From the NCBI RefSeq assembly GCF_902830275.1, contig NZ_CADESW010000001.1, forward strand, positions 248,001 to 312,000: a stretch of 64,000 nucleotides of DNA, given 5' to 3'. Origin of the DNA: Burkholderia stagnalis. GTDB taxonomy: Bacteria; Pseudomonadota; Gammaproteobacteria; Burkholderiales; Burkholderiaceae. A model generated the notes under the pieces. It worked only from the letters and a program-made list of their open reading frames with translations, ran no database searches and was not told the origin of the DNA. Made by a program: the position numbers and the translations under genes. Positions 1 to 64,000 of this stretch are shown one piece after another; positions within the stretch are counted from its first letter, which is position 1, and every line of letters begins with the position of its first letter.

Positions 1-1729
1 GATCCCGCACCACGTCCGCGTGATAGAACAGGTCGCGCACGACCTGATGCACATCGCCGCGCCGCGCGAGCTTGCGCAGCAGCGCACGCACCGCCTCCTC
101 GGCCGCCCCCGTTTCGCGCGCGAGATCGCGCACCCACGGCGGATCGAAACGCCCCGCGCGAATCAGCGGCAGCAGCGTCTGCGCGAGCGCCTCCTCGCGC
201 GCGTCGAGATTCACCGTATGCGACGGCAGATGCAGCCACGGGCCGCTTCTCGCAGCATCGCCGCCCTCCACCAGCGCATCGACCAGCGCGCGCCACAGCG
301 CATCGCCGGCGAGCGGCGCCGCCATCCGGCGCAGGCGCGCCGCATCGATCCCCTGCTCGTCCGGCATGCGCTCGTGATACGCGCGCAGCGTATCGACCGT
401 CTTCGCCTGCAGCGCGCGCCAATGCGCGCGGGCAATCACCCAGCCGTCGTTCGCCGCGCTGCCGTGCTGGCCGATCGCCAGCGCGTCGTCGGGCAACGTC
501 AGCGCGCCCGGCGCGAAGCCGGTCAGGTGCGTGAGCGTCGCGCGCGGAATGCCGAGCGGCGCCTCGCCGAGCAGCGCATCGAGCCGCCCTTCGTCGAGCC
601 ATATCGCCAGCGCGTCGAGCCATGCGCGGCGCGCCGGCGTCCGGCGCTTGCGCACGGGCCCGAACGGATCGAGCACGCGCCCGCCGCCGACGGTGCGCGT
701 CGCCTGCGGATTGCGCACGATGAAGCGGTCGCCCGGCAGCGCGAACACGGGCTCGTCGAACACCAGTTGCACGCGCATCCGTTGGCCGGCCGCGAGCGAT
801 TCGCCATCGAGCAGCGCGACGTGCGCAACGCGGTGCAGCGTGCCGAGATGCACATGCAGCGGCGCCCAGTGCGTAAGCGTCAGCCCCGCATCGGCGAGCA
901 GCGTCAGCTCGACGTCGATGCGCGGCGACGTCGCGACGAGCCGCGCATCCGCGACCGTATCGCCGCGTTCCACGTCGGCCTTGTCGACCCCGGCCAGATT
1001 CAGCGCGCATCGCTCGCCCGCATGCCCGACGTCGACCGGCCGGTTCTGCGCATGGATGCTGCGCACGCGCGCCGCGCCGCCCGTGCGCACGATCGCGAGC
1101 GTGTCGCCGGCCTTCGCCTGGCCGGCGAACGCAGTGCCGGTCACGACCGTGCCCTGCCCCGCCAGCGTGAATACGCGGTCGACCGCGAGCCGGAACAGCC
1201 CGTCGTCGCGGCGCGCGCGCCACGCGATCGCCGCGTCGCCGAGATGACGCTTGAGCGCCGCGACGCCCGCATCGTCCGCGTCGGTCGCGCGCGTCTCGAA
1301 CACCGGCGCATCGGCGAGCGTCGAATCGTGCAGCCAGGCGGCGATCTCGTCGCGCACCTGCGCGCGGCGCGCGCTGTCGACGCGGTCGCATTTCGTCAGC
1401 GCGATCGCGCCGTGCGTGACGCCGAGCAGTTGCAGGATCGCCAGATGCTCGCGGGTCTGCGGCATCACGCCGTCGTCGGCGGCGATCACGAGCAGCGCGA
1501 AGTCGATGCCGCATGCGCCGGCCGCCATCGTATGGATCAGCTTCTCGTGGCCCGGCACGTCGATCAGGCCGAGCACGTCGCCGTTGTCGAGCGGCGTGTA
1601 TGCATACCCGAGCTCGATCGAGATGCCGCGCGCCTTCTCTTCCTTCAGGCGATCGGTGTCGACGCCCGTCAGCGCGCGCACGAGCGTCGTCTTGCCGTGA
1701 TCGATGTGTCCCGCGGTACCGACGATCAT
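1..1729 (-). CDS. selB: Selenocysteine-specific elongation factor SelB (3' end beyond the window)
   Basis: SelB is the EF-Tu-like GTPase that carries Sec-tRNA to UGA codons followed by a SECIS hairpin. The first 576 codons are present and the C-terminal part runs off the left edge. Residues 1-20 carry the G1 loop [10 protein letters not shown] and the sequence continues with [12 protein letters not shown] (G2) and DVPGHEK (G3), typical of SelB/EF-Tu GTPases; winged-helix-like sequence follows in the later part. The ATG at 1729 overlaps the selA stop as ATGA, so the two genes are translationally coupled. The neighbouring fdnG contains an in-frame UGA, which is the substrate for this factor. 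selC (tRNA-Sec) is not in the window and may lie further left. Confidence 0.95.
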
Positions 1730-3165
1730 GCAGCCGGCTCCGCGAATCGCGCGCACTGCGCGACGAGGGCCGCCTCGTCGTCGGCTTCGAGGCAGCGCAG
1801 GTCGAGCCGCAGCGCGCCGTCGGCGATGCGCCCGATCACCGGGCGCGGCCAGCCGCGCAGCTGCTTCTCGAGCTGCGCGAGCGCGCGGCCGCCGCGCTTG
1901 CCGTCCGGCGTGCGCACGACGAGCCCGACGCTCGGCAACTGGTCGACCGGCAGCGCGCCGCTGCCGATCTGGCTGAACATCGGCTCGACGCTCACCGTGT
2001 AGCCGCTGCCGATTGCCGCCTGCAGCGCGGGCTGCACGCGCGCGGCCGCCGCGGCGATGTCCGCTTGCGGGCGCGTCAGCAGCCGCAGCGTCGTCAGCCG
2101 CTCGCGCAGGAATTCCGGCGCCTGGTACAGGCGCAGCACGGGTTCGAGCGCGGCCAGCGTGAGCTTGCCGACGCGCAGCGCGCGCTTGAGCGGATGTTTC
2201 TTGATCTTGCCGATCAGCGCGCGATCGCCGACGATCAGGCCGGCCTGCGGCCCGCCCAGCAATTTGTCGCCGCTGAACGTGACAACGTTTGCGCCGCCGG
2301 CCACGGTTTCGCGCACCGTCGTCTCGTGCGGCAGCCCCCATTGCGTGAGGTCGGCGAGCGTGCCGCTGCCGAGATCGACGGCCACCGGCACGCCGTGCGC
2401 GCGCGCAAGCGGCGCGAGTTCGGGCAGCGTCACTTCCTTCGTGAAGCCCGAGATCGCGTAGTTGCTGCAATGCACCTTCATCAGCAGCGCGGTGCGCGGG
2501 CCGATCGCTTCTTCGTAGTCGCGCAGGTGCGTGCGATTGGTGGTGCCGACCTCGCGCAGGCGCGCGCCCGCGCGGCTCATGATGTCGGGAATGCGGAACG
2601 CGCCGCCGATCTCGACCAGCTCGCCGCGCGACACGATCACCTCGCGCTTCGGCGCGAGCGCCGACAGCGTCAGCAGCACCGCGGCCGCGTTGTTGTTGAC
2701 GACGGTCGCCGCCTCGGCGCCGGTCAGTTCGCACAGCAGATCGTCGATCAGGTCGTCGCGGTCGCCGCGGCGGCCGGTCGCGAGGTCGAATTCGAGATTC
2801 ACCGGCTGGGTGAGCGCCGCGACCACCGCGCGCACCGCGTCGTCGGGCAGCAGCGCACGGCCGAGATTGGTGTGCAGCACGGTGCCCGTCAGGTTGAAGA
2901 CGGTGCGCACCGCGCCGGCGCTTTGCGCGGCCAGCGCGCGGGCGACGGCCGCGGCAATGCGCGCTTCGTCGAGCGGCCCGGCCGCCGCCGGATCGTGCTG
3001 CGCCGCAGCGCGCCAGCGTTCGAGCTCCGCGCGCACCGCGTTCAGCACACGGGTGCGGCCGTACGTGTCGAGCACCGGCTGCAGCGGCGCCGACGACAGT
3101 ACGCGCTCCACCGACGGCACGCGCGCGAGCACCGCGTTCAGTTCGTTCAATGCAGGTTCAGTCAC
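1726..3165 (-). CDS. selA: L-seryl-tRNA(Sec) selenium transferase
   Basis: SelA converts Ser-tRNA(Sec) to Sec-tRNA(Sec) with selenophosphate, using PLP. The 479-residue length is normal for the family. The PLP-binding lysine is K301 in the motif [12 protein letters not shown], and the fold-type I pattern ([14 protein letters not shown] near 91-104, VNNNAAAV near 156-163) is intact. Translation begins at a GTG (3163-3165) with an AGGAG Shine-Dalgarno about 10 nt upstream. It lies 66 nt downstream of fdhE and overlaps selB by 4 nt, so fdhE-selA-selB look co-transcribed. The operon pairs the Sec synthesis and decoding genes with the one visible Sec enzyme, FdnG. Confidence 0.96.
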
Positions 3166-3231
3166 GTGTGTGTGGTCTCCTGTGGACCGGGGCGAGCGCT
3201 CAGGCGCAGGCCCCGGCCCCGGGCAAGGCGG

Positions 3232-4164
3232 TCATTCTTCCCGCGACACGTCCGGCCACAGCAGCGGGTTCGGCGAACTGCGCTGATAGCCGGCCTCGTT
3301 CATCAGCAGGTCGAGCGTGAGGCTCGCGAGATCGTCCGCGAGCGGCTCGAAATCGTAATCCTTGTTCTGGTAGCCGATCTTGCGGTACGTCTTGCATTCG
3401 TCGCACGATTCGGCCTTCACGGCTTCGCTGCCGCCCTCGATGCCGTGGTACGCGATGCCCTTCGTCGAATCGCAGTGCGAGCACTTGGTGCGCACCATGT
3501 GCCACTCGGTCGTGCACAGCCCGCATTGCAGGAACCGATAGCCTTCGTACTGGCCGCCCACGCGCACCACGCTCGCGACCGGGTGCGTGCCGCACACCGG
3601 GCACAGCCCCGGCTGGTCGAGGAACGGCACGTCGGCCGGCGGCGTGCGGCTCGCGAGGTCGGTCCACACCACCTGCAGCGCGGCCATCAGGAACGGCGCG
3701 GTGGCCGGTTCGACTTCGGCGAAGCGCAGCGCGAGGATCGCATCGGCCTGCGCGTCGAGCTCGGCCGGCGCCATCAGGCGGAGCCGGTCGAGCAGCTTCG
3801 CGAGCGCCGGATTGACGAGCCCGGCGCCTTCGACGCGGTCGAGCAGTTCATACAGCACGGCCCGCCATTGCGGATCGCGCTCGCCGCCGAGCGCCGGCAC
3901 GAGCGGCATCGAATGCTGCTGCGCGCGCGCGATCGCGTCCGGCGACGGCATCTGCGCGGCGAAATCCTGCAGCACCGCGTGCTGCGCGTCGGCGAGCACC
4001 GCCATCAGCCGCAGGTAGCCGCCGATCGGGTTCAGGTCGGCCAGCTGGCGCAGGCGCGCGGCGCGCGCCGAGAAAACCGTGGCGCGTTCCGGCAGGCGGA
4101 AGCGCGGAATCGCCGAATGATCGAGCGCCGAGATCTCGGTCGGCTCAAGAATGCGTTGTGTCAC
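3232..4164 (-). CDS. fdhE: Formate dehydrogenase accessory protein FdhE
   Basis: FdhE is a cytoplasmic rubredoxin-like iron protein needed for activity of respiratory formate dehydrogenases. The 310-residue protein has the family's Cys-pair pattern in its second half: CPVCG, CGLC, CSHC and CDEC. I chose the GTG at 4164 because GGAAG sits 8 nt upstream. The longer reading frame begins at a TTG (4179) that lies at the edge of a terminator T-run and has no ribosome binding site. The gene sits between fdnI and selA. A strong intrinsic terminator ends 14 nt upstream of the start codon, so expression probably depends on read-through or on a separate promoter. Confidence 0.92.
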   Translation of the reverse strand: MTQRILEPTEISALDHSAIPRFRLPERATVFSARAARLRQLADLNPIGGYLRLMAVLADAQHAVLQDFAAQMPSPDAIARAQQHSMPLVPALGGERDPQWRAVLYELLDRVEGAGLVNPALAKLLDRLRLMAPAELDAQADAILALRFAEVEPATAPFLMAALQVVWTDLASRTPPADVPFLDQPGLCPVCGTHPVASVVRVGGQYEGYRFLQCGLCTTEWHMVRTKCSHCDSTKGIAYHGIEGGSEAVKAESCDECKTYRKIGYQNKDYDFEPLADDLASLTLDLLMNEAGYQRSSPNPLLWPDVSREE

Positions 4165-4177
4165 GAGAGTGTCTTCC

Positions 4178-4207
4178 AAAAAAACAAGCGCCGACGCGTC
4201 GGCGCTT
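4178..4207 (-). terminator. Intrinsic terminator between fdnI and fdhE
   Basis: A perfect 11-bp inverted repeat (AAGCGCCGACG and its complement, 4186-4207) is followed on the minus strand by G/T sequence with seven consecutive T (4178-4184). It sits after fdnI (stop at 4273), and its T-run directly abuts the fdhE ribosome binding site, so it probably limits read-through into fdhE-selA-selB. Confidence 0.85.
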
Positions 4208-4272
4208 CAGGCAAGTTCCGGCAATGGCCGGAGCCGCGCGCCGCAACCGGCGCGCCGCCCCGTTCCGGTGCG

Positions 4273-4899
4273 CTACTTCACGCTTTCACGGAACCACTTC
4301 GGATGGTGCTTGCGCGCCCAGCCGAGGGTTACCGTGCCGCGCACCATCGCCCGGATCGAGCCCTTGATCCACAGCGCCGCATAGATATGCGTGACGATGC
4401 CGACGATCAGCACGAACGCCGCGACGGCGTGGACGACTGCCGCGATCCGGATCACCCCGATCGGGAAGTAGAACGAGAAATACCGCCGCCAGATGACGAT
4501 GCCCGACAGCAGCAACAGCGCGAGACACGCCACCATCGCGAAGAATAGCAGTTTCTGTCCGGCGTTATAGCGCCCGATCTCCGGCAGCTTGTCCTCGCGG
4601 TTCGCGAGCACGTCGTCGATCTGGCGCAGCCACTGCACGTCGTCGCGGTCGAGCACGTTGTGATGCCAGTAGCGCACGGCCATCACCGCGAACGACACGA
4701 ACATCACGAGGCCGACGAACGGGTGCAGGATCCGCGTCCACTGGCCGCCGCCGAACAGCGCGGTGAGCCAGAACATCGACGGATGGAACAGCGCGAGCCC
4801 CGACAGCGCGAGCAGCACGAACGTGATCGCGGTGATCCAGTGGTTCGTCCGCTCGTTCGCCGTGTAGCGGACGATCAGGTTGGGGTCGTCGTGCTTCAT
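4273..4899 (-). CDS. fdnI: Formate dehydrogenase cytochrome b556 (gamma) subunit
   Basis: This 208-residue integral membrane diheme cytochrome b takes electrons from the FdxH iron-sulfur subunit to the quinone pool. Four hydrophobic segments are evident at about residues 20-40, 52-75, 112-135 and 150-172. Histidines in and near these helices (for example RILHPF, VHAVAAF and VTHIYAALW) are the expected heme ligands. The N-terminal [14 protein letters not shown] motif is typical of the family. The start ATG overlaps the fdxH stop as ATGA. It could be called fdoI, because FDH-N and FDH-O cannot be separated by sequence inspection alone. Confidence 0.94.
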
Positions 4900-5810
4900 T
4901 TCGCGTCCTCCTTGATGCGTCGCGCTTCGTCGCGGGCGGCGGCTTCCTCCTCGTCGCTCACCTCGTTCGGGCCGACCCGGGTGTAGTGGAAGAAGCCGGC
5001 CAGCGCCGTGAGCGCAATGCCCGCGACCGCGAGCGGCTTCGCGATGCCCTTCCACAGCTTCACCATCGGGCTGATCGACGGGTTGTCCGGCAGGCCGTGG
5101 TACAGCGACGGCTTGTCGGCATGGTGCAGCACATACATCACGTGCGTGCCGCCGACGCCCTGCGGATCGTACAGCCCCGCGTGCTCGAAGCCGCGCTCCT
5201 TCAGGTCCTCGATCCGCTCGGCCGCGTGCTGCTTCATGTCCTCCTTGGTGCCGAACACGATCGCGCCCGTCGGGCAGGTCTTCACGCAGGCCGGCTCCTG
5301 GCCGACCGCGACGCGGTCGGAGCAGAGCGTGCACTTGTACGCGCGATGATCCTTCTTCGAGATCCGCGGGACGTTGAACGGGCAACCGGTCACGCAATAG
5401 CCGCAGCCGATGCAGTTCTCCTCGTGGAAATCGACGATCCCGTTGTTGTACTGCACGATCGCGCCCGGCGACGGGCACGCCTTCAGGCAGCCCGGATCCT
5501 CGCAGTGCATGCAGCCGTCCTTGCGGATCAGCCATTCGAGGTCGCCCGCCGGGTTCTCGTATTCGGCGAAGCGCATCACCGTCCACGAGTGCTCCGACAG
5601 GTCGGCCGGGTTGTCGTAGACGCCGACGTTGGTGCCGACTTCGTCGCGCAGGTCGTTCCATTCCATGCACGCTGTCTGGCACGCCTTGCAGCCGATGCAC
5701 TTCGACACGTCGATCAGTTTCGCGACGCTCCCGGTCACCGGCTCGCGCGCCGTGGGCGGCGGCGTGGTGGTGGCCGACACGCGCTTGATATCCAGCGATT
5801 GCAATGCCAT
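4896..5810 (-). CDS. fdxH: Formate dehydrogenase iron-sulfur (beta) subunit
   Basis: This 304-residue subunit relays electrons from FdnG to the membrane cytochrome. It carries four ferredoxin-type cysteine clusters: [11 protein letters not shown] near residue 38, [13 protein letters not shown] near 100, [11 protein letters not shown] near 133, and CTLCSDRV plus [10 protein letters not shown] near 157-178. A single transmembrane helix near residues 255-275 ([16 protein letters not shown]) anchors it. A purine-rich GGGGAAAGAG lies immediately upstream of the ATG. It starts 10 nt after the fdnG stop and overlaps fdnI by 4 nt. Confidence 0.95.
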
Positions 5811-5820
5811 CTCTTTCCCC

Positions 5821-8800
5821 TTACGCCTTTTCGACCTTCACCAGGAACGACTTGAATTCCGGTGTGTACGAGTTGCCGTCACCCACGGACGGAGTCAGGG
5901 TATTCGCGAGATAGCCGGGCTTCGTCAACCCCTTGAAGCCCCAGTGCAACGGGATACCGACCGTCTGGACCTTCTTGCCGTCGACCGTCAGCGGCTTGAT
6001 CCGCTTCGTGACGAGCGCCACCGCGACGATATGGCCGCGCTTGGACGACACCCTCACGCGATCGCCGTGCGCGACGCCGACTTCCTTCGCGAGGTCTTCG
6101 CCGATCTCGACGAATTGCTCGGGCTGGATGATCGAGTTCAGCCGCGCATGCTTGGTCCAGTAGTGGAAATGCTCGGTCAGACGATAGGTCGTCGCGACGT
6201 GCGGGAACTCCGCGACCTTGCCGAACGACGCGCGATCGTCCGGGAACACGCGGGCGGCCGGGTTGTTCAGCGCCTGCGGGTTGTTCGGATGGAACGGGTT
6301 CGCAGCGAGCGGCGTCTCGAACGGCTCGTAGTGCTCGGGGAACGGGCCTTCGTTCATCCCGGCGCGCGCGAAGAAGCGTGCGACGCCTTCCGGGTTCATG
6401 ATGAATGGGCCCATGCCGGTCTCGGGCGACTCGTCGGCCTTGTAGTCGGGAATGTCCGGGCCCGACCACGCGCTGCCGTTCCAGCCGATCAGTTTCCGGG
6501 TCGGGTCGAACGGCTTGCCGCCGACGTCGCACGATGCGCGGTTGTACAGGATCCGCCGGTTCGCGGGCCATGCCCACGCCCAGCCGAGCGTCTGGCCGAT
6601 GCCGGTCGGATCCGAGTTGTCGCGCCGCCCCATCTGGTTGCCGGCCTGCGTCCACGATCCGCAGAAGATCCAGCAGCCGCTCGCCGTCGTGCCGTCGTCC
6701 TTGAGCTGCGCGAACGCGGCGAGCTGCTCGCCCTTCTTCACGAGCGTCTTGGCCGGATCCTTCGGATCGGGCAGGTCGGCCAGCGCCTTGCCGTTGAACT
6801 CCTTCGCGAGCTCTTCGGGCGTCGGGCTTTCCGGGTTCGCGTACGGCCAGGTCAGGTTGACGATCGGGTCGGGGAACTTGCCGCCGTCCTTCTTGTACGC
6901 ATCGCGCATGCGCTGGAACAGTCCCGACATGATCTCGAGATCGCTGCGCGCCTCGCCCGGCGGCTCCGCGCCCTTCCAGTGCCATTGCAGCACGCGGCTC
7001 GAACTGACGAGCGAGCCGTTTTCCTCCGCGAAGCACGTGGTGGGCAAACGGAACACCTCGGTCTGGATCTTCGACGAATCGACGTCGTTGTAGTCGCCGT
7101 GGTTCTTCCAGAACTCCGACGTCTCGGTCGCGAGCGGATCCATGATCACGAGCCACTTCAGCTTCGCGAGCCCCGCGGCCGTCTTCACCTTCGACGGCGC
7201 GGCCGCAAGCGGGTTGAAGCCCTGGCAGATGTAGCCGTTCATCTTGCCGGCATTCATCAGCTCGATCGTCTGCAGCAGGTCGTACTGCTTGTCGAGCTTC
7301 GGCAGGTAGTCGTAGCCCCAGTTGTTCTCGGCGGTCGCCGCATCGCCCCACCACGACTTCATGAAGCTGACGTGGAAGGCCTTGTAGTTCTTCCAGTAGC
7401 TGAGCTGGTTCGGCCGCAGCGGCTGCTGCGCGCGCTTCTTGATGTAGCCGTCGAAGTCCTGCTCGGACTGCATCGGCAGCGTCATGTAGCCCGGCAGCAG
7501 GTTCGACATCAGCCCGAGGTCGGTCAGCCCCTGGATGTTCGAGTGGCCGCGCAGCGCGTTCATGCCGCCGCCGGCGATGCCGATGTTGCCGAGCAGCAGC
7601 TGCACCATCGCGCCGGTGCGGATCATCTGCGCGCCGATCGAGTGGTGGGTCCAGCCGAGCGCGTACAGGATCGTGCCGGCGCGGCCGGGCACGGCGGTGG
7701 TCGCGAGCATCTCGCAGACCTTCAGGAACTTGTCCTTCGGCGTGCCGCACACCTGCTCGACCATCTCGGCCGTATAGCGCGCGTAGTGCTGCTTCAGCAG
7801 GTTGTAGACGCAGCGCGGGTGCGCGAGCGTCGGGTCGACCTTCACGAAGCCGTCGTCGCCGCGCTCGTAGTCCCAGCTCGACTTGTCCGGGTACGCGTGC
7901 TTCTCGGCGTCGTAGCCGGAATAGATGCCGTCGTTGAACGCGAAATCCTCGCGCACGATGAACGAGAAGTCCGTGTAGTTCTTCACGTACTCATGCTGGA
8001 TCTTGTCGTTCGTCAGCAGATAGTTGATGACGCCGCCCAGGAAGGCGATGTCGGTGCCGGTGCGAATCGGCGCGTAGTAGTCCGCCACCGAGGCGGTGCG
8101 CGTAAAGCGCGGGTCGACGACGATCAGCCGCGCCTTGCGGTGCGCCTTCGCCTCCGTTACCCACTTGAATCCGCACGGATGGGCCTCGGCTGCATTGCCG
8201 CCCATCACGAGAATCACGTCCGCGTTCTTGATGTCGACCCAATGGTTCGTCATCGCTCCACGGCCAAACGTCGGGGCAAGACCTGCCACCGTCGGGCCAT
8301 GTCAGACACGCGCCTGATTGTCGAACGCGAGCATCCCCGTGCTGCGGATGACCTTGTGCGTCAGGTAGCCGACCTCGTTGCTGCCCGCCGATGCGGCCAG
8401 CATGCCGGTCGTGAGCCAGCGGTTGACCTTCGCGCCGTCGTCGGTCGTCTCGACGAAGTTCGCGTCGCGGTCGGCTTTCATCAGCTTCGCGATGCGGTCG
8501 AGCGCGTCGTTCCACGAAATGCGCTCCCACTTGTCCGAACCCGGTGCGCGGTATTCCGGATGCATCAGGCGGCTCGGGCTGTGGATGAAGTCGATCAGGC
8601 TCGCGCCCTTCGGGCACAGCGTGCCGCGATTGACCGGGTGGTCGGGGTCGCCTTCGATATGGATGATGCTCGACTGCGCATTCTTCGCGCCGTCGCCCAG
8701 GCTGTACATCAGGATGCCGCAGCCGACGGAGCAGTATGGGCAGGTGTTGCGTGTTTCGACGGTTCGCGCCAGCTTGTACTGACGGACCTCCGCGAGCGCT

Positions 8801-8892
8801 TCGGTCGGCGAGAAGCCCATGAGGGCAAGACTCGATCCGGCGAGCGACGTGGCGGTCACTTTCAGGAACTGGCGCCGGGACATTTGTAGCAT
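5821..8892 (-). CDS. fdnG: Formate dehydrogenase-N catalytic (alpha) subunit, selenoprotein with UGA = Sec197
   Basis: This is the periplasmic molybdenum (bis-MGD) catalytic subunit, oxidising formate to CO2. The two open frames 8302-8892 and 5821-8289 belong to one gene of 1023 residues. The in-frame TGA at 8302-8304 falls where the family has selenocysteine, in the context DNQARV[18 protein letters not shown]. The N-terminus is a Tat signal (SRRQFLK at residues 5-11, then a hydrophobic stretch). A 4Fe-4S cluster is formed by C51, C54, C58 and C93 (CPYCSVGCG and LCPKGAS). The ATG at 8892 is preceded by GAGACC; a second ATG at 8883 is possible. The gene heads the fdnG-fdxH-fdnI operon. Software that ends genes at TGA will split it. 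Confidence 0.96.
8262..8304 (-). promoter_or_regulatory. bSECIS element directing Sec insertion in fdnG
   Basis: Immediately 3' of the UGA (8302-8304) the mRNA folds into a hairpin. GGCC (8295-8298) pairs with GGCC (8262-8265), and an upper stem GGCA/UGCC closes the loop GGUCU. A loop carrying GGUC above a short stem is the feature recognised by SelB in the E. coli fdhF and fdnG SECIS elements. It overlaps codons 199-211 of the gene. Confidence 0.82.
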
Positions 8893-8928
8893 GATGGTCT
8901 CGGCTTTATTGTGGGGGGATCGAAAGGA

Positions 8929-8934
8929 ATTATA
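8929..8934 (-). promoter_or_regulatory. Candidate -10 box of the fdnG operon
   Basis: A perfect TATAAT on the minus strand lies 37 nt upstream of the fdnG ATG, inside an AT-rich stretch in otherwise GC-rich DNA. No convincing -35 hexamer is seen at 16-18 nt spacing, so an activator may be needed. Confidence 0.45.
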
Positions 8935-8995
8935 GACAGTTCACGCAACTATGTTCGAATCTTCGTATCAATATTGAATTGTCCGGTATGCACAA

Positions 8996-9964
8996 ATGGA
9001 GCTTTACGTGGCGTCGCCCTCCCGCGTCACGACCCGATACGCGATGAAACCACATATTCCCGCTGATGCGACCCGCCTGGCAAGACGGCAGGCCAACTGG
9101 GCGCTGGCCGCGTTCCAGCGTTTTTCGTCGGACCGCTGCACGACGATGGCCGCGAGCATCGCGTTCTATTCGGCGTTCTCGCTCGCGCCGATGCTCGTGA
9201 TGGTGATCGCGGTGGCCGGCTGGTTCTACGGCGACGATGCCGCGCGCGGCCAGGTGTTCGAGCAGGCGCGCCAGCTGATCGGCGACGACGCGGCGGCGAG
9301 CGTGCAGACCATCGTCCAGAACGCGCACCGCAGCGGCCAGCGCGGCGGCCTCGCGACGCTGATCTCGTTCGCCGCGCTGGCGGTCGGTGCGTCGGCAACG
9401 TTCGCGTCGCTCAACACCGCGCTGAGCGTGATCTGGCCGGCGGCCGAGAGGCGCTGGTCGAACGTGCTCGGCCTCGTGCGGGTGCGGCTGGTCTCGTTCG
9501 GGCTCGTGCTCGGCGTCGCGTTCCTGCTGATCGTCTCGCTCGTGCTCGACACGGCGATCACGTTCGTCGGCATGTGGCTATGGGGCGATTCGCCGTATAT
9601 CGCGATCACCAACGTCGTGCAGTTCTTCGCCGGCATCGCGGTGCTCGCGGCCGCGTTCGCCACGCTGATGAAGTTCCTGCCGGACGCGCGCGTCGCGTGG
9701 CGCGACGCGACCATCGGCGGCAGCGTGTCCGCCATCCTGTTCTCCGGCGGCAAGAAGCTGTTCGCGCTGTATCTCGCGCATGCCGGCACCGCGAGCGCGT
9801 TCGGCGCGGCCGGGTCGTTCGCGGTGCTGCTGATGTGGCTGTACTTCTCCGCCGCCGTGCTGCTGCTCGGCGCGGAATTCGCGGCGGCGAGGGGCGCCGC
9901 GCATGGGGATCCGGCCGGCCCGCCGACGAAAACATCCGAAGCCAGCCGGCCGCGCGAGTCGTGA
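8996..9964 (+). CDS. YihY/BrkB-family inner membrane protein
   Basis: A 322-residue integral membrane protein with six hydrophobic segments, of the BrkB/YihY family (formerly misassigned as ribonuclease BN). Family landmarks are the N-terminal FSSDRCTTMAASIAFYSAFSLAPML region and the C-terminal GGKKLFALYLAHAG...AAGSFAVLLMWLYFSA region. The function of the family is unsettled; a transport or efflux role is often suggested. The start is uncertain: the ATG at 8996 gives the longest form, while the ATG at 9044 (MKPHIPAD) starts nearer the conserved region. Neither has a clear ribosome binding site. It is transcribed divergently from fdnG. Confidence 0.85.
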   Translation: MELYVASPSRVTTRYAMKPHIPADATRLARRQANWALAAFQRFSSDRCTTMAASIAFYSAFSLAPMLVMVIAVAGWFYGDDAARGQVFEQARQLIGDDAAASVQTIVQNAHRSGQRGGLATLISFAALAVGASATFASLNTALSVIWPAAERRWSNVLGLVRVRLVSFGLVLGVAFLLIVSLVLDTAITFVGMWLWGDSPYIAITNVVQFFAGIAVLAAAFATLMKFLPDARVAWRDATIGGSVSAILFSGGKKLFALYLAHAGTASAFGAAGSFAVLLMWLYFSAAVLLLGAEFAAARGAAHGDPAGPPTKTSEASRPRES

Positions 9965-10384
9965 CGCCGCGACGCGATTTCACTGTCTGGCGATTCGCTT
10001 ACGCGAGTAGCACAATTTGCGCAACTGAGTCTTTTCCGGAGGTCCCGGCGCATGACGCGCCGCCCCGGACACGCCCACGCGCCCAAAACGCTCGCCGCGG
10101 CATGCGCAAACGTTTGCAACCCGCATTTTCATCGCACCATTGCAGGGAATCAAAGGGTCGCTCGTGGTGCATGCCGAGCGTCACAACAATCGCGCCGCAG
10201 CAATTGTCAACTATTTCAAAAATAGGAATAGTGCTTGATGTCCTTGATCTATATGGATTTTTCTCCGGTGTGATGTTTTGGAGACACTTTATTTTTTGAG
10301 CTTTCTTGCGCGTATGGCACTGAGCTATTCTGCAATCCGCAACAAATAACGACTCACGAATTACTCGCGTGGAGAAACTCAACG
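9965..10384 (+). other. Intergenic region upstream of the porin
   Basis: About 420 nt with no supported gene. The second half (roughly 10196-10370) is strikingly AT-rich for this genome and presumably holds the porin promoter and untranslated leader. I could not assign -35/-10 boxes with confidence. Confidence 0.5.
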
Positions 10385-11560
10385 ATGAAGAAACTCGCAC
10401 TGTCTACCCTCTCGCTCGCGCTGCTCGGCGCTGCCGGCGCTGCCCAAGCTCAATCGAGCGTGACGCTGTACGGCTTGATCGATACGTCGATCACGTATGT
10501 TCACGGCAATAACGGCCAGGGCAACAACTCGTGGCAAATGCTGTCGGGCAACCTGCAGGGCAGCCGCTGGGGCCTGAAGGGCTCCGAAGACCTGGGCGGT
10601 GGCCTGAAGACGATTTTCCAATTGGAAAACGGCTTTGATCCGGGCACCGGCAAGCTCAACCAAGGCGGCCGCATGTTCGGTCGTCAGGCTTACGTCGGTC
10701 TCGAGCACGCCCAGTACGGTACGCTGACGTTGGGCCGCCAGTACGACCCGACGGTCGACCTGGTTCAGGCAGTGACGAACGACAACTACTTCGGCTCGTA
10801 CTTCGCGACCCCGGGTGACGTCGACAACAACGACAACAGCATCCGCGTCAGCAACGCAGTCAAGTACACGTCGCCGGTCTTCGCCGGCCTCCAGTTCGAA
10901 GCCCTGTACGCGCTGAGCGGCATCGCCGGCCGTCCGGGCACGGGCCAGACGTGGAGCGCCGCGGCTGCCTACAACAACGGCCCGCTCGGCATCGCAGCCG
11001 GCTTCCTGCGCGTGCAGAACGGCGACGATCGCACGATTACGGACGGCGCAGGCGGCTGGACGAGCCCGACGGCCACCGGCCTCGACGTCTCGAACAACCC
11101 GATCGTCGGCGCATACGCAACGGCACGCTCGATCAACATCGCGCAAGTTGCCGGCCAATACGGCATCGGCCCGGTGACGTTCGGCCTCGGCTACAGCTTC
11201 TCGCAGTACAAGCCGGACACCCGTTCGGCATTCACCGCGCAAGAGAAGTTCAACACTGGCCGCGCGTTCGTGAACTACCAAGCCTCGCCGGCACTGCTGC
11301 TGGGTCTCGGCTACGCTTACACGAAGGCGAGCGGCGACACGGACGCGAAGTACCACCAGGTCTCGCTCGGCGCGGATTACTCGCTGTCGAAGCGCACGGA
11401 CATCTACCTGCTCGGTGCGTACCAGCACGCGAGCGGCAAGCAGCGCTTCGCCGCCGGCGCCAACGGGACCCAGGAGGCGCAAGCATCGATCGGTTCGTAC
11501 GGCTTCGCCGGCAAGAACGCGCAGGAAATGGTCTCCCTGGGCCTGCGCCACAAGTTCTAA
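10385..11560 (+). CDS. Outer membrane general porin (OpcP/OmpC-like family)
   Basis: A 391-residue trimeric beta-barrel porin of the Gram-negative porin type found in beta-proteobacteria. It has a Sec signal peptide (residues 1-22, MKKLALSTLSLALLGAAGAAQA, cut here before QSSVTLYG). The mature N-terminus QSSVTLYGLIDTSI and the loop GSRWGLKGSEDLGGGLKTIF are hallmarks. The protein ends in phenylalanine (GLRHKF), the outer-membrane insertion signal. GGAG lies 11 nt upstream of the ATG. It stands alone between an AT-rich leader and a terminator, so it is probably a monocistronic, highly expressed gene. Confidence 0.95.
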   Translation: MKKLALSTLSLALLGAAGAAQAQSSVTLYGLIDTSITYVHGNNGQGNNSWQMLSGNLQGSRWGLKGSEDLGGGLKTIFQLENGFDPGTGKLNQGGRMFGRQAYVGLEHAQYGTLTLGRQYDPTVDLVQAVTNDNYFGSYFATPGDVDNNDNSIRVSNAVKYTSPVFAGLQFEALYALSGIAGRPGTGQTWSAAAAYNNGPLGIAAGFLRVQNGDDRTITDGAGGWTSPTATGLDVSNNPIVGAYATARSINIAQVAGQYGIGPVTFGLGYSFSQYKPDTRSAFTAQEKFNTGRAFVNYQASPALLLGLGYAYTKASGDTDAKYHQVSLGADYSLSKRTDIYLLGAYQHASGKQRFAAGANGTQEAQASIGSYGFAGKNAQEMVSLGLRHKF

Positions 11561-11612
11561 AAACAATGTTCCCGGCACGCGGCGTCTTCGGATGCCGTGT
11601 CGCCGGCCTGCA

Positions 11613-11650
11613 AAGCCAGTCATCGGTTTCGGCCATGGCTGGCTTTTTTC
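11613..11650 (+). terminator. Intrinsic terminator of the porin gene
   Basis: AAGCCAG (11613-11619) pairs with CTGGCTT (11639-11645), and the transcript continues in a run of six T. It lies about 50 nt after the porin stop codon. Confidence 0.85.
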
Positions 11651-12287
11651 TTGCCTGCGGCCGGCGAGGCATGACCGTTTGCGCATCGCGCAGGCGTGTT
11701 CGAGCATTCGGGTTCAGCACTCGGCGCGGCCGTGCGCCGTATGTCATTCAGCGTGCTGATAAGGCGATAGACGCCCCTTCCCGATACCGCCGACATCACC
11801 TGCTCGCCCCCCTCCCAAGCAGGCGACAGGGCCCGCTCCAGCAGAATGCAGACCCACGGCAGTCGATTCGATTGCCGGGCGCCTCAAGCGCTCGCTGCTG
11901 CCGCTGCGGCTGCACGGATGCAGCAACCCTCCACTTCGATCTTGCAGCCCGAACACGGCGCGTTTGGCGCAGCCTCCGGCTCGCATCGCCACCGGGCACG
12001 AACCGCCATCGACGGCAAGCCGCTGCGACACCGGCAACGCATGCGTCGATGCGAACGGAGATGCAGACGCATCCGCTGCGTCGCATGCAGCCGCAGAAAC
12101 GACGCCCAAGCATCCCGCTCCGTTCGCGCTCCCTGCATCGACCCGCGCCGAATTGACGAACGTGCGCCGCAACCGAGGACATCACGAACGCGTTACGCCG
12201 ATATCCGCCGCATATCCCGCACGCGCACGCGCTTCGCCTCGTCGCTTCAACGCGACTTCATCCACTCGCCCGCCACGCCCACGCCAC
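11651..12287 (+). other. Intergenic region with no supported gene
   Basis: About 640 nt between the porin terminator and the HU-gene terminator. Several open frames exist on both strands (for example 11744-12172 minus and 11964-12470 plus). None has a recognisable domain, a ribosome binding site or protein-like composition, and they overlap one another. I see no RNA gene or repeat. Confidence 0.5.
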
Positions 12288-12324
12288 AAAAAAAGAATCC
12301 CCGTACGCTTTCGCGTACGGGGAT
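12288..12324 (-). terminator. Intrinsic terminator of the HU-like gene
   Basis: On the minus strand, a perfect 12-bp stem (ATCCCCGTACGC with its complement) closed by a GAAA tetraloop (12297-12324) is followed by TTC and a run of seven T. It lies about 55 nt beyond the HU-like stop codon. Confidence 0.92.
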
Positions 12325-12378
12325 CGTCGGACACCGCCACAGCCGCCGGCCCACGGGCCGGCGCCTGTCGCGCCGCAC

Positions 12379-12825
12379 TTATGCAGCCGCGTCCTTCAGC
12401 TTCTTCAGCGCACGTGCCTTCACGCGCACGCTGGCCGGCTTTGCCGGGAACCAACGCTCTTCGCCCGTGAACGGATCCTTGCCGAAGCGCTTCTTCTTCG
12501 CCGGCACAGCTTGCGCCGTGATCTTCAGCAGACCCGGCAGCGTGAACTCGCCTGCGCCCTTCTTGTGGACCGAGCCCAGCACGACGTTCTCGAGTGCGGC
12601 CAGCACTGCCTTGACGGCCTTCACTTCGACGGCTGCGCGCTCAGCGATGTGCGTCGCGAGCGAAGCCTTCGTGAACTTGTCCTTCAGCGGCGTCGGAGCG
12701 GCGGGAGCCTTCGCGACGACGGCCTTCTTGGCCGCTACTTTCTTCGCGGGCTCGGCTTTTTTGGCAGCCACTTTCTTGGCCGGTGCGGCAGCCTTCTTGG
12801 CCACCTTTTTTGCGGAAGTCGCCAT
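12379..12825 (-). CDS. HU/IHF-family DNA-binding protein with Lys/Ala-rich N-terminal tail
   Basis: A 148-residue nucleoid-associated protein. Residues 1-50 are almost entirely Ala, Lys, Pro and Val in AKK/PAKK repeats, like a histone H1 tail. Residues from about 55 on are an HU domain (LATHIAERAAVEVKAVKAVLAAL, then GEFTLPGLLKITAQ and the arm region FGKDPFTGEERWFPAKPASVRV). The ATG at 12825 is chosen over an upstream in-frame ATG because AGGAG lies 6 nt before it. Proteins of this type are common in Burkholderia and probably compact DNA through both the HU fold and the basic tail. It is a single-gene unit with its own terminator. Confidence 0.93.
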   Translation of the reverse strand: MATSAKKVAKKAAAPAKKVAAKKAEPAKKVAAKKAVVAKAPAAPTPLKDKFTKASLATHIAERAAVEVKAVKAVLAALENVVLGSVHKKGAGEFTLPGLLKITAQAVPAKKKRFGKDPFTGEERWFPAKPASVRVKARALKKLKDAAA

Positions 12826-13082
12826 GTTTCTCCTACCAGGTGTGGTCGTTGGATACACGAAGCACGCAACACGCGCGCTTCAACGCCGGATTCTACAAGC
12901 GCCATGACGCTTCGTGCAGTACTTTTGTGTGTTTTCCGCGGGTTTCCAGCAGGTTTTGTTGCGCGCTGCTGACTACGACACCGCGCGAAACGCAAAAAAC
13001 GCCTATACGTATGCGTCGTTTCGCGAATTACGTTCGACATTTGCGCGCCTATACTGCCCTCGCCCAATGCTCGGATGCCCTC

Positions 13083-14201
13083 ATGCGCGAAGTCAGATAC
13101 GTCAAGGGACTCGACGGCCTGCGCGCCATCGCGGTCATCCTCGTCTTCCTGTCCCACAAGGGCCACGTCCTCGCGATCGACGTCGGCAAGCTCGGCGTGT
13201 GGACGTTTTTCCTGATCAGCGGATTCCTGATCGTCGGCGAGCTGCATCGCAGCCGCCAGGCGATCGAGCGCGGCACGTTGACGCAGCGCCACGCATTCAG
13301 CCTGTTCCTCGCGAAGCGCGCGCTGCGGATCTTCCCCGTCTACTACCTGCTGCTCGCCGCGCTCGCGCTCGCGCATGCGCTGTTCTACCAGCGCGACGTC
13401 GATCTCGGTCTCGCGTGGCACGCGCTGTTCCTGTCGAACGTATGGATCGGCGTGGTCAAGAACGGCTGGCCCGGCTCGACGTCGCACTTCTGGAGCCTCG
13501 CCGTCGAACAGCAGTTCTACCTGATCGCGCCGCTTGCGCTGCTCGCCACGCCGTCCGCACGGCACATCGCGCTCGGCATCGCCGCGATCGCGCTGTGTGC
13601 GGCCGCGCATCTCGGCCTCTATCTGGCCGGTGCGTCGCCGGTGCTGATCTATGCGTTTTCGCCGTGGAATTTCGCGCTGATCGCGCTCGGCGGTGTCGGC
13701 GCGATGGCGCTGGCCAGCCACGGCCCCGTCGTGTCGCACCGCCTGCCGCCCGGCTGGCTCGCGGCGGCAGGCGTCGTGTTCTTCCTCGTGCTGCCCGCGT
13801 GCGCCACGCTGCCGAACGCGCTGGCGGGCATCGCGGACCTCGGCCTGTCCGCGTCGCTCGGCGCGCTGCTGCTCTGGATCGTCGGCGCCCCCGACCATCC
13901 CGCCGTCGCACTGCTGGACCGCGCGCCGCTCGTCTACCTCGGCACGATCAGCTACGGCTTCTACCTGTTCCACAACCTGATCCCCGCGCGCTTCGGCGTG
14001 ATGCCGGCGCGCTTCCAGCACGCGCACGTGCCGCAGATCGTCCAGGACGTCGTGCCCGAAATGCTGCAGTTCGGGCTCGCGGTGCTGCTCGCGCATCTTT
14101 CCTGGCGCTATCTCGAAAAAAGGCTGCTCGACTGCAAGAAGCCGATCGCCGCGCGGCTCGCACGGCATTTCGCGGCGCCGCAACGCACGTCCGCGCGCTG
14201 A
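13083..14201 (+). CDS. bceU: Acyltransferase-3 family membrane protein (probable BceU)
   Basis: A 372-residue polytopic membrane acyltransferase of the OafA/YrhL type. These transfer O-acetyl or similar groups to extracellular polysaccharides. The start at 13083 puts the family N-terminus VKGLDGLRAIAVILVFLSH at residues 7-25; WSLAVEQQFYLIAP near residue 139 is the second signature. No strong ribosome binding site is visible. Its position next to galU/bceT and the other acyltransferase genes matches bceU of the cepacian bce-II cluster. The gene name is an inference from cluster order. The acylated sugar is not known. Confidence 0.82.
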   Translation: MREVRYVKGLDGLRAIAVILVFLSHKGHVLAIDVGKLGVWTFFLISGFLIVGELHRSRQAIERGTLTQRHAFSLFLAKRALRIFPVYYLLLAALALAHALFYQRDVDLGLAWHALFLSNVWIGVVKNGWPGSTSHFWSLAVEQQFYLIAPLALLATPSARHIALGIAAIALCAAAHLGLYLAGASPVLIYAFSPWNFALIALGGVGAMALASHGPVVSHRLPPGWLAAAGVVFFLVLPACATLPNALAGIADLGLSASLGALLLWIVGAPDHPAVALLDRAPLVYLGTISYGFYLFHNLIPARFGVMPARFQHAHVPQIVQDVVPEMLQFGLAVLLAHLSWRYLEKRLLDCKKPIAARLARHFAAPQRTSAR

Positions 14202-14473
14202 CGGCGGCGCGGCCCTGCATCGCGCGGCCTCCGGCACGCTTGCAAGCGGCCGGCGACGAGCTACGCTTGCAGCAGCAGGACGTCGCCGATACGCGGTGAA
14301 ACGTCGCCATGCTTGCGCCTGAAAAATGCCATCGTGCATTGATGCAATGCCGCGCGCGATTCCAGCGGATGCACGCCGTATCCGCGGCCCGCTTCGCCAC
14401 GTACGCCGCGTTCCACCCCGGCTGCTCGGCTGCATACCGCGACGACGAGGACATCCCCGCCCGGCCCACCCGC

Positions 14474-14505
14474 AAAAAAGCCCCGGACGCAATGCGTACC
14501 GGGGC
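14474..14505 (-). terminator. Intrinsic terminator of galU/bceT
   Basis: On the minus strand, GCCCCGGtACGCA pairs across a tight loop with TGCGTcCGGGGC (14480-14505, one internal mismatch), followed by six T (14474-14479). It lies 41 nt beyond the galU stop. Confidence 0.88.
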
Positions 14506-14546
14506 CAACGGAACAACCACCACCTGAAACGTGACGCGCAGGGCTG

Positions 14547-15434
14547 CTAAGCGACGGCAGCCAGCGCGGGCAAACAGGTCCGCAGATACGCCTCGAACTC
14601 GCGGCTCACTTCCGGATGCTGGAGCGCCAGCTCGACGGTCGCCTTCAGGTAGCCGATCTTGCTGCCGCAGTCGAAGCGCGTGCCGTAGTAGCGGTACGCG
14701 AGCACCTGCTCGTGCGCGAGCAGCGACTGCACGGCGTCGGTCAGCTGCAGTTCGCCGCCCGCGCCCGGCTTGATCTTGCGCAGATGATCGAACAGCGTCG
14801 GCATGAACACGTAGCGGCCGACCACGCCGAGGTTCGACGGCGCATCCTCGGGCGACGGCTTCTCGATGATGCCCGACAGCTTGATGATGTCCTCCTCCCA
14901 CTCGCGGCCCTCGATGACGCCGTACGAACGGCTGTCCTCGCGCGCGATCGTCTCCACGCCGATCACCGAGCTGTGATAGTGGTTGAACACGTCGACGAGC
15001 TGCTTGAGCACCGGCTGCTCGCCGTGCAGCAGGTCGTCGGCGAGGATCACCGCGAACGGCTCGCCGTGCACCAGCTTCTCCGCGCACAGCACCGCATGGC
15101 CGAGGCCGAGCGCTTCCGGCTGGCGCACGTAGAAGCAGTTGACGTGGCTCGGCTTGATGCCGCGCACCAGCTCGAGCAGCTTATCCTTGCCGCGCGCCTC
15201 GAGCTCCGCCTCGATTTCATAGGACTTGTCGAAGTGATCCTCGATCGCGCGCTTGCTGCGCCCGGTGACGAAGATCATCTCGGTGATGCCCGCATTGATC
15301 GCCTCCTCGACCGCGTACTGGATCAGCGGTTTGTCGACGACGGGCAGCATTTCCTTCGGGCTCGCCTTCGTCGCCGGGAGGAACCGTGTGCCGAGACCGG
15401 CAACGGGGAACACGGCCTTGGTAACTTTCAGCAT
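14547..15434 (-). CDS. bceT: UTP-glucose-1-phosphate uridylyltransferase (GalU type, BceT)
   Basis: A 295-residue nucleotidyltransferase making UDP-glucose, the precursor of glucose, galactose and glucuronic acid in cepacian. The N-terminus carries the activating-site motif [19 protein letters not shown] (residues 13-31) and the uridine-binding [12 protein letters not shown]. The ATG at 15434 is chosen because AGGA lies 8 nt upstream; upstream codons in frame are not protein-like. It is transcribed away from the 47-residue membrane protein region and ends at its own terminator. bceT is the name used in the cepacian cluster; galU is the general family name. Confidence 0.92.
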
Positions 15435-15665
15435 GATCGCATCCTGATTGCGTTGATTGCGCCGCGTCGTTTCACGACAGGGCGCATTGATTTTCCGGAC
15501 GGCGCGGCACGATTCGGCCGCATTTCGAAATCGATCCGCCACCATTTTCCGACAAGGTCTTTCGCCTCGTCACTTCGATTAACGGATAATCGTCGCGAGC
15601 CGGTCGATATTGCCGGTGCATTACCCCGGCCGGCGACAATTTACCGATTTTCCGGATACAAATTC

Positions 15666-15809
15666 TTACGATTCGAATTCCTCGGCATAGGGCGCGCCGC
15701 CCCATTCGAAGGCCGGTCGAATCGGCTCGTTCTTCAGCGCCTCGCGGTACGCCGACAGTACGGCCATGATCACCAATACTGCTGCGCTCGCGATCCAGTG
15801 CATGTCCAT
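15666..15809 (-). CDS. Small single-pass membrane protein, function unknown
   Basis: A 47-residue protein with a hydrophobic stretch at residues 4-20 (HWIASAAVLVIMAVLSA) followed by a charged tail ending PYAEEFES. The ATG at 15809 has AGGAG 8 nt upstream, a strong reason to accept it; the longer frame to 15929 has no such signal. It lies between bceT and bceS, with short non-coding stretches on either side. I do not recognise the family. The position inside the cepacian cluster suggests a possible accessory role, but that is only context. Confidence 0.62.
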   Translation of the reverse strand: MDMHWIASAAVLVIMAVLSAYREALKNEPIRPAFEWGGAPYAEEFES

Positions 15810-16025
15810 CTTGCCGCTCCTTGCATCTATCAACTGGAGCTTCAAACTATCAGAAAAAAATCGACAAATAATTGGCCGCACGCTGAAACCGATATCGGGA
15901 CTGAATAAATCCGCGAGATGGAATGTCATTATTTCAGTGCGCGATTTTTTTATTCATTGAGCGATTTCTTGCGGATTACGATGGAGCGCAACTTCCCCTC
16001 CATTCGTCGCAAGGAACCGAATCGC

Positions 16026-17207
16026 ATGCAAGCATTCAGCGGATCGACTGTGAATGCGCCGCCCGCCGCCGATCACAAGGAGCACGTGATCGACGCGATG
16101 CGCGGCTTCGCGGCGCTGCTCGTCGCCTATTTCCACTGCCGGCAGGTCGTCTGGGTCGGGATGCAAGGCTTTCATCGCGCCTACGGCCATGCGCTCGACC
16201 CGAGCGTGCTCGTCGGCTACCTGACCTTCCCGTTCGCGTGGGGCTCGGCCGGCGTGCCGATCTTCTTCGTGATCAGCGGCTACTGCATCCACCGCAACGC
16301 GTCGCTCAAGCTCGCCGCCGACCCGTCGTACCGGCTGAACGCGCCGAACTTCTGGGCGCGCCGCTTCGCGCGCATCTATCCGGTGCTGCTCGCCGCGCTG
16401 CTGTTCACGCTCGCGCTCGACGCGGTCAGCCTGCAGATCGAGCCCGTCAGCCACAAGATCCGCGACGTCGGCCTGACCGCGTTCCTCGTGAACCTGTTCT
16501 CGCTGCAGGGCGTCGCCGGCTACACGTACGGCTCGAACGGCGCGCTGTGGACGCTGTCGCTCGAAGTGCAGTTCTACGCGATCTATCCGCTGCTGTTCGC
16601 CGTGCGGCGGCGCATCGGCATGCCGGCCGTCGTGGCCGCGGTGGCGCTCGTCAACGTCGCATCGGCCTGGCTGCTCGAACGGCACGACCTGCAGTTCTTC
16701 ACGTCGTACTGGCTGTCGTGGACGATCGGCGCGTGGATCGCCGACGTGCGCGCGCAGCAGTTGCGCCGCGCGGCGCCCGCCGCCGCGCCGTCGCGCGCGT
16801 GGTACGCGGCGGCCGCCGTGCTGCTGGCCGCCGGCTGCGCCGCGTTCCACTTCGGCCAGTACGGCGCGTTCCAGCTGTGGGCGGCCGGCTTCGCGTGCTT
16901 CCTGTACCGTGCGCTCGCCTGTCCGCCGCGCCCGACGCGGCCGCTGAGCGTGCTCGGCTGGTTCGGCGATTTCAGCTATTCGCTATACCTGATCCACCTG
17001 CCGCTGTTCGTCTGCCTCGGCTCGGTGCTGTTCCACTCCGAACTGCAGCTGTCGATCTGGCCGTCGTTCGCGTTCATGGCGCTCGCGATTCCGGTCGCCT
17101 ACCTGTTCTACCGGCTGTTCGAGCTGCCCGCGATGCGCTGGTCGGCGAGCTTCAAGCCGTCGCGCGGCGCGCGCGTCGTCACGCCGACGCCCGAACGCGC
17201 CGCCTGA
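16026..17207 (+). CDS. bceS: Acyltransferase-3 family membrane protein (probable BceS)
   Basis: A 393-residue polytopic acyltransferase. Family signatures are the N-terminal IDAMRGFAALLVAYFHCRQ (near residues 22-40), SAGVPIFFVISGYCIHR near 78-94 and WTLSLEVQFYAIYP near 175-188. Further transmembrane segments run to the C-terminus, and the last helices (FSYSLYLIHLPLF) are typical. AAGGAA about 9 nt upstream supports the ATG at 16026 over the ATG at 15981. It probably O-acetylates cepacian or its lipid-linked repeat unit. It is convergent with bceR, with a terminator for each strand in between. Confidence 0.85.
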   Translation: MQAFSGSTVNAPPAADHKEHVIDAMRGFAALLVAYFHCRQVVWVGMQGFHRAYGHALDPSVLVGYLTFPFAWGSAGVPIFFVISGYCIHRNASLKLAADPSYRLNAPNFWARRFARIYPVLLAALLFTLALDAVSLQIEPVSHKIRDVGLTAFLVNLFSLQGVAGYTYGSNGALWTLSLEVQFYAIYPLLFAVRRRIGMPAVVAAVALVNVASAWLLERHDLQFFTSYWLSWTIGAWIADVRAQQLRRAAPAAAPSRAWYAAAAVLLAAGCAAFHFGQYGAFQLWAAGFACFLYRALACPPRPTRPLSVLGWFGDFSYSLYLIHLPLFVCLGSVLFHSELQLSIWPSFAFMALAIPVAYLFYRLFELPAMRWSASFKPSRGARVVTPTPERAA

Positions 17208-17227
17208 GCGCCCGGCGCGGCACCGAA

Positions 17228-17262
17228 ACCCTCGCACGGCGGATGGCCGTGCGGGGGTTTTT
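17228..17262 (+). terminator. Intrinsic terminator of bceS
   Basis: A 12-bp stem (CCCTCGCACGGC with GCCGTGCGGGGG, one G-U pair) around a short loop is followed by five T. It starts about 20 nt after the bceS stop. Confidence 0.88.
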
Positions 17263-17380
17263 GCTTGTGCGCCGTCACGGCCTGCCGATTTCGCTTTCTT
17301 CGACCAAGCGCCCTTTCGATGCATCGCCGTGCAGCATCGTCAGGCGCGACGCGCACCGACCTTCCCGGCCGTAAGCGGAC

Positions 17381-17421
17381 AAAGACAAAGCCCCCGGAAC
17401 GGCGCATTGCCGCCCGGGGGC
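17381..17421 (-). terminator. Intrinsic terminator of the bceP-bceQ-bceR unit
   Basis: On the minus strand, GGCCCCCGG pairs with CCGGGGGC, with an inner CGG/CCG stem, followed by TTTGTCTTTGTC. It lies about 40 nt beyond the bceR stop and opposes the bceS terminator. Confidence 0.78.
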
Positions 17422-17458
17422 CGATCCGGCATGCCGCATTCATGCGGCCATGCGGGCT

Positions 17459-19924
17459 TTACCGCCTCTTCTTCGCCGCGCGCGCGGTATCCGCCAGGAT
17501 CTTCTCGACACGCTCCACGTAGGTCTTCGTGCCGAAGCGGCGCAGCGCCGTTACGTGGCCGCTCGCGACGAGCCGCTCGCGCAGCTGGCGATCCGACTGC
17601 AGCGCGGCCAGCGCCGCGCCCAGCGCGTGCGCATCGCCCGGCTCGCACAGCAGGCCGTTGTCGTCGTGCTCGATGATCTCGACCACGCCGCCCGCGCGCG
17701 CCGCGACCACCGGCCGCCGCGCGAGCATCCCCTCGACGATCACGCGGCCGAACGGCTCGGGCGTGATCGACGTGTGCGCGACGACGTCGACCGCCTTCAT
17801 GCACGCGGCCACGTCGCGCTGGAAGCCGAGGAAGTGCACGCGGTCGCCCATCCCGTGCCGAGCGACAATGTCATGCAGCTGCGCCGCATAGTCGTCCTCG
17901 CCGAACAGCGGCGCGCCGACCAGCACGACATGCAGCTCCGGGTGGCGCGCGGCGGCTTCCAGCAGCACGTGCTGGCCCTTCCAGCGCGCGAGCCGGCTGA
18001 ACGAGCCGACCAGCCACGCATGCTCGGGCAGGCCGAAGCGCGCGCGCAGCGCGGCCTGGCTGACGCCCGCCAGCGCGTCGAACGGCTCGGCCGAGATGCC
18101 GTTGAACACGACGTCGACATGCTGCGGCGTGAAGCCCGTCAGCGCACGGAACGCCTGCGCGGACGCGTCGGAGTTCGCGATCACCCGCGTCACGCCGAGC
18201 CGCGCGCAATGCTTGATCGCGAGCAGCTGCTTGCGGCCGAAATGGTCGTCGCTGACGATGTCGCGCAGATGCCAGACCACCGGCTTGCGCGCAAGCCGCC
18301 CGGCCAGCGCGGCGACCACCATCGCGCGCTGGGTGTTCGCGTAGATCACCTCGGCGCGGCGCGCGCGGCGCGCGACGTCGCGCACCAGCCGGATCAGCTC
18401 CTTCACCGCGCCGGCCGACACGCCGCCCTGCTTGCGCACGCCCGCCAGCGCGCCCTGCTCGACGACGTCGACGCGCGCGCCGATCTCGTCGAGCGCCGCG
18501 CGGAACGGCCCGTCGGCGAACAGCAGCACGTCGGCGTTCGCGCGCATGTGCTTCATGATCTCCAGCAGCGACAGCTCGGCGCCGCCCAGCACGCCGCTCT
18601 GGTCGAGCACCAGCGTCGCCGGGCCGTGCGCGGCGGGCGGCGGCATCGCGCCGGCGCGCGGCTGCGCGGTCGCGCCGGGCAGCGCGGCCTCGACGTAGTC
18701 GAGGAAGCGCTGCCGAAACGTCTGGGCGGAGAACCGCTCGGCATTCGTGCGGCACGCCTGCGGCGTGAACCGCTGCGGCGCGCGCTCGAAATCGTCGACC
18801 GCCGCCACGATCGCGCGCGCCGTCTGCTCGTCGAAGAACAGCCCGGTCGGCTGCGCGCCCGACTGCGGGTCGCACACCGTCTCGAGCGCGCCGCCCTTGC
18901 CGTACGCGATGACGGGCGTGCCGCACGCCTGCGCCTCGACCACCGAGATGCCGAAATCCTCCTCGGCCGCGAACACGAACGCCTTCGCGCGGCGCATCCG
19001 GTCGTGCAGCACCGCGAACGGCTGGTAGCCCATGATCTCGACGTTCGGGCCGGCCTTCGCGCGGACCTTCTGCATTTCCGGGCCGTCGCCGATCACGACC
19101 AGCTTGCGCTCGGGCGTCTGCGAGAACGCTTCGACGATCAGGTCGATCTTCTTGTACGGCACCATCCGCGACGCGGTCAGGTAGAAATCCTCCTTGACCG
19201 GGTTCAGCGAGAACGCGTCGACGTCCACCGGCGGAAAGATCACGTCGGCGTCGCGCTGGTAGACCTTCTTGATGCGCCGCGCGATGAACGCGGAATTCGC
19301 GACGAAGCCGTCGACCGCGTTCGCGGTGCGCGTGTCCCAGTTGCGGATGTAGTGCAGGATCATCCGCGCGAGCAGCGATTTCGGCCCATGCGTGAGGTTC
19401 GACTGTTCCAGGTACTGGTGCTGCAGGTCCCACGCATAGCGGATCGGCGAATGCACGTAGCTGATGTGCACCTGGTCGGGCCCGGTCAGCACGCCCTTCG
19501 CGACCGCATGGCTGCTCGAGATCACGAGATCGTAGCCCGACACGTCGAGCTGCTCGATCGCGAGCGGCATCAGCGGCAGGTAGCTGCGGTACTTGGTGCG
19601 CGCGAACGGCAGCTTCTGGATGAACGACGTCGTGACCGGCTTGCCGCGCACGAACGCGCGATCGTCGAGGAAATCGACGAGGCTGAACAGGTCCGCGTCC
19701 GGAAAGCACGCGACGATCTGCTCGAGCACCCGCTCGGCGCCCGCGTACGTGACGAGCCAGTCGTGCACGATCGCCACGCGCAGCGGCCGGGCCGCATGGC
19801 GCGCGGCCGCGGGTTCGGCCGGCGCGGTGCGGCGCAGCGCGGCGGCGTCACGGGGTTCGGCGACGGCGGCGGCATCGGCCGCGGCCAGATTCACTAAGGC
19901 GTGTTCCGCCAGATCGCGATTCAT
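17459..19924 (-). CDS. bceR: Two-domain (tandem GT4) glycosyltransferase BceR
   Basis: An 821-residue cytoplasmic protein with two complete GT-B/GT4 units. The first (about residues 48-420) contains VAIVHDWLVTYAGAERVLEQ and the donor-site motif FVFAAEEDFGISVVEAQACG with GTPVIAYGKGG. The second (about 440-815) contains SGVLGGAELSLLEIMKHM, RLARWKGQHVLLEAA and EPFGRVIVEGMLARRPVVA. Both have an E-x7-E-like donor-binding segment, so both are likely active, adding two sugars to the cepacian repeat. The ATG at 19924 has AGGAG about 10 nt upstream, within the end of bceQ, and overlaps its stop. The length is double that of a normal GT4 enzyme. Confidence 0.9.
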   Translation of the reverse strand: MNRDLAEHALVNLAAADAAAVAEPRDAAALRRTAPAEPAAARHAARPLRVAIVHDWLVTYAGAERVLEQIVACFPDADLFSLVDFLDDRAFVRGKPVTTSFIQKLPFARTKYRSYLPLMPLAIEQLDVSGYDLVISSSHAVAKGVLTGPDQVHISYVHSPIRYAWDLQHQYLEQSNLTHGPKSLLARMILHYIRNWDTRTANAVDGFVANSAFIARRIKKVYQRDADVIFPPVDVDAFSLNPVKEDFYLTASRMVPYKKIDLIVEAFSQTPERKLVVIGDGPEMQKVRAKAGPNVEIMGYQPFAVLHDRMRRAKAFVFAAEEDFGISVVEAQACGTPVIAYGKGGALETVCDPQSGAQPTGLFFDEQTARAIVAAVDDFERAPQRFTPQACRTNAERFSAQTFRQRFLDYVEAALPGATAQPRAGAMPPPAAHGPATLVLDQSGVLGGAELSLLEIMKHMRANADVLLFADGPFRAALDEIGARVDVVEQGALAGVRKQGGVSAGAVKELIRLVRDVARRARRAEVIYANTQRAMVVAALAGRLARKPVVWHLRDIVSDDHFGRKQLLAIKHCARLGVTRVIANSDASAQAFRALTGFTPQHVDVVFNGISAEPFDALAGVSQAALRARFGLPEHAWLVGSFSRLARWKGQHVLLEAAARHPELHVVLVGAPLFGEDDYAAQLHDIVARHGMGDRVHFLGFQRDVAACMKAVDVVAHTSITPEPFGRVIVEGMLARRPVVAARAGGVVEIIEHDDNGLLCEPGDAHALGAALAALQSDRQLRERLVASGHVTALRRFGTKTYVERVEKILADTARAAKKRR

Positions 19925-21390
19925 GATGCGGTTCTCCTCGCATTGAGACGGACAAAAAGATCGCGCACGAGCGCGCGCAGGCCCGGCGTCATCGTGAGCG
20001 ACCACGCGACGTTCAGCACCAGCACGACCGCGCAGAGGCCGATCGACTCGACGAGCCCCGGCCACGCCTGCGCGAGAAACAGGCTCGCGAGCAGGAAGGC
20101 GAGATGCGCGGCCATGTCGAGCACGATCGCGCGCATGCGGATCGCCGACAGGTAAAGCAGCACGCCGTAATCGACGAGCGCGCGCGCCGCGACGACCACC
20201 GCCGCGCCGGTCAGCCCGAAGTGATGGATGCCGAACCACAGGCCGCCGACGAAGAACGGCATCTGGACGAGCCCGGCGAACGCCGCGCGGGACGGATTGA
20301 CCTGCGACTGGATCAGGATCCGCGTGACGCTCGCCTGCCCGACGAGCCACACGCTGATCACCAGCACGCGGCCGACCGGCGCCGAATGCGCGGCGAGATC
20401 GGGGCCGACCCACAGCGTCAGGAACGGCGCGAGCGCGAAGATCGCGACGATGCCGACCGGCGTGAACACGCCGTTCAGGAATTCGAGCGACTGCCGCGCG
20501 AGCGTATCGGCGTGCTCGCGGCCGACCGCCGACAGGCGCGGGAACAGCGTGCGCACGAGCGCGTTCGGCAGCATGTTCAGGCGCGTGACGAGGTTCTGCG
20601 GCACCGTGTAATAGGTGACGAACTTCGCGCCCATGCCCGCGCCGAGCATCACGCGGTCGAGCGTGTCGGCGATCATGCTGGTCGTGCTCGCGATCAGCAT
20701 CCAGCCGCCGAAGTTGAACAGCCCCTTCGCGGTGCCCCACTGCGGCGGATCGATGCGGCGGATGCCGAGCACCTTCAGGCTCGCGTGGCCGAGCATCACC
20801 GCCGCGACCAGCCGCGCGACCACCGCGGCGGCCAGCACCGTCTGCAGGTTCGGCGCGATCCACCACGCGGCGCCGAGCGGCAGCAGCTGGAACAGGAACG
20901 TGCCGATCGTCTGGTTCGTGTTGAACACGCCGAAGCGCTCGGCGCCGTTGATCGCGCCGGCGAACACCCACGACACGTTCGCGAGCGGAATCGCGAGCGC
21001 GAGCCACGGCAGCGCGAGATACACCTCGTGCTGCATCTCGGCCGACACCTTCGTGAAATACGCGGTGTAGACGAACGCGCCGAAGTAGATCAGCAGCCCG
21101 CCCACGATGCCGGTGCCGAGGTTCAGCCAGAACGCGCTCCAGAACACGCGCGCGCTTTCGGCGTCGTTGCCGCTCGCGAGCGCCTTCGAGATGTGGTTCT
21201 GCGCGGCCATGCTCATCCCGAGATCGAGGATCCCGAAATAGCCGATCAGCGTCCACACGAGGCTGACCACGCCGTAGCGCTCGACGCCGAGCGCGTGGAT
21301 ATACGCAGGCACCGTCACCAGCGACACGAAGGTCGGCAGGATCAGCCCGATGAAATTGATCGAAACGTTCTTGAGAATGCCTTTGTCCAT
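19921..21390 (-). CDS. bceQ: Wzx-type polysaccharide flippase (BceQ)
   Basis: A 489-residue membrane protein of the PST/MOP exporter superfamily with about 12-14 hydrophobic segments spread through its whole length. It begins with KNVSINFIGLILPTFVSLVTVPAYI, the usual first helix of Wzx-like proteins, and QNLVTRLNMLPNALVRTLFPRLS in the middle is typical. The expected role is to flip the undecaprenyl-linked repeat unit across the inner membrane. It is coupled to bceR by an ATGA overlap and starts 36 nt after the bceP stop, so bceP-bceQ-bceR form one operon. Confidence 0.88.
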   Translation of the reverse strand: MDKGILKNVSINFIGLILPTFVSLVTVPAYIHALGVERYGVVSLVWTLIGYFGILDLGMSMAAQNHISKALASGNDAESARVFWSAFWLNLGTGIVGGLLIYFGAFVYTAYFTKVSAEMQHEVYLALPWLALAIPLANVSWVFAGAINGAERFGVFNTNQTIGTFLFQLLPLGAAWWIAPNLQTVLAAAVVARLVAAVMLGHASLKVLGIRRIDPPQWGTAKGLFNFGGWMLIASTTSMIADTLDRVMLGAGMGAKFVTYYTVPQNLVTRLNMLPNALVRTLFPRLSAVGREHADTLARQSLEFLNGVFTPVGIVAIFALAPFLTLWVGPDLAAHSAPVGRVLVISVWLVGQASVTRILIQSQVNPSRAAFAGLVQMPFFVGGLWFGIHHFGLTGAAVVVAARALVDYGVLLYLSAIRMRAIVLDMAAHLAFLLASLFLAQAWPGLVESIGLCAVVLVLNVAWSLTMTPGLRALVRDLFVRLNARRTAS

Positions 21391-21426
21391 GCTTCCGCCT
21401 TGTGCCGGGTGACGACGCGCCGCCCG

Positions 21427-23643
21427 TCACGGTTTCCAGCGATACATCAGCACCTTGCCGCGCGCGTCTTCCTCGACGAACACGAGGTACTCGCCGTTCT
21501 CGCGCCGGTACGCGCTGATGCCGAACGGCACGTCGACCCAGCCGGATGCCCGGCCGACCTCCGGCCCCGGGTTCATCACGCCGAGCTCCTTGCCGCTTTC
21601 CTTGTCGTACACGTGGATCTTGCCGACCGGTTCCACCGCGAACAGGTAGCGGCCCTCGACCGTGATCCCGGCCAGCGTGAGGATCGGCTTCGCGTCCGGC
21701 TGCCACGGCAGCGCGATCGTGTAGCGCGCGACCGGCGAGCCGGTCGACCACTTGTCGAAGCGGGTCAGCACGCGCCCCACTTCCTTGTTGATGCCGGGCT
21801 GCGGCGGCGCGTCCGGCGTGTAGCCGGTCACGTACAGCGTGTCCGTCTGCGGCTCGTAGAGCGCGCGGCGCAGCTGCGTGAACGGCTGCGGCATCGGGTA
21901 GGTCGTGACCTTGTCGTACGCATAGATCGGGTTGCCGGCCTTGTCGACGCCGCCGTAACGGAACCGGTGGATGCCGCGCACGTCGCTCGTGCGCCAGATG
22001 TCGCCCTTCGTGTCGACCCACCAGCCCCAGCCGCCCGCCTTCGCCTTGCCCGTCGTGTTGATGTCGAACTCGTCGGCGTCGAGCCGGCCGTTGCCGTTCG
22101 CGTCGCGCCACATCCAGTCGCCGCCCGGCGGCTTGTTCGGCACCTTGTCGACCGGCCGCGCGCGGCCGGCGATCAGCCCCGACGGAATCGCCACCTCGCC
22201 GTCGCGCTTCGCGTCGAAGCGGTAGATCTTCAGGTGATCCGCGTACATGTCGGTCAGGTACAGGAACGTGCGGCCGTCGAGGCGGCGCGCCATCGGCGTG
22301 CCCGGCCACTGGTCGACGTGGAACACCGGATCGTCCGGATACTTGAAGCGGTTCGACAGGAAGCCCGCGTATTTCCATTCCTGGCCGGCCGGCTTCGACA
22401 GGTCGAGCTCGAAGCGCTTGTTGCCCGTGTAGACGCTGTTCGGCCGCGCGGGGTCGACCCACGCGCCGTCGACGAACAGCAGCCCCTGCACCTGCCAGCG
22501 CAGCTTGCCGTCCGGCGCATAGCTCTCGAGCACCGCGCCGAGCCCCGCGCCGATCGTGTCGTGGCGCGGCCCGATGCCGTTGGTCGCGACGTAGAGATTG
22601 CCGGCGCGGTCGACGCCGACGCCGGTCAGTCCGTTGAAGCGCTGCGGCCCCGGCCGGCCCGGCACCGGGCCCGCGAAGATGCCGCCGCGCTCGCCGAACG
22701 TGCTGGCCAGCGCATAGCCCTTGTCGCCTTTCGCGAAGATCAGGATCTGCTGGCGCGGGCCGTTGTCGGCAACCAGCACGCGGCCCTTCGCATCGACCGT
22801 CACGTCGACCGCTTCGGCGTTCTCCGGCAGCGCGGGCGCGTCGTCGATCCGGCGGCCGTCCGCGCGGACGTGCGCGAGACGCGCGGGCCCGCTCACCGTA
22901 TCCGTGAGCAGCCACAGCGTGCCGTCGCCCGCGAGCGCGATGCGGCCCGGCTCGTGCGCGTTCCACGCGCCCTTCTTCTGCATCGTCTCGGCGTCGTACA
23001 CGACGACTTCGTCATGCGACGGATTGGTCGCGAACAGCGTCCGGTCGTCGGCCGCGAGGCCGCCGACTTCCGCCTTCAGCTCGCCCGCATCCGGCTTCGC
23101 GGCGGCCGGCACTTCGTTGAGCATCATGAAGCTCGCGGCCATCCGCGCGCGGCCGGCGTCCGCCCGGCCGCCCGCCGCCACCTGCGGCGCGGAGCGAAAC
23201 GGCGCGGCCTGCTTCGTGTCGCCGAGCGTGCGCCGCGAGATGCCGAACCATTGCTTGCCCTTCTCCGGCCAGATGCCGGGCGACACGAGATGGCCGCGCT
23301 CGTTGCCGACGCCGATCGCGACATACGCATACTTGCCGTTCACCGCGACCGCATTGCCGCCGAGATTGCCCCAGCCGTGCGTGCCGCCGGCGAAGCCGAG
23401 CATCTTGCCGTCCTGGTAGACGCTCGCTTCCGCGCCGCTCTCGTCCCACGGCGCATTCGTATACACCTTGCCGTCGGGCGTCACCGCGATCGCGCGGATG
23501 TCGATCTGCGTCCAGGTGCCGTCGCCATAGCCGAACGTGTTGCCGATCCACGAGGTCGTCGCGGGCAACACCGTTTCGGCCGGCGCGGCGCACGTCAGCA
23601 GCGCCGCGCACACCGCCATGCCAGCCAGTATCAGACGTCGCAA
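21427..23643 (-). CDS. bceP: Exported propeller-like protein with an EF-hand loop (BceP)
   Basis: A 738-residue secreted protein of unknown function. I place the start at the TTG 23643: GGAG lies about 6 nt upstream, and it yields a clean Sec signal (RR, hydrophobic core LILAGMAVCAALLTC, cut after APA). The upstream ATG at 23694 has no ribosome binding site. The body contains several NHL/propeller-like strands (VTVDAKGRVLVADNG, GVGVDRAGNLYVATNG). One canonical EF-hand loop, DANGNGRLDADE, falls at residues 514-525 and should bind calcium. It heads the bceP-Q-R operon. A periplasmic or surface role in polymer processing is possible but not shown by the sequence. Confidence 0.78.
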   Translation of the reverse strand: MRRLILAGMAVCAALLTCAAPAETVLPATTSWIGNTFGYGDGTWTQIDIRAIAVTPDGKVYTNAPWDESGAEASVYQDGKMLGFAGGTHGWGNLGGNAVAVNGKYAYVAIGVGNERGHLVSPGIWPEKGKQWFGISRRTLGDTKQAAPFRSAPQVAAGGRADAGRARMAASFMMLNEVPAAAKPDAGELKAEVGGLAADDRTLFATNPSHDEVVVYDAETMQKKGAWNAHEPGRIALAGDGTLWLLTDTVSGPARLAHVRADGRRIDDAPALPENAEAVDVTVDAKGRVLVADNGPRQQILIFAKGDKGYALASTFGERGGIFAGPVPGRPGPQRFNGLTGVGVDRAGNLYVATNGIGPRHDTIGAGLGAVLESYAPDGKLRWQVQGLLFVDGAWVDPARPNSVYTGNKRFELDLSKPAGQEWKYAGFLSNRFKYPDDPVFHVDQWPGTPMARRLDGRTFLYLTDMYADHLKIYRFDAKRDGEVAIPSGLIAGRARPVDKVPNKPPGGDWMWRDANGNGRLDADEFDINTTGKAKAGGWGWWVDTKGDIWRTSDVRGIHRFRYGGVDKAGNPIYAYDKVTTYPMPQPFTQLRRALYEPQTDTLYVTGYTPDAPPQPGINKEVGRVLTRFDKWSTGSPVARYTIALPWQPDAKPILTLAGITVEGRYLFAVEPVGKIHVYDKESGKELGVMNPGPEVGRASGWVDVPFGISAYRRENGEYLVFVEEDARGKVLMYRWKP

Positions 23644-24050
23644 TGCGTTTCTCCATCGATGCTTCAACGACCCGGCGCCGCGGTGCAAAGCCATGCGAAT
23701 GCCGTGTCGCTAAATGGGTTTCAAACGACGCGATGCAGGTTACAAGCAAAAATAATCACAAGAAATTTGGAAATATTTGGGGATGTTTCCGCGTGAAATA
23801 TCGAACCGGAACCCGTCCACCAAGCGGCGGCAAAGCGGCAAGAACGACCGCCCCGCATGGCCCGGGCTGTAGAAAATGCCGCACCGAGGCAGCCGATCCG
23901 GGCCGATCCACGCCAATCGGGCGGATATTTTTTCTTTACGTGATCGATGCGACCGGAAATCGAATGTTTTTCTGCGCGCGATTGACGCGCGTTTTTTTGC
24001 CGATTTCTTTTCCCTAGAATCGATTTCGCTTCGATATTCCACTTAATCGC
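23644..24050 (+). other. Divergent intergenic region between bceP and bceO
   Basis: About 400 nt, AT-rich, with promoters expected for both operons. Upstream of bceO is a terminator-like hairpin (separate entry), followed by TAGAAT at 24014-24019, a possible -10 box about 31 nt before the bceO ATG. No gene is supported. Confidence 0.5.
23975..23998 (+). terminator. Terminator-like hairpin in front of bceO
   Basis: CGCGCG (23975-23980), loop ATTGA, CGCGCG (23986-23991) and then seven T. It sits 52 nt upstream of the bceO ATG on the coding strand, so it is either a leader attenuator or the end of an upstream transcript. Confidence 0.6.
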
Positions 24051-25130
24051 ATGGATTACATTCACGCATCGAATGCGCGACGCGTCGCCGACACGCCGCT
24101 CCCGCAACACGGCCGCATCGTCCAGCTCGACGGGCTGCGCGCGATCGCCGTGGGCGCCGTGTTCCTGCAGCACGCGCTGAAGGCGCCGCTGTGGATGGGC
24201 GTCGACCTGTTCTTCGTGCTGAGCGGCCTGCTGATCACCGGCATCCTGCTCGAACGCAAGGCGCGCGGGCAGTCGTACTTCGGCCACTTCTACGCGCGCC
24301 GCGTGCGCCGCATCCTGCCGCCGTACGTGCTGCTGCTCGTCGTGTCGGCGCTGCTGTTCGGCGCGACCTGGCTGCCGCACTGGCCGTGGTTCGCGTTCTT
24401 CTCGACCAACATCGGGCTGTCGCTCGGCAGCATCGGCCACGACAGCCTCAACGTGCTGTGGTCGCTCGCGGTCGAGGAGCAGTTCTACATCTTCTGGCCG
24501 TTCGTCGTGCTGTGGTGCTCCGAGCGCGCGCTGCTGTGGATCGCGGCCGCGCTGATCGTCGCCGCGCCCGTGCTGCGCGCGATCGCGACGCCGTGGTTCG
24601 ACGCGTTCTGGCCGATCTACTACCTGACGCCGTTCCGCATGGACCTGCTCGCCGCGGGCGCGCTGCTCGCGATCGTGCTGCGCCGCGACCGCCGCGCGCT
24701 GGAGCCGTTCTACCCGCTCGCGATCGCCGGCGTGCTGGTGTCGCTCGCGATCCTCGGCTGGCTGCACCTGTCGTTCCCGCGCTTCCGCGCGGCGAACACG
24801 CCGCTGTCGAATGCGGCGCTGTACAGCGTGTCGCTGCTGCTGTGCACGTCGATCGTCGTGATCGCGCTGCGCGGCCGCGGCCTCGTGCAGCGCGTGCTGA
24901 CGCACCCCGCGCTCGTCTACGTGGGCACCGTCAGCTACACCGTGTACCTGATCCATCTCAGCGTGCTGTACGCATTGTGGCCGCTGCACCTGAACCGCTA
25001 CGTGACCGCCGCGCTCGCGCTCGCGATCACGCTCGCGTACGCCACCGCCTGCTGGTACGGCTTCGAGCGCCGTCTCACGCGCGGCCCCGCGCGCGGCGCG
25101 CTCCCGGCGGCGGCACGCACCACCGCTTGA
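24051..25130 (+). CDS. bceO: Acyltransferase-3 family membrane protein (probable BceO)
   Basis: A 359-residue polytopic acyltransferase with the family start IVQLDGLRAIAVGAVFLQH (residues 23-41), MGVDLFFVLSGLLITGILL near 46-65 and LWSLAVEEQFYIFWPF near 138-153. The Arg-rich ARRVRRILPPYVLLL segment is also characteristic. It probably O-acetylates cepacian. The start at 24051 has no good ribosome binding site but nothing better is available in frame. It is the first gene of the bceO-N-M unit, with 30 nt separating it from bceN. Confidence 0.85.
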   Translation: MDYIHASNARRVADTPLPQHGRIVQLDGLRAIAVGAVFLQHALKAPLWMGVDLFFVLSGLLITGILLERKARGQSYFGHFYARRVRRILPPYVLLLVVSALLFGATWLPHWPWFAFFSTNIGLSLGSIGHDSLNVLWSLAVEEQFYIFWPFVVLWCSERALLWIAAALIVAAPVLRAIATPWFDAFWPIYYLTPFRMDLLAAGALLAIVLRRDRRALEPFYPLAIAGVLVSLAILGWLHLSFPRFRAANTPLSNAALYSVSLLLCTSIVVIALRGRGLVQRVLTHPALVYVGTVSYTVYLIHLSVLYALWPLHLNRYVTAALALAITLAYATACWYGFERRLTRGPARGALPAAARTTA

Positions 25131-25151
25131 CCATTTCATCGTTTCGACTAG

Positions 25152-27144
<1,993 letters not shown>

Positions 27145-27185
27145 CGCGTTCGCGCCAGGCCGCGGCGGCCGGTGCGCCGCCGCGT

Positions 27186-28376
27186 TCAGCCTTCGAGGCC
27201 GCGCGCGAGATCGTTGCGCACGTCGGTCGCATCCTCCAGGCCGACCGCGAGACGGATCAGCCCTTCGGTGATCCCCGCGGCCGCGCGCGCTTCCGGCGTG
27301 ATGCGCGCGTGCGTCGTGGTGGCCGGATGGGTGATCGTCGTGCGCGTGTCGCCGAGGTTGCCGGTGATCGAGATCAGCTTCGTGCCGTCGATCACGCGCC
27401 ACGCGTTCGCACGCTGCTGCTCCGGCGTGTCGCCCTTCAGCTCGAACGACACGACTGCCCCGCCCGCCTTCTGCTGGCGCTTCGCGAGTTCATATTGCGG
27501 ATGCGATGCGAGGCCCGGATAGAACACGCGCGCGACAGCCGGATGCGTATCGAGCCATTGCGCGAGTTCCAGCGCGTTCGCCGACTGGCGCTCGACGCGC
27601 AGCGACAGCGTCTCCATCCCCTTCAGCAGCACCCACGCGTTGAACGCCGACAGCGTCGGGCCCGCGCTGCGCACGAACGGGAACACCTTGCCCATGATGA
27701 ATTCCCTGGAGCCGACGAGCGCGCCGCCGAGCACGCGCCCCTGGCCGTCGAGGAACTTCGTCGCCGAGTGCATCACGACGTCCGCGCCGAGCTTCAGCGG
27801 CTGCTGCAACACCGGGCTGCAGAAACAGTTGTCGACGACGAACAGCGCGTTCGCGGCCTTCGCGATCTTGCCGATCGCTTCGATGTCGGCGAGTTCGGTC
27901 AGCGGGTTCGACGGCGTCTCGAGGAAGAACATCCTGGTTTCCGGACGCACCGCTTCCTTCCATGCATTCAGGTCGGTCGGATCGACGAAGGTCGTCGTGA
28001 TGCCGAACTTGCTGAAGATCTGCGAGAACATGCCGAGCGTCGAGCCGAACAGGCTGCGCGAGCTGACGATATGGTCGCCCGCCTGCAGTGCGGCCATCAC
28101 GACCGACATGATCGCGGCCATCCCCGACGCGGTCGCGATGCACGCCTCGCCGCCCTCGAGCGCCGCGAGACGTTCCTGGAACATCGTCACGGTCGGGTTC
28201 GTGAAGCGCGAATAGGTGAAGTAGTCTTCCGAATTCGCGAAGCGCTCCGCCGCTTCGGCCGCGCTCTTGAAGCAGAAGCTCGACGTGAGGAACAGCGCTT
28301 CCGAGTGCTCGTTGAAATCGCTGCGCAGCGTGCCCGCGCGCACGGCCAGCGTGTCGAAGTTGAGTGAGTCGTCCAT
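27186..28376 (-). CDS. metZ: O-succinylhomoserine sulfhydrylase
   Basis: A 396-residue PLP enzyme of the Cys/Met metabolism family making homocysteine from O-succinylhomoserine and sulfide. The PLP lysine is K207 in HSATKFLDGQGR; other landmarks are YSRFTNPT near 55-62 and ATASGMAAI near 81-89. The ATG at 28376 is chosen because GGAA lies about 9 nt upstream, and the codons before it fall in a non-coding leader. The leader carries a terminator and a SAM-II-like aptamer, so expression should fall when S-adenosylmethionine is plentiful. purF lies upstream on the same strand. Confidence 0.94.
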   Translation of the reverse strand: MDDSLNFDTLAVRAGTLRSDFNEHSEALFLTSSFCFKSAAEAAERFANSEDYFTYSRFTNPTVTMFQERLAALEGGEACIATASGMAAIMSVVMAALQAGDHIVSSRSLFGSTLGMFSQIFSKFGITTTFVDPTDLNAWKEAVRPETRMFFLETPSNPLTELADIEAIGKIAKAANALFVVDNCFCSPVLQQPLKLGADVVMHSATKFLDGQGRVLGGALVGSREFIMGKVFPFVRSAGPTLSAFNAWVLLKGMETLSLRVERQSANALELAQWLDTHPAVARVFYPGLASHPQYELAKRQQKAGGAVVSFELKGDTPEQQRANAWRVIDGTKLISITGNLGDTRTTITHPATTTHARITPEARAAAGITEGLIRLAVGLEDATDVRNDLARGLEG

Positions 28377-28425
28377 GTTGCGTTTTCCGTTTTCGATGTC
28401 CGCGCGGCGTCGCGCGGACCAGACC

Positions 28426-28463
28426 AAACAAAAAGCCCGCTATGCGTCGGCATCAGCGGGCTT
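28426..28463 (-). terminator. Intrinsic terminator in the metZ leader
   Basis: On the minus strand AAGCCCGCT (28455-28463) pairs perfectly with AGCGGGCTT (28433-28441), followed by TTTGTTT. It lies between the SAM-II-like aptamer and the metZ start, about 50 nt before the ATG, where it can act as the expression platform or terminate purF read-through. Confidence 0.85.
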
Positions 28464-28506
28464 CGGTGCGGTACGACAGCGGTCGACTCGGGCCGGCTGC
28501 CGCCGG

Positions 28507-28568
28507 CCTTCGCTTTAGCTGTTTGGGGAGGAAGCCCCGCGTCCGCAAGCTGAAATCAAATCGACGCA
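28507..28568 (-). promoter_or_regulatory. SAM-II-class riboswitch candidate upstream of metZ
   Basis: Read on the minus strand, a P1 stem GCGTC/GACGC (28563-28567 with 28539-28543) encloses a loop. The loop starts with GATTT (28558-28562) and ends with TTGCG (28544-28548). After an inserted GGGG/CCCC hairpin (28525-28538) comes AAAC and AGCTAAAGC (28512-28520). Its AAGC can pair with GCTT of the loop, giving the H-type pseudoknot of SAM-II. The conserved GAUUU, UUGC and GCUAAA segments are in the right order. A 7-bp hairpin follows at 28491-28508 and then the metZ terminator. The gene it controls makes homocysteine, consistent with SAM sensing. Confidence 0.72.
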
Positions 28569-28610
28569 AGGCCACATCCTATCACGCTTGTCCGGCAGCG
28601 TGTGCCGGGC

Positions 28611-30143
28611 TCACTCCACCGACAGTTGCAGGTTCATCTGCGAACGCGCGGTGTCGCCGCTCGCGTCGCGGTCGGCCTGCGACGCCGGCGCGAGACGCGC
28701 GCGCTCGATCGCGTCGAGGTACTCGGGCGTGATGTTGCCGGTGATGTAGTTGCCGTCGAAGCACGACGCCTCGAAGCGTTCGAGCTTCGGGTTGATGTCG
28801 CGCACCGCGCGGCGCAGGTCGTCGACGTCCTGGTAGATCAGGTGGTCGGCGCCGATGATCTTCGCGACTTCCTCGTCGCTGCGGCCGTGTGCGACCAGTT
28901 CGCCGCGCGTCGGCATGTCGATGCCGTACACGTTCGGGAACTTCACGGGCGGCGCGGCCGACGCGAAGATCACCGACTTCGCGCCCGCATCGCGCGCCAT
29001 CTGCACGATCTCGTGCGAGGTCGTGCCGCGCACGATCGAATCGTCGACGATCAGCACGTGCTTGTCCTTGAACTCGATGCTCATCGCGTTGAGCTTCTGG
29101 CGCACCGACTTCTTGCGCACCGCCTGGCCCGGCATGATGAACGTGCGGCCGACGTAGCGGTTCTTGAAGAAGCCCTCGCGATACTCGACGCCGAGCTTCG
29201 CGGCGACCTGCATCGCGGCCGGCCGCGACGAATCGGGAATCGGCATCACGACGTCGATCGGCACGTTCGGCAGCTCGCGCTTGATCTTCTCCGCGAGGTA
29301 GTCGCCCATGCGCAGGCGCACGTTGTAGACCGGCACGCCGTCGAGGCAGGAATCCGGACGCGCGAGGTACACGTACTCGAACATGCACGGATTGAGGGTC
29401 GGCTGCTCCGCGCACTGCTGGCTGTGGAAGTTGCCGGCCTGGTCGATGAAGATCGCCTCGCCCGGCTGCACGTCGCGCACGAACTCGAAGCCGATGCCCT
29501 CGACCGCGACCGATTCCGACGCGAGCATCCATTCGGTGCCGTGCTCGGTTTCGAGCTTGCCGATGCAGAGCGGGCGAATGCCGAACGGATCGCGGAACGC
29601 GAGCAGGCCGTAGCCGGCGATCAGCGACACGATCGCGTACGAGCCCTGCACGCGGCGATGGACGCCCGCGACCGCCTTGAACAGCGCGGCCGGATCGAGC
29701 TCGAGGCCCGTCGTCGACAGCTGCAGCTCGTGCGCGAACACGTTGAGCAGCACCTCGCTGTCGGAGTTGGTGTTGATGTGCCGGCGGTCGATCCGGAACA
29801 TCTCGTCCTTCAGCTGCTGCCAGTTGGTCAGGTTGCCGTTGTGCGCGAGGATGATCCCGAACGGCGCATTCACGTAGAACGGCTGCGCCTCGGCCTCGCT
29901 CGACGCCGAACCGGCGGTCGGGTAGCGGACCTGGCCGATGCCGTACGTGCCGGGCAGGCTGCGCATGTTGCGCGTGCGGAACACGTCGCGCACCATGCCG
30001 TTCGCCTTGTACATATGGAAATTGCTGCCGTCCGCCGTCGCGATGCCCGCCGCGTCCTGACCGCGATGCTGCAGGAGCAGCAGACTGTCATAGATCAGCT
30101 GGTTGACCGGGGATTGGGAGATAACACCTACGATGCCGCACAT
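28611..30143 (-). CDS. purF: Amidophosphoribosyltransferase
   Basis: A 510-residue enzyme for the first committed step of purine synthesis, from PRPP and glutamine to phosphoribosylamine. It begins MCGIVGVIS: Cys2 becomes the N-terminal nucleophile of the glutaminase domain. The C-terminal half has the PRPP-binding loop VLIVDDSIVRGTTS. The family's TAGSSSEAEAQPF-like segment is present as TAGSASSEAEAQPF. AAGGA lies 7 nt upstream of the ATG. It follows cvpA by 55 nt, the classic cvpA-purF arrangement. Confidence 0.97.
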   Translation of the reverse strand: MCGIVGVISQSPVNQLIYDSLLLLQHRGQDAAGIATADGSNFHMYKANGMVRDVFRTRNMRSLPGTYGIGQVRYPTAGSASSEAEAQPFYVNAPFGIILAHNGNLTNWQQLKDEMFRIDRRHINTNSDSEVLLNVFAHELQLSTTGLELDPAALFKAVAGVHRRVQGSYAIVSLIAGYGLLAFRDPFGIRPLCIGKLETEHGTEWMLASESVAVEGIGFEFVRDVQPGEAIFIDQAGNFHSQQCAEQPTLNPCMFEYVYLARPDSCLDGVPVYNVRLRMGDYLAEKIKRELPNVPIDVVMPIPDSSRPAAMQVAAKLGVEYREGFFKNRYVGRTFIMPGQAVRKKSVRQKLNAMSIEFKDKHVLIVDDSIVRGTTSHEIVQMARDAGAKSVIFASAAPPVKFPNVYGIDMPTRGELVAHGRSDEEVAKIIGADHLIYQDVDDLRRAVRDINPKLERFEASCFDGNYITGNITPEYLDAIERARLAPASQADRDASGDTARSQMNLQLSVE

Positions 30144-30198
30144 GGCATGTCCTTCAGAGGATACAAAAACGGTTCCGTCCTGCCCGGCCGCCGCGTCG

Positions 30199-30693
30199 TC
30201 ACACGCGTACGTACTGGGCCATGCCGTCGGGCAGGAGCGACTTCAGCTCATGCACGCCCTGTTCGGCAATCGGACGCAAAAGCGCATTGCGCCAGAATTC
30301 CTGTTTCGGCAGCTCGGTCAGCCCGGCTGCCGCGACCAGCAGCACCACCAGCACGCCGCCGCGCACGAGCCCGAACATCATGCCGAGCGACCGGTCGACG
30401 CCGCCGAGGCCCGAGGCCTGCGCGATCCGCGACAGCAGCGCGTTCGCGACGCCGGCCACGAACACCACGCCGATCACCAGCAGCGCGAACCCGAGCACCC
30501 ACTGCGTCAGCGCGCCGCCCGGCCAGTTCGCCGGCATGTACGGCACCACGAGCCCGACGTAGCGGCTCGCGATCACGATCGCCGCAATCCAGCCGATCAG
30601 CCCGAAAATCTCCGATACGAAGCCGCGCCACGCACCGCGCAGCGCCGACAACACGATTACCACCAATACAGCGTAGTCGAAAGCGGTCAGCAT
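30199..30693 (-). CDS. cvpA: CvpA-family membrane protein
   Basis: A 164-residue inner membrane protein with four hydrophobic segments (about residues 5-20, 27-47, 62-85 and 100-122). It begins MLTAFDYAVLVVIVLSALRGAWRGF, and the RSLGMMFGLVRG motif near residues 100-111 is characteristic. CvpA was first linked to colicin V production and is usually co-transcribed with purF, as here. Its molecular role is unresolved, possibly in envelope homeostasis. It starts 6 nt after the preceding SPOR-protein stop. Confidence 0.92.
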   Translation of the reverse strand: MLTAFDYAVLVVIVLSALRGAWRGFVSEIFGLIGWIAAIVIASRYVGLVVPYMPANWPGGALTQWVLGFALLVIGVVFVAGVANALLSRIAQASGLGGVDRSLGMMFGLVRGGVLVVLLVAAAGLTELPKQEFWRNALLRPIAEQGVHELKSLLPDGMAQYVRV

Positions 30694-30699
30694 CGTGCG

Positions 30700-31545
30700 T
30701 TACTGGGTCAACCCGGCTTCGCGCACTTTCGCGATCGCGGCGGACGCCGCCGCGCGATCCGCGAACGGCCCTGCACGCAATTGCGTGGCCATGCTGCCGT
30801 CGGCCTGCTTGCGATGTTCGACATATGCGGGCACGCCCGCCGATTTCAATTTGGTGGCCCACGACCGCGCCGTCGCGTCGTCCTTGAACGACCCGAGCTG
30901 CACCGCGAACCGCGCGCCGGCCGGCGACGACGGTGTCGCGGCATCGCCGTCCGAACCGGCCGCATCGGCGTTCGCGACGGCAGCCGGCGCCGGCTTCGGC
31001 GCTGCCGGCTTCGCGGCGGGCGCAGCCGGCTTCGGCGCGGGTTTCGGCGCCACGCTGGCGGTGGTGGTCGGGGTATCGGGCTTCGCCGCCGGCTTGGCGG
31101 CTTCCTTGGCGGGTTCCTTCGCGGCAGGCACGGCCGCGGCGATCGCCGTGTCGGATGCGGGCGGCTCGTCGTGCGCGACGCCGGCCTGCACGTCGGATGC
31201 GTCTTCGTCGCTGCGCTGCGCGGCGGCCTGGTGCGCGGGGCGGTTCGGGATGTCGATCGAGATGTCGTCGGTCACCGGCTTCGGGTGCGAGTCGAGCACC
31301 ATCGGCAGCACGATGACGGCGGCCACCACGAGCGCGATCGCGCCGACGAGGCGGCGGCGCGCGCGTTGCTTTTCTGGAAGGGTCGGATCGAGGAGCAGCG
31401 CGTCCGATTCCGGACGCTCGGTGCGGCGCGAGCGGCGCTCGACGCGTTCAGTGCGCTCGCTACGCACGTTCCGGGAGGCCCCGGTACGACCGCCGCGCCG
31501 GGTGGGCGCGTCGTCGTCTTTCTTGCCGAACGAGAAAATTCCCAT
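30700..31545 (-). CDS. SPOR-domain protein (DedD-like)
   Basis: A 281-residue bitopic inner membrane protein. Order of parts: a basic cytoplasmic N-terminus, one transmembrane helix near residues 67-85 (LVGAIALVVAAVIVLPMVL), and a long Ala/Pro/Lys-rich periplasmic linker (about 100-200). A C-terminal SPOR domain (about 205-281) includes FAVQLGSFKDDATARSWATKL and GPFADRAAASAAIAKVREAG. SPOR domains bind denuded septal peptidoglycan, so a division role like E. coli DedD is likely. The folC-dedD-cvpA-purF order matches gamma-proteobacteria. Confidence 0.9.
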   Translation of the reverse strand: MGIFSFGKKDDDAPTRRGGRTGASRNVRSERTERVERRSRRTERPESDALLLDPTLPEKQRARRRLVGAIALVVAAVIVLPMVLDSHPKPVTDDISIDIPNRPAHQAAAQRSDEDASDVQAGVAHDEPPASDTAIAAAVPAAKEPAKEAAKPAAKPDTPTTTASVAPKPAPKPAAPAAKPAAPKPAPAAVANADAAGSDGDAATPSSPAGARFAVQLGSFKDDATARSWATKLKSAGVPAYVEHRKQADGSMATQLRAGPFADRAAASAAIAKVREAGLTQ

Positions 31546-31574
31546 GAATGGCTGAGTCCGAAACTGCCCGTCAG

Positions 31575-32885
31575 TCAGTGTTGCTGCGATTTACGATAGG
31601 CCATCACGCCAGCTACCGTATGGAAACTGCCGAAAACCACGATTCTATCATTCTCCGATGCTCTTTTTAGTGCATCGCGAAACGCATCGGCCGGCGACGT
31701 GTAGCGCGTGACGCTCGAATCCGCGCCATCCTCGACGCCCGCGTGGCGCAGCGCGGCTTCCAGCTGCTCGGCGCTCGCCGCGCGCGGCAGCGGCAGATCG
31801 GTCACGCACCAGTGGTCGATCTCGCCCTTCAGGTGCTGCAGCACGCCGTCGATGTCCTTGTCGTGCATCGCGCCGAACACCGCGTATGTGTACGGAAAGA
31901 AGCCCATGTTGCCGAGATTCTGCGCGAGCACGGCCGCCGCGTGCGGGTTGTGCGCGACGTCGAGCACGATCGCCGGCTTGCCGGGCAGCACCTGGAAGCG
32001 GCCCGGCAGCTCGACGTTCGCGAGCCCGAGCCGGATGTCCTGCGCGGACACCGGCAGCACCGCGCGCAGCGACTCGAGCGCGGCGAGCGCGGCCGACGCA
32101 TTGATCAGCTGGTTTGCGCCGCGCAGCGCCGGGTACGCGAGCGCCGGATAGCGCTTGTCGCGGCCGAGGTAGCTCCACTGCTGGCGTTCCGCGCCCGGCT
32201 GCGCCTCGTAGCGGAAATCGCGGCCGACGAGCCACAGGTCCGCGCCGATCGCTTCCGCATGGTCGACCAGCGTCTGCGGCGCGGCCGGGTCGCCGCAGAT
32301 CGCCGGCTTGCCCGGACGGAAGATCCCGGCCTTCTCGAACGCGATCTGCTCGCGCGTGTCGCCGAGGTATTCGGTGTGGTCGATGTCGATGCTGGTGACG
32401 ATCGCGCAGTCGGTGTCGATGATGTTGACCGCGTCGAGCCGGCCGCCGAGGCCGACTTCGAGGATCACCGCGTCGAGCCCGCGCGACGCGAACAGGTGCA
32501 GGATCGCGAGCGTCGTGAATTCGAAGTACGTGAGCGATACCGGCTCGGGCAGCGACGTGCGCGCCGCCTCGACCGCCTCGAAGTGCGGCAGCAGTTCGTC
32601 ATCGGTGACCGTCTGGCCGTTCACCCGCGCCCGCTCGTTGAATTCGAGCAGGTGCGGCGACGTGTGGCAGCCGACCTTGTAGCCGGCCCGCACGAGGATC
32701 GTCTCGAGGAATGCGCAGGTCGAACCCTTGCCGTTGGTGCCGCCGACGGTGATCACCGGGCACGCGAATTCGAGCCCGAGGGCTGCCTTGACCTGGCCGA
32801 TGCGGGCCAGGCCCATGTCGATGCCGACCGGGTGCGCGCGTTCGAGATGCGAAAGCCACGCGTCGAGAGTGGGAAAAGTGCTCAT
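31575..32885 (-). CDS. folC: Bifunctional dihydrofolate synthase/folylpolyglutamate synthase
   Basis: A 436-residue Mur-ligase-family enzyme adding glutamate to dihydropteroate and tetrahydrofolate. The ATP loop is GTNGKGSTCAFLE near residues 50-62, followed by SPHLLEFNERARVNG and the Mg site region LEVGLGGRLDAVN. The C-terminal domain includes VLDVAHNPHAAAVLA and VFGAMHDKDIDGVL. It lies after accD behind an intrinsic terminator and 29 nt before the SPOR gene, the accD-folC-dedD order known from many proteobacteria. Confidence 0.95.
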   Translation of the reverse strand: MSTFPTLDAWLSHLERAHPVGIDMGLARIGQVKAALGLEFACPVITVGGTNGKGSTCAFLETILVRAGYKVGCHTSPHLLEFNERARVNGQTVTDDELLPHFEAVEAARTSLPEPVSLTYFEFTTLAILHLFASRGLDAVILEVGLGGRLDAVNIIDTDCAIVTSIDIDHTEYLGDTREQIAFEKAGIFRPGKPAICGDPAAPQTLVDHAEAIGADLWLVGRDFRYEAQPGAERQQWSYLGRDKRYPALAYPALRGANQLINASAALAALESLRAVLPVSAQDIRLGLANVELPGRFQVLPGKPAIVLDVAHNPHAAAVLAQNLGNMGFFPYTYAVFGAMHDKDIDGVLQHLKGEIDHWCVTDLPLPRAASAEQLEAALRHAGVEDGADSSVTRYTSPADAFRDALKRASENDRIVVFGSFHTVAGVMAYRKSQQH

Positions 32886-32920
32886 CGGGTCTGAACGTGA
32901 TTCGGTACCGCCACTACGCC

Positions 32921-32966
32921 AAAAAACGAAGCGCGCCGCCTGGCCGACGAGCCAGGCGACGCGCGC
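32921..32966 (-). terminator. Intrinsic terminator between accD and folC
   Basis: On the minus strand a 14-bp GC-rich stem (GCGCGTCGCCTGGC with GCCAGGCGGCGCGC, one mismatch) closed by a six-base loop is followed by TTCG and six T. It lies 27 nt after the accD stop, 36 nt before the folC start. Confidence 0.86.
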
Positions 32967-32992
32967 GGTTCAAAGTCCTGCGCCTGCGCCGG

Positions 32993-33865
32993 TCAGGCCA
33001 GCGCGTCGGCCGGCTGGCGCTGCAGCAGCGCGAGCAGTTGCGCGATCTCGTCGCGCATCTTGCGGCGGTCGACGATCATGTCGATCGCGCCCGTCTTCAG
33101 CAGGAATTCCGCGCGCTGGAAGCCTTCCGGCAGCTTCTCGCGCACCGTCTGCTCGATCACGCGCGGGCCGGCGAAGCCGATCAGCGCCTTCGGCTCGGCG
33201 ATCACGACGTCGCCGAGGAACGCGAAGCTCGCCGACACGCCGCCCATCGTCGGGTCGGTCAGCACCGAGATGAACGGCAGCTTCGCTTCGGCGAGCTTGG
33301 TCAGCATCGCGGTGGTCTTCGCCATCTGCATCAGCGACAGCAGGCTTTCCTGCATCCGCGCGCCGCCCGAAGCGGTGACGCAGATGAACGGCACGTGCTG
33401 CTCGAGCGCATTCTGCGCGCCGCGCGCGAAGCGTTCGCCGACGACCGAGCCCATCGAGCCGCCCATGAACGAGAACTCGAAGCACGCGGCGACGACCGGC
33501 AGCGTGTGGATCGCACCGCCCATCACGACCATCGCGTCGGTCTCGCCCGTCTCGTCGATCGCTTCCTTCAGACGATCGGGATACTTGCGGCTGTCCTTGA
33601 ACTTCAGCGTGTCGACCGGCACGATCTCCTGGCCGATCTCATAGCGGCCTTCCGGATCGAGCAGCCCGTCGAGGCGCTCGCGCGCACCGATCCGCATGTG
33701 GTGATCGCATTTCGGGCACACGTGCAGGTTCGCCTCCACGTCGTTGCGATACAGCACGGCCTCGCAGGACGGGCACTTGATCCACAGGCCTTCCGGAATG
33801 CCCTTGCGGCTTTTCGGATCGGTCTGCTTGATCTTCGGCGGCAACAGTTTGTCGAGCCAGCTCAT
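32993..33865 (-). CDS. accD: Acetyl-CoA carboxylase carboxyltransferase subunit beta
   Basis: A 290-residue subunit transferring CO2 from biotin to acetyl-CoA for fatty acid synthesis. The zinc ribbon is formed by C31, C34, C50 and C53 (CPSC and CPKC). The carboxyltransferase core has [21 protein letters not shown]-like sequence (here [13 protein letters not shown]) and [21 protein letters not shown] precedes the ATG by about 9 nt. It follows trpA, as in many proteobacteria. Confidence 0.97.
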
Positions 33866-33889
33866 CGTATGGTTTCCTGTTCCGTGACA

Positions 33890-33912
33890 GGCAGGGCGAT
33901 GCGCGCCCTGCC
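33890..33912 (-). other. RNA hairpin between trpA and accD
   Basis: A perfect 9-bp inverted repeat (GGCAGGGCG/CGCCCTGCC, loop of 5) occupies the 63-nt trpA-accD gap. No T-run follows, so it is not a standard terminator. A role in mRNA processing or stability is possible. Confidence 0.55.
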
Positions 33913-33928
33913 CGCTTTCCTATGTTGT

Positions 33929-34744
33929 TTATGCGGCCGTCTTGCCCGCGCCGTCCAGCGCGGCGCGCAACTCGGCCATGAACGCCTTCAGTTCGGCGAC
34001 GGCGCCTTCCGGCGCGGCGCTCTCGAGGAGCTGCACCAGACGGCTGCCGATCACGACGGCATCCGACACTTCGGCCACCGCGCGCGCCGTCTGGGCGTCG
34101 CGAATGCCGAAGCCGACGCCTACCGGAACCGGCACTCGCGACTTGATGGCCGGGATTTTACCCGCAATGCTCGAAACATCCAGATTTCCGGCGCCGGTCA
34201 CCCCTTTGAGCGACACGTAATACACGTAGCCGCTCGCGATCTTGCCGACTTCCGCGATGCGTTCGTCGGTCGACGTCGGCGCGAGCAGGAAGATCGGATC
34301 GATCTGCGCGGCGCGCATCTTCTCGGCGAACACCGCCGCTTCCTCGGGCGGGTAGTCGACGACGAGCACGCCGTCGACGCCGGCCGCCTTCGCTTCGGCG
34401 GCGAACGTGTCGACGCCCATCCGCTCGATCGGGTTCGCATAGCCCATCAGCACGACGGGCGTCTTCTGGTCGCGCTCGCGAAAGCGCTTCACGTCGGCGA
34501 GCACGCGCTTCATCGTGACGCCGCGCGCGAGCGCCCGCTCGGACGAGCGCTGGATCACGGGGCCGTCGGCCATCGGGTCGGAGAACGGCACGCCGAGCTC
34601 GATCACGTCCGCGCCGCCTTCGGCGAGCGCGTGCATGAAGTCGACGGTTTTCGCCGGGTCCGGATCGCCGGCGGTGATGAACGGGATCAGGCCCTTTCGG
34701 CCTTGTTCGGCGAGCGCGGCAAAGGTCTGCTGGATACGGGACAT
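33929..34744 (-). CDS. trpA: Tryptophan synthase alpha subunit
   Basis: A 271-residue TIM-barrel lyase that cleaves indole-3-glycerol phosphate. The catalytic residues are E49 and D60 in [30 protein letters not shown]-like phosphate-binding sequence is present near 210-225. The ATG at 34744 has GAGGA 8 nt upstream. It is separated from trpB by a DNA methyltransferase gene, an arrangement found across Burkholderia. Confidence 0.97.
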
Positions 34745-34785
34745 GACAATTTTCCTCGATTCGTTCGGCGAAGCGGCGGCGCGAC

Positions 34786-35637
34786 TCACGCGCACGCCGG
34801 CGCAGCGAGCGCGGCAACGCGCTCGTGCGCGATCGCGCAATAACTTTCGTTGATCTCGTAGCCGACGAAGTCGCGCCCCTGCCGTGCGCAGGCCACCGCG
34901 GTCGTGCCGCTGCCCATGAACGGGTCGAGCACGCGGCCGCCCGGCGGGCAGCTTGCGAGCACCATCCGCTCGATGATTTCCAGCGGCTTCTGGGTCGGAT
35001 GATCGACGCGCTCCGCGTGCTGCCGGTGCAGGCGCGAGACCGACCAGACGTCCTTCGGGTTGTAGCCCATCTCCAGCCACTTGCTGCCTTCGAACAGCTT
35101 GCGCGAGCGGGCCTTCTTCGTATCGGCGTCGTACGGGATGCGGACCGGATCGAGATCGAAGTAATACGCCTTGGACACCGCGAAAAAGCCGATGTTGTCG
35201 TGCACCGACGTGAAGCGGCGCGTCGTGCCGCCCATGCTCGGCACGCGCCGGTCCCAGATGATCTCGTTGACCATCGTGAGCTTCGTCTTCAGGAAGCTGA
35301 AGATCTCCGGTGCGTACTGCCACGTGCAGAAGATGTACATCGACCCGCTCGGCTTGAGCTTCGGAATCGCGAGCTCGAGCCACTCGCGCGTCCACGCGAG
35401 AAACGCGTCGCCCGAGCGCTTGTCCGAGTCGTTGCCGTAGTCCTTGCCGAGGCCGTACGGCGGATCGGCGACGATCAGGTCGATCGACGCGTCCGGCAAA
35501 CGGGCGGCTTCGGTCATGAAATCGCGGTTGTGCAATTCGATGCCGGCGGGCAGCGCGCGCGCCTCGGCAACGGCGGCTTGCACCGCCTCCGCCTCGCTCG
35601 CGGCGCCGCCCGCCGGCTGTTCGATCAGGTCACGCAT
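34786..35637 (-). CDS. Orphan beta-class DNA adenine-N6 (or cytosine-N4) methyltransferase
   Basis: A 283-residue DNA methyltransferase. The catalytic motif IV is DPPYGLG (near residues 58-64) and the SAM-binding motif I is DPFMGSGTT near the C-terminus, an order defining the beta class (CcrM-like). HPTQKP is the usual segment before motif I. No restriction gene adjoins it, so it is an orphan. It sits between trpB (9 nt gap) and trpA. A methyltransferase in this trp location in B. cenocepacia (BCAM0992) has been reported to methylate CACAG and affect motility and biofilm; I assign the homology by position and motifs only. The start codon lacks a clear ribosome binding site. Confidence 0.88.
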
Positions 35638-35646
35638 CGGTCGGGG

Positions 35647-36840
35647 TCAGAGCGTAATGCCCGATCGCTCGGCGACCGTGTGCATGTCCTTGTCGCCCCG
35701 GCCCGACAGGTTGACGAGCAGGATCTTGTCCTTCGGCAGCGTCGGTGCGAGCTTCACGCCATACGCGATCGCGTGGCTCGATTCGAGCGCCGGGATGATC
35801 CCTTCGATCCGGCAGCAGTCGTGGAACGCCTTCAGCGCTTCCTCGTCGGTGATGCCGACGTACTGCGCGCGGCCGCTGTCCTTCAGCCATGCGTGCTCGG
35901 GGCCGACGCCCGGATAGTCGAGGCCCGCCGACACCGAATGCGTCTCGATGATCTGGCCGTCGTCGTCCTGCAGCAGGTAGGTGCGGTTGCCGTGCAGCAC
36001 GCCGGGGCTGCCGGCGATCAGCGAGGCCGCGTGATGGCCCGTGTCCAGGCCGTCGCCGGCCGCCTCGACGCCGATCAGCTGCACGGACGCGTCGTCGATG
36101 TACGGATAGAAGATGCCCATCGCGTTCGAGCCGCCGCCGACGCAGGCGATCACCGCATCCGGCTGCCGGCCCGCGAGTTCCGGCATCTGCACCTTGCACT
36201 CGTCGCCGATCACGCGCTGGAAATCGCGCACCATCATCGGGTACGGGTGCGGGCCCGCGACCGTGCCGATGATGTAGAACGTGTTCTCGATGTTCGTGAC
36301 CCAGTCGCGCATCGCTTCGTTGAGCGCGTCCTTCAGCGTGCGCGAACCCGATTCGACCGGCACGACCGTCGCGCCGAGCAGCTTCATCCGGTACACGTTC
36401 GCGGCCTGGCGGCGCACGTCCTCGGCGCCCATGTAGACGACGCACTCCATCCCGAAGCGCGCGCAGATCGTCGCGGTCGCGACGCCGTGCTGGCCGGCGC
36501 CCGTCTCGGCGATCACGCGCTTCTTGCCCATCCGCTTCGCGAGCAGCGCCTGGCCGATCACGTTGTTGATCTTGTGTGCGCCGGTGTGGTTCAGGTCTTC
36601 GCGCTTCAGGTAGATCTGCGCGCCGCCCAGCGTGTCGCTCCAGCGCTGCGCGTGGTAGATCGGCGACGGACGGCCGACGAAATGCTTCAGCTCGCGCTCG
36701 AATTCGGCGACGAAGTCGGGATCGTTCTGGAATTTCGCATACGCCGCGCGCAGTTCGTCCAGCGCGTGAATCAGCGTCTCGGCGACGAACACGCCGCCAT
36801 ACGGGCCGAAATGGCCGCGATCATCAGGAAGGTTGTACAT
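35647..36840 (-). CDS. trpB: Tryptophan synthase beta subunit
   Basis: A 397-residue PLP enzyme that joins indole and serine. The Schiff-base lysine is K90 in HTGAHKINN, and the phosphate cup is GGGSNAMG near residues 236-243. The N-terminus [15 protein letters not shown] is typical. The ATG at 36840 is chosen over an upstream in-frame ATG because the family starts here and GAGAG precedes it. Gene order is trpF-trpB-methyltransferase-trpA on the minus strand. Confidence 0.97.
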
Positions 36841-36897
36841 GGTGTCACTCTCGATCGGTCGGTGCGCGCCCCGCTTGCGGCGCTGCACCGGCTTGCA

Positions 36898-37590
36898 TCA
36901 CTTGGCGTCCGCTTCGCGCACCGCGCGCACGAACGCCGCCATCCGGGCGTGATCCTTCACGCCCTTCGCGCCCTCCACTTCGATGCCACTGGAGACATCG
37001 ACCGCGAACGGACGCAACTGGCGAATCGCATCACCGACGTTTTGCGCGTTCAAGCCACCACTCAAAACGGCCCGACGCGCGAGCTCTGCGGGAATAAGTG
37101 ACCAATCGAAGACCTTGCCGCTGCCGCCGTAGTCCGGCACGAGGGTGTCGAACAGGAGGCCGCGCGCTTTCGAATAATGAAGAGCCGATTCTACCAAATC
37201 GGCCGATTGCGTCGAGGGGCCGACGCGCACCGCCCGCAGCCACGGCAGCCGGGCCGCGCGGCCCAGCGCGTCGCATTGTTCAGGCGTTTCGTCGCCGTGG
37301 AACTGCAGCAGCGTGAGCGGCACGTCACGCACCACCGCCTCGATCTCGGCGGCACTCGCGTTTACGAACAGGCCGACGACCGACACGAACGGCGGCGCGA
37401 GGCGCGCCAGCTCGGCCGCCTGCGCGATCGTGACCGCGCGCGGGCTCTTGGGGTAGAACACGAGGCCGATCGCGTCGGCGCCGAGCGCCGCCGCATGCAG
37501 CACGTCCTCGGGGCGCGACAGGCCGCACAGCTTGATGCGCGTGCGCGGCGGCACGGCGGCGGGATCGGGTGGGAGCGCGTGGTCGGTCAT
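36898..37590 (-). CDS. trpF: Phosphoribosylanthranilate isomerase
   Basis: A 230-residue TIM-barrel isomerase of tryptophan synthesis. The catalytic Cys is C22 in IKLCGLSR, and the general acid Asp is in [14 protein letters not shown]. Phosphate-binding [12 protein letters not shown] and VDVSSGIE sit near the C-terminus. The start ATG overlaps the truA stop as ATGA. The N-terminus before TRIKLCGL is about 17 residues longer than in minimal homologues. Confidence 0.96.
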
Positions 37591-38402
37591 GGTTGTGGAT
37601 CCAGATCAGCCCAGACGCCGCTCCACGGCACGCTGCCGAGCTGCGCGGGCGGGACGGCGAATTCCGCAGGATAGCCGACATGGGCAAGATACAGCCCGTC
37701 GGCCATGAAGGTCGGCGCCGCGCGGTTGCGGTCGCGGCCGGCGAGCACCTCCGCGAGCCACTCGGCCGGATAGCGGCCGCGCCCGACCGCGACGAGGCAG
37801 CCCATCAGGTTGCGCACCATGTGGTGCAGGAACGCGTTGGCGCGGAACCGGAAATGAAGGAAGTGGCCCACGCGCCGGATGTCGATCTGGTACAGGTGCT
37901 TGACCGGCGTCTTCGACTGGCATTCCGACGAACGGAACGACGAGAAGTCATGCTCGCCGATCAGGCACGCCGCGGCCTCGCGCATCGCGTCGTCATCGAG
38001 CGGCGTGTGGATCCAGCCGGCGCGGCTGTCGAGCATCGGCGAACGGACCGGATGCACGTACAGCGCGTAGTAATAGGTGCGCTCGAACGCCGAGAAGCGC
38101 GCGTGGAACGCGTCCGGCATCGGCTTCGCCCATTGCACCCCGACCGTCGGCGGCAGGAACGCGTTGGTGCCGCGCACCCATGAAAAATCCGCGCGGTCCA
38201 GCTCGGTATCGAAGTGCACGACCTGCCCGAGCCCATGCACACCGGTGTCGGTGCGCCCCGCCACCGTCGTATGCAGCGGCGTCTGCGCGAACTCCGCCAG
38301 CGCGCGCTCGAGCGCGTCCTGCACGGTCTTGCCGTGCGGCTGCGACTGCCAGCCGCAAAACGCCGCGCCGTCGTATTGGATGCCGAGCGCGATCCGCATC
38401 AC
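37587..38402 (-). CDS. truA: tRNA pseudouridine(38-40) synthase
   Basis: A 271-residue enzyme modifying U38-40 in tRNA anticodon arms. The catalytic aspartate is D52 in [14 protein letters not shown], and the N-terminal [14 protein letters not shown] is diagnostic. It overlaps fimV (upstream) and trpF (downstream) by 4 nt each, so fimV-truA-trpF are translationally coupled, as in Pseudomonas. Confidence 0.97.
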
Positions 38403-40405
38403 GCCTCGGCCGCCAGTTTCGCGAGTAGCGCGCGCGCATCGTCGCGCGTCGCCGCGTCGTTCGCGTCGACGACTTCCTGCAGCAGCGTGCGCGCGCCGGC
38501 GACGTCGCCCAGTTCGACGTATTCGCTCGCGAGGTCGAGCTTGTTGCGCGCGATGCGCGCCAGCTCGTCGGGTGTGAGCGCCGGCAGCGCCGCGCCGGGC
38601 GCGGACGGCAGGTCGAGATCGAAATCGAGCTTCAGCGCGCCGAATTGCGCGCCGCCAAGCGGTGCAAACGCGGGGGCCGACGACGTCGCGCCCGAACGGC
38701 CGTGCAGGAATGCGCCGTCATCCCACTCCAGCGCGTCGTCCTGTTCGGCAAGATGTTCCGGGGTCGGATCCGCGGCACCGATAGGCGGGCGCGGGGCGGC
38801 TTGACCGTTAGTTGCGACTTGCTCATCGGCAGACAGCGCTGCCGTCGTGGCCGTGTCGTGCGCCGCCGGCGTCGATTCGTCGAGCACGCGCGGCGGCAGC
38901 GGCATGTCGAGGCTGCCGAGCGCGGTGATCGCGCTCTGCATGATCGCGTGCTGCGTGTCTGCTGCCGACTGTATCGCAGGCACCGTATCGACCGGCTCGT
39001 CAGCGGTCTTGTCCACATTGGCGGCAGCGTCCGGCGCGTCGTGCACATGCGCCGCAGGTTCCGCTTGCTCGGGCTCGACGGACACCGGCACAACCGGCAC
39101 GTCGGGATGCACGTGCGCCTCGGCGGCCTCGGTCTCTGCCGCCGCCGCGGTCGCCGCCGCCAAATGCACGTCGGCCGCCGCATCGCGCGACACCGGCGTC
39201 TCGGGCTGGATCGGCAGTTCCTGTACCGGGGACGGCGTCACGTCGTCACTGCCGGCAGCGCCGGTTGCGGCGCCGGCGGCTGCCTCGTCGCGACGTGCGT
39301 TGCGGCGCTTGCGCCACAAGAAACCGGCGACCAGCACCACCGCCGCACCGGCCGCGGAAGCCACACGCCAGTCGAGCTGCCCTGCCGCTCCCGCCTGCGT
39401 CGGCGCCGGCGTCACGGCGGGACGCGCGGGCGCCGTCTGCGGCTGCGCCGCACTCGACGCGACGCCGCTTGCCGCGGCCGCATCGGCATTCGACGCCGCG
39501 GCGGATGCGCTTGCGTCGTTCGCGGCCGCACGCGGCGCGGAAGGCGCAGGCGCGTTGCCCGCGCCGGCCGTCGCGCCCGGCTTGCCGATGCCGTGCTTCT
39601 GCAGTTCCATCAGCACGCGATTCTTCAGCGCGAGCAACTGCTGCAGGCTGGACGGACGCGGTTGCGACGCGGCGGCGGCCGGCGCCGCATTCGGAGCGGC
39701 ATTCGGGCCGGCGGCCATGCTGCCCTGCGCGGACGGCACCGTCGCCTCGCTGGCGGATGACGGCGCGGACTGAATCGCGCCGCTCCACACGTGCGGGCCG
39801 CTGCTCGCGCCGGCCGCCGGCGACGCCGGCTGGACGGCCGGTGCGGATGCACCGTGAGCCGCGGACGCACCGACGGCGGCCGACGCGCCTGCCGCCGTCG
39901 CCGCATGTGCGTCGCTCGGCTGCACTGCGTGGGCGGCAGACGCTGCGGAGGTCGCCAGCGCCGCCGACGCGGGATGCGCCGCCGAACCGGGGTGCGCGGC
40001 CGAAGCCGCGGCGGCCGATGCAGGCGCCGCCCCGGAAGCCGCCACAGCGCCGGATGCGACCGCCGCACCCGTCGCATCGAGCGCCGGCAGCGTCAGCGTC
40101 GCGCCGACCTTCAGCCGGCTGGGATCGCGCTTCATGAACGCCTGCGGATTCGCGTCGAACAGCGCGCGGCCCGCGCGCGCCAGCACGCCCGGATCGCTCG
40201 ACTGCGTGGCCGCCTTGGCAAGATCGTTGAGGGACTGGCCCGGCTGGACCGTCACGGTGAGCGGCGCGGCCGCGCCGGCTTCGGCCGCCGCGGCGTCGCC
40301 TGCGGCCCAGGTCGAGGCGGCCGCGCCGAGTGCGAGGACCGCCAGCGCGCCGCACACGGCGCGCGACAAGCGAGATTGACGCGGAAACATGGAAATTCGG
40401 GACAT
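38399..40405 (-). CDS. fimV: FimV-like LysM peptidoglycan-binding protein
   Basis: A 668-residue inner-membrane protein. It has a signal/anchor at residues 12-35, a LysM-like domain ([16 protein letters not shown] through [10 protein letters not shown], about 45-105), and a very long Ala/Ser/Pro-rich periplasmic region. One transmembrane helix ([17 protein letters not shown]) is followed by RKRRNARR, then an acidic cytoplasmic tail. The extreme C-terminus ([23 protein letters not shown]) is the conserved FimV TPR-like motif. FimV organises polar type IV pili and chemosensory proteins. The ATG at 40405 is preferred to one at 40483 because the signal sequence begins there; the ribosome binding site is weak. 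Confidence 0.88.
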
Positions 40406-41373
40406 CGTTGGCTCTATCGCCACGCTGGCGCGCGGCTCGGATTCGCGTTTGGAAGCGTCAAAAAAGTCGCCGCAGAAATGCAAAAGCGCCGCGCAGAACG
40501 CGACGCTTTCCGCTGGTCTGCGCGTCGTAACCGCGTAGTTTACTTCACGCGCCCGGATTCGGGCCGAATTCGTCCCCGGTTGACGCGCATCGGGCCGTGC
40601 GCCCGCGACGTTTCAGGGAGCCCGACGCACCGGCGGCACAACCTGGGCCGCCTTGCCTGCCATGCCATCGTCAGATCCGCCGCGCCCTGAATGACTCACA
40701 AACACACGCCCACCAAGTACAACAATTTCGTAGATCAACCTCCCGCCGAGAACGATTCCATCCGCCTTTGCTCCGCAGCGCATCCTCTCCTCGTGCCAAA
40801 GGAATCGATGCAAGAAAGCCCCGGCCATGAAACGGTTCGGGGCTTTCACGTTTTTGCGCCGGGCATGTCGCGCGGCCGGCGTCGTATCGCGCGCACCGGG
40901 CCTGCCCCAAACCGCCAGCACAAAATCTGTAGTCCGAGAATAAAACACCATCGCCACCATCAATAATTCGCCGCGCTTGCCGTTAATAAAATCACGGCCG
41001 AAAATTCAAATAAATCCCGCGCCGCGCAACGAATCACATTCCAATTATTTCCAATCGATCGATCAGAAGGCAATTCCCGCCTCTAATCGGAGAATTGACC
41101 ATTCATCCTACGAAACACCCCGCCCAGCAAGGCTTACAAGCCCATCATCGCGCCCGGATTCCTTCAAAAAAACGACCTTTCGTTTGCAATTCGCCCACAT
41201 TACACAAATTTACACAAATCCCCGAACGACCAACATTACGATCTGTTTCAAATAAAAATCAGCGCAATCCGACCATGACCGATCAGTCGGACTGACGCCA
41301 CGACAAATCAAGGGAGTATTACCGCGCAGTCGCACGACTGCATTTATTTACCAGCTCGTTACGGGGACCGAAC
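40406..41373 (+). other. Long AT-rich intergenic region between fimV and flgE
   Basis: Nearly 970 nt without a convincing gene. The fimV promoter must lie at its left end. A free-standing terminator-like hairpin lies at 40814-40855. From about 40920 to 41280 the base composition is clearly AT-rich and open frames have no protein-like pattern. This may be regulatory or relic DNA; the flgE leader is at the right end. Confidence 0.5.
40814..40855 (+). terminator. Orphan terminator-like hairpin
   Basis: GAAAGCCCCG (40814-40823) pairs perfectly with CGGGGCTTTC (40838-40847), followed by ACG and five T. No plus-strand gene lies upstream within reach, so it may end a small RNA or an unannotated short transcript. 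Confidence 0.6.
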
Positions 41374-42618
41374 ATGGGCTATCAGCAAGGCTTGAGCGGT
41401 TTGGCCGGGGCGTCGAACAATCTCGACGTGATCGGCAACAACATCGCGAACGCGAACACGGTGGGCTTCAAGCAAAGTCGCGCGCATTTTTCCGACATGT
41501 ACGCGAACTCGGTCGCGACGTCGGTCAACACCCAGATCGGCATCGGCTCGGGGCTCGCGTCGGTGGATCAGCAGTTCGGCCAGGGCACGATCAACACGAC
41601 GGGCAACGCGCTCGACGTCGCGATCAACGGCAACGGCTTCTTCCAGATGTCGAACAACGGCGTGGTCACGTATTCGCGCGACGGCACGTTCCATCGCGAC
41701 AAGAACGGCTTCATCGTCGACTCGCATGGCCGCAACCTGATGGGTTACGGCGCGGCCGCGGGCGGCGTGATCAACACCGCGGCAACCGTGCCGATGCAGG
41801 CGCCGACCACCAACCTCGCGCCCACCGCGACGACCAGGATCACCGGCCAGTTCAACCTGAACTCGCAGGACAAGGTGCCGGCCAAGGCGCCGTTCTCCGC
41901 GACGGACAGCACGACGTACAACTACTCGACGTCGATCCAGGTGTACGACTCGCTCGGCGGCGCGCAGCAGGTCGACATGTATTTCGTGAAGAGCGCGGCG
42001 CCGGCCGGCACGTGGCAGGCGTATGCGGGTGTGAAGGGCCAGACGCCGACCAATCTCGGCACCGTCGCGTTCAACACGTCGGGCCAGATCGCGAGCACGA
42101 CGCCTGCGGCGCCCGTCACCGGCTCGACCGGCCAGTTCCAGTTCACGATCCCGGCCACCGGCGGCTCCGCGACGCCGCAGCCGCTGACGCTCGATCTGAA
42201 CGGCACGACCCAGTACGGCGGCAAGAACGGCGTGAACAACCTCGCGCAGGACGGCTTCGCGAGCGGGACGCTGACGACCTTCTCGATCGGCGCCGACGGC
42301 AAGCTGTCCGGCAACTACTCGAACGGCCAGAGCGCGGTGCTCGGCCAGATCGCGCTCGCGAACTTCAACAACCCGAACGGCCTCGTGAACATCGGCGGCA
42401 ACCAGTACGCCGAGAGTTCCGCGTCGGGCGTGCCGCAGATCTCCGCGCCGGGCAGCACGAACCACGGCACGCTGCAGGGCAGTGCGCTGGAAAACTCGAA
42501 CGTCGACCTGACGACCCAGCTCGTCGCCCTGATCACCGCGCAACGCAATTACCAGGCGAACGCGCAGACGATCAAGACGCAGCAGGCCGTCGACCAGGCG
42601 GTGCTGAACATGCGCTGA
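41374..42618 (+). CDS. flgE: Isolated flagellar hook protein FlgE
   Basis: A 414-residue hook protein. The N-terminal rod/hook domain is intact (MGYQQGLSGLAGASNNLDVIG, NNIANANTVGFK). The middle has GNALDVAINGNGFFQ and the FlgE-specific D2-like region, and the C-terminus SNVDLTTQLVALITAQRNYQANAQTIKT forms the coiled-coil D0 helix. GGGGA precedes the ATG. No other flagellar gene is nearby, so it is a stand-alone copy. Burkholderia usually also has flgE in its main flg operon, making this a probable second hook gene. Confidence 0.9.
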   Translation: MGYQQGLSGLAGASNNLDVIGNNIANANTVGFKQSRAHFSDMYANSVATSVNTQIGIGSGLASVDQQFGQGTINTTGNALDVAINGNGFFQMSNNGVVTYSRDGTFHRDKNGFIVDSHGRNLMGYGAAAGGVINTAATVPMQAPTTNLAPTATTRITGQFNLNSQDKVPAKAPFSATDSTTYNYSTSIQVYDSLGGAQQVDMYFVKSAAPAGTWQAYAGVKGQTPTNLGTVAFNTSGQIASTTPAAPVTGSTGQFQFTIPATGGSATPQPLTLDLNGTTQYGGKNGVNNLAQDGFASGTLTTFSIGADGKLSGNYSNGQSAVLGQIALANFNNPNGLVNIGGNQYAESSASGVPQISAPGSTNHGTLQGSALENSNVDLTTQLVALITAQRNYQANAQTIKTQQAVDQAVLNMR

Positions 42619-42628
42619 CGCGCCCATG

Positions 42629-42679
42629 AAAAACGCGCCGCGCCGGACCGTGACATCGTCACGACCGGCGCGGCGCGCT
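42629..42679 (-). terminator. Intrinsic terminator between flgE and asd (asd direction)
   Basis: A very long GC-rich inverted repeat (CGCGCCGCGCCGG and its complement, with an inner CGTGAC/GTCACG stem) is followed on the minus strand by five T. It serves asd, whose stop is 44 nt away, and may also stop flgE transcripts from the other side. Confidence 0.85.
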
Positions 42680-42722
42680 TGCTTGGACCATCCGGCCCAC
42701 GGGCCGGATGCCCCTGTCGGGC

Positions 42723-43844
42723 TTACTTGTCGAGCAGGATGCGCAGCATGCGGCGCAGCGGCTCGGCCGCGCCCCACAGCAGCTGGTCGCCGACGGTGAA
42801 CGCCGACAGGTATTCGCCGCCCATCGCGAGCTTGCGCAGGCGGCCGACCGGCACCGTCAGCGTGCCGGTGATCTTCGCCGGCGACAGGTCGCGCATCGAC
42901 GCTTCACGCTCGTTCGGCACGACCTTCACCCAGTCGTTCGCCGATGCGAGGATGCCGTTGATCTCGTCGAGCGGCACGTCCTTCTTCAGCTTGATCGTCA
43001 GCGCCTGCGAATGGCAGCGCATCGCGCCGATCCGCACGCACAGGCCGTCGACCGGGATCGAGCCCGGCTCGCCCATCGCCGGCTTGCCGAGGATCTTGTT
43101 GGTTTCCGCGCCGCCCTTCCACTCTTCCTTCGACATGCCGTTGCCGAGATCCTTGTCGATCCACGGAATCAGCGAGCCCGCGAGCGGCACGCCGAAGTGG
43201 CTGGTCGGCATCGCATCGCTGTTCATCGTGGCCAGCACGCGGCGGTCGATGTCGAGGATCGCCGACGCCGGATCGGCGAGCTGCTCCTGCACCGCGCCGT
43301 TCAGCGCGCCCATCTGCGACAGCAGCTCGCGCATGTTCTGCGCGCCCGCGCCCGATGCGGCCTGGTAGGTCATCGCGGTCATCCAGTCGACGAGGTTCTC
43401 GCGGAACAGGCCGCCGAGCGCCATCAGCATCAGGCTGACCGTGCAGTTGCCGCCGACGAAGTTCTTCGTGCCCTTGACCAGCGCGTCCTTGATCACGTCG
43501 AGGTTGACCGGATCGAGGATGATGACCGCGTCATCCTTCATCCGCAGCGACGACGCCGCGTCGATCCAGTAGCCGTTCCAGCCGGCCGCGCGCAGCTTCG
43601 GGAACACGTCGTTCGTGTAGTCGCCGCCCTGGCACGTGATGATCACGTCGCACTTCTTCAGCTCGTCGACGTTGGTCGCGTCCTTGAGCGTAGTCTCGTT
43701 TTTCGCGAACGACGGCGCCTTGCCGCCCGTGTTGCTGGTGCTGAAAAACACCGGTTCGATCAGGTCGAAATCGCCCTCTTCCTGCATGCGCTGCATCAGG
43801 ACGCTGCCGACCATGCCGCGCCAACCTACGAGACCTACGTTCAT
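42723..43844 (-). CDS. asd: Aspartate-semialdehyde dehydrogenase
   Basis: A 373-residue enzyme of the shared Lys/Thr/Met pathway. NADP binding is at [17 protein letters not shown] (residues 4-20); the catalytic cysteine is C134 in [13 protein letters not shown]. The start at 43844 is chosen because the conserved N-terminus begins there and AAGGG lies upstream; the longer frame is not protein-like. It follows leuB at about 300 nt, the leuCDB-asd order common in beta- and gamma-proteobacteria. Confidence 0.97.
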
Positions 43845-44141
43845 GACTAACCCTTTGAATGGAGCTTCCCCGCCATTTCCGCCCCCGGCGTGACCGCGCG
43901 GGGAAAAAGGCGGGCACGACGGACGATCAGCGTTTAATGATCGTTTTCGTGGTAATGGTTTTCGTGATGACGATGGCGCGCATAACCGCACGGGCAGTGT
44001 TGCCGTGGGTTTTCAGGACCGGGGAGATCAGGGAAATCAGCGCCATCGTTCGAGTCTACACAAACCTGTCTGGCCGCACAACGGCCAACCCGGCACGAAC
44101 GGGCCATTGCTTCGGCCGCGTTCGCACCCTTTACATATTTC

Positions 44142-45209
44142 TTACAGCGCCGCAACCACCGCGTCGCCCATCGCCGCCGTGCCGACCTGCTTGCAGCCCG
44201 GCGTCGCGATATCGCCTGTGCGATAGCCCTGCTCGAGCACCGTCTGCACCGCGCGCTCGATGCGATCGGCCTGCTCGGCACGATTCAGCGAGTAGCGCAG
44301 CAGCATCGCGGCCGACAGGATCGTCGCGAGCGGGTTCGCGATGCCCTTGCCCGCGATGTCCGGCGCAGAGCCGTGCGACGGCTCGTACAAGCCCTTGTTG
44401 TTCTTGTCGAGCGACGCCGACGGCAGCATGCCGATCGAGCCGGTCAGCATCGACGCCTCGTCCGACAGGATGTCGCCGAACATGTTGCCGGTGACGATCA
44501 CGTCGAACTGCTTCGGCGCCTTCGCGAGCTGCATTGCCGCGTTGTCGACGTACATGTGCGACAGCTCGACGTCCGCGTATTCCTTCGACACGTCGATCAT
44601 GATGTCGCGCCAGAACTGCGACGTTTCGAGCACGTTCGACTTGTCGACCGACAGCAGCTTCTTCGCGCGCTTGCGCGCCGCCTGGAACGCGACGTGCGCG
44701 ATGCGGCGCACTTCCGGCTCCGAGTAGCGCATCGTGTCGAACCCCTCGCGCGCGCCGGCGAACGGGCCGTCGGGAGCAGCGCGCACGCCGCGCGGCTGGC
44801 CGAAGTAGATGTCGCCGTTCAGCTCGCGCACGATCAGGATGTCGAGGCCCGCGACCAGCTCGGGCTTCAGCGGCGACGCGTCGACGAGCTGCGGATAGCA
44901 GATCGCCGGGCGGAAGTTCGCGAACAGCTCGAGATGCTTGCGCAGGCCGAGGATCGCCTGCTCGGGGCGCAGCGCGCGCTCGAGCGAGTCGTACTTCCAG
45001 TCGCCGACCGAGCCGAACAGGATCGCGTCGGCTTCCTTCGCGAGCTTCAGCGTCGCGTCCGGCAGCGGGTGGCCGCTCGCCTCGTAGCCCGCGCCGCCGA
45101 CCGGCGCTTCCTCGAGGGCGAACGTCTCGTCGAGTGCGTTCAGCACCTTCACCGCTTCCTTGACGATCTCCGGACCGATGCCGTCGCCGGGCAGCACTGC
45201 AATCTTCAT
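44142..45209 (-). CDS. leuB: 3-isopropylmalate dehydrogenase
   Basis: A 355-residue NAD-dependent decarboxylating dehydrogenase of leucine synthesis. It begins [16 protein letters not shown]. The active-site sequence YFGQPRGV with [24 protein letters not shown], and the metal-binding [18 protein letters not shown], are typical. AGGA lies 7 nt upstream of the ATG. It is the third enzyme gene of leuC-leuD-leuB, 74 nt after leuD. Confidence 0.97.
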
Positions 45210-45283
45210 GCGTTATTCCTGACTGGATGGGTATTGAATGCGGGACGGCGGGCGCGCCGTGCACGCCCGCCGCAAGGATGGTG

Positions 45284-45934
45284 TCAGCCGACCAGCTTGT
45301 TGTTCAGCCACGGCTGCTTCGCGAGCCGCTCGGCCTCGAACTGGCGGATCTTGTCGGCGTGACGCAGCGTCAGGCCGATGTCGTCGAAGCCGTTCAGCAG
45401 GCAGTACTTGCGGAACGCGGCGACGTCGAACGCGTACTCGCGGCCGTCCGGCGCGCGCACCACTTGCGCGTCGAGATCGATCGTCAGCTGGTAGCCGTTG
45501 AACGCGTACGTCTCGTTGAACAGGTGATCGACCTGCTGCTCGGTCAGCACGATCGGCAGCAGGCCGTTCTTGAAGCAGTTGTTGAAGAAGATGTCGGCGA
45601 AGCTCGGCGCGATGATCGCGCGGAAGCCGTACTGCTGCAGCGCCCACGGCGCGTGCTCGCGCGAGCTGCCGCAGCCGAAGTTCTTGCGCGCCAGCAGCAC
45701 CGATGCGCCCTGGTAGCGCGGCTGGTTCAGCACGAAGTCCGGGTTCAGCGGACGCTTCGAGTTGTCCTGGCCCGGCTCGCCGTGGTCGAGGTAGCGCCAT
45801 TCGTCGAATGCGTTCGGGCCGAAGCCGGTGCGCTTGATCGACTTCAGGAACTGCTTCGGGATGATCGCGTCGGTATCGACGTTCTCGCGATCGAGCGGCG
45901 CCACGACGCCGGTATGCACAATGAATTTTTCCAT
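45284..45934 (-). CDS. leuD: 3-isopropylmalate dehydratase small subunit
   Basis: A 216-residue subunit that pairs with LeuC. It starts [30 protein letters not shown]-type sequence (16 residues quoted here: [16 protein letters not shown]), and contains [20 protein letters not shown], the swivelling-domain signature. The ATG at 45934 is preferred to one 30 nt upstream because the conserved N-terminus begins there. It is separated from leuC by a small entericidin-like gene. Confidence 0.96.
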
Positions 45935-46002
45935 GATCCGTCTATCCGATGGGTGGGCCGGCACTCAGCCGGCGCACGTCGACAAGGTTCCGGCGCCGCG
46001 CG

Positions 46003-46146
46003 TCACTCGGCGGCGCGCTTGATCGCATTGCCGGCCGCGTTCACGTCCTGGCCGAAGCCCGCGACGGTGTTGCAGCCCGCGAGGCCGAACAGGAGCCCCG
46101 CCAGTGCCAGCATGCCGGCCAGCCGGCCGATGATCGATGCGTTCAC
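46003..46146 (-). CDS. Entericidin A/B-family small lipoprotein
   Basis: A 47-residue protein encoded between leuC and leuD, too short for usual ORF cut-offs. It starts at a GTG (46144-46146) three nt after the leuC stop, with GGGG about 6 nt upstream. The N-terminus is a lipoprotein signal with lipobox LAGC (Cys at residue 25), and the mature part NTVAGFGQDVNAAGNAIKRAA is the entericidin signature. Entericidins are envelope lipoproteins linked to an antidote/toxin pair in E. coli; function in Burkholderia is untested. Location inside the leu operon means it is co-transcribed with leucine genes. Confidence 0.85.
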   Translation of the reverse strand: MNASIIGRLAGMLALAGLLFGLAGCNTVAGFGQDVNAAGNAIKRAAE

Positions 46147-46149
46147 GCG

Positions 46150-47559
46150 TCACCCCAGCTTGCGAATGTCGACGAAATGGCCTTCGATGGCGGCCGCGGC
46201 CGCCATCGCCGGGCTGACGAGGTGCGTGCGGCCACCCTGCCCCTGCCGGCCTTCGAAGTTGCGGTTCGACGTCGATGCGCAGCGCTCGCCCGGCTCCAGG
46301 CGATCGGCGTTCATCGCGAGGCACATCGAGCAGCCCGGCTCGCGCCATTCGAAGCCTGCTTCCGTGAACACCTTGTCGAGCCCTTCGCGCTCGGCCTGCG
46401 CCTTCACGAGGCCCGAGCCCGGCACGACCATCGCGAGGCGGATGTTCGACGCGACGCGGCGGCCGAGCTTCTTCACGACGTACGCGGCCGCGCGAATATC
46501 CTCGATGCGCGCGTTCGTGCACGAGCCGATGAAGATCTTGTCGACCGCGATCGCCTCGATCGGCGTGTTCGGCTCGAGCGCCATGTAGGCCAGCGCGCGC
46601 TCCATCGCGTCGCGCTTGACCGGATCCTTCTCGCGTTCCGGATCGGGCACGCGGCCGTCGATCGACGTGACCATTTCCGGCGACGTGCCCCACGTGACCT
46701 GCGGCACGATCTCGGCCGCGTTCAGCTCGACGACGCTGTCGAACTGCGCGCCGTCGTCCGACTTGAACTGGCGCCAGTATTCGACGGCCTGCTCCCATTC
46801 CGCGCCGGTCGGCACGAACGGACGGCCCTTCAGGTAGTCGATCGTCGTATCGTCGACGGCGACCATGCCGGCGCGCGCACCCGCCTCGATCGCCATGTTG
46901 CAGACCGTCATCCGGCCTTCCATCGTCAGCGCGCGGATCGTCGAGCCGCCGAATTCGATTGCGTAGCCCGTGCCGCCCGCGGTGCCGATCCTGCCGATGA
47001 TCGCGAGCACGATGTCCTTCGCGGTGCAGCCGCGCGGCAGTTGGCCCTCGACCTTCACGAGCATGTTCTTGCTCTTCTTCTGCAGCAGGGTTTGCGTGGC
47101 GAGCACGTGCTCGACTTCGGACGTGCCGATGCCGTGCGCGAGCGCGCCGAACGCGCCGTGCGTCGACGTGTGCGAATCGCCGCACACGATCGTCATGCCC
47201 GGCAGCGTCGCGCCCTGCTCGGGCCCGATGATGTGCACGATGCCCTGGCGCACGTCGTTCATCTTGAACTGGGTGATGCCGAAGCTGTCGCAGTTCGCGT
47301 CGAGCGTGTCGACCTGCAGCTTCGAGACCGGATCGGCGATGCCATGGCTGCGATCCGTGGTCGGGACGTTGTGGTCCGACACGGCGAGGTTCGCGCTGAT
47401 GCGCCACACCGGGCGCTGCGCCATCTTCAGCCCTTCGAACGCCTGCGGGCTCGTGACTTCATGCAGCAGCTGACGGTCGATATAGAGCAATGTCGTGCCG
47501 TCTTCCTCGGTGTGGACCACGTGGGAATTCCACAGTTTGTCGTAGAGCGTCTGTGCCAT
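46150..47559 (-). CDS. leuC: 3-isopropylmalate dehydratase large subunit
   Basis: A 469-residue aconitase-family subunit. The 4Fe-4S ligands are in [13 protein letters not shown] and in [29 protein letters not shown] is the substrate-binding signature. The ATG at 47559 is chosen because [15 protein letters not shown] is the family N-terminus. It is the first gene of the leuC-entericidin-leuD-leuB unit. Confidence 0.97.
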
Positions 47560-48289
47560 GGGTATGCGGGGTCGTTGTGACTTCAAGGCTTGCGGATGCG
47601 GTCGATTATGCCACGCAGATCGCGCTCCGGCGCAGGCAAAGCGCGAAAAAACCCATTAAAAACAGTGGTTTGGCTGGTAGTGGCAATACCTGTATCGGTA
47701 TTACCCGGCAGGGGGCGGTGGCGAACCGCGGCAGAAGCGGGCAAGACTCGCCGCCCGGTCCGAGACGAGAAACGGGTGCTTCCCGCAAAGGCCTGCACCC
47801 CATTATCGGGAAAAGGCAGCGACGGCTCGATATCGCGACTCATCAGCACGGCGCGATCTTGCAGGTCTCATGCAAAGAGCCGAATAGGCGTCACAGATTC
47901 CTCGCAATTTTCGATCGACTTGATTTCACGTGCGACGCCGGACCATTTCAACGCGCGGATTTTCACGAGCATCACACTGCGCACCGGAAAGTACCGAAAG
48001 GTGAACTTTTTCAATTACGCCGCCCTGAAAGCGACCGATTTTGTTAGCATGCGGACCGCTTGCCGTATCGCGTCCCGGCTGCAAGCGACGTGGGCCGGCC
48101 ACGGTTGCCCTGCTTTAAAGGCGCAGGCCACGGGCGGATCGATATTCGAATCCGTCCATGGAATAGCGCAATAACGTTCAAAATGATAATCAAACCGAGA
48201 GAAAGAAAGGCGCCCTGTTTCATCGAATACTTTGCGCCTGATATCCATTCCGCCGAAGTCCGTCATCGCCTTTCAAGGCCGAGAATCGC
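47560..48289 (+). other. Divergent intergenic region between leuC and the lipid operon
   Basis: About 730 nt containing promoters for both directions. An open frame from 47490 to 48047 has no domain, no ribosome binding site and poor protein character. One dyad symmetry (separate entry) and a short TGATAATCA palindrome at 48184-48192 are the only structures I see. Confidence 0.5.
47685..47702. promoter_or_regulatory. Candidate operator dyad upstream of leuC
   Basis: AATACC-TGTATC-GGTATT is a perfect 6-bp inverted repeat with a 6-nt centre, 126 nt upstream of leuC. It could be a site for a LysR-type or other dimeric regulator. No regulator gene adjoins it. Confidence 0.35.
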
Positions 48290-49321
48290 GTGCCGCGTTC
48301 ACGCATGACCGCGCGCATCCCGCTTCCACCGTTCCCCGCCATGCTGCCCATCCAGATCATCTGCACCGGCAAGGCGCTGCCGTCGCGGCGCGTCTCGTCC
48401 AGCGCGCTTGACGCGTTGCTCAAGCACCCGCCGGGTTTCTCGCGCAAGAAGTCGGGCATCGACGTCCGCTACTACGCCGAAGATGCCGAAACGCAATCCG
48501 GGCTTGCCGCGGCCGCGCTGCGCGACGCGCTGCACCGCGGCCAGGTCGCCCCCGCGTCGATCGACCTGCTGCTGTCCGCGTCGGGCGTCGGCGAGCAGGC
48601 GCTGCCCAGCACCGCGAGCCGGATTCTCGGGCCGGCCGGGCTGCCGGCCGGCACCGCCGCGTTCGACGTGAACGCGAGCTGCCTGAGCTTCGTCGTCGCG
48701 CTGCAGGTCGCGGCGAGCCTGCTCGCGAGCGGCGCGTACCGGCGCATCGCGATCGTCGCGTCGGACCTTGCGTCGCGCGGCATCGACTGGAACGACCCGG
48801 AAGCATCGCTGATCTTCGGCGACGGCGCGGCCGCCGCGATCGTCGAGCGCGGCGATGCGGCCACCGGCATCGAGGCATTCCGGATGGAAACCTATCCCGC
48901 CGGCAACGCGTTCTGCGAGATTCGGGCGGGCGGCACGCGCCGCAATCCACGCAACGGCGCCGAGCCGGCCGACTACCTGTTCCGGATGGACGGCAAGCGC
49001 GTGTTCCGGCTCGCGTCGACGGTAATCGGCGGCTTCCTCGAGCAGCTGTTCGGCGGCAACGCGCGCGCAGCGCGCGACGTCGACGTCGTGATCCCGCATC
49101 AGGCGAGCCACCTCGCGATGGAACACATTCGCAAGCGTCTCGGCATGCGCCCCGACTCGCTCGTCGACATCTATGCGCAGCACGGCAACCAGGTCGCGGC
49201 ATCGATCCCGACCGCGCTGCACGAAGCGATCGAGCAGGGACGCTTCACGCGCGGCACCCGCGCGCTGCTGATCGGCACCGCGGCCGGACTGACGGTGGGC
49301 GGAATGGTGCTCGTCGCATGA
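48290..49321 (+). CDS. 3-oxoacyl-ACP synthase III-family condensing enzyme (FabH/OleA-like)
   Basis: A 343-residue thiolase-fold enzyme. The Cys-His-Asn triad is visible: C131 in VNASCLSF, H270 in VIPHQASH and N300 in QHGNQVAASIP. Unlike OleA it has no Glu directly before the Pro of the LPSTAS segment, so a standard condensation is as likely as head-to-head chemistry. The start is taken at the GTG 48290 with GAGA close by; ATGs at 48305 and 48341 are alternatives. It heads a seven-gene unit and overlaps the next gene as ATGA. It would initiate or condense fatty acyl chains. A housekeeping FabH is unlikely here because no fab gene is adjacent. Confidence 0.88.
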   Translation: MPRSRMTARIPLPPFPAMLPIQIICTGKALPSRRVSSSALDALLKHPPGFSRKKSGIDVRYYAEDAETQSGLAAAALRDALHRGQVAPASIDLLLSASGVGEQALPSTASRILGPAGLPAGTAAFDVNASCLSFVVALQVAASLLASGAYRRIAIVASDLASRGIDWNDPEASLIFGDGAAAAIVERGDAATGIEAFRMETYPAGNAFCEIRAGGTRRNPRNGAEPADYLFRMDGKRVFRLASTVIGGFLEQLFGGNARAARDVDVVIPHQASHLAMEHIRKRLGMRPDSLVDIYAQHGNQVAASIPTALHEAIEQGRFTRGTRALLIGTAAGLTVGGMVLVA

Positions 49322-50331
49322 AGATCCTCGTCACCGGCGCGACGAGCGGGCTCGGCCGCAACGCCGTCGACGCACTGCTGGCGGACGGCCGCGCCGTGCG
49401 GGCAACCGGCCGCAATCTCGAAGCGGGCGACGCGTTGCGCGCGGCCGGCGCGGAGTTCGTGCCGGCGGAACTCGCAACGCTCGACGACGCGCAGGCCGAC
49501 GCGCTGCTGCGCGACGTCGACGCGGTGTGGCACTGCGCGGCGCTGTCGTCGCCGTGGGGCCGGCGCGACGACTTCGTCGCGTCGAACGTGACCGCGACCC
49601 GCCGGCTCGCGCAAGCCGCCGCCGCGCGCGGCGTGCCGCGTTTCGTGCACGTATCGACGCCGTCGATCTACTTCGACTACCGGCATCACCGCGACATCGA
49701 CGAGTCGTATCGCGCCGCGCGCTTCGTGAATCACTACGCGGCGACCAAGGCGCAGGCCGAAGACGAACTGTGCGCGCTCGCCGGCGCGCATCCCGGCACG
49801 ACCTTCGTGCTGCTGCGCCCGCGCGGGCTGTTCGGCCCGCACGACCGCGTGATCGTGCCACGCATCCTGCAGCTGCTGCACGCGCGACGCGGCGTGCTGC
49901 CGCTGCCGCGCGGCGGCGCCGCGCTCGTCGACCTGACCTACGTCGGCAACGTCGTGCATGCGCTGCGGGTCGCGACGCATGCGCAGGTCGCATCGGGCGC
50001 CGCGTTCAACATCACGAACTTCGAGCCGTGCACGCTCGCGTCGCTGCTCGCGCGCCTGCTCGGCGACGCGCTGCAGCTGCGCTACCGGATCCGCGCGCTG
50101 CCGTATCCGCTCCTGGACGCGCTCGCGCGCGTCTCCGAGCTGGGCGGCTACGTGCGCGGCCGCGAGCCGCTGCTCACGCGCTACGGGATCGGCGCGCTCC
50201 ATTTCGACATGACGCTCAGCAACGCACGCGCCGCCGCGCTGCTCGGCTACCGGCCGCCGTTCTCGATCGACGACGGCATTCGTCTCACCGCGGACTGGAT
50301 TCGTACGCATGGCAACCATTACGGCCTTTGA
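49318..50331 (+). CDS. 3-beta-HSD/NAD-dependent epimerase-family reductase (OleD-like)
   Basis: A 337-residue extended short-chain dehydrogenase. Cofactor loop GATSGLG (residues 7-13), catalytic Y140 and K144 in HYAATKAQ, and the substrate-region sequence STPSIYFD with LLRPRGLFGPHD. This is the family of OleD, which reduces 2-alkyl-3-ketoalkanoates to beta-hydroxy acids in olefin/beta-lactone pathways. Following a ketoacyl synthase III, it plausibly reduces the beta-keto product. It overlaps its upstream neighbour by 4 nt and the downstream gene by 23 nt. Confidence 0.87.
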   Translation: MKILVTGATSGLGRNAVDALLADGRAVRATGRNLEAGDALRAAGAEFVPAELATLDDAQADALLRDVDAVWHCAALSSPWGRRDDFVASNVTATRRLAQAAAARGVPRFVHVSTPSIYFDYRHHRDIDESYRAARFVNHYAATKAQAEDELCALAGAHPGTTFVLLRPRGLFGPHDRVIVPRILQLLHARRGVLPLPRGGAALVDLTYVGNVVHALRVATHAQVASGAAFNITNFEPCTLASLLARLLGDALQLRYRIRALPYPLLDALARVSELGGYVRGREPLLTRYGIGALHFDMTLSNARAAALLGYRPPFSIDDGIRLTADWIRTHGNHYGL

Positions 50332-51115
50332 AGCAGGCTACTGCACCCATCCCGGCTGCGTCGCGCTGCGCGGCGCCGGCTTCTCCGCGTGCGCGTTCCC
50401 GTCGCGCTGCTACCTGCTGCAGGCGAACGGCCGGCGCTGGCTGTGGGACACCGGCTACGCGTCGCACTTCCTCGACCACACGCGGCGCGGCGTGTTCGCG
50501 CTGTACCGCAAGGTGACGCCCGTGTACTTCGACGCCGCCGACGCGATCGCCGCGCAGCTCGCGCGCGAAGGCCTGCGGCCCGCCGATCTCGACGGCATCG
50601 TGGTGTCGCACTTCCACGGCGACCACATCGCGGGCCTGCGCGACTTCCCGGACGTGCCGATGATCTGCTCCGGGGACGGCTGGCGCGCGACGCGCCCGCT
50701 GCGCGGCATCGCGGCGCTCAGGCGCGGCTTCGTGCCGGGCCTGATGCCGGACGACTTCGACACGCGCGCGCGCTTCGTCGAGAGCTTCGAGCGCGTCGCG
50801 CTGCCCGCGGAACTCGCGCCGTTCGAGCACGCCTACACGCTGCCGAATGCCGGAGGCGACATCCTGCTGGTCGAGTTGCCCGGCCACGCGGCGGGCCATC
50901 TCGGCGCGTTCGTCGCGACCGACAGCGGCTGGGTGCTGCTCGCGTCGGATTCGGCATGGTCGCCGCAGGGCTACCGCGAGCCGCGCGGACCGTCGCGGAT
51001 CGCGCACCTGATCATGGACGATCCGCGCGCCTATTACGCGACGCTCGACCGGCTGCATCGGCTCGACGCCGGCGGCCGCGCGACGATCCTGCTCACGCAC
51101 GAGGGCGCACTGTGA
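50309..51115 (+). CDS. Metallo-beta-lactamase-fold hydrolase
   Basis: A 268-residue MBL-superfamily protein. Zinc ligands HFHGDH are at residues 101-106, with later ligands in LPGHAAGHLG, ASDSAW and LLTHEG. This subfamily hydrolyses lactones, thioesters and similar bonds. In this operon it could release an acyl product or open a lactone, in the position that OleB (an alpha/beta hydrolase) occupies in Ole clusters; that comparison is an inference. GGATT lies about 8 nt before the ATG, inside the preceding gene. Confidence 0.85.
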   Translation: MATITAFEAGYCTHPGCVALRGAGFSACAFPSRCYLLQANGRRWLWDTGYASHFLDHTRRGVFALYRKVTPVYFDAADAIAAQLAREGLRPADLDGIVVSHFHGDHIAGLRDFPDVPMICSGDGWRATRPLRGIAALRRGFVPGLMPDDFDTRARFVESFERVALPAELAPFEHAYTLPNAGGDILLVELPGHAAGHLGAFVATDSGWVLLASDSAWSPQGYREPRGPSRIAHLIMDDPRAYYATLDRLHRLDAGGRATILLTHEGAL

Positions 51116-52416
51116 TGCAGCCGCACCGCCTGCTGTGGGCCTACGCCCGCACCCGCACGCGCCGCTTCGCGGACCGCACGGCGCTCGAGCGCCACCAGGC
51201 GCGCGGGCTCGACCGCTTCGCACGCACCGTGCTCGCGCGCAGCCCGTGGTTCGCGCCGTACGCGAGCCAGCCGCGCGACGCATGGCCGCTGATGGACAAG
51301 GCGGCGATGCTCACGCGTTTCGATACGATGAACACCGCGGGGCTGACGCTCGACGAGGTGCTCGCGTGCGCGCATCGCGCCGAGCAGTCGCGCGACTTCA
51401 GCCCGATGCTCGGGCACTACAGCGTCGGCCTGTCGTCGGGCACGTCCGGCAGCCGCGGCGTGTTCGTCGCGAGCCCGGCCGAGCGCGCGACATGGGCCGG
51501 CGTGCTGCTCGCGAAGCTGCTGCCGCAGGGGCTGCTGCATCGCGAACGGGTCGCGCTGTTCCTGCGCGCGAACAACCGGCTGTACACGGCGGTGCGCACG
51601 CCGTGGCTGTCGTTCGCGTTCTACGACCTGTTCGAGCCGTTCGAGTCGCTGGTCGCGCAGCTCGACGCGTACCGGCCGACGATCGTCGTCGCGCCGGCCC
51701 AGGTGCTGTGCTCGCTCGCGCTCGCCGTGCGCGAGGGCCGGCTGGCCGTGCGCCCGGCTCGCGTCATCGCGGTCGCCGAAGTGCTGGAGCCGCTCGACCG
51801 CGTGCTGCTGGCCGAAACGTTCGGGCGCGTCGACGAGGTCTACCAGGCGACCGAGGGCTTCCTGGGCGCGACGTGCACGCACGGCACACTGCACCTGAAC
51901 GAGGAATTCCTCCACGTAGAACCGCAGTGGCTCGACGACACGCGCTTCGTGCCGGTCATCACCGATTTCACGCGGTCCACACAGCCGATCGTCCGCTACC
52001 GGCTCGACGACGTGCTCGCGGTGCGCCGCGCGCCCTGCCCGTGCGGCAGCCCGGCGCTCGCGATCGAGCGGATCGAGGGACGCTGCGACGACATGCTGGT
52101 GCTGCCCGGCCGCGACGGGACGCCGCGCACCGTGTTCGCCGACGTGTGCGCGCGGGCGCTCGCGCAGGCGCTGCCGCTGCACGCCGACTACCGGCTGACG
52201 CAGACGGCGCCGGCCGCGCTCACGCTCGCGGTCGACACGGGCGCGGACGGCGCGGCGTCCGGCACGCTCGCCGCCTGCCGGCAGCATCTCGTCGACGTGT
52301 TCGCGCGGCTCGGCGTCGCCACGGACGCGCTCACGTGGACACTGAGCCCGGCCGTGCCCGCACGCGACTTCACGCAGAAGCGGCGCCGCATCGTCCGCGC
52401 GAAGGAGGCGCGATGA
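51115..52416 (+). CDS. PaaK/F390-synthetase-like adenylate-forming enzyme
   Basis: A 433-residue AMP-forming ligase-type enzyme of the phenylacetate-CoA ligase/CoF synthetase group, shorter than standard acyl-CoA ligases. The ATP loop is SSGTSGSRG (residues 107-115). Later motifs are YQATEGFLGATC, TDFTRSTQPIVRYRLDD and CPCGSPALAIERIEGRCDDML. It would activate a carboxylic acid as an acyl-AMP; the substrate is unknown. The ATG overlaps the previous stop as TGATG with GAGGG 10 nt upstream. Confidence 0.84.
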   Translation: MQPHRLLWAYARTRTRRFADRTALERHQARGLDRFARTVLARSPWFAPYASQPRDAWPLMDKAAMLTRFDTMNTAGLTLDEVLACAHRAEQSRDFSPMLGHYSVGLSSGTSGSRGVFVASPAERATWAGVLLAKLLPQGLLHRERVALFLRANNRLYTAVRTPWLSFAFYDLFEPFESLVAQLDAYRPTIVVAPAQVLCSLALAVREGRLAVRPARVIAVAEVLEPLDRVLLAETFGRVDEVYQATEGFLGATCTHGTLHLNEEFLHVEPQWLDDTRFVPVITDFTRSTQPIVRYRLDDVLAVRRAPCPCGSPALAIERIEGRCDDMLVLPGRDGTPRTVFADVCARALAQALPLHADYRLTQTAPAALTLAVDTGADGAASGTLAACRQHLVDVFARLGVATDALTWTLSPAVPARDFTQKRRRIVRAKEAR

Positions 52417-53015
52417 TCACGCTGCCGCCGCGACTGCGCGCGATGGCGCTCGGCTGGGGCGCGGTCGGCGCCGCCTATACCCTGTCCGGCGTCCTGCAGG
52501 GCCCCGGGACGGTGCTCGCCGAAAGCGCGCTCGACCGGCTCGTCCCGTTCGACCCGCGCGGCGTGTGGCTCTACCTGTCGTTCTTTGCGCTGATCCCGTA
52601 CGCGTATCTTCGTGCGGACGCCGCGCGCGTGCCGTGGCTGATGCGCGCGATGCAGTTCAGTGCGCTCGCGTCCGGCATCGTCTTCGTGCTGTTCCCGACC
52701 ACGCTGCATTACCCGCCGGTCGGCGGCACGTCACCGAGCGCCGTCGCGCTGCGGCTCCTCGCGGCGGGCGATTCCGCGCAGAACTGCCTGCCGTCGCTGC
52801 ACGCGGCACTGACCTGCCTCGCCGCACGCGCGCTGGTCGACGCACGCCGCCCATGGCGCAGCGCGCTCGTCGTGCTGTGGAGCGCGGCGATCACCTGCTC
52901 GATCGTACAGACGCGCCGCCACCTGGCGCTCGACATTTCAGCGGGCGTGCTCGTCGCGCTCGTCTGCGGGATGCTCGCCGCAAGGCTGCCCGCGTTCTCC
53001 CGGAGGCTGACCTGA
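52413..53015 (+). CDS. PAP2-family membrane phosphatase
   Basis: A 200-residue integral membrane protein with about five to six hydrophobic segments. The phosphatase motifs are NCLPSLHAALT (the C2 Ser-His) and TRRHLALDI (the C3 Arg-x-x-His-x-x-x-Asp), as in lipid phosphate phosphatases and inositol-phosphoceramide-type PAP2 proteins. It should dephosphorylate a lipid phosphate or transfer a phospho-head group at the membrane. GGAGG lies 4 nt before the ATG. ATGA overlap with the gene before and TGATG with the gene after. Confidence 0.85.
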   Translation: MITLPPRLRAMALGWGAVGAAYTLSGVLQGPGTVLAESALDRLVPFDPRGVWLYLSFFALIPYAYLRADAARVPWLMRAMQFSALASGIVFVLFPTTLHYPPVGGTSPSAVALRLLAAGDSAQNCLPSLHAALTCLAARALVDARRPWRSALVVLWSAAITCSIVQTRRHLALDISAGVLVALVCGMLAARLPAFSRRLT

Positions 53016-54127
53016 TGAATGTGTTCGCTTTACCGCTCGCCGTGATGCTGGCGCTCGTCGTCGCCGACGTGGCCGGCCTGCGCTGGCTGCGCGGGCAGCG
53101 CGCGCCGTGGCGCGACGTGATCTTCAACCTGAATTCCGGGCACATCGTGCTGTGGCTGTTCCGCGGCGTCGAGGTCGCGGTGTTCGCGTGGCTGTCCGCA
53201 CACGCGAACCTGCACTGGGTCGACCGGCTCGGCACGCCCGGCGTGTGGATCTTCACGTTCTTCGCATGGGATTTCTGCTTCTACTGGTTGCACCGGCTGC
53301 ATCACAAGATCCCGCTGATGTGGGCGGTCCATGTCGTCCACCACGAAGGCGAGCATTTCAACCTGTCGCTCGGCGTGCGCAATTCCTGGTACTCGTCGCT
53401 CACGTCGATCCCGTTCTTCGCGGGCCTCGCCGTGCTCGGCGTGCCCGTCGAGGCGTTCGTGCTGGTGGGCGGGTTCCACTATTCGGTGCAGTTCTACAAC
53501 CATAGCGGCACGATCTACCGGTCCGGCTGGCTCGACCGCTTCTTCGTGACGCCGGCGAACCACCGGGTCCATCACGGCCTGAACCCGGAATACATCGACA
53601 AGAACTTCGGCGGCACGCTGCTGATCTGGGACAAGCTGTTCGGCACCTACCAGCCCGAGCTGCCGCACGCGCCGATCCGCTACGGCGTGCATGATGCGGT
53701 GCGCACCGACAACCCGTTCTGGGCAAGCAACATCCCGCTACTGCGCTACCTCGGGCTCGCGACGCCCCGGCTGCCCGCGCGCGATCCGCTGCGGCTCGGC
53801 GACGGCTGGATCGCGATGGGCGGGCTCGCGCTGTTCGCGGTCGTCATCTATTACGTGCACCGGCAAGGCACGTTCCCTGCGCCGCAGGAGCCGCTGCTGT
53901 TCGGCTGGATCGCCGCGCAGACGATCGCGCTCGGCGCGCTGTCGGACGGACGCGCGTGGGCGCGCGCCGCATGGAGCACCGCGGCGCTCGCTATGCCGCT
54001 CTGCTTCGTCGGCGGGTTCGGCTGGCGCGACCCGCTCGGCTGCGCGCTCGTCGCGCTGGTCGGACTGCACGGCGCCGCCTGCCTGTTCGCGCGCGAGCGG
54101 CACCGCACGATGCTCGGAGCACGCTGA
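53015..54127 (+). CDS. Fatty acid hydroxylase/sterol desaturase-family membrane oxygenase (alkylglycerol monooxygenase-like)
   Basis: A 370-residue membrane di-iron enzyme. The histidine boxes are HRLHH near residue 91, HVVHHEGEHFN near 107 and NHRVHHG near 184. The WAVHVVHHEGEHFNLSLGVRNSW stretch resembles alkylglycerol monooxygenase rather than carotenoid or sterol enzymes. Six or more hydrophobic segments run through the protein; the last third adds four. It likely hydroxylates an alkyl chain or cleaves an ether-type lipid. GGAGG lies 8 nt upstream. Confidence 0.87.
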   Translation: MNVFALPLAVMLALVVADVAGLRWLRGQRAPWRDVIFNLNSGHIVLWLFRGVEVAVFAWLSAHANLHWVDRLGTPGVWIFTFFAWDFCFYWLHRLHHKIPLMWAVHVVHHEGEHFNLSLGVRNSWYSSLTSIPFFAGLAVLGVPVEAFVLVGGFHYSVQFYNHSGTIYRSGWLDRFFVTPANHRVHHGLNPEYIDKNFGGTLLIWDKLFGTYQPELPHAPIRYGVHDAVRTDNPFWASNIPLLRYLGLATPRLPARDPLRLGDGWIAMGGLALFAVVIYYVHRQGTFPAPQEPLLFGWIAAQTIALGALSDGRAWARAAWSTAALAMPLCFVGGFGWRDPLGCALVALVGLHGAACLFARERHRTMLGAR

Positions 54128-55239
54128 TGGACCCGCGGCCCGCCACCCGCGTGTGGCCCGAAGGCACGCCGCCGTTCGACGCCGAGCTGCGCGCCGCATC
54201 CGCCGCCTACCTGCGCGGGGCGGACGACCACCGCTACGCGGACGCGCGGCAGTGGCTCAAGGGCGCCGCCCTGCTGACCGCCGCGCTTGGCGCAGGCGGT
54301 TTCGCGCTGACGGCCGGCGGCCCGGCGCGCTTCGCGCTCGGGTACGTCGCGTTCGTGATGCTGTTCGCGGTGCTCGCCATCAACTTCATGCACGACGCCG
54401 CGCACGGCACGCTGATCGGACCGCCTCGCGTATCGCCCACCTCGGGCCGCCGGCTGAACGCGTGGATCGCGCGCGCGGTCACCGTGCCGCTCGGGATCGA
54501 GCCGGCGTACTGGCGCGTGCGCCACATCGCATTTCATCACCCGTACGCGAACATCGAGGGCCGCGACCTCGATCTCGAGGAAAACTTCTTCCTGTGCCAG
54601 ACGCCGTTCCAGACACGTCGCCCGCACCATCGCTACCAGCACCTGTATTGGCCGCTGATCGCGGCACTGTCGATGCCGTACATCGGCTGGATCTACGACT
54701 GGTCGGATCGGCTCGGCAAGACGCCCGTCGCGCGGCACCGCCCGCTGCCCGGCGTGCGCGGCTGGCTCGTGTTCGTCGGCGCGAAGCTCGCGCACTTCGC
54801 GCTGATGCTTGCGCTGCCCGTCTGGGTCCTGCACGGCATGGGGGTCGGATGGGGCAGCGTCGTTGCCGCCTACGTGCTCGCGCAGATGTGCGCGTCGTGC
54901 TTCGTCGTCGGGCTGCTGCTCGGCACCCACTGGGCCGACGTCGCGTTCTACCGCGCGCCCGACTGCGAACCGCTGCCGCACGGCTGGCGCGAGCACGGGC
55001 TGCATACTGCCGTCGACTGGCTGCCCGAGCCGCGCTGGCTCGCGTTCTGGCTCGGCGGGCTGCACCGTCACGCGACCCATCATCTGTTCCCGACCTGGCA
55101 CCATCGCCACTGCGATGCACTCGCGGCACTCGCCGCGCCGATCGCCGCACGCCACGGCGTGCCCTATCGGGTGCTCACCTACCGGGAGCTGATCGTCGCG
55201 CAGCGGCGGTTCCTGAAGCACATGGGCGGCGCGGACTGA
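54127..55239 (+). CDS. Membrane fatty acid desaturase
   Basis: A 370-residue desaturase with three histidine boxes: HDAAHG near residue 90, HIAFHH near 137, and HRHATHH near 316. It has about four to five membrane segments. It introduces a double bond into an acyl chain at the membrane. The long N-terminus carries no signal. It is the last gene of the seven-gene unit, joined to the hydroxylase by a TGATG overlap. Confidence 0.88.
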   Translation: MDPRPATRVWPEGTPPFDAELRAASAAYLRGADDHRYADARQWLKGAALLTAALGAGGFALTAGGPARFALGYVAFVMLFAVLAINFMHDAAHGTLIGPPRVSPTSGRRLNAWIARAVTVPLGIEPAYWRVRHIAFHHPYANIEGRDLDLEENFFLCQTPFQTRRPHHRYQHLYWPLIAALSMPYIGWIYDWSDRLGKTPVARHRPLPGVRGWLVFVGAKLAHFALMLALPVWVLHGMGVGWGSVVAAYVLAQMCASCFVVGLLLGTHWADVAFYRAPDCEPLPHGWREHGLHTAVDWLPEPRWLAFWLGGLHRHATHHLFPTWHHRHCDALAALAAPIAARHGVPYRVLTYRELIVAQRRFLKHMGGAD

Positions 55240-55550
55240 GCCGGATCGCGATGGCAATCGATCGCGAGCTGGGGCACGACGAGGTGATCGATGTCCGGCA
55301 TGCGAGCGATACGAATCCGGCAAGCTCCCGGCCCGCTCAGCCTCGGCGAACCTCAAAGTCAGATCCTGAAAATAGGCCAATCGACCTATATTTTGGTGAA
55401 TCGCAAACACGCACCGCGCATCCCGCCGCAGTTCTCAGCGATCGAAAACAGGACGGCGTCTTGCTCGGGATGAGTCGACTGACCGACAATGGCGCATCGC
55501 GAGCGCCGGAATCCACCGATTCCGGCGCGCCAGGAAACGCATCCATCCCG
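55240..55550 (+). other. Intergenic region upstream of the TetR gene
   Basis: About 310 nt between the desaturase stop and the TetR start, including an AT-rich stretch near 55360-55400 that contains a dyad (next entry). Alternative TetR starts at 55470 and 55560 exist in frame. Confidence 0.5.
55369..55394. promoter_or_regulatory. Candidate operator dyad upstream of tetR
   Basis: Half-sites AAAATAGG and CCTATATTTT face one another around an 8-nt centre, in an AT-rich patch of GC-rich DNA. It is 157-182 nt before the TetR start and is a plausible autoregulatory operator. Confidence 0.4.
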
Positions 55551-56288
55551 ATGGAACAGATGAGCCACGACGACGAGCAGAACAAGCCCCGACGAAACAC
55601 GCACGCCGGCCGACGACCGGACGCGCCTGCGGAACCGCAGCCGGGCGAAGGCCCGCGCACGCTGACCGAGCGCGGGCGCCAGACCGTCGCCCGCATCCTG
55701 GCGAGCGCGATCGACATCTTCGTGAAGGAAGGCTACGGCGGCCTGAGCATGCGCAAGGTGGCGACGAGCGCCGGCCTGGCGCTGTCGAACCTGCAGCACT
55801 ACTTCCCGTCCCGCGAAGACCTGTTTGCGGCCATCATCACGGAAACCATCGCGACGTATTCGCGCTCCTACGACGGCATCCGGACCGACGCGACACTGTC
55901 GCCGGAAGCGCGGCTGGAAAAGGTCGTGCGGCTGCTGATCGAGGATGGCAAGCTGCCCCGGACCCAGAGCCTGTTCGTGAACATCCAGGCGCTGGCCCAC
56001 ACGCACGAATTCGCGCGCAAGAGCGTGGAGGACGCGTACCAGTTCCAGCGCCGCGTGATCGGCGCGTTCGTGTCGGACGTGAACCCCGACCTGACGCCGC
56101 TCGAACTGTCGCGCAGGGCCGCGCTGATTACCTGCCAGATCGAGGGGCTGTTCGTGCTGATCCCTCAGCGCAACCGGTTTCCGTCGGACATCAAGGGGAT
56201 CGAGGACGAAGCGGTGAAGGCCATCGTGGCGCTCGTGCGCGCGCCGGGCGAACGCAGCGCGGCAGCGAAGCCGAAGGCGGCCCGATAG
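55551..56288 (+). CDS. TetR-family transcriptional regulator
   Basis: A 245-residue protein with a basic, disordered N-terminus (about 35 residues). The TetR helix-turn-helix follows (TVARILASAIDIFVKEGYGG, then LSMRKVATSAGLALSNLQHYF near 65-85). The C-terminal half is a helical ligand/dimer domain. The start is ambiguous: ATG 55551 has AGGAAA 14 nt upstream, ATG 55560 has GGA 5 nt upstream, and 55470 would lengthen it further. It lies downstream of the lipid operon on the same strand and 28 nt short of a convergent reductase. It may control either neighbour. Confidence 0.88.
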   Translation: MEQMSHDDEQNKPRRNTHAGRRPDAPAEPQPGEGPRTLTERGRQTVARILASAIDIFVKEGYGGLSMRKVATSAGLALSNLQHYFPSREDLFAAIITETIATYSRSYDGIRTDATLSPEARLEKVVRLLIEDGKLPRTQSLFVNIQALAHTHEFARKSVEDAYQFQRRVIGAFVSDVNPDLTPLELSRRAALITCQIEGLFVLIPQRNRFPSDIKGIEDEAVKAIVALVRAPGERSAAAKPKAAR

Positions 56289-56316
56289 CCGGACGCCACG
56301 CCGGCCCTCCGCCGGC

Positions 56317-57333
56317 TCACGCGATCCTGACCAGCATCTTGCCGGTGTTGGTGCCGTTCATCAGCCCGATGAACGCATCCGGCGCGCGGCGGATGCCGTC
56401 GACGATCGTCTCGTCGAACACGACCTGCCCGCCCCGCAGCCACGCGGCCATCTCGTCGACGAACGCGTCGCGATACTGCCGATAGTCGTGCAGCAGGAAG
56501 CCCGTCAGCGTCAGGCTGCGATAAACGATGTTTTCCATGAAGCGCGGCCCCGGTGCCGCACCGACATCGTCGTAGCGCGAAATCGCGCCGCAGATCGCCG
56601 CGCGCCCGCCGTAATTGAACGTCGCGAGCGCGGCTTCGAGATGATCGCCGCCCACGTTGTCGAAATACACGTCGATGCCGGCCGGGGCCGCCGCCCTGAG
56701 CTGCTCGAGCACGGGCGCGCGGCGATAGTTGAACGCCGCGTCGTATCCGTAGCGATCGCGCACGGCCGCCACCTTCGCGTCGCTGCCGGCCGAACCGATC
56801 ACGCGCGCGGCGCCCTTGAGGCGCGCGATCTGGCCCGCGAGCGAGCCGACCGCGCCGGCCGCCGCGGACACGAACACGACGTCCTCCGCACGCAGCCGCG
56901 CGACCGCGAGCAGGCCGACGTACGCGGTCATGCCGGTCGCGCCCAGCGCGCCGAGATGAACGCTGGCCGGCAGGCCCGGCACCTCGTCCACCCGCGCGAA
57001 GTCTTCCGCCGCGGCCTGCGCGACATCGCGCCAGCCGTACCGGTGCAGCACGAGGTCGCCGGGCGAGAAGTCGCCCGACGCGCTTTCGACCACCCGGCCG
57101 ATCGCGGCGCCCGTCATCGTCTCGTTCAGCTTGAACGGCTCGACGTACGACGGCCGATCGTCCATTCGCCCGCGCATGTACGGATCGACCGACACGTAGT
57201 CGTTGCGGACCCGGATCTCGCCGGCCGACAGCGGCGGCAGCGGCACCTCGACCGTTGCGAAATCGGCGACGACCGGCTGGCCGTTCGGCCGCCGCGCCAG
57301 TTGAATCTGCGTGCTGATATCGGTGAGCGCCAC
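56317..57333 (-). CDS. NADP-dependent medium-chain reductase (CurA/LTB4DH-like)
   Basis: A 338-residue MDR-superfamily enzyme without zinc. It has SVDPYMRGRMDDRPSY near the N-terminus, the NADP loop SAAAGAVGSLAGQIARLKG near 152-170 and VYFDNVGGDHLEAAL. Relatives reduce the C=C of alpha,beta-unsaturated ketones and aldehydes (E. coli CurA, leukotriene B4 dehydrogenase). The GTG start at 57333 is supported by AAGGAG 9 nt upstream. It ends an adc-ABM-reductase unit on the minus strand. A paralogue is at 60006-61046. Confidence 0.9.
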   Translation of the reverse strand: MALTDISTQIQLARRPNGQPVVADFATVEVPLPPLSAGEIRVRNDYVSVDPYMRGRMDDRPSYVEPFKLNETMTGAAIGRVVESASGDFSPGDLVLHRYGWRDVAQAAAEDFARVDEVPGLPASVHLGALGATGMTAYVGLLAVARLRAEDVVFVSAAAGAVGSLAGQIARLKGAARVIGSAGSDAKVAAVRDRYGYDAAFNYRRAPVLEQLRAAAPAGIDVYFDNVGGDHLEAALATFNYGGRAAICGAISRYDDVGAAPGPRFMENIVYRSLTLTGFLLHDYRQYRDAFVDEMAAWLRGGQVVFDETIVDGIRRAPDAFIGLMNGTNTGKMLVRIA

Positions 57334-57410
57334 CGCGCGATCTCCTTGCGTGAATGTCCGAACCCAAGCCGGTCGACGCCGCGCTCGCGCACGGCGCCGC
57401 ACCCGGCGCA

Positions 57411-57695
57411 TCAAACCTCGCTCACATGCTCGACCGAAGGCGGGCCGGCGAAGAACGGCCCCGCCAGCTCGCGCCAGCGCTGGAAATCGGCGGTCCGGCG
57501 AAACGCGTCGTGCAATTCGACGCTCTCCCACTGCACCATCAGCCGATAGCGGTCGGGGTGCTCGATGCCGCGATAGAGCCGCACGCCGTGACAGCCGGGC
57601 GCACGCTCGATCAGCGGCTTCGCTTGCGCAACCGCGCGCTCGAATCCGGACGCGCTGTTTTCGATCAGGTCGATCTGGGCGATTTCAATGACCAT
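57411..57695 (-). CDS. ABM-domain protein (antibiotic biosynthesis monooxygenase/YgiN type)
   Basis: A 94-residue dimeric ferredoxin-like fold protein: VIEIAQIDLIENSASGFERAVAQAKPLI at the start, then HGVRLYRGIEHPDRYRLMVQWES and HDAFRRTADFQRWRELAGPFF. This family includes cofactor-free quinol monooxygenases. The exact substrate cannot be told. GAGGAG lies 10 nt upstream of the ATG. It starts 24 nt after adc and precedes the reductase by about 80 nt. Confidence 0.85.
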   Translation of the reverse strand: MVIEIAQIDLIENSASGFERAVAQAKPLIERAPGCHGVRLYRGIEHPDRYRLMVQWESVELHDAFRRTADFQRWRELAGPFFAGPPSVEHVSEV

Positions 57696-57719
57696 GACAA
57701 GTGACTCCTCGGTTCGCCA

Positions 57720-58472
57720 TCAGGCGAGGTAATCGTGGACGACCCTGCCGTACGGCAGCGTCGTATCGCAAATCGTGTGCGTGACCGACACGATCTCGCG
57801 CACCGGCAGCTCCGCGAGCGGCGCGCGCGCATGCGGAAACAGCTCGAGCGTGCCCGGCCCCGTCCACGCACCCTTCACGACGACGTCCTGGTAGTCGATC
57901 CGCACGAGCTCCAGTATGCGTGGCTTGCCGTCCACGTGCGGAATGATCTTGAGCACGACGCCCGGCGTCGTGAGTGCCTGTCTTGCCCGGTCGAAGTCCA
58001 TTTCCCGATGCTTGTACGCCATCGTCGCCTTCGCGACGAGGCTGCCGCTGTAGTCGAGCGTGCCGACCAGCGTGTCGGTCTGCAGCGCGAGCATCGGCGA
58101 GCCGAACTTCTTCGGCAGCCCCCAGATCTCGCGGCCGTCGAGGATCGCGTTGACGTTGCCCGCGTACATCGACGGGCGGAAGCTGACGGCCTCGCCGTCG
58201 AGATAGGCGGAAATGCTCTGGCTGATCTCGTAGTAGTCGCCGAGGCCCGGCGCGACCATGTACAGGAACGCGATGCTGACGAGCGGGTCGCGCAGTTCGA
58301 GCGGCTCGGGCACCAGTTGCCGGATCCGCTCGAGATCGGAGCGGTAGGTGACCGTCAGCGCGGGCCGGTCGAGAAACTTGTCGGGCGCGGGCGGATACGG
58401 CGGCGAATTCAGCGGCATTGCGAAGGCCCGTTCGATCACGTCCTGCCTGCTCAGCCCTGATGCGTTGTCCAT
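57720..58472 (-). CDS. Acetoacetate decarboxylase-family protein
   Basis: A 250-residue enzyme with the Adc Schiff-base pair K121-K122 in EIWGLPKKFG, matching the clostridial EIWGFPKK motif. PEPLELRDPLVSIAFL and SFRPSMYAGNVNAILDG are also typical. It likely decarboxylates acetoacetate to acetone or acts on a related beta-keto acid. GGAG lies 8 nt before the ATG. It is the first gene of a three-gene minus-strand unit and is divergent from the AEC transporter. Confidence 0.9.
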   Translation of the reverse strand: MDNASGLSRQDVIERAFAMPLNSPPYPPAPDKFLDRPALTVTYRSDLERIRQLVPEPLELRDPLVSIAFLYMVAPGLGDYYEISQSISAYLDGEAVSFRPSMYAGNVNAILDGREIWGLPKKFGSPMLALQTDTLVGTLDYSGSLVAKATMAYKHREMDFDRARQALTTPGVVLKIIPHVDGKPRILELVRIDYQDVVVKGAWTGPGTLELFPHARAPLAELPVREIVSVTHTICDTTLPYGRVVHDYLA

Positions 58473-58691
58473 GGCAATTCTCCGGAAGCGAAAACGATGG
58501 CCGGCACGACGCGCCGGCCCACGGCGTCGGCCGGCGCGCTGCCGGCCCGTCGACGCGTTGCGCCCACCATAGCGCCGCGCCGCCGCGCGCTGTACCCCCG
58601 TTCCGGGGGGGTCAAAAAACGCCGCCGGCGCATCAAGGTGGCAGCGGCGCCCGTGCTGCGCGGCGCCCCTGTTACCCGATCCGGACCCGCC

Positions 58692-59636
58692 ATGACTTCC
58701 GAACTCGCGCACGCACTGGTGCCGTTCTTCTTTTCGATCGCAATGGGCTATTTCGCCGGGAAATCCCACGCCGGCAACCTGCCGATCGTGTCGATCAACA
58801 CGATGCTGGTCGACTACGCGCTGCCGTTCGCGCTGTTCGTCTACACCGCGAAGATGCCGCGCGCGGCGCTCGCGAGCCACTTCGCGCCGATCGCCGTGAT
58901 TACGATCGTCATGCTCGTGCCGTACTTCGCATCGCTCGCGCTGTCGAAGCACGTGTTCCACGTCGATGCGAGCCGCCGCGCCGTGCGGGCCGTGACGGTC
59001 GGCATGCCGAACTTCGCGGCGGTCGGGCTGCCGCTGCTGGTCGCCGTGTACGGCGAGTCGAGCACGCTGACCGTCGCGTTCGCGATCACGATCGCGTCGG
59101 TGGTGATGTCGCCGGCCTGCCTGATCCTGCTTGAACGGGCCCGAAGCGCCGGGCGCCCGCGCCAGCCGCAGGCGCCGCTGCTCACACACGCGCTGCGCAA
59201 CACGTTCACGAGGCCGGTGGTCGTCGCGCCGCTCGCCGGCATCGCATTTTCGTTGCTCGGCTGGCATCTGCCGGCCCTGATCGGCCAGTCGCTCGGCATC
59301 ATCGGCGGCACGACGGCCGGGCTCGCGCTGTTCTCGACCGGCCTGATCCTCGCCGCGCTGCCGATCCGCCTGAATGCGGAGGTGTTCGTCGCGCTGCTGC
59401 TCGGCCATCTCGTGCAGCCGCTGCTCGCGTGGCTGTGCGTGCGGCTGTTCGCGGTGCCGGCGCCGCTCGCCGGGCAGCTCGTGCTGCTGGCCGCGATTCC
59501 GTGCGGCTCGTTCGGCATCCTGTTCGGCCTCGCGTACGACATCGACGATCCGACCGCGGGCGCCACGCTGGTCGCGTCGAGTGTCGCGTCCGCGGCGACG
59601 CTGACGGTCACGATCTATCTGCTGCGGTTCATCTAG
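58692..59636 (+). CDS. AEC-family transporter
   Basis: A 314-residue integral membrane protein with ten hydrophobic segments, of the auxin-efflux-carrier family (malonate transporter MdcF-like). The conserved VGMPNFAAVGLPLL near residue 100 and PCGSFGILFGLAY near 275 are seen. It may export or import an organic acid. The start at 58692 is selected because the first helix follows immediately; the upstream frame is Arg-rich and not protein-like. It is transcribed away from the decarboxylase unit. Confidence 0.87.
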   Translation: MTSELAHALVPFFFSIAMGYFAGKSHAGNLPIVSINTMLVDYALPFALFVYTAKMPRAALASHFAPIAVITIVMLVPYFASLALSKHVFHVDASRRAVRAVTVGMPNFAAVGLPLLVAVYGESSTLTVAFAITIASVVMSPACLILLERARSAGRPRQPQAPLLTHALRNTFTRPVVVAPLAGIAFSLLGWHLPALIGQSLGIIGGTTAGLALFSTGLILAALPIRLNAEVFVALLLGHLVQPLLAWLCVRLFAVPAPLAGQLVLLAAIPCGSFGILFGLAYDIDDPTAGATLVASSVASAATLTVTIYLLRFI

Positions 59637-59715
59637 GCGTGTCGTCTTGCGCCGCATGGCCCGCGCGACGGAGCCCCCCGAATGGGGAGGCCCGGCTCGT
59701 CTGCCCGGAATTTAC

Positions 59716-59733
59716 TAGACGACTGGTCTACTT
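59716..59733. promoter_or_regulatory. TetR-like operator, copy 1
   Basis: TAGAC-GACTG-GTCTA (59716-59730) is a 15-bp inverted repeat with 5-bp half-sites. Together with the following CTT it is identical to the copy at 59908, so the 18-nt sequence is repeated exactly. Confidence 0.65.
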
Positions 59734-59907
59734 GGCACGTATGATCCGCTGCATGAACCGTCCCGACCGCCACGCTGCCTGCATCCAGGGGGCACGACTC
59801 CCGGCTCTCCATCGCCCTGCCGCCGTCCGGGCGGCGATGCCGGACCGCCGTGCGAGCCGGACGCCGGGACGTCGGAGGTCATTCGGCGCTTTTTTTGGAT
59901 CATCTTG

Positions 59908-59925
59908 TAGACGACTGGTCTACTT
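59908..59925. promoter_or_regulatory. TetR-like operator, copy 2
   Basis: The same TAGAC-GACTG-GTCTA palindrome plus CTT, 81-98 nt before the CurA-like gene start. Position and symmetry suggest a repressor site controlling that gene and the DJ-1 gene after it. Confidence 0.65.
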
Positions 59926-60005
59926 TTACGCGCAACCGAACCCGCGCGTCGCACCGGCCGGCGCGCCCTAACCGCCCGGCGAACACCGCAATCCCGAGGT
60001 CACCC

Positions 60006-61046
60006 ATGTCACACCCCGAAACAGTCAATCGCCGGCTCGTGCTGGCCAGCCGCCCGGCCGGCGCGCCGGTCGCGCAGAACTTCCGCCTGGAGACCGCCGC
60101 GGTTCCCGCGCCGTCCAGCGGCGAAGTCCTGCTGCAGACGCTCTACCTGTCGCTCGACCCCTACATGCGCTGGCGCATGAGCGACGCGCCGTCCTATGCG
60201 CCGCCGGTCGCGCTCGGCGACGTGATGGTCGGCGGCACGGTCAGCCGTGTGGTCGCGTCGAAGCACCCGGCGTTCGCCGTCGGCGACCTCGTGCTCGCCG
60301 ATAGCGGCTGGCAGGACTATGCGCTGTCGGACGGCACCGACCTGATGCCGCTCGGCACGGCGCTCGAGCATCCGTCGCATGCGCTGGGCATCCTCGGGAT
60401 GCCGGGCTTCACCGCCTATACGGGCCTCCTGAAGATCGGCCAGCCGCAGCCCGGCGAAACGGTCGTGGTGGCCGCCGCGAGCGGCGCGGTGGGCGCCGCC
60501 GTCGGCCAGATCGCGAAGCTGAAAGGCTGCCGCGTGGTCGGCATCGCGGGCGACGCCGAAAAATGCCGCTACGTCACCGGCACGCTCGGCTTCGACGTGT
60601 GCCTCGACCGGCGCGCGCCGGACCTCGCACGGCAACTGGCCGACGCCTGCCTGAACGGCATCGACGTCTATTTCGAGAACGTCGGCGGCCCGATCTTCGA
60701 CGCCGTGCTGCCGTTGCTCAACGTCGGCGCGCGCGTACCGGTGTGCGGCCTGATTTCGCAATACAACGACAGCGAATTGCCGCCGGGCCCCGATCGCCTG
60801 CCACGCCTCACCGACACGCTGCTGAAGAAGCGCATCCGCATGGAGGGCTTCATCATCCTCGACCACTACGCGAGCGGCTATCAGCCGTTCCTGCACGACA
60901 TGCGCGAATGGCTGAAGGCCGGCCACGTGACGCCGCTCGAGGACGTCGTCGACGGCCTCGAACGCGCGCCGGACGCACTGATCGGGCTGCTCGCGGGCAA
61001 GAATTTCGGCAAGGTCGTCGTGCGTATCGCGCAGGCTGGTGCCTGA
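60006..61046 (+). CDS. NADP-dependent medium-chain reductase (CurA-like), second copy
   Basis: A 346-residue MDR-superfamily enzyme with YLSLDPYMRWRMSDAPSY near residues 50-67, VVAAASGAVGAAVGQIAKLKG near 157-177 and VYFENVGGPIFDAVL. It is a paralogue of the 56317-57333 enzyme. The ATG at 60006 has GAGG 7 nt upstream. The preceding twin operators and the following DJ-1-type gene (51 nt gap) suggest an electrophile- or quinone-response unit; that function is inferred. Confidence 0.9.
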   Translation: MSHPETVNRRLVLASRPAGAPVAQNFRLETAAVPAPSSGEVLLQTLYLSLDPYMRWRMSDAPSYAPPVALGDVMVGGTVSRVVASKHPAFAVGDLVLADSGWQDYALSDGTDLMPLGTALEHPSHALGILGMPGFTAYTGLLKIGQPQPGETVVVAAASGAVGAAVGQIAKLKGCRVVGIAGDAEKCRYVTGTLGFDVCLDRRAPDLARQLADACLNGIDVYFENVGGPIFDAVLPLLNVGARVPVCGLISQYNDSELPPGPDRLPRLTDTLLKKRIRMEGFIILDHYASGYQPFLHDMREWLKAGHVTPLEDVVDGLERAPDALIGLLAGKNFGKVVVRIAQAGA

Positions 61047-61097
61047 CGCAATGCCGCACGACGTTTTTTCATTCCCCTCCTCTCATCGACACACACC

Positions 61098-61781
61098 ATG
61101 AAACTGCTTTTCGTCCTGACCTCCCACGACACCCTCGGCTCGACCGGCGAGAAAACCGGCTTCTGGCTCGAAGAATTCGCCGCGCCGTACTACGTGCTGA
61201 AGGATGCCGGCGCGGACATCACGCTGGCCTCCATCGCCGGCGGCCAGCCGCCGCTCGACCCGAAGAGCGCGGACGCCGCATTCCAGACCGATGCCACCCG
61301 CCGCTTCGACGCGGACGCCGCCGCACGCGCGGCGCTCGCGGCCACGCACAAGCTGTCCGACGTATCGATCGACGATTTCGACGCGGTGTTCTATCCGGGC
61401 GGACACGGGCCGCTGTGGGATCTCGCCGAGGATGCCGATTCGATCGCGCTGATCGAGCGGGCCGTCGCGACGGCCAAGCCGGTCGCGGCCGTGTGTCACG
61501 CGCCGGGCGTGCTGCGCCATGTGAAGGCGCCGGACGGCAAGCCGCTCGTCGCCGGCAAGTCCGTCACCGGCTTCTCGAATTCGGAAGAAGAACTCGTCGG
61601 CCTGACCAACGTCGTGCCGTTCCTCGTCGAGGACGAACTGAAGGCGAACGGCGGCCGCTATTCGAAAACCAACGACTGGGAGCCGTACGTCGCGATCGAC
61701 GGGCTGCTGATCACCGGCCAGAACCCCGCGTCGTCCGAGCTGGCGGCCAAGGCGCTGCTCGACGTGCTGAAGCAGGGCTGA
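61098..61781 (+). CDS. DJ-1/PfpI-superfamily (class I glutamine amidotransferase-like) protein
   Basis: A 227-residue protein with the nucleophile elbow C133-H134 in AAVCHAPGVL, and DAVFYPGGHGPLWDL near residues 95-109. The Hsp31-like glyoxalase III/chaperone branch (GEKTGFWLEEF near 17-27) fits best. It probably deals with methylglyoxal or damaged protein. It is co-oriented with, and 51 nt after, the CurA-like gene. A hairpin follows at 61802. Confidence 0.87.
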   Translation: MKLLFVLTSHDTLGSTGEKTGFWLEEFAAPYYVLKDAGADITLASIAGGQPPLDPKSADAAFQTDATRRFDADAAARAALAATHKLSDVSIDDFDAVFYPGGHGPLWDLAEDADSIALIERAVATAKPVAAVCHAPGVLRHVKAPDGKPLVAGKSVTGFSNSEEELVGLTNVVPFLVEDELKANGGRYSKTNDWEPYVAIDGLLITGQNPASSELAAKALLDVLKQG

Positions 61782-61801
61782 CGGCCCGGCACCGCATCGC
61801 C

Positions 61802-61839
61802 CGCGAAAACCGGATCGGCGTGGTCGCCGGTTTTCCGCG
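61802..61839 (+). terminator. Probable terminator after the DJ-1 gene
   Basis: CGCGAAAACCGG (61802-61813) pairs with CCGGTTTTCCGCG (61827-61839, one bulged base). Only a GC-rich tail follows, so it is a hairpin rather than a classical U-run terminator. Confidence 0.45.
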
Positions 61840-62010
61840 GAGCGGGCGGCGCCGCTCGCGGCAAGTGCGCGCCGCGTCGATCCCGATTCGGGAAAAGCGT
61901 TTAACGTCACGCGCAACACTCGAACGCCTGCCGCGCCCCTACAATCCCCCCGTCAATTCGCCCACCGGCATCCGCGCAGCATCATGCATGCAGGATGCAC
62001 CCAGCCCCTC

Positions 62011-64000
62011 ATGCGCGCCTCGCCTCCAGAATCACCCTCACACATTTCGGATAACCAAACGCTTTCGGCTCTCGCCGATACCGCCCGCGACTGGGCACGC
62101 ACGAGCGGCGTCACGTGGCTCTACGTGTTCAAGACGCTGCTCGCCGCACTGCTGGCGCTCGGCGTCGCGATGAAGCTCGAGCTGCCGATGCCGCGCACGG
62201 CGATGACGACCGTGTTCGTGCTCATGCAGCCGCAGAGCGGGATGGTGCTCGCGAAGAGCCTGTACCGGATCTGCGGCACCGTGGTCGGCTTGCTGGCGAT
62301 GCTGGTGCTGATCGGCCTGTTCGGCCAGACGCCCGAACTCTTCCTCGGCGCGACGGCGCTGTGGATCGGCGTATGCACGGCCGGCGCCGCGCGCAACCGC
62401 AACTTCCGCACCTACGGGTTCGTGCTCGCCGGCTACACAGCCGCGCTGATCGGCATTCCGTCGTGGCAGCACCCGGACGCCGCGTTCCTGTCGGCCATGA
62501 CGCGCGTGACCGAGGTCACGATCGGCATCCTGTGCTCGGGCGCCGTCAGCGCGCTGGTCTTCCCGCAGCACCTGAGCACGCAGCTCCATCGCGCGAACCG
62601 GCGCGGCTTCATGCAGTTCGCCGACGACGTGCGCACGGTGCTCGGCGGGCGCACCGAGCGGGCCTTTCTCGAAGCGCTGAACCTGCGTGTGGTCGACGAA
62701 ACCGTTCATTCGGAGGCGGCCCGCAGCGCCGCCGTGTTCGAAACGCCGGACACCCGCCTGAGCAACGGCCGCCTGACCCGGCTCAATGCGGAATGGATGG
62801 CGGCGTCGACGCGCCTGCACGCATTGAGCCAGCGGGTCGCGCGGCTGCACGCCGGACAACCCGGCCCGGCCGCGGCGGCCATCGACGGCTGCCTGTCGGA
62901 ACTGGCCGCGCGAATCGATGCGGCACGCCAGCGCGCGCCGGACGACGCGCACGTGTTCGCCGAAGCGCTCGTCGCATCGCTCGAAGCCTTCCGGGCGGCG
63001 CTGCCCGGCCGCGCGGACGCAGTGCGAACGCGCGTCGATGCGGCCCGCGCCCCGGCGCTGCAGGAATTCGACACGGCGATCGAACTGCTCGACCGGTTCG
63101 TCGACAGCTACGTCGCGTACGCGCGCACCTGCGTGTCGCTCGCGTCGGCCGCGCACGCGCGCGAACAGTGGCCGGCCCGCTTCGAACCGCGCACCAATCC
63201 GCTCGTCGCGGCCGTCGCGGGCACGCGCGCGATGCTGCTGACGCTCGTGCTCAGCCTGTTCTGGATCGCGACCGCGTGGCCGTCCGGCGCGCTGCTCGTG
63301 CTGAATGGCGGCGCCATCTGCGCGCTCGTCGCATCGTCCGCGCGGCCGTCCCGGACGGCGTTCCAGATGGCGATCGGCACGGCCTGCGCGTCCGCGATCG
63401 GGCTCGTCGTAATGTTCTTCGTGTATCCGGCGATCGACGGCTTCCCGCTGCTCTGCGTCGTGCTCGCGCCGCCGCTCGCGCTCGGCTGCTGGCTGACGAC
63501 GCGCCCGTCGCTGGCCGGCTACGGCGTCGGCTACTGCATCTACTTCTGCTTCCTGACCGGCCCCGACAACGTCGTCGCATACGACCCGACCTCGTTCATC
63601 AACGACGCGATCGCGCTGGTGCTGTCGATGCTGATGGCGGCGCTCGCGTTCGAACTGTTCCTGCCGCCGACGATGCGCGCGCTGCGCCGGCATCTGGTCG
63701 CGGACCTGCGCGAGCAGGTCGCGTTCGCCTGTACCGGCGCGCTTGCGACGCTGCGCGCGCGCTTCGAGAGCCGCACCCGCGATCTCATGTATCAACTGCG
63801 GACGATTTCGCAGGACGATCGCGCGGCGATCGGCGAATCGCTCGAATGGTTTCTCGCGGTGCTCGAAACCGGCTCCGCGGTGATCGACCTGCGCGATGCG
63901 ATGGCACAGGCCGCATCGCAGGCCGGATCGGATATCGCGCCCGTGTGGCTGGCATCCGCCGATCAGGCATGCCGCGCGATCCGGGCGCTGTTCCAGGCGC
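62011..64000 (+). CDS. FUSC-family (fusaric acid resistance/AaeB-like) transporter, truncated by the window
   Basis: At least 663 residues, the C-terminus being beyond the window edge. A first hydrophobic block of about six helices (TWLYVFKTLLAALLALGVAMKL onward, residues 35-195) is followed by a long helical cytoplasmic region. A second hydrophobic block begins RAMLLTLVLSLFWIAT near residue 408 and runs to about residue 550. This is the FUSC/aromatic acid exporter layout. The start may be the ATG at 61984 or 62011; neither has a strong ribosome binding site. It is an inner membrane efflux component. No partner membrane-fusion gene is inside the window. Confidence 0.85.
   Translation, partial: MRASPPESPSHISDNQTLSALADTARDWARTSGVTWLYVFKTLLAALLALGVAMKLELPMPRTAMTTVFVLMQPQSGMVLAKSLYRICGTVVGLLAMLVLIGLFGQTPELFLGATALWIGVCTAGAARNRNFRTYGFVLAGYTAALIGIPSWQHPDAAFLSAMTRVTEVTIGILCSGAVSALVFPQHLSTQLHRANRRGFMQFADDVRTVLGGRTERAFLEALNLRVVDETVHSEAARSAAVFETPDTRLSNGRLTRLNAEWMAASTRLHALSQRVARLHAGQPGPAAAAIDGCLSELAARIDAARQRAPDDAHVFAEALVASLEAFRAALPGRADAVRTRVDAARAPALQEFDTAIELLDRFVDSYVAYARTCVSLASAAHAREQWPARFEPRTNPLVAAVAGTRAMLLTLVLSLFWIATAWPSGALLVLNGGAICALVASSARPSRTAFQMAIGTACASAIGLVVMFFVYPAIDGFPLLCVVLAPPLALGCWLTTRPSLAGYGVGYCIYFCFLTGPDNVVAYDPTSFINDAIALVLSMLMAALAFELFLPPTMRALRRHLVADLREQVAFACTGALATLRARFESRTRDLMYQLRTISQDDRAAIGESLEWFLAVLETGSAVIDLRDAMAQAASQAGSDIAPVWLASADQACRAIRALFQA

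Follow-up and report, generated by a model that had tools for sequence, protein, structure and literature searches.

Gene content and boundaries of the operon

Seven overlapping open reading frames, all present on the + strand, extend from position 48290 (or 48341) to 55239 of the window, the 64,000-nt stretch of Burkholderia stagnalis DNA that was analyzed as a whole. At 99.2% identity over 17 kb, its source is B. stagnalis or a very close relative. The genes and the region preceding them are as follows.

48165..48340, + strand: conserved leader or possible promoter region, starting with the block that is 95% identical in B. ubonensis L051 and G420 (L155)
48290..49321, + strand: KAS, ketosynthase III (PF08541/PF08545), with in-frame starts GTG 48290, ATG 48305, and ATG 48341
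49318..50331, + strand: SDR, extended short-chain dehydrogenase, 3beta-HSD/OleD-like (PF01370, PF01073)
50309..51115, + strand: MBL, metallo-beta-lactamase-fold hydrolase, lactonase-like (PF00753)
51115 (or GTG 51112)..52416, + strand: F390 synthetase-related/PaaK-like adenylate-forming enzyme (TIGR02304)
52413..53015, + strand: PAP2_3-family membrane protein, putative lipid phosphotransferase or phosphatase (PF14378)
53015..54127, + strand: FA_hydroxylase/sterol-desaturase-family membrane oxygenase (PF04116, 102 bits)
54127..55239, + strand: membrane fatty-acid desaturase (PF00487, 82 bits)

The start of KAS is uncertain among its three in-frame candidates. The first-pass annotation had described seven genes joined by overlaps of 1, 4, or 23 nt, and all the ORFs and overlaps were confirmed; in gene order the overlaps are 4, 23, 1 (4 if the ligase starts at GTG 51112), 4, 1, and 1 nt. 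Pfam agreed with the gene families given there except for two details: the ligase is PaaK-like as described, though it lacks a Pfam match, including one to PF00501, and belongs to TIGR02304, and the phosphatase falls into PAP2_3 and not into the main PAP2 family. GC3 was 0.90–0.95 and dN/dS, calculated against B. ubonensis L051 and Cupriavidus basilensis L052, was 0.13–0.33 in all seven genes. Escherichia coli LF82 carries all seven genes in the same order, with 41–61% protein identity to those of the window. These values and the gene order in LF82 exclude chance ORFs.

The conserved unit may start around 48165, where the 95% DNA-identity block of the two other carriers begins. No sigma-70 consensus was found in 48165..48340, and promoter and terminator scans gave nothing above chance. 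The downstream TetR gene (55551-56288) was rejected as a member of the operon in Burkholderia, since the similarity of L051 and G420 stops at 55234; this boundary considers only DNA matches of more than 150 bases, and the L051 sequence runs 7 kb further. TetR genes adjoin the four-gene core described below in Ketogulonicigenium, Paracoccus, and Rhizobium.

A four-gene core and an exchangeable tail

The operon was compared among 84 loci, which comprise the window, the best 80 of 567 ligase relatives in genome contigs, and three named records (L047, L048, and L050); loci cut by contig ends were counted as found. Since the best 80 of 567 were taken, close relatives are over-represented in the counts. 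Within this set, the core order KAS-SDR-MBL-F390-like ligase was kept in 81 of the 84 loci, PAP2, hydroxylase, and desaturase genes lay near the core in 61, and all seven genes stood in the order of the window in 56. In 9 of the 84 loci, two of which (L047 and L048) have a sulfotransferase, the surroundings of the core showed none of PAP2, tail A, and tail B; thus, the core product may function without membrane tailoring. A core gene is split in 2 of the 81 loci (KAS in L084 and MBL in L053), and SDR is split in L153. The core order is kept in the alphaproteobacteria Ketogulonicigenium, Paracoccus, and Rhizobium, in four further genomes, in two plasmids of Bacillota, where an ATP-grasp gene separates KAS from SDR, and in a Pseudomonas megaplasmid, where it spans ~10 kb with unrelated genes interspersed. 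Homology of the four core genes was confirmed with the window proteins for L156, L157, and L160-L164.

The core is combined with finishing sets of at least four kinds, the alternatives to the tail of the window being GT21- and MGT-like glycosyltransferases, a sulfotransferase, and ATP-grasp plus GNAT with or without a Rieske protein. The unit is a four-gene core with an exchangeable three-gene tail (4 + 3), and seven genes as a fixed unit were rejected because tails are exchanged among loci. The single seven-gene pathway of the first-pass annotation therefore survives as a real, conserved lipid-type operon but not as a fixed unit (core in 81 of 84 loci, all seven genes in 56). A second tail type contains a 193-aa gene without a family match, in which a GSCGL motif noted by eye suggests an alpha/beta hydrolase or acyltransferase.

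Among 5,426 complete E. coli genomes, 672 (about one in eight) carried the operon, and in all four chromosomes that were opened (LF82, JJ1886, ATCC 25922, and Nissle) it lies behind narGHJI, between narI and tRNA-Tyr. E. coli K-12 MG1655 has no copy at this site. The E. coli carriers include a probiotic strain.

The core enzymes and the products they may form

The catalytic residues of KAS are nearly invariant (C114 in 80 of 81 family members, H253 and N283 in 81 of 81). Its best NCBIfam model is PRK07204, at 356 bits under the cut-off of 402, and it scored 206 bits against the FabH model TIGR00747, whose cut-off of 292.1 was not reached. Of the CoA-binding Trp/Arg pair of FabH, all 33 operon KAS proteins compared lack the Arg, and 4 of 33 keep the Trp. 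The closest solved relatives are MxnB (285 bits) and CorB (278), followed by FabH (at most 243) and OleA (~92). In a tree, the split between the operon KAS proteins with MxnB/CorB on one side and FabH and OleA on the other had a support of 86/87, with a program warning of long branches at this point, and the support for the operon KAS proteins as a single group was only 70/34. The affinity to MxnB/CorB is uneven: identity to these two was 29–39% in the six proteins compared, and the KAS of L130 is nearer to FabH (36% and 33%) than to MxnB/CorB (32%). Because of this unevenness, the absence of the FabH Arg, and the tree support of 70/34, the KAS substrates cannot be read from the sequence.

If KAS extended an acyl chain with malonyl-ACP, the core could yield a simple 3-hydroxy-fatty-acid amphiphile of a rhamnolipid-like kind (an ester, glycolipid, sulfate, or amino-acid conjugate), in which SDR would reduce the chain, MBL would release the acid, and the F390-like enzyme would couple it. 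MBL-fold enzymes are able to release acyl chains, and the glycosyltransferase, sulfotransferase, and ATP-grasp tails are compatible with such a product, as are the FabH-type Cys-His-Asn residues and the L130 protein. However, the CoA-binding Arg of FabH is missing in all 33 proteins compared, and since normal fatty acid synthesis supplies 3-hydroxyacyl-ACPs, there would be no need for a KAS and an SDR of their own. We consider this product unlikely, although it is the best placed of the alternatives.

The proximity of KAS to MxnB and CorB raises another candidate, a diffusible signal or antibiotic such as an alpha-pyrone or other ring built from two acyl chains, as by MxnB, CorB, and PpyS, which the tail would merely adjust. 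The operon KAS proteins have a Q-A-[LV]-P stretch in common with MxnB/CorB, and the FabH CoA-binding Arg is absent in both. According to PMC4901931, such chain-joining enzymes, which link two chains, evolved from ketosynthases of the FabH type, MxnB and CorB acting on the myxopyronin and corallopyronin antibiotic chains; the seven genes of the operon include no polyketide synthase. The low identity to them and the membership of the three tail enzymes in membrane-lipid families argue against a diffusible product, and pyrones would need neither a reductase nor an adenylating enzyme. We consider it unlikely, slightly more so than the amphiphile.

The best NCBIfam model of SDR is OleD (NF042422), at 145 bits, far short of its cut-off of 580 (exceeded by a protein in 3 of 200 genomes searched), and S113, Y140, and K144 are kept in 83 of 83; SDR is OleD-like at the superfamily level only, as judged from these scores. 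The best NCBIfam and PDB relatives of MBL are 4-pyridoxolactonase and AHL lactonases. Its dinuclear metal site is complete (HxHxDH in 80 of 81; H193, D214, and H264 in 81 of 81) and its predicted model has a pLDDT of 87.7, whereas the best lactonase-model score was 51.8 bits against a cut-off of 325, not reached. The ligase is a full TIGR02304 member (513.2 bits, cut-off 251.9) with its motifs S107-x-G-T-S111, TEG 246-248, GR 322-323, and K422 in 84 of 84, and its matches to PaaK structures were weak and partial in coverage (E 2e-11 or worse). No TIGR02304 member with a described function was found in the open-access literature, among the matches listed. Genes annotated in this way appear in three reports. 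PMC9823363 lists a transposon mutant in a 'Coenzyme F390 synthetase' for Pseudomonas syringae pv. actinidiae, with no link to the present operon implied; PMC5467263 lists a gene of COG1541 for P. aeruginosa ATCC 27853; and PMC2649909 mentions a gene annotated as F390 synthetase within a candidate ladderane cluster whose content differs.

The first-pass annotation had drawn a parallel between these four genes and OleA, OleD, OleB, and OleC. A convergent pathway of this type would condense two acyl-CoAs head to head, reduce the product, form a beta-lactone with the PaaK-like enzyme, and open or decarboxylate it with MBL, giving a beta-lactone, an olefin, or a 2-alkyl-3-hydroxy acid. The parallel holds in part, in that a thiolase-fold condensing enzyme, an extended SDR reductase, and an adenylate-forming enzyme are encoded together, with OleD as the top SDR model and lactonases as the nearest named MBL relatives. 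KAS itself was rejected as OleA-like; in addition to the score of ~92 bits against 285 for MxnB, the column of the OleA channel glutamate (Glu117 of Xanthomonas OleA) holds Leu in 78, Ile in 2, and a gap in 1 of the 81 family members, whereas Glu occupies it in the OleA of L149 (632 bits to 3fk5). SDR falls far below the OleD cut-off, and the gene order is unlike that of the OleABCD-type cluster L149. OleB is an alpha/beta-hydrolase and OleC an AMP-binding ligase; the MBL and TIGR02304 matches bear out the earlier remark that hydrolase and ligase come from other families. A hydrocarbon would, moreover, offer the alternative tails little substrate. An Ole-type product is accordingly doubtful, more so than the diffusible one. 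A catabolic or lipid-remodelling operon that dismantles an external lipid is very unlikely: hydrolases, dehydrogenases, and ligases are found in degradation too, but KAS condensation is synthetic, genes for beta-oxidation and transport are absent among the seven, and the tail has a desaturase and a hydroxylase.

Tail enzymes and a predicted membrane lipid

The PAP2 protein scored 35.3 bits for PAP2_3 (PF14378; cut-off 27), the family of AUR1-type ceramide phosphotransferases, and 19.8 for PF01569 (cut-off 27.2), and it keeps the catalytic His/His/Asp (PSLH130, H170, and D174) in 68 of 68. Its profile matched AUR1 best in the PDB, weakly (E 8e-4 over 64 positions), and PgpB at 0.03; the E. coli version gave a weak match to phosphoinositol dihydroceramide synthase (20.7 bits, cut-off 480). 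The AlphaFold model is nearly all helical (pLDDT 94.5). Judging from these matches, it may transfer a head group instead of acting as a phosphatase. Among named NCBIfam models, the hydroxylase matched OlsE alone, at 60 bits far under the cut-off of 475, and ornithine-lipid synthesis genes are absent among the seven. Nine clustered histidines of the hydroxylase (H93, H96, H97, H106, H109, H110, H183, H186, and H187) are kept in 63 of 63, and the histidine boxes of the desaturase (H89/H93, H133/H137/H138, and H315/H318/H319) in 62 of 62; a profile search found no solved relatives of either enzyme. The suggestion of the first-pass annotation that the last three genes tailor a membrane lipid thus agrees with their families, but the dephosphorylation given there for the PAP2 protein may instead be a head-group transfer, AUR1 being slightly nearer than the phosphatases.

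We propose, with a probability of roughly one half, that a membrane lipid derived from fatty acids is built by the core of the operon and then modified by its tail; the predicted product is best read as a membrane lipid that contains no serine and is either sphingolipid-like or of a beta-hydroxy-acyl type. KAS would join an acyl thioester to another thioester (acyl, beta-ketoacyl, or malonyl), and SDR would reduce the beta-ketone to a beta-hydroxyl. The thioester, or alternatively a lactone, would be cleaved by MBL, and the carboxylate would be converted by the F390/PaaK-like enzyme into an acyl-adenylate for transfer. The core output would be a long lipid, possibly with two chains, bearing a free hydroxyl. 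The hydroxylase and desaturase may then alter the chain within the membrane, while the PAP2_3 protein may place a phospho-head group onto the hydroxyl or remove a phosphate. In other bacteria, the core occurs with the other finishers, namely glycosyltransferases, a sulfotransferase, or ATP-grasp and GNAT with or without a Rieske protein.

This membrane-lipid reading is favored by the conserved core order and the near-invariant catalytic residues in the loci compared, by the three tail enzymes of membrane-lipid families, by alternative tails of kinds that decorate a hydroxyl or carboxylate, and by the AUR1 and dihydroceramide-synthase matches of PAP2. Counting against it are the weakness of these two matches, the ambiguity of the KAS substrates, the lack of an acyl carrier protein among the seven genes, the absence of solved relatives for the hydroxylase and desaturase profiles, the 9 loci in which the core showed no such tail, and the split core genes of L084, L053, and L153. 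The tail logic would resemble sphingolipid tailoring, since AUR1-type PAP2_3, FA_hydroxylase, membrane desaturase, and GT21 are the broad families that include the ceramide head-group transferase, hydroxylase, desaturase, and glucosyltransferase, whereas a serine palmitoyltransferase-type enzyme is absent among the seven. To our knowledge, E. coli makes no sphingolipid. We found no description of this gene content in the open-access literature, among the matches listed, in line with the earlier statement that no described pathway was recognized.

A broader proposal is tentative, and we regard it as improbable, if less so than any of the alternatives above: the operon may stand for a whole class of membrane lipids that has gone unrecognized in bacteria, with a sphingolipid-like architecture but started by a FabH-type ketosynthase in place of serine palmitoyltransferase, with one core and interchangeable modules, in Pseudomonadota and Bacillota and, unnoticed, in about one-eighth of complete E. 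coli genomes. Its backbone would be two-chain and hydroxylated, followed by chain hydroxylation, desaturation, and a phospho- or glyco-head group. If the product is a membrane lipid, E. coli, a standard laboratory and probiotic species, carries a pathway for it in those 672 genomes. The modular design, if correct, would make the operons a family of biosynthetic clusters to mine, would give TIGR02304 its first function, and would show how sphingolipid-like molecules can be made when serine palmitoyltransferase is lacking.

Structure and coding potential of the operon

The window aligns to the Burkholderia stagnalis YJ-2 record with 99.2% identity over 17.3 kb, which places it in this species or very close to it. 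The operon comprises seven + strand genes running from 48290 (or 48305/48341) to 55239, which overlap successively by 4, 23, 1, 4, 1 and 1 nt. GC at third positions was 0.90–0.95 in every gene, and comparison of the window with Burkholderia ubonensis (L051) and Cupriavidus basilensis (L052) gave dN/dS of 0.13–0.33 for all seven. The ORFs, overlaps, third-position GC and dN/dS thus bear out the overlapped seven-gene operon proposed in the first-pass annotation. A TetR-family regulator gene lies just 3' of the operon at 55551–56288, a place where neither of the other Burkholderia carriers compared (two) has similar DNA.

The proteins were assigned to families by Pfam and NCBIfam searches. Residues were counted over family members in 84 loci, namely the window, LF82, Ketogulonicigenium, Paracoccus and the best 80 of 567 ligase relatives confirmed by a profile scan of genome_contigs with a six-sequence ligase alignment. 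The retention of the catalytic residues, together with the low dN/dS, points to a working enzyme set, not a relic.

Families of the seven proteins (all + strand, in gene order) and residues retained in the loci (best 80 of 567 relatives plus four)
KAS: KAS III, PF08541/PF08545; best model PRK07204, 356 bits, under its cut-off of 402; Cys114 80/81, His253 81/81, Asn283 81/81
SDR: extended SDR, PF01370/PF01073; OleD model 145 bits against a cut-off of 580; Ser113, Tyr140, Lys144 all 83/83
MBL: MBL hydrolase, PF00753; several of the top models are lactonases, none over its cut-off; HxHxDH 80/81; H193, D214, H264 81/81
Ligase: TIGR02304 F390 synthetase-related protein, 513 bits (cut-off 251.9); S107, G109-T-S111, TEG, GR, Lys422 84/84
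PAP2: PAP2_3, 35.3 over a cut-off of 27; main PAP2 family under its cut-off; PSLH130, H170, D174 68/68
Hydroxylase: FA_hydroxylase (Pfam/NCBIfam)
Desaturase: FA_desaturase (Pfam/NCBIfam)

The four-gene core and its tails

KAS, SDR, MBL and ligase stand in this order in 81 of the 84 loci (best 80 of 567 plus four), and two of the 81 have a split core gene (MBL in L053, KAS in L084). The three loci outside this count are a contig of 5.8 kb that breaks off inside the ligase (L062) and two with SDR-MBL-ligase and no KAS at the usual place (L059 and L061); a desaturase occupies that place in L059. In the same set of best 80 of 567 plus four, PAP2, hydroxylase and one or two desaturases are all near the ligase in 61/84 loci, and all seven genes keep the window order in 56/84. 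Thus, of the seven-family operon described at first, the core held while the tail varies. The desaturase lies upstream of the core instead in four loci (L059, L070, L072, L101). A PF10118 'Metal_hydrol' gene was observed 3' of the PAP2–hydroxylase pair at L070 12958–13908, L101 13035–13904 and L059 12988–13881, the hosts being Paraburkholderia, Comamonas and Burkholderia sp.

A second tail, present in 8 of these 84 loci (best 80 of 567 plus four) and combined with the first in 3 of the 8, consists of a GT21-family glycosyltransferase resembling HpnI and a further OleD-like SDR, joined in most cases by an orphan protein and an MGT-like glycosyltransferase. The orphan protein (~190 aa; L095 13433–14011, relatives in L085, L097 and L121) has conserved GSCGL and GHM motifs, and no credible family was found for it in Pfam or NCBIfam. 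By the same count over the best 80 of 567 plus four, 6/84 loci have PAP2 only, 3/84 an incomplete first tail (at a contig end in two cases) and 9/84 no PAP2 and no tail of either type nearby; of these nine, L047 and L048 have a sulfotransferase.

Other finishing sets were also found. In Ketogulonicigenium and Paracoccus the core adjoins sulfotransferase and TetR genes, and on Paraburkholderia, Rhizobium and Roseateles plasmids it is accompanied by genes identified as ATP-grasp and GNAT-like through annotation or weak Pfam matches, joined by a Rieske protein gene on the latter two. On two Bacillota plasmids, an ATP-grasp gene separates KAS from SDR. On the Pseudomonas megaplasmid pBASL58 (L164) the core order is kept over ~10 kb (12004–21937) with unrelated genes between, and window proteins matched all four core genes in 7/7 plasmid regions (L156, L157, L160–L164). 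On pMPPla107 the ligase is flanked by hypothetical proteins, and a KAS lies ~18 kb away. Since the core order is kept while the finishing sets differ, gene order argues strongly that the enzymes of the core act together and that the tail finishes their product.

Distribution in Escherichia coli and Burkholderia

Using the ligase as a query against a plasmid collection, the operon was detected in E. coli. Of 5,426 complete genomes of E. coli, 672 matched the SDR gene and 671 carried 80% or more of the operon's 6,882 bp, as judged by length. All four chromosomes opened (LF82, JJ1886, ATCC 25922 and a Nissle derivative) are annotated with the seven genes in window order, immediately 3' of narI and followed by tRNA-Tyr and purU; in K-12 MG1655 the interval from narI to tyrT contains no operon. 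NRG 857C, clone D i14 and O25b:H4-ST131 strains were listed as further carriers, and we take the E. coli carriers to be mostly of phylogroup B2. A record deposited as phage (L159, ON470620.1) encodes at 5965–7014 a ybjS-annotated E. coli-type protein with 49% identity to the window SDR; ybjT, amidase, ybjQ, ybjP and artP genes accompany it, with P2-like tail genes alongside. The region probably derives from the host, and a free-standing paralogue of the core SDR may thus persist in E. coli.

Of 37 genomes from the same genus, counting that of the window, 3 have a TIGR02304 protein over the cut-off, indicating a patchy distribution in Burkholderia. In 10/10 non-carriers checked, similarity to the window ends just upstream of leuC, at 47705–47716; in carrier G420 it also breaks there and restarts with the operon ~3.4 kb further on. 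The conserved unit in two other Burkholderia carriers opened is 48165–55234. Between leuD and leuC, ~200 bp (~45942–46148) common to ten non-carrier genomes are absent from two carriers, B. ubonensis (L051, L137) and G420 (L145, L155). Across the phylum, the ligase is over the cut-off in 7 of 398 genomes; the core is also present in G171, whose ligase is over the cut-off, and in three opened genomes with a below-cut-off ligase (G050, where SDR is split, G131 and G373).

Placement of the KAS and the proposed product

When solved structures were ranked with a four-sequence KAS profile, MxnB scored 285 bits, CorB 278, FabH 243 and lower, and OleA ~92; the reference OleA from an OleABCD-type cluster (L149) scored 632 bits to 3fk5. 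The Glu of this OleA is Leu or Ile in 80 of 81 operon KAS, with one gap (best 80 of 567 plus four), which, with the low OleA score, speaks against the earlier proposal that the first gene parallels OleA by role. The Arg of FabH in the column compared, which we take to be the CoA-binding Arg, is absent in 33/33 operon KAS compared and likewise in MxnB and CorB. In the KAS tree, the operon KAS fall on one side of a weakly supported branch (70/34), and are grouped with MxnB/CorB against FabH and OleA at 86/87, where the program warns of long branches meeting. Six operon KAS showed pairwise identities of 29–39% to MxnB/CorB and 25–36% to FabH, one of them (L130) being nearer to FabH. Judged from profile ranking, residues, tree and identities, the operon KAS appears to derive from FabH and to have some affinity to MxnB/CorB. 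PMC4901931 describes MxnB and CorB as enzymes that link two acyl chains, and chain joining by the operon KAS is plausible by analogy.

Among solved relatives, the PAP2 profile matched AUR1 (inositol phosphorylceramide synthase) best (E 8e-4), followed by the phosphatase PgpB (0.03). The E. coli PAP2 protein scored 20.7 bits (E 2.2e-4; cut-off 480) with the model for phosphoinositol dihydroceramide synthase, a weak match. These PAP2 matches, taken with FA_hydroxylase, the membrane desaturase and, at other loci, the GT21 glycosyltransferase, recall sphingolipid tailoring. The operon differs from sphingolipid synthesis in lacking a gene of the serine palmitoyltransferase type, and sphingolipids are not known to be made by E. 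coli; the lipid backbone would therefore come from the core enzymes. The favoured product is a serine-free, β-hydroxylated, possibly two-chain membrane lipid that would receive a head group, and we give a probability of about 0.5 to this reading in its general form. A sphingolipid-like backbone would be its bolder and less likely form.

Among the papers listed from 5.39 million open-access articles, none was found to describe the cluster, in agreement with the initial view, which recognised no described pathway of such content. All enzyme families are known except the orphan tail protein, and the enzyme combination and modular design appear undescribed. The operon appears to belong with the ketosynthase-led lipid clusters, a known kind; less probably, its product would be a new lipid class.
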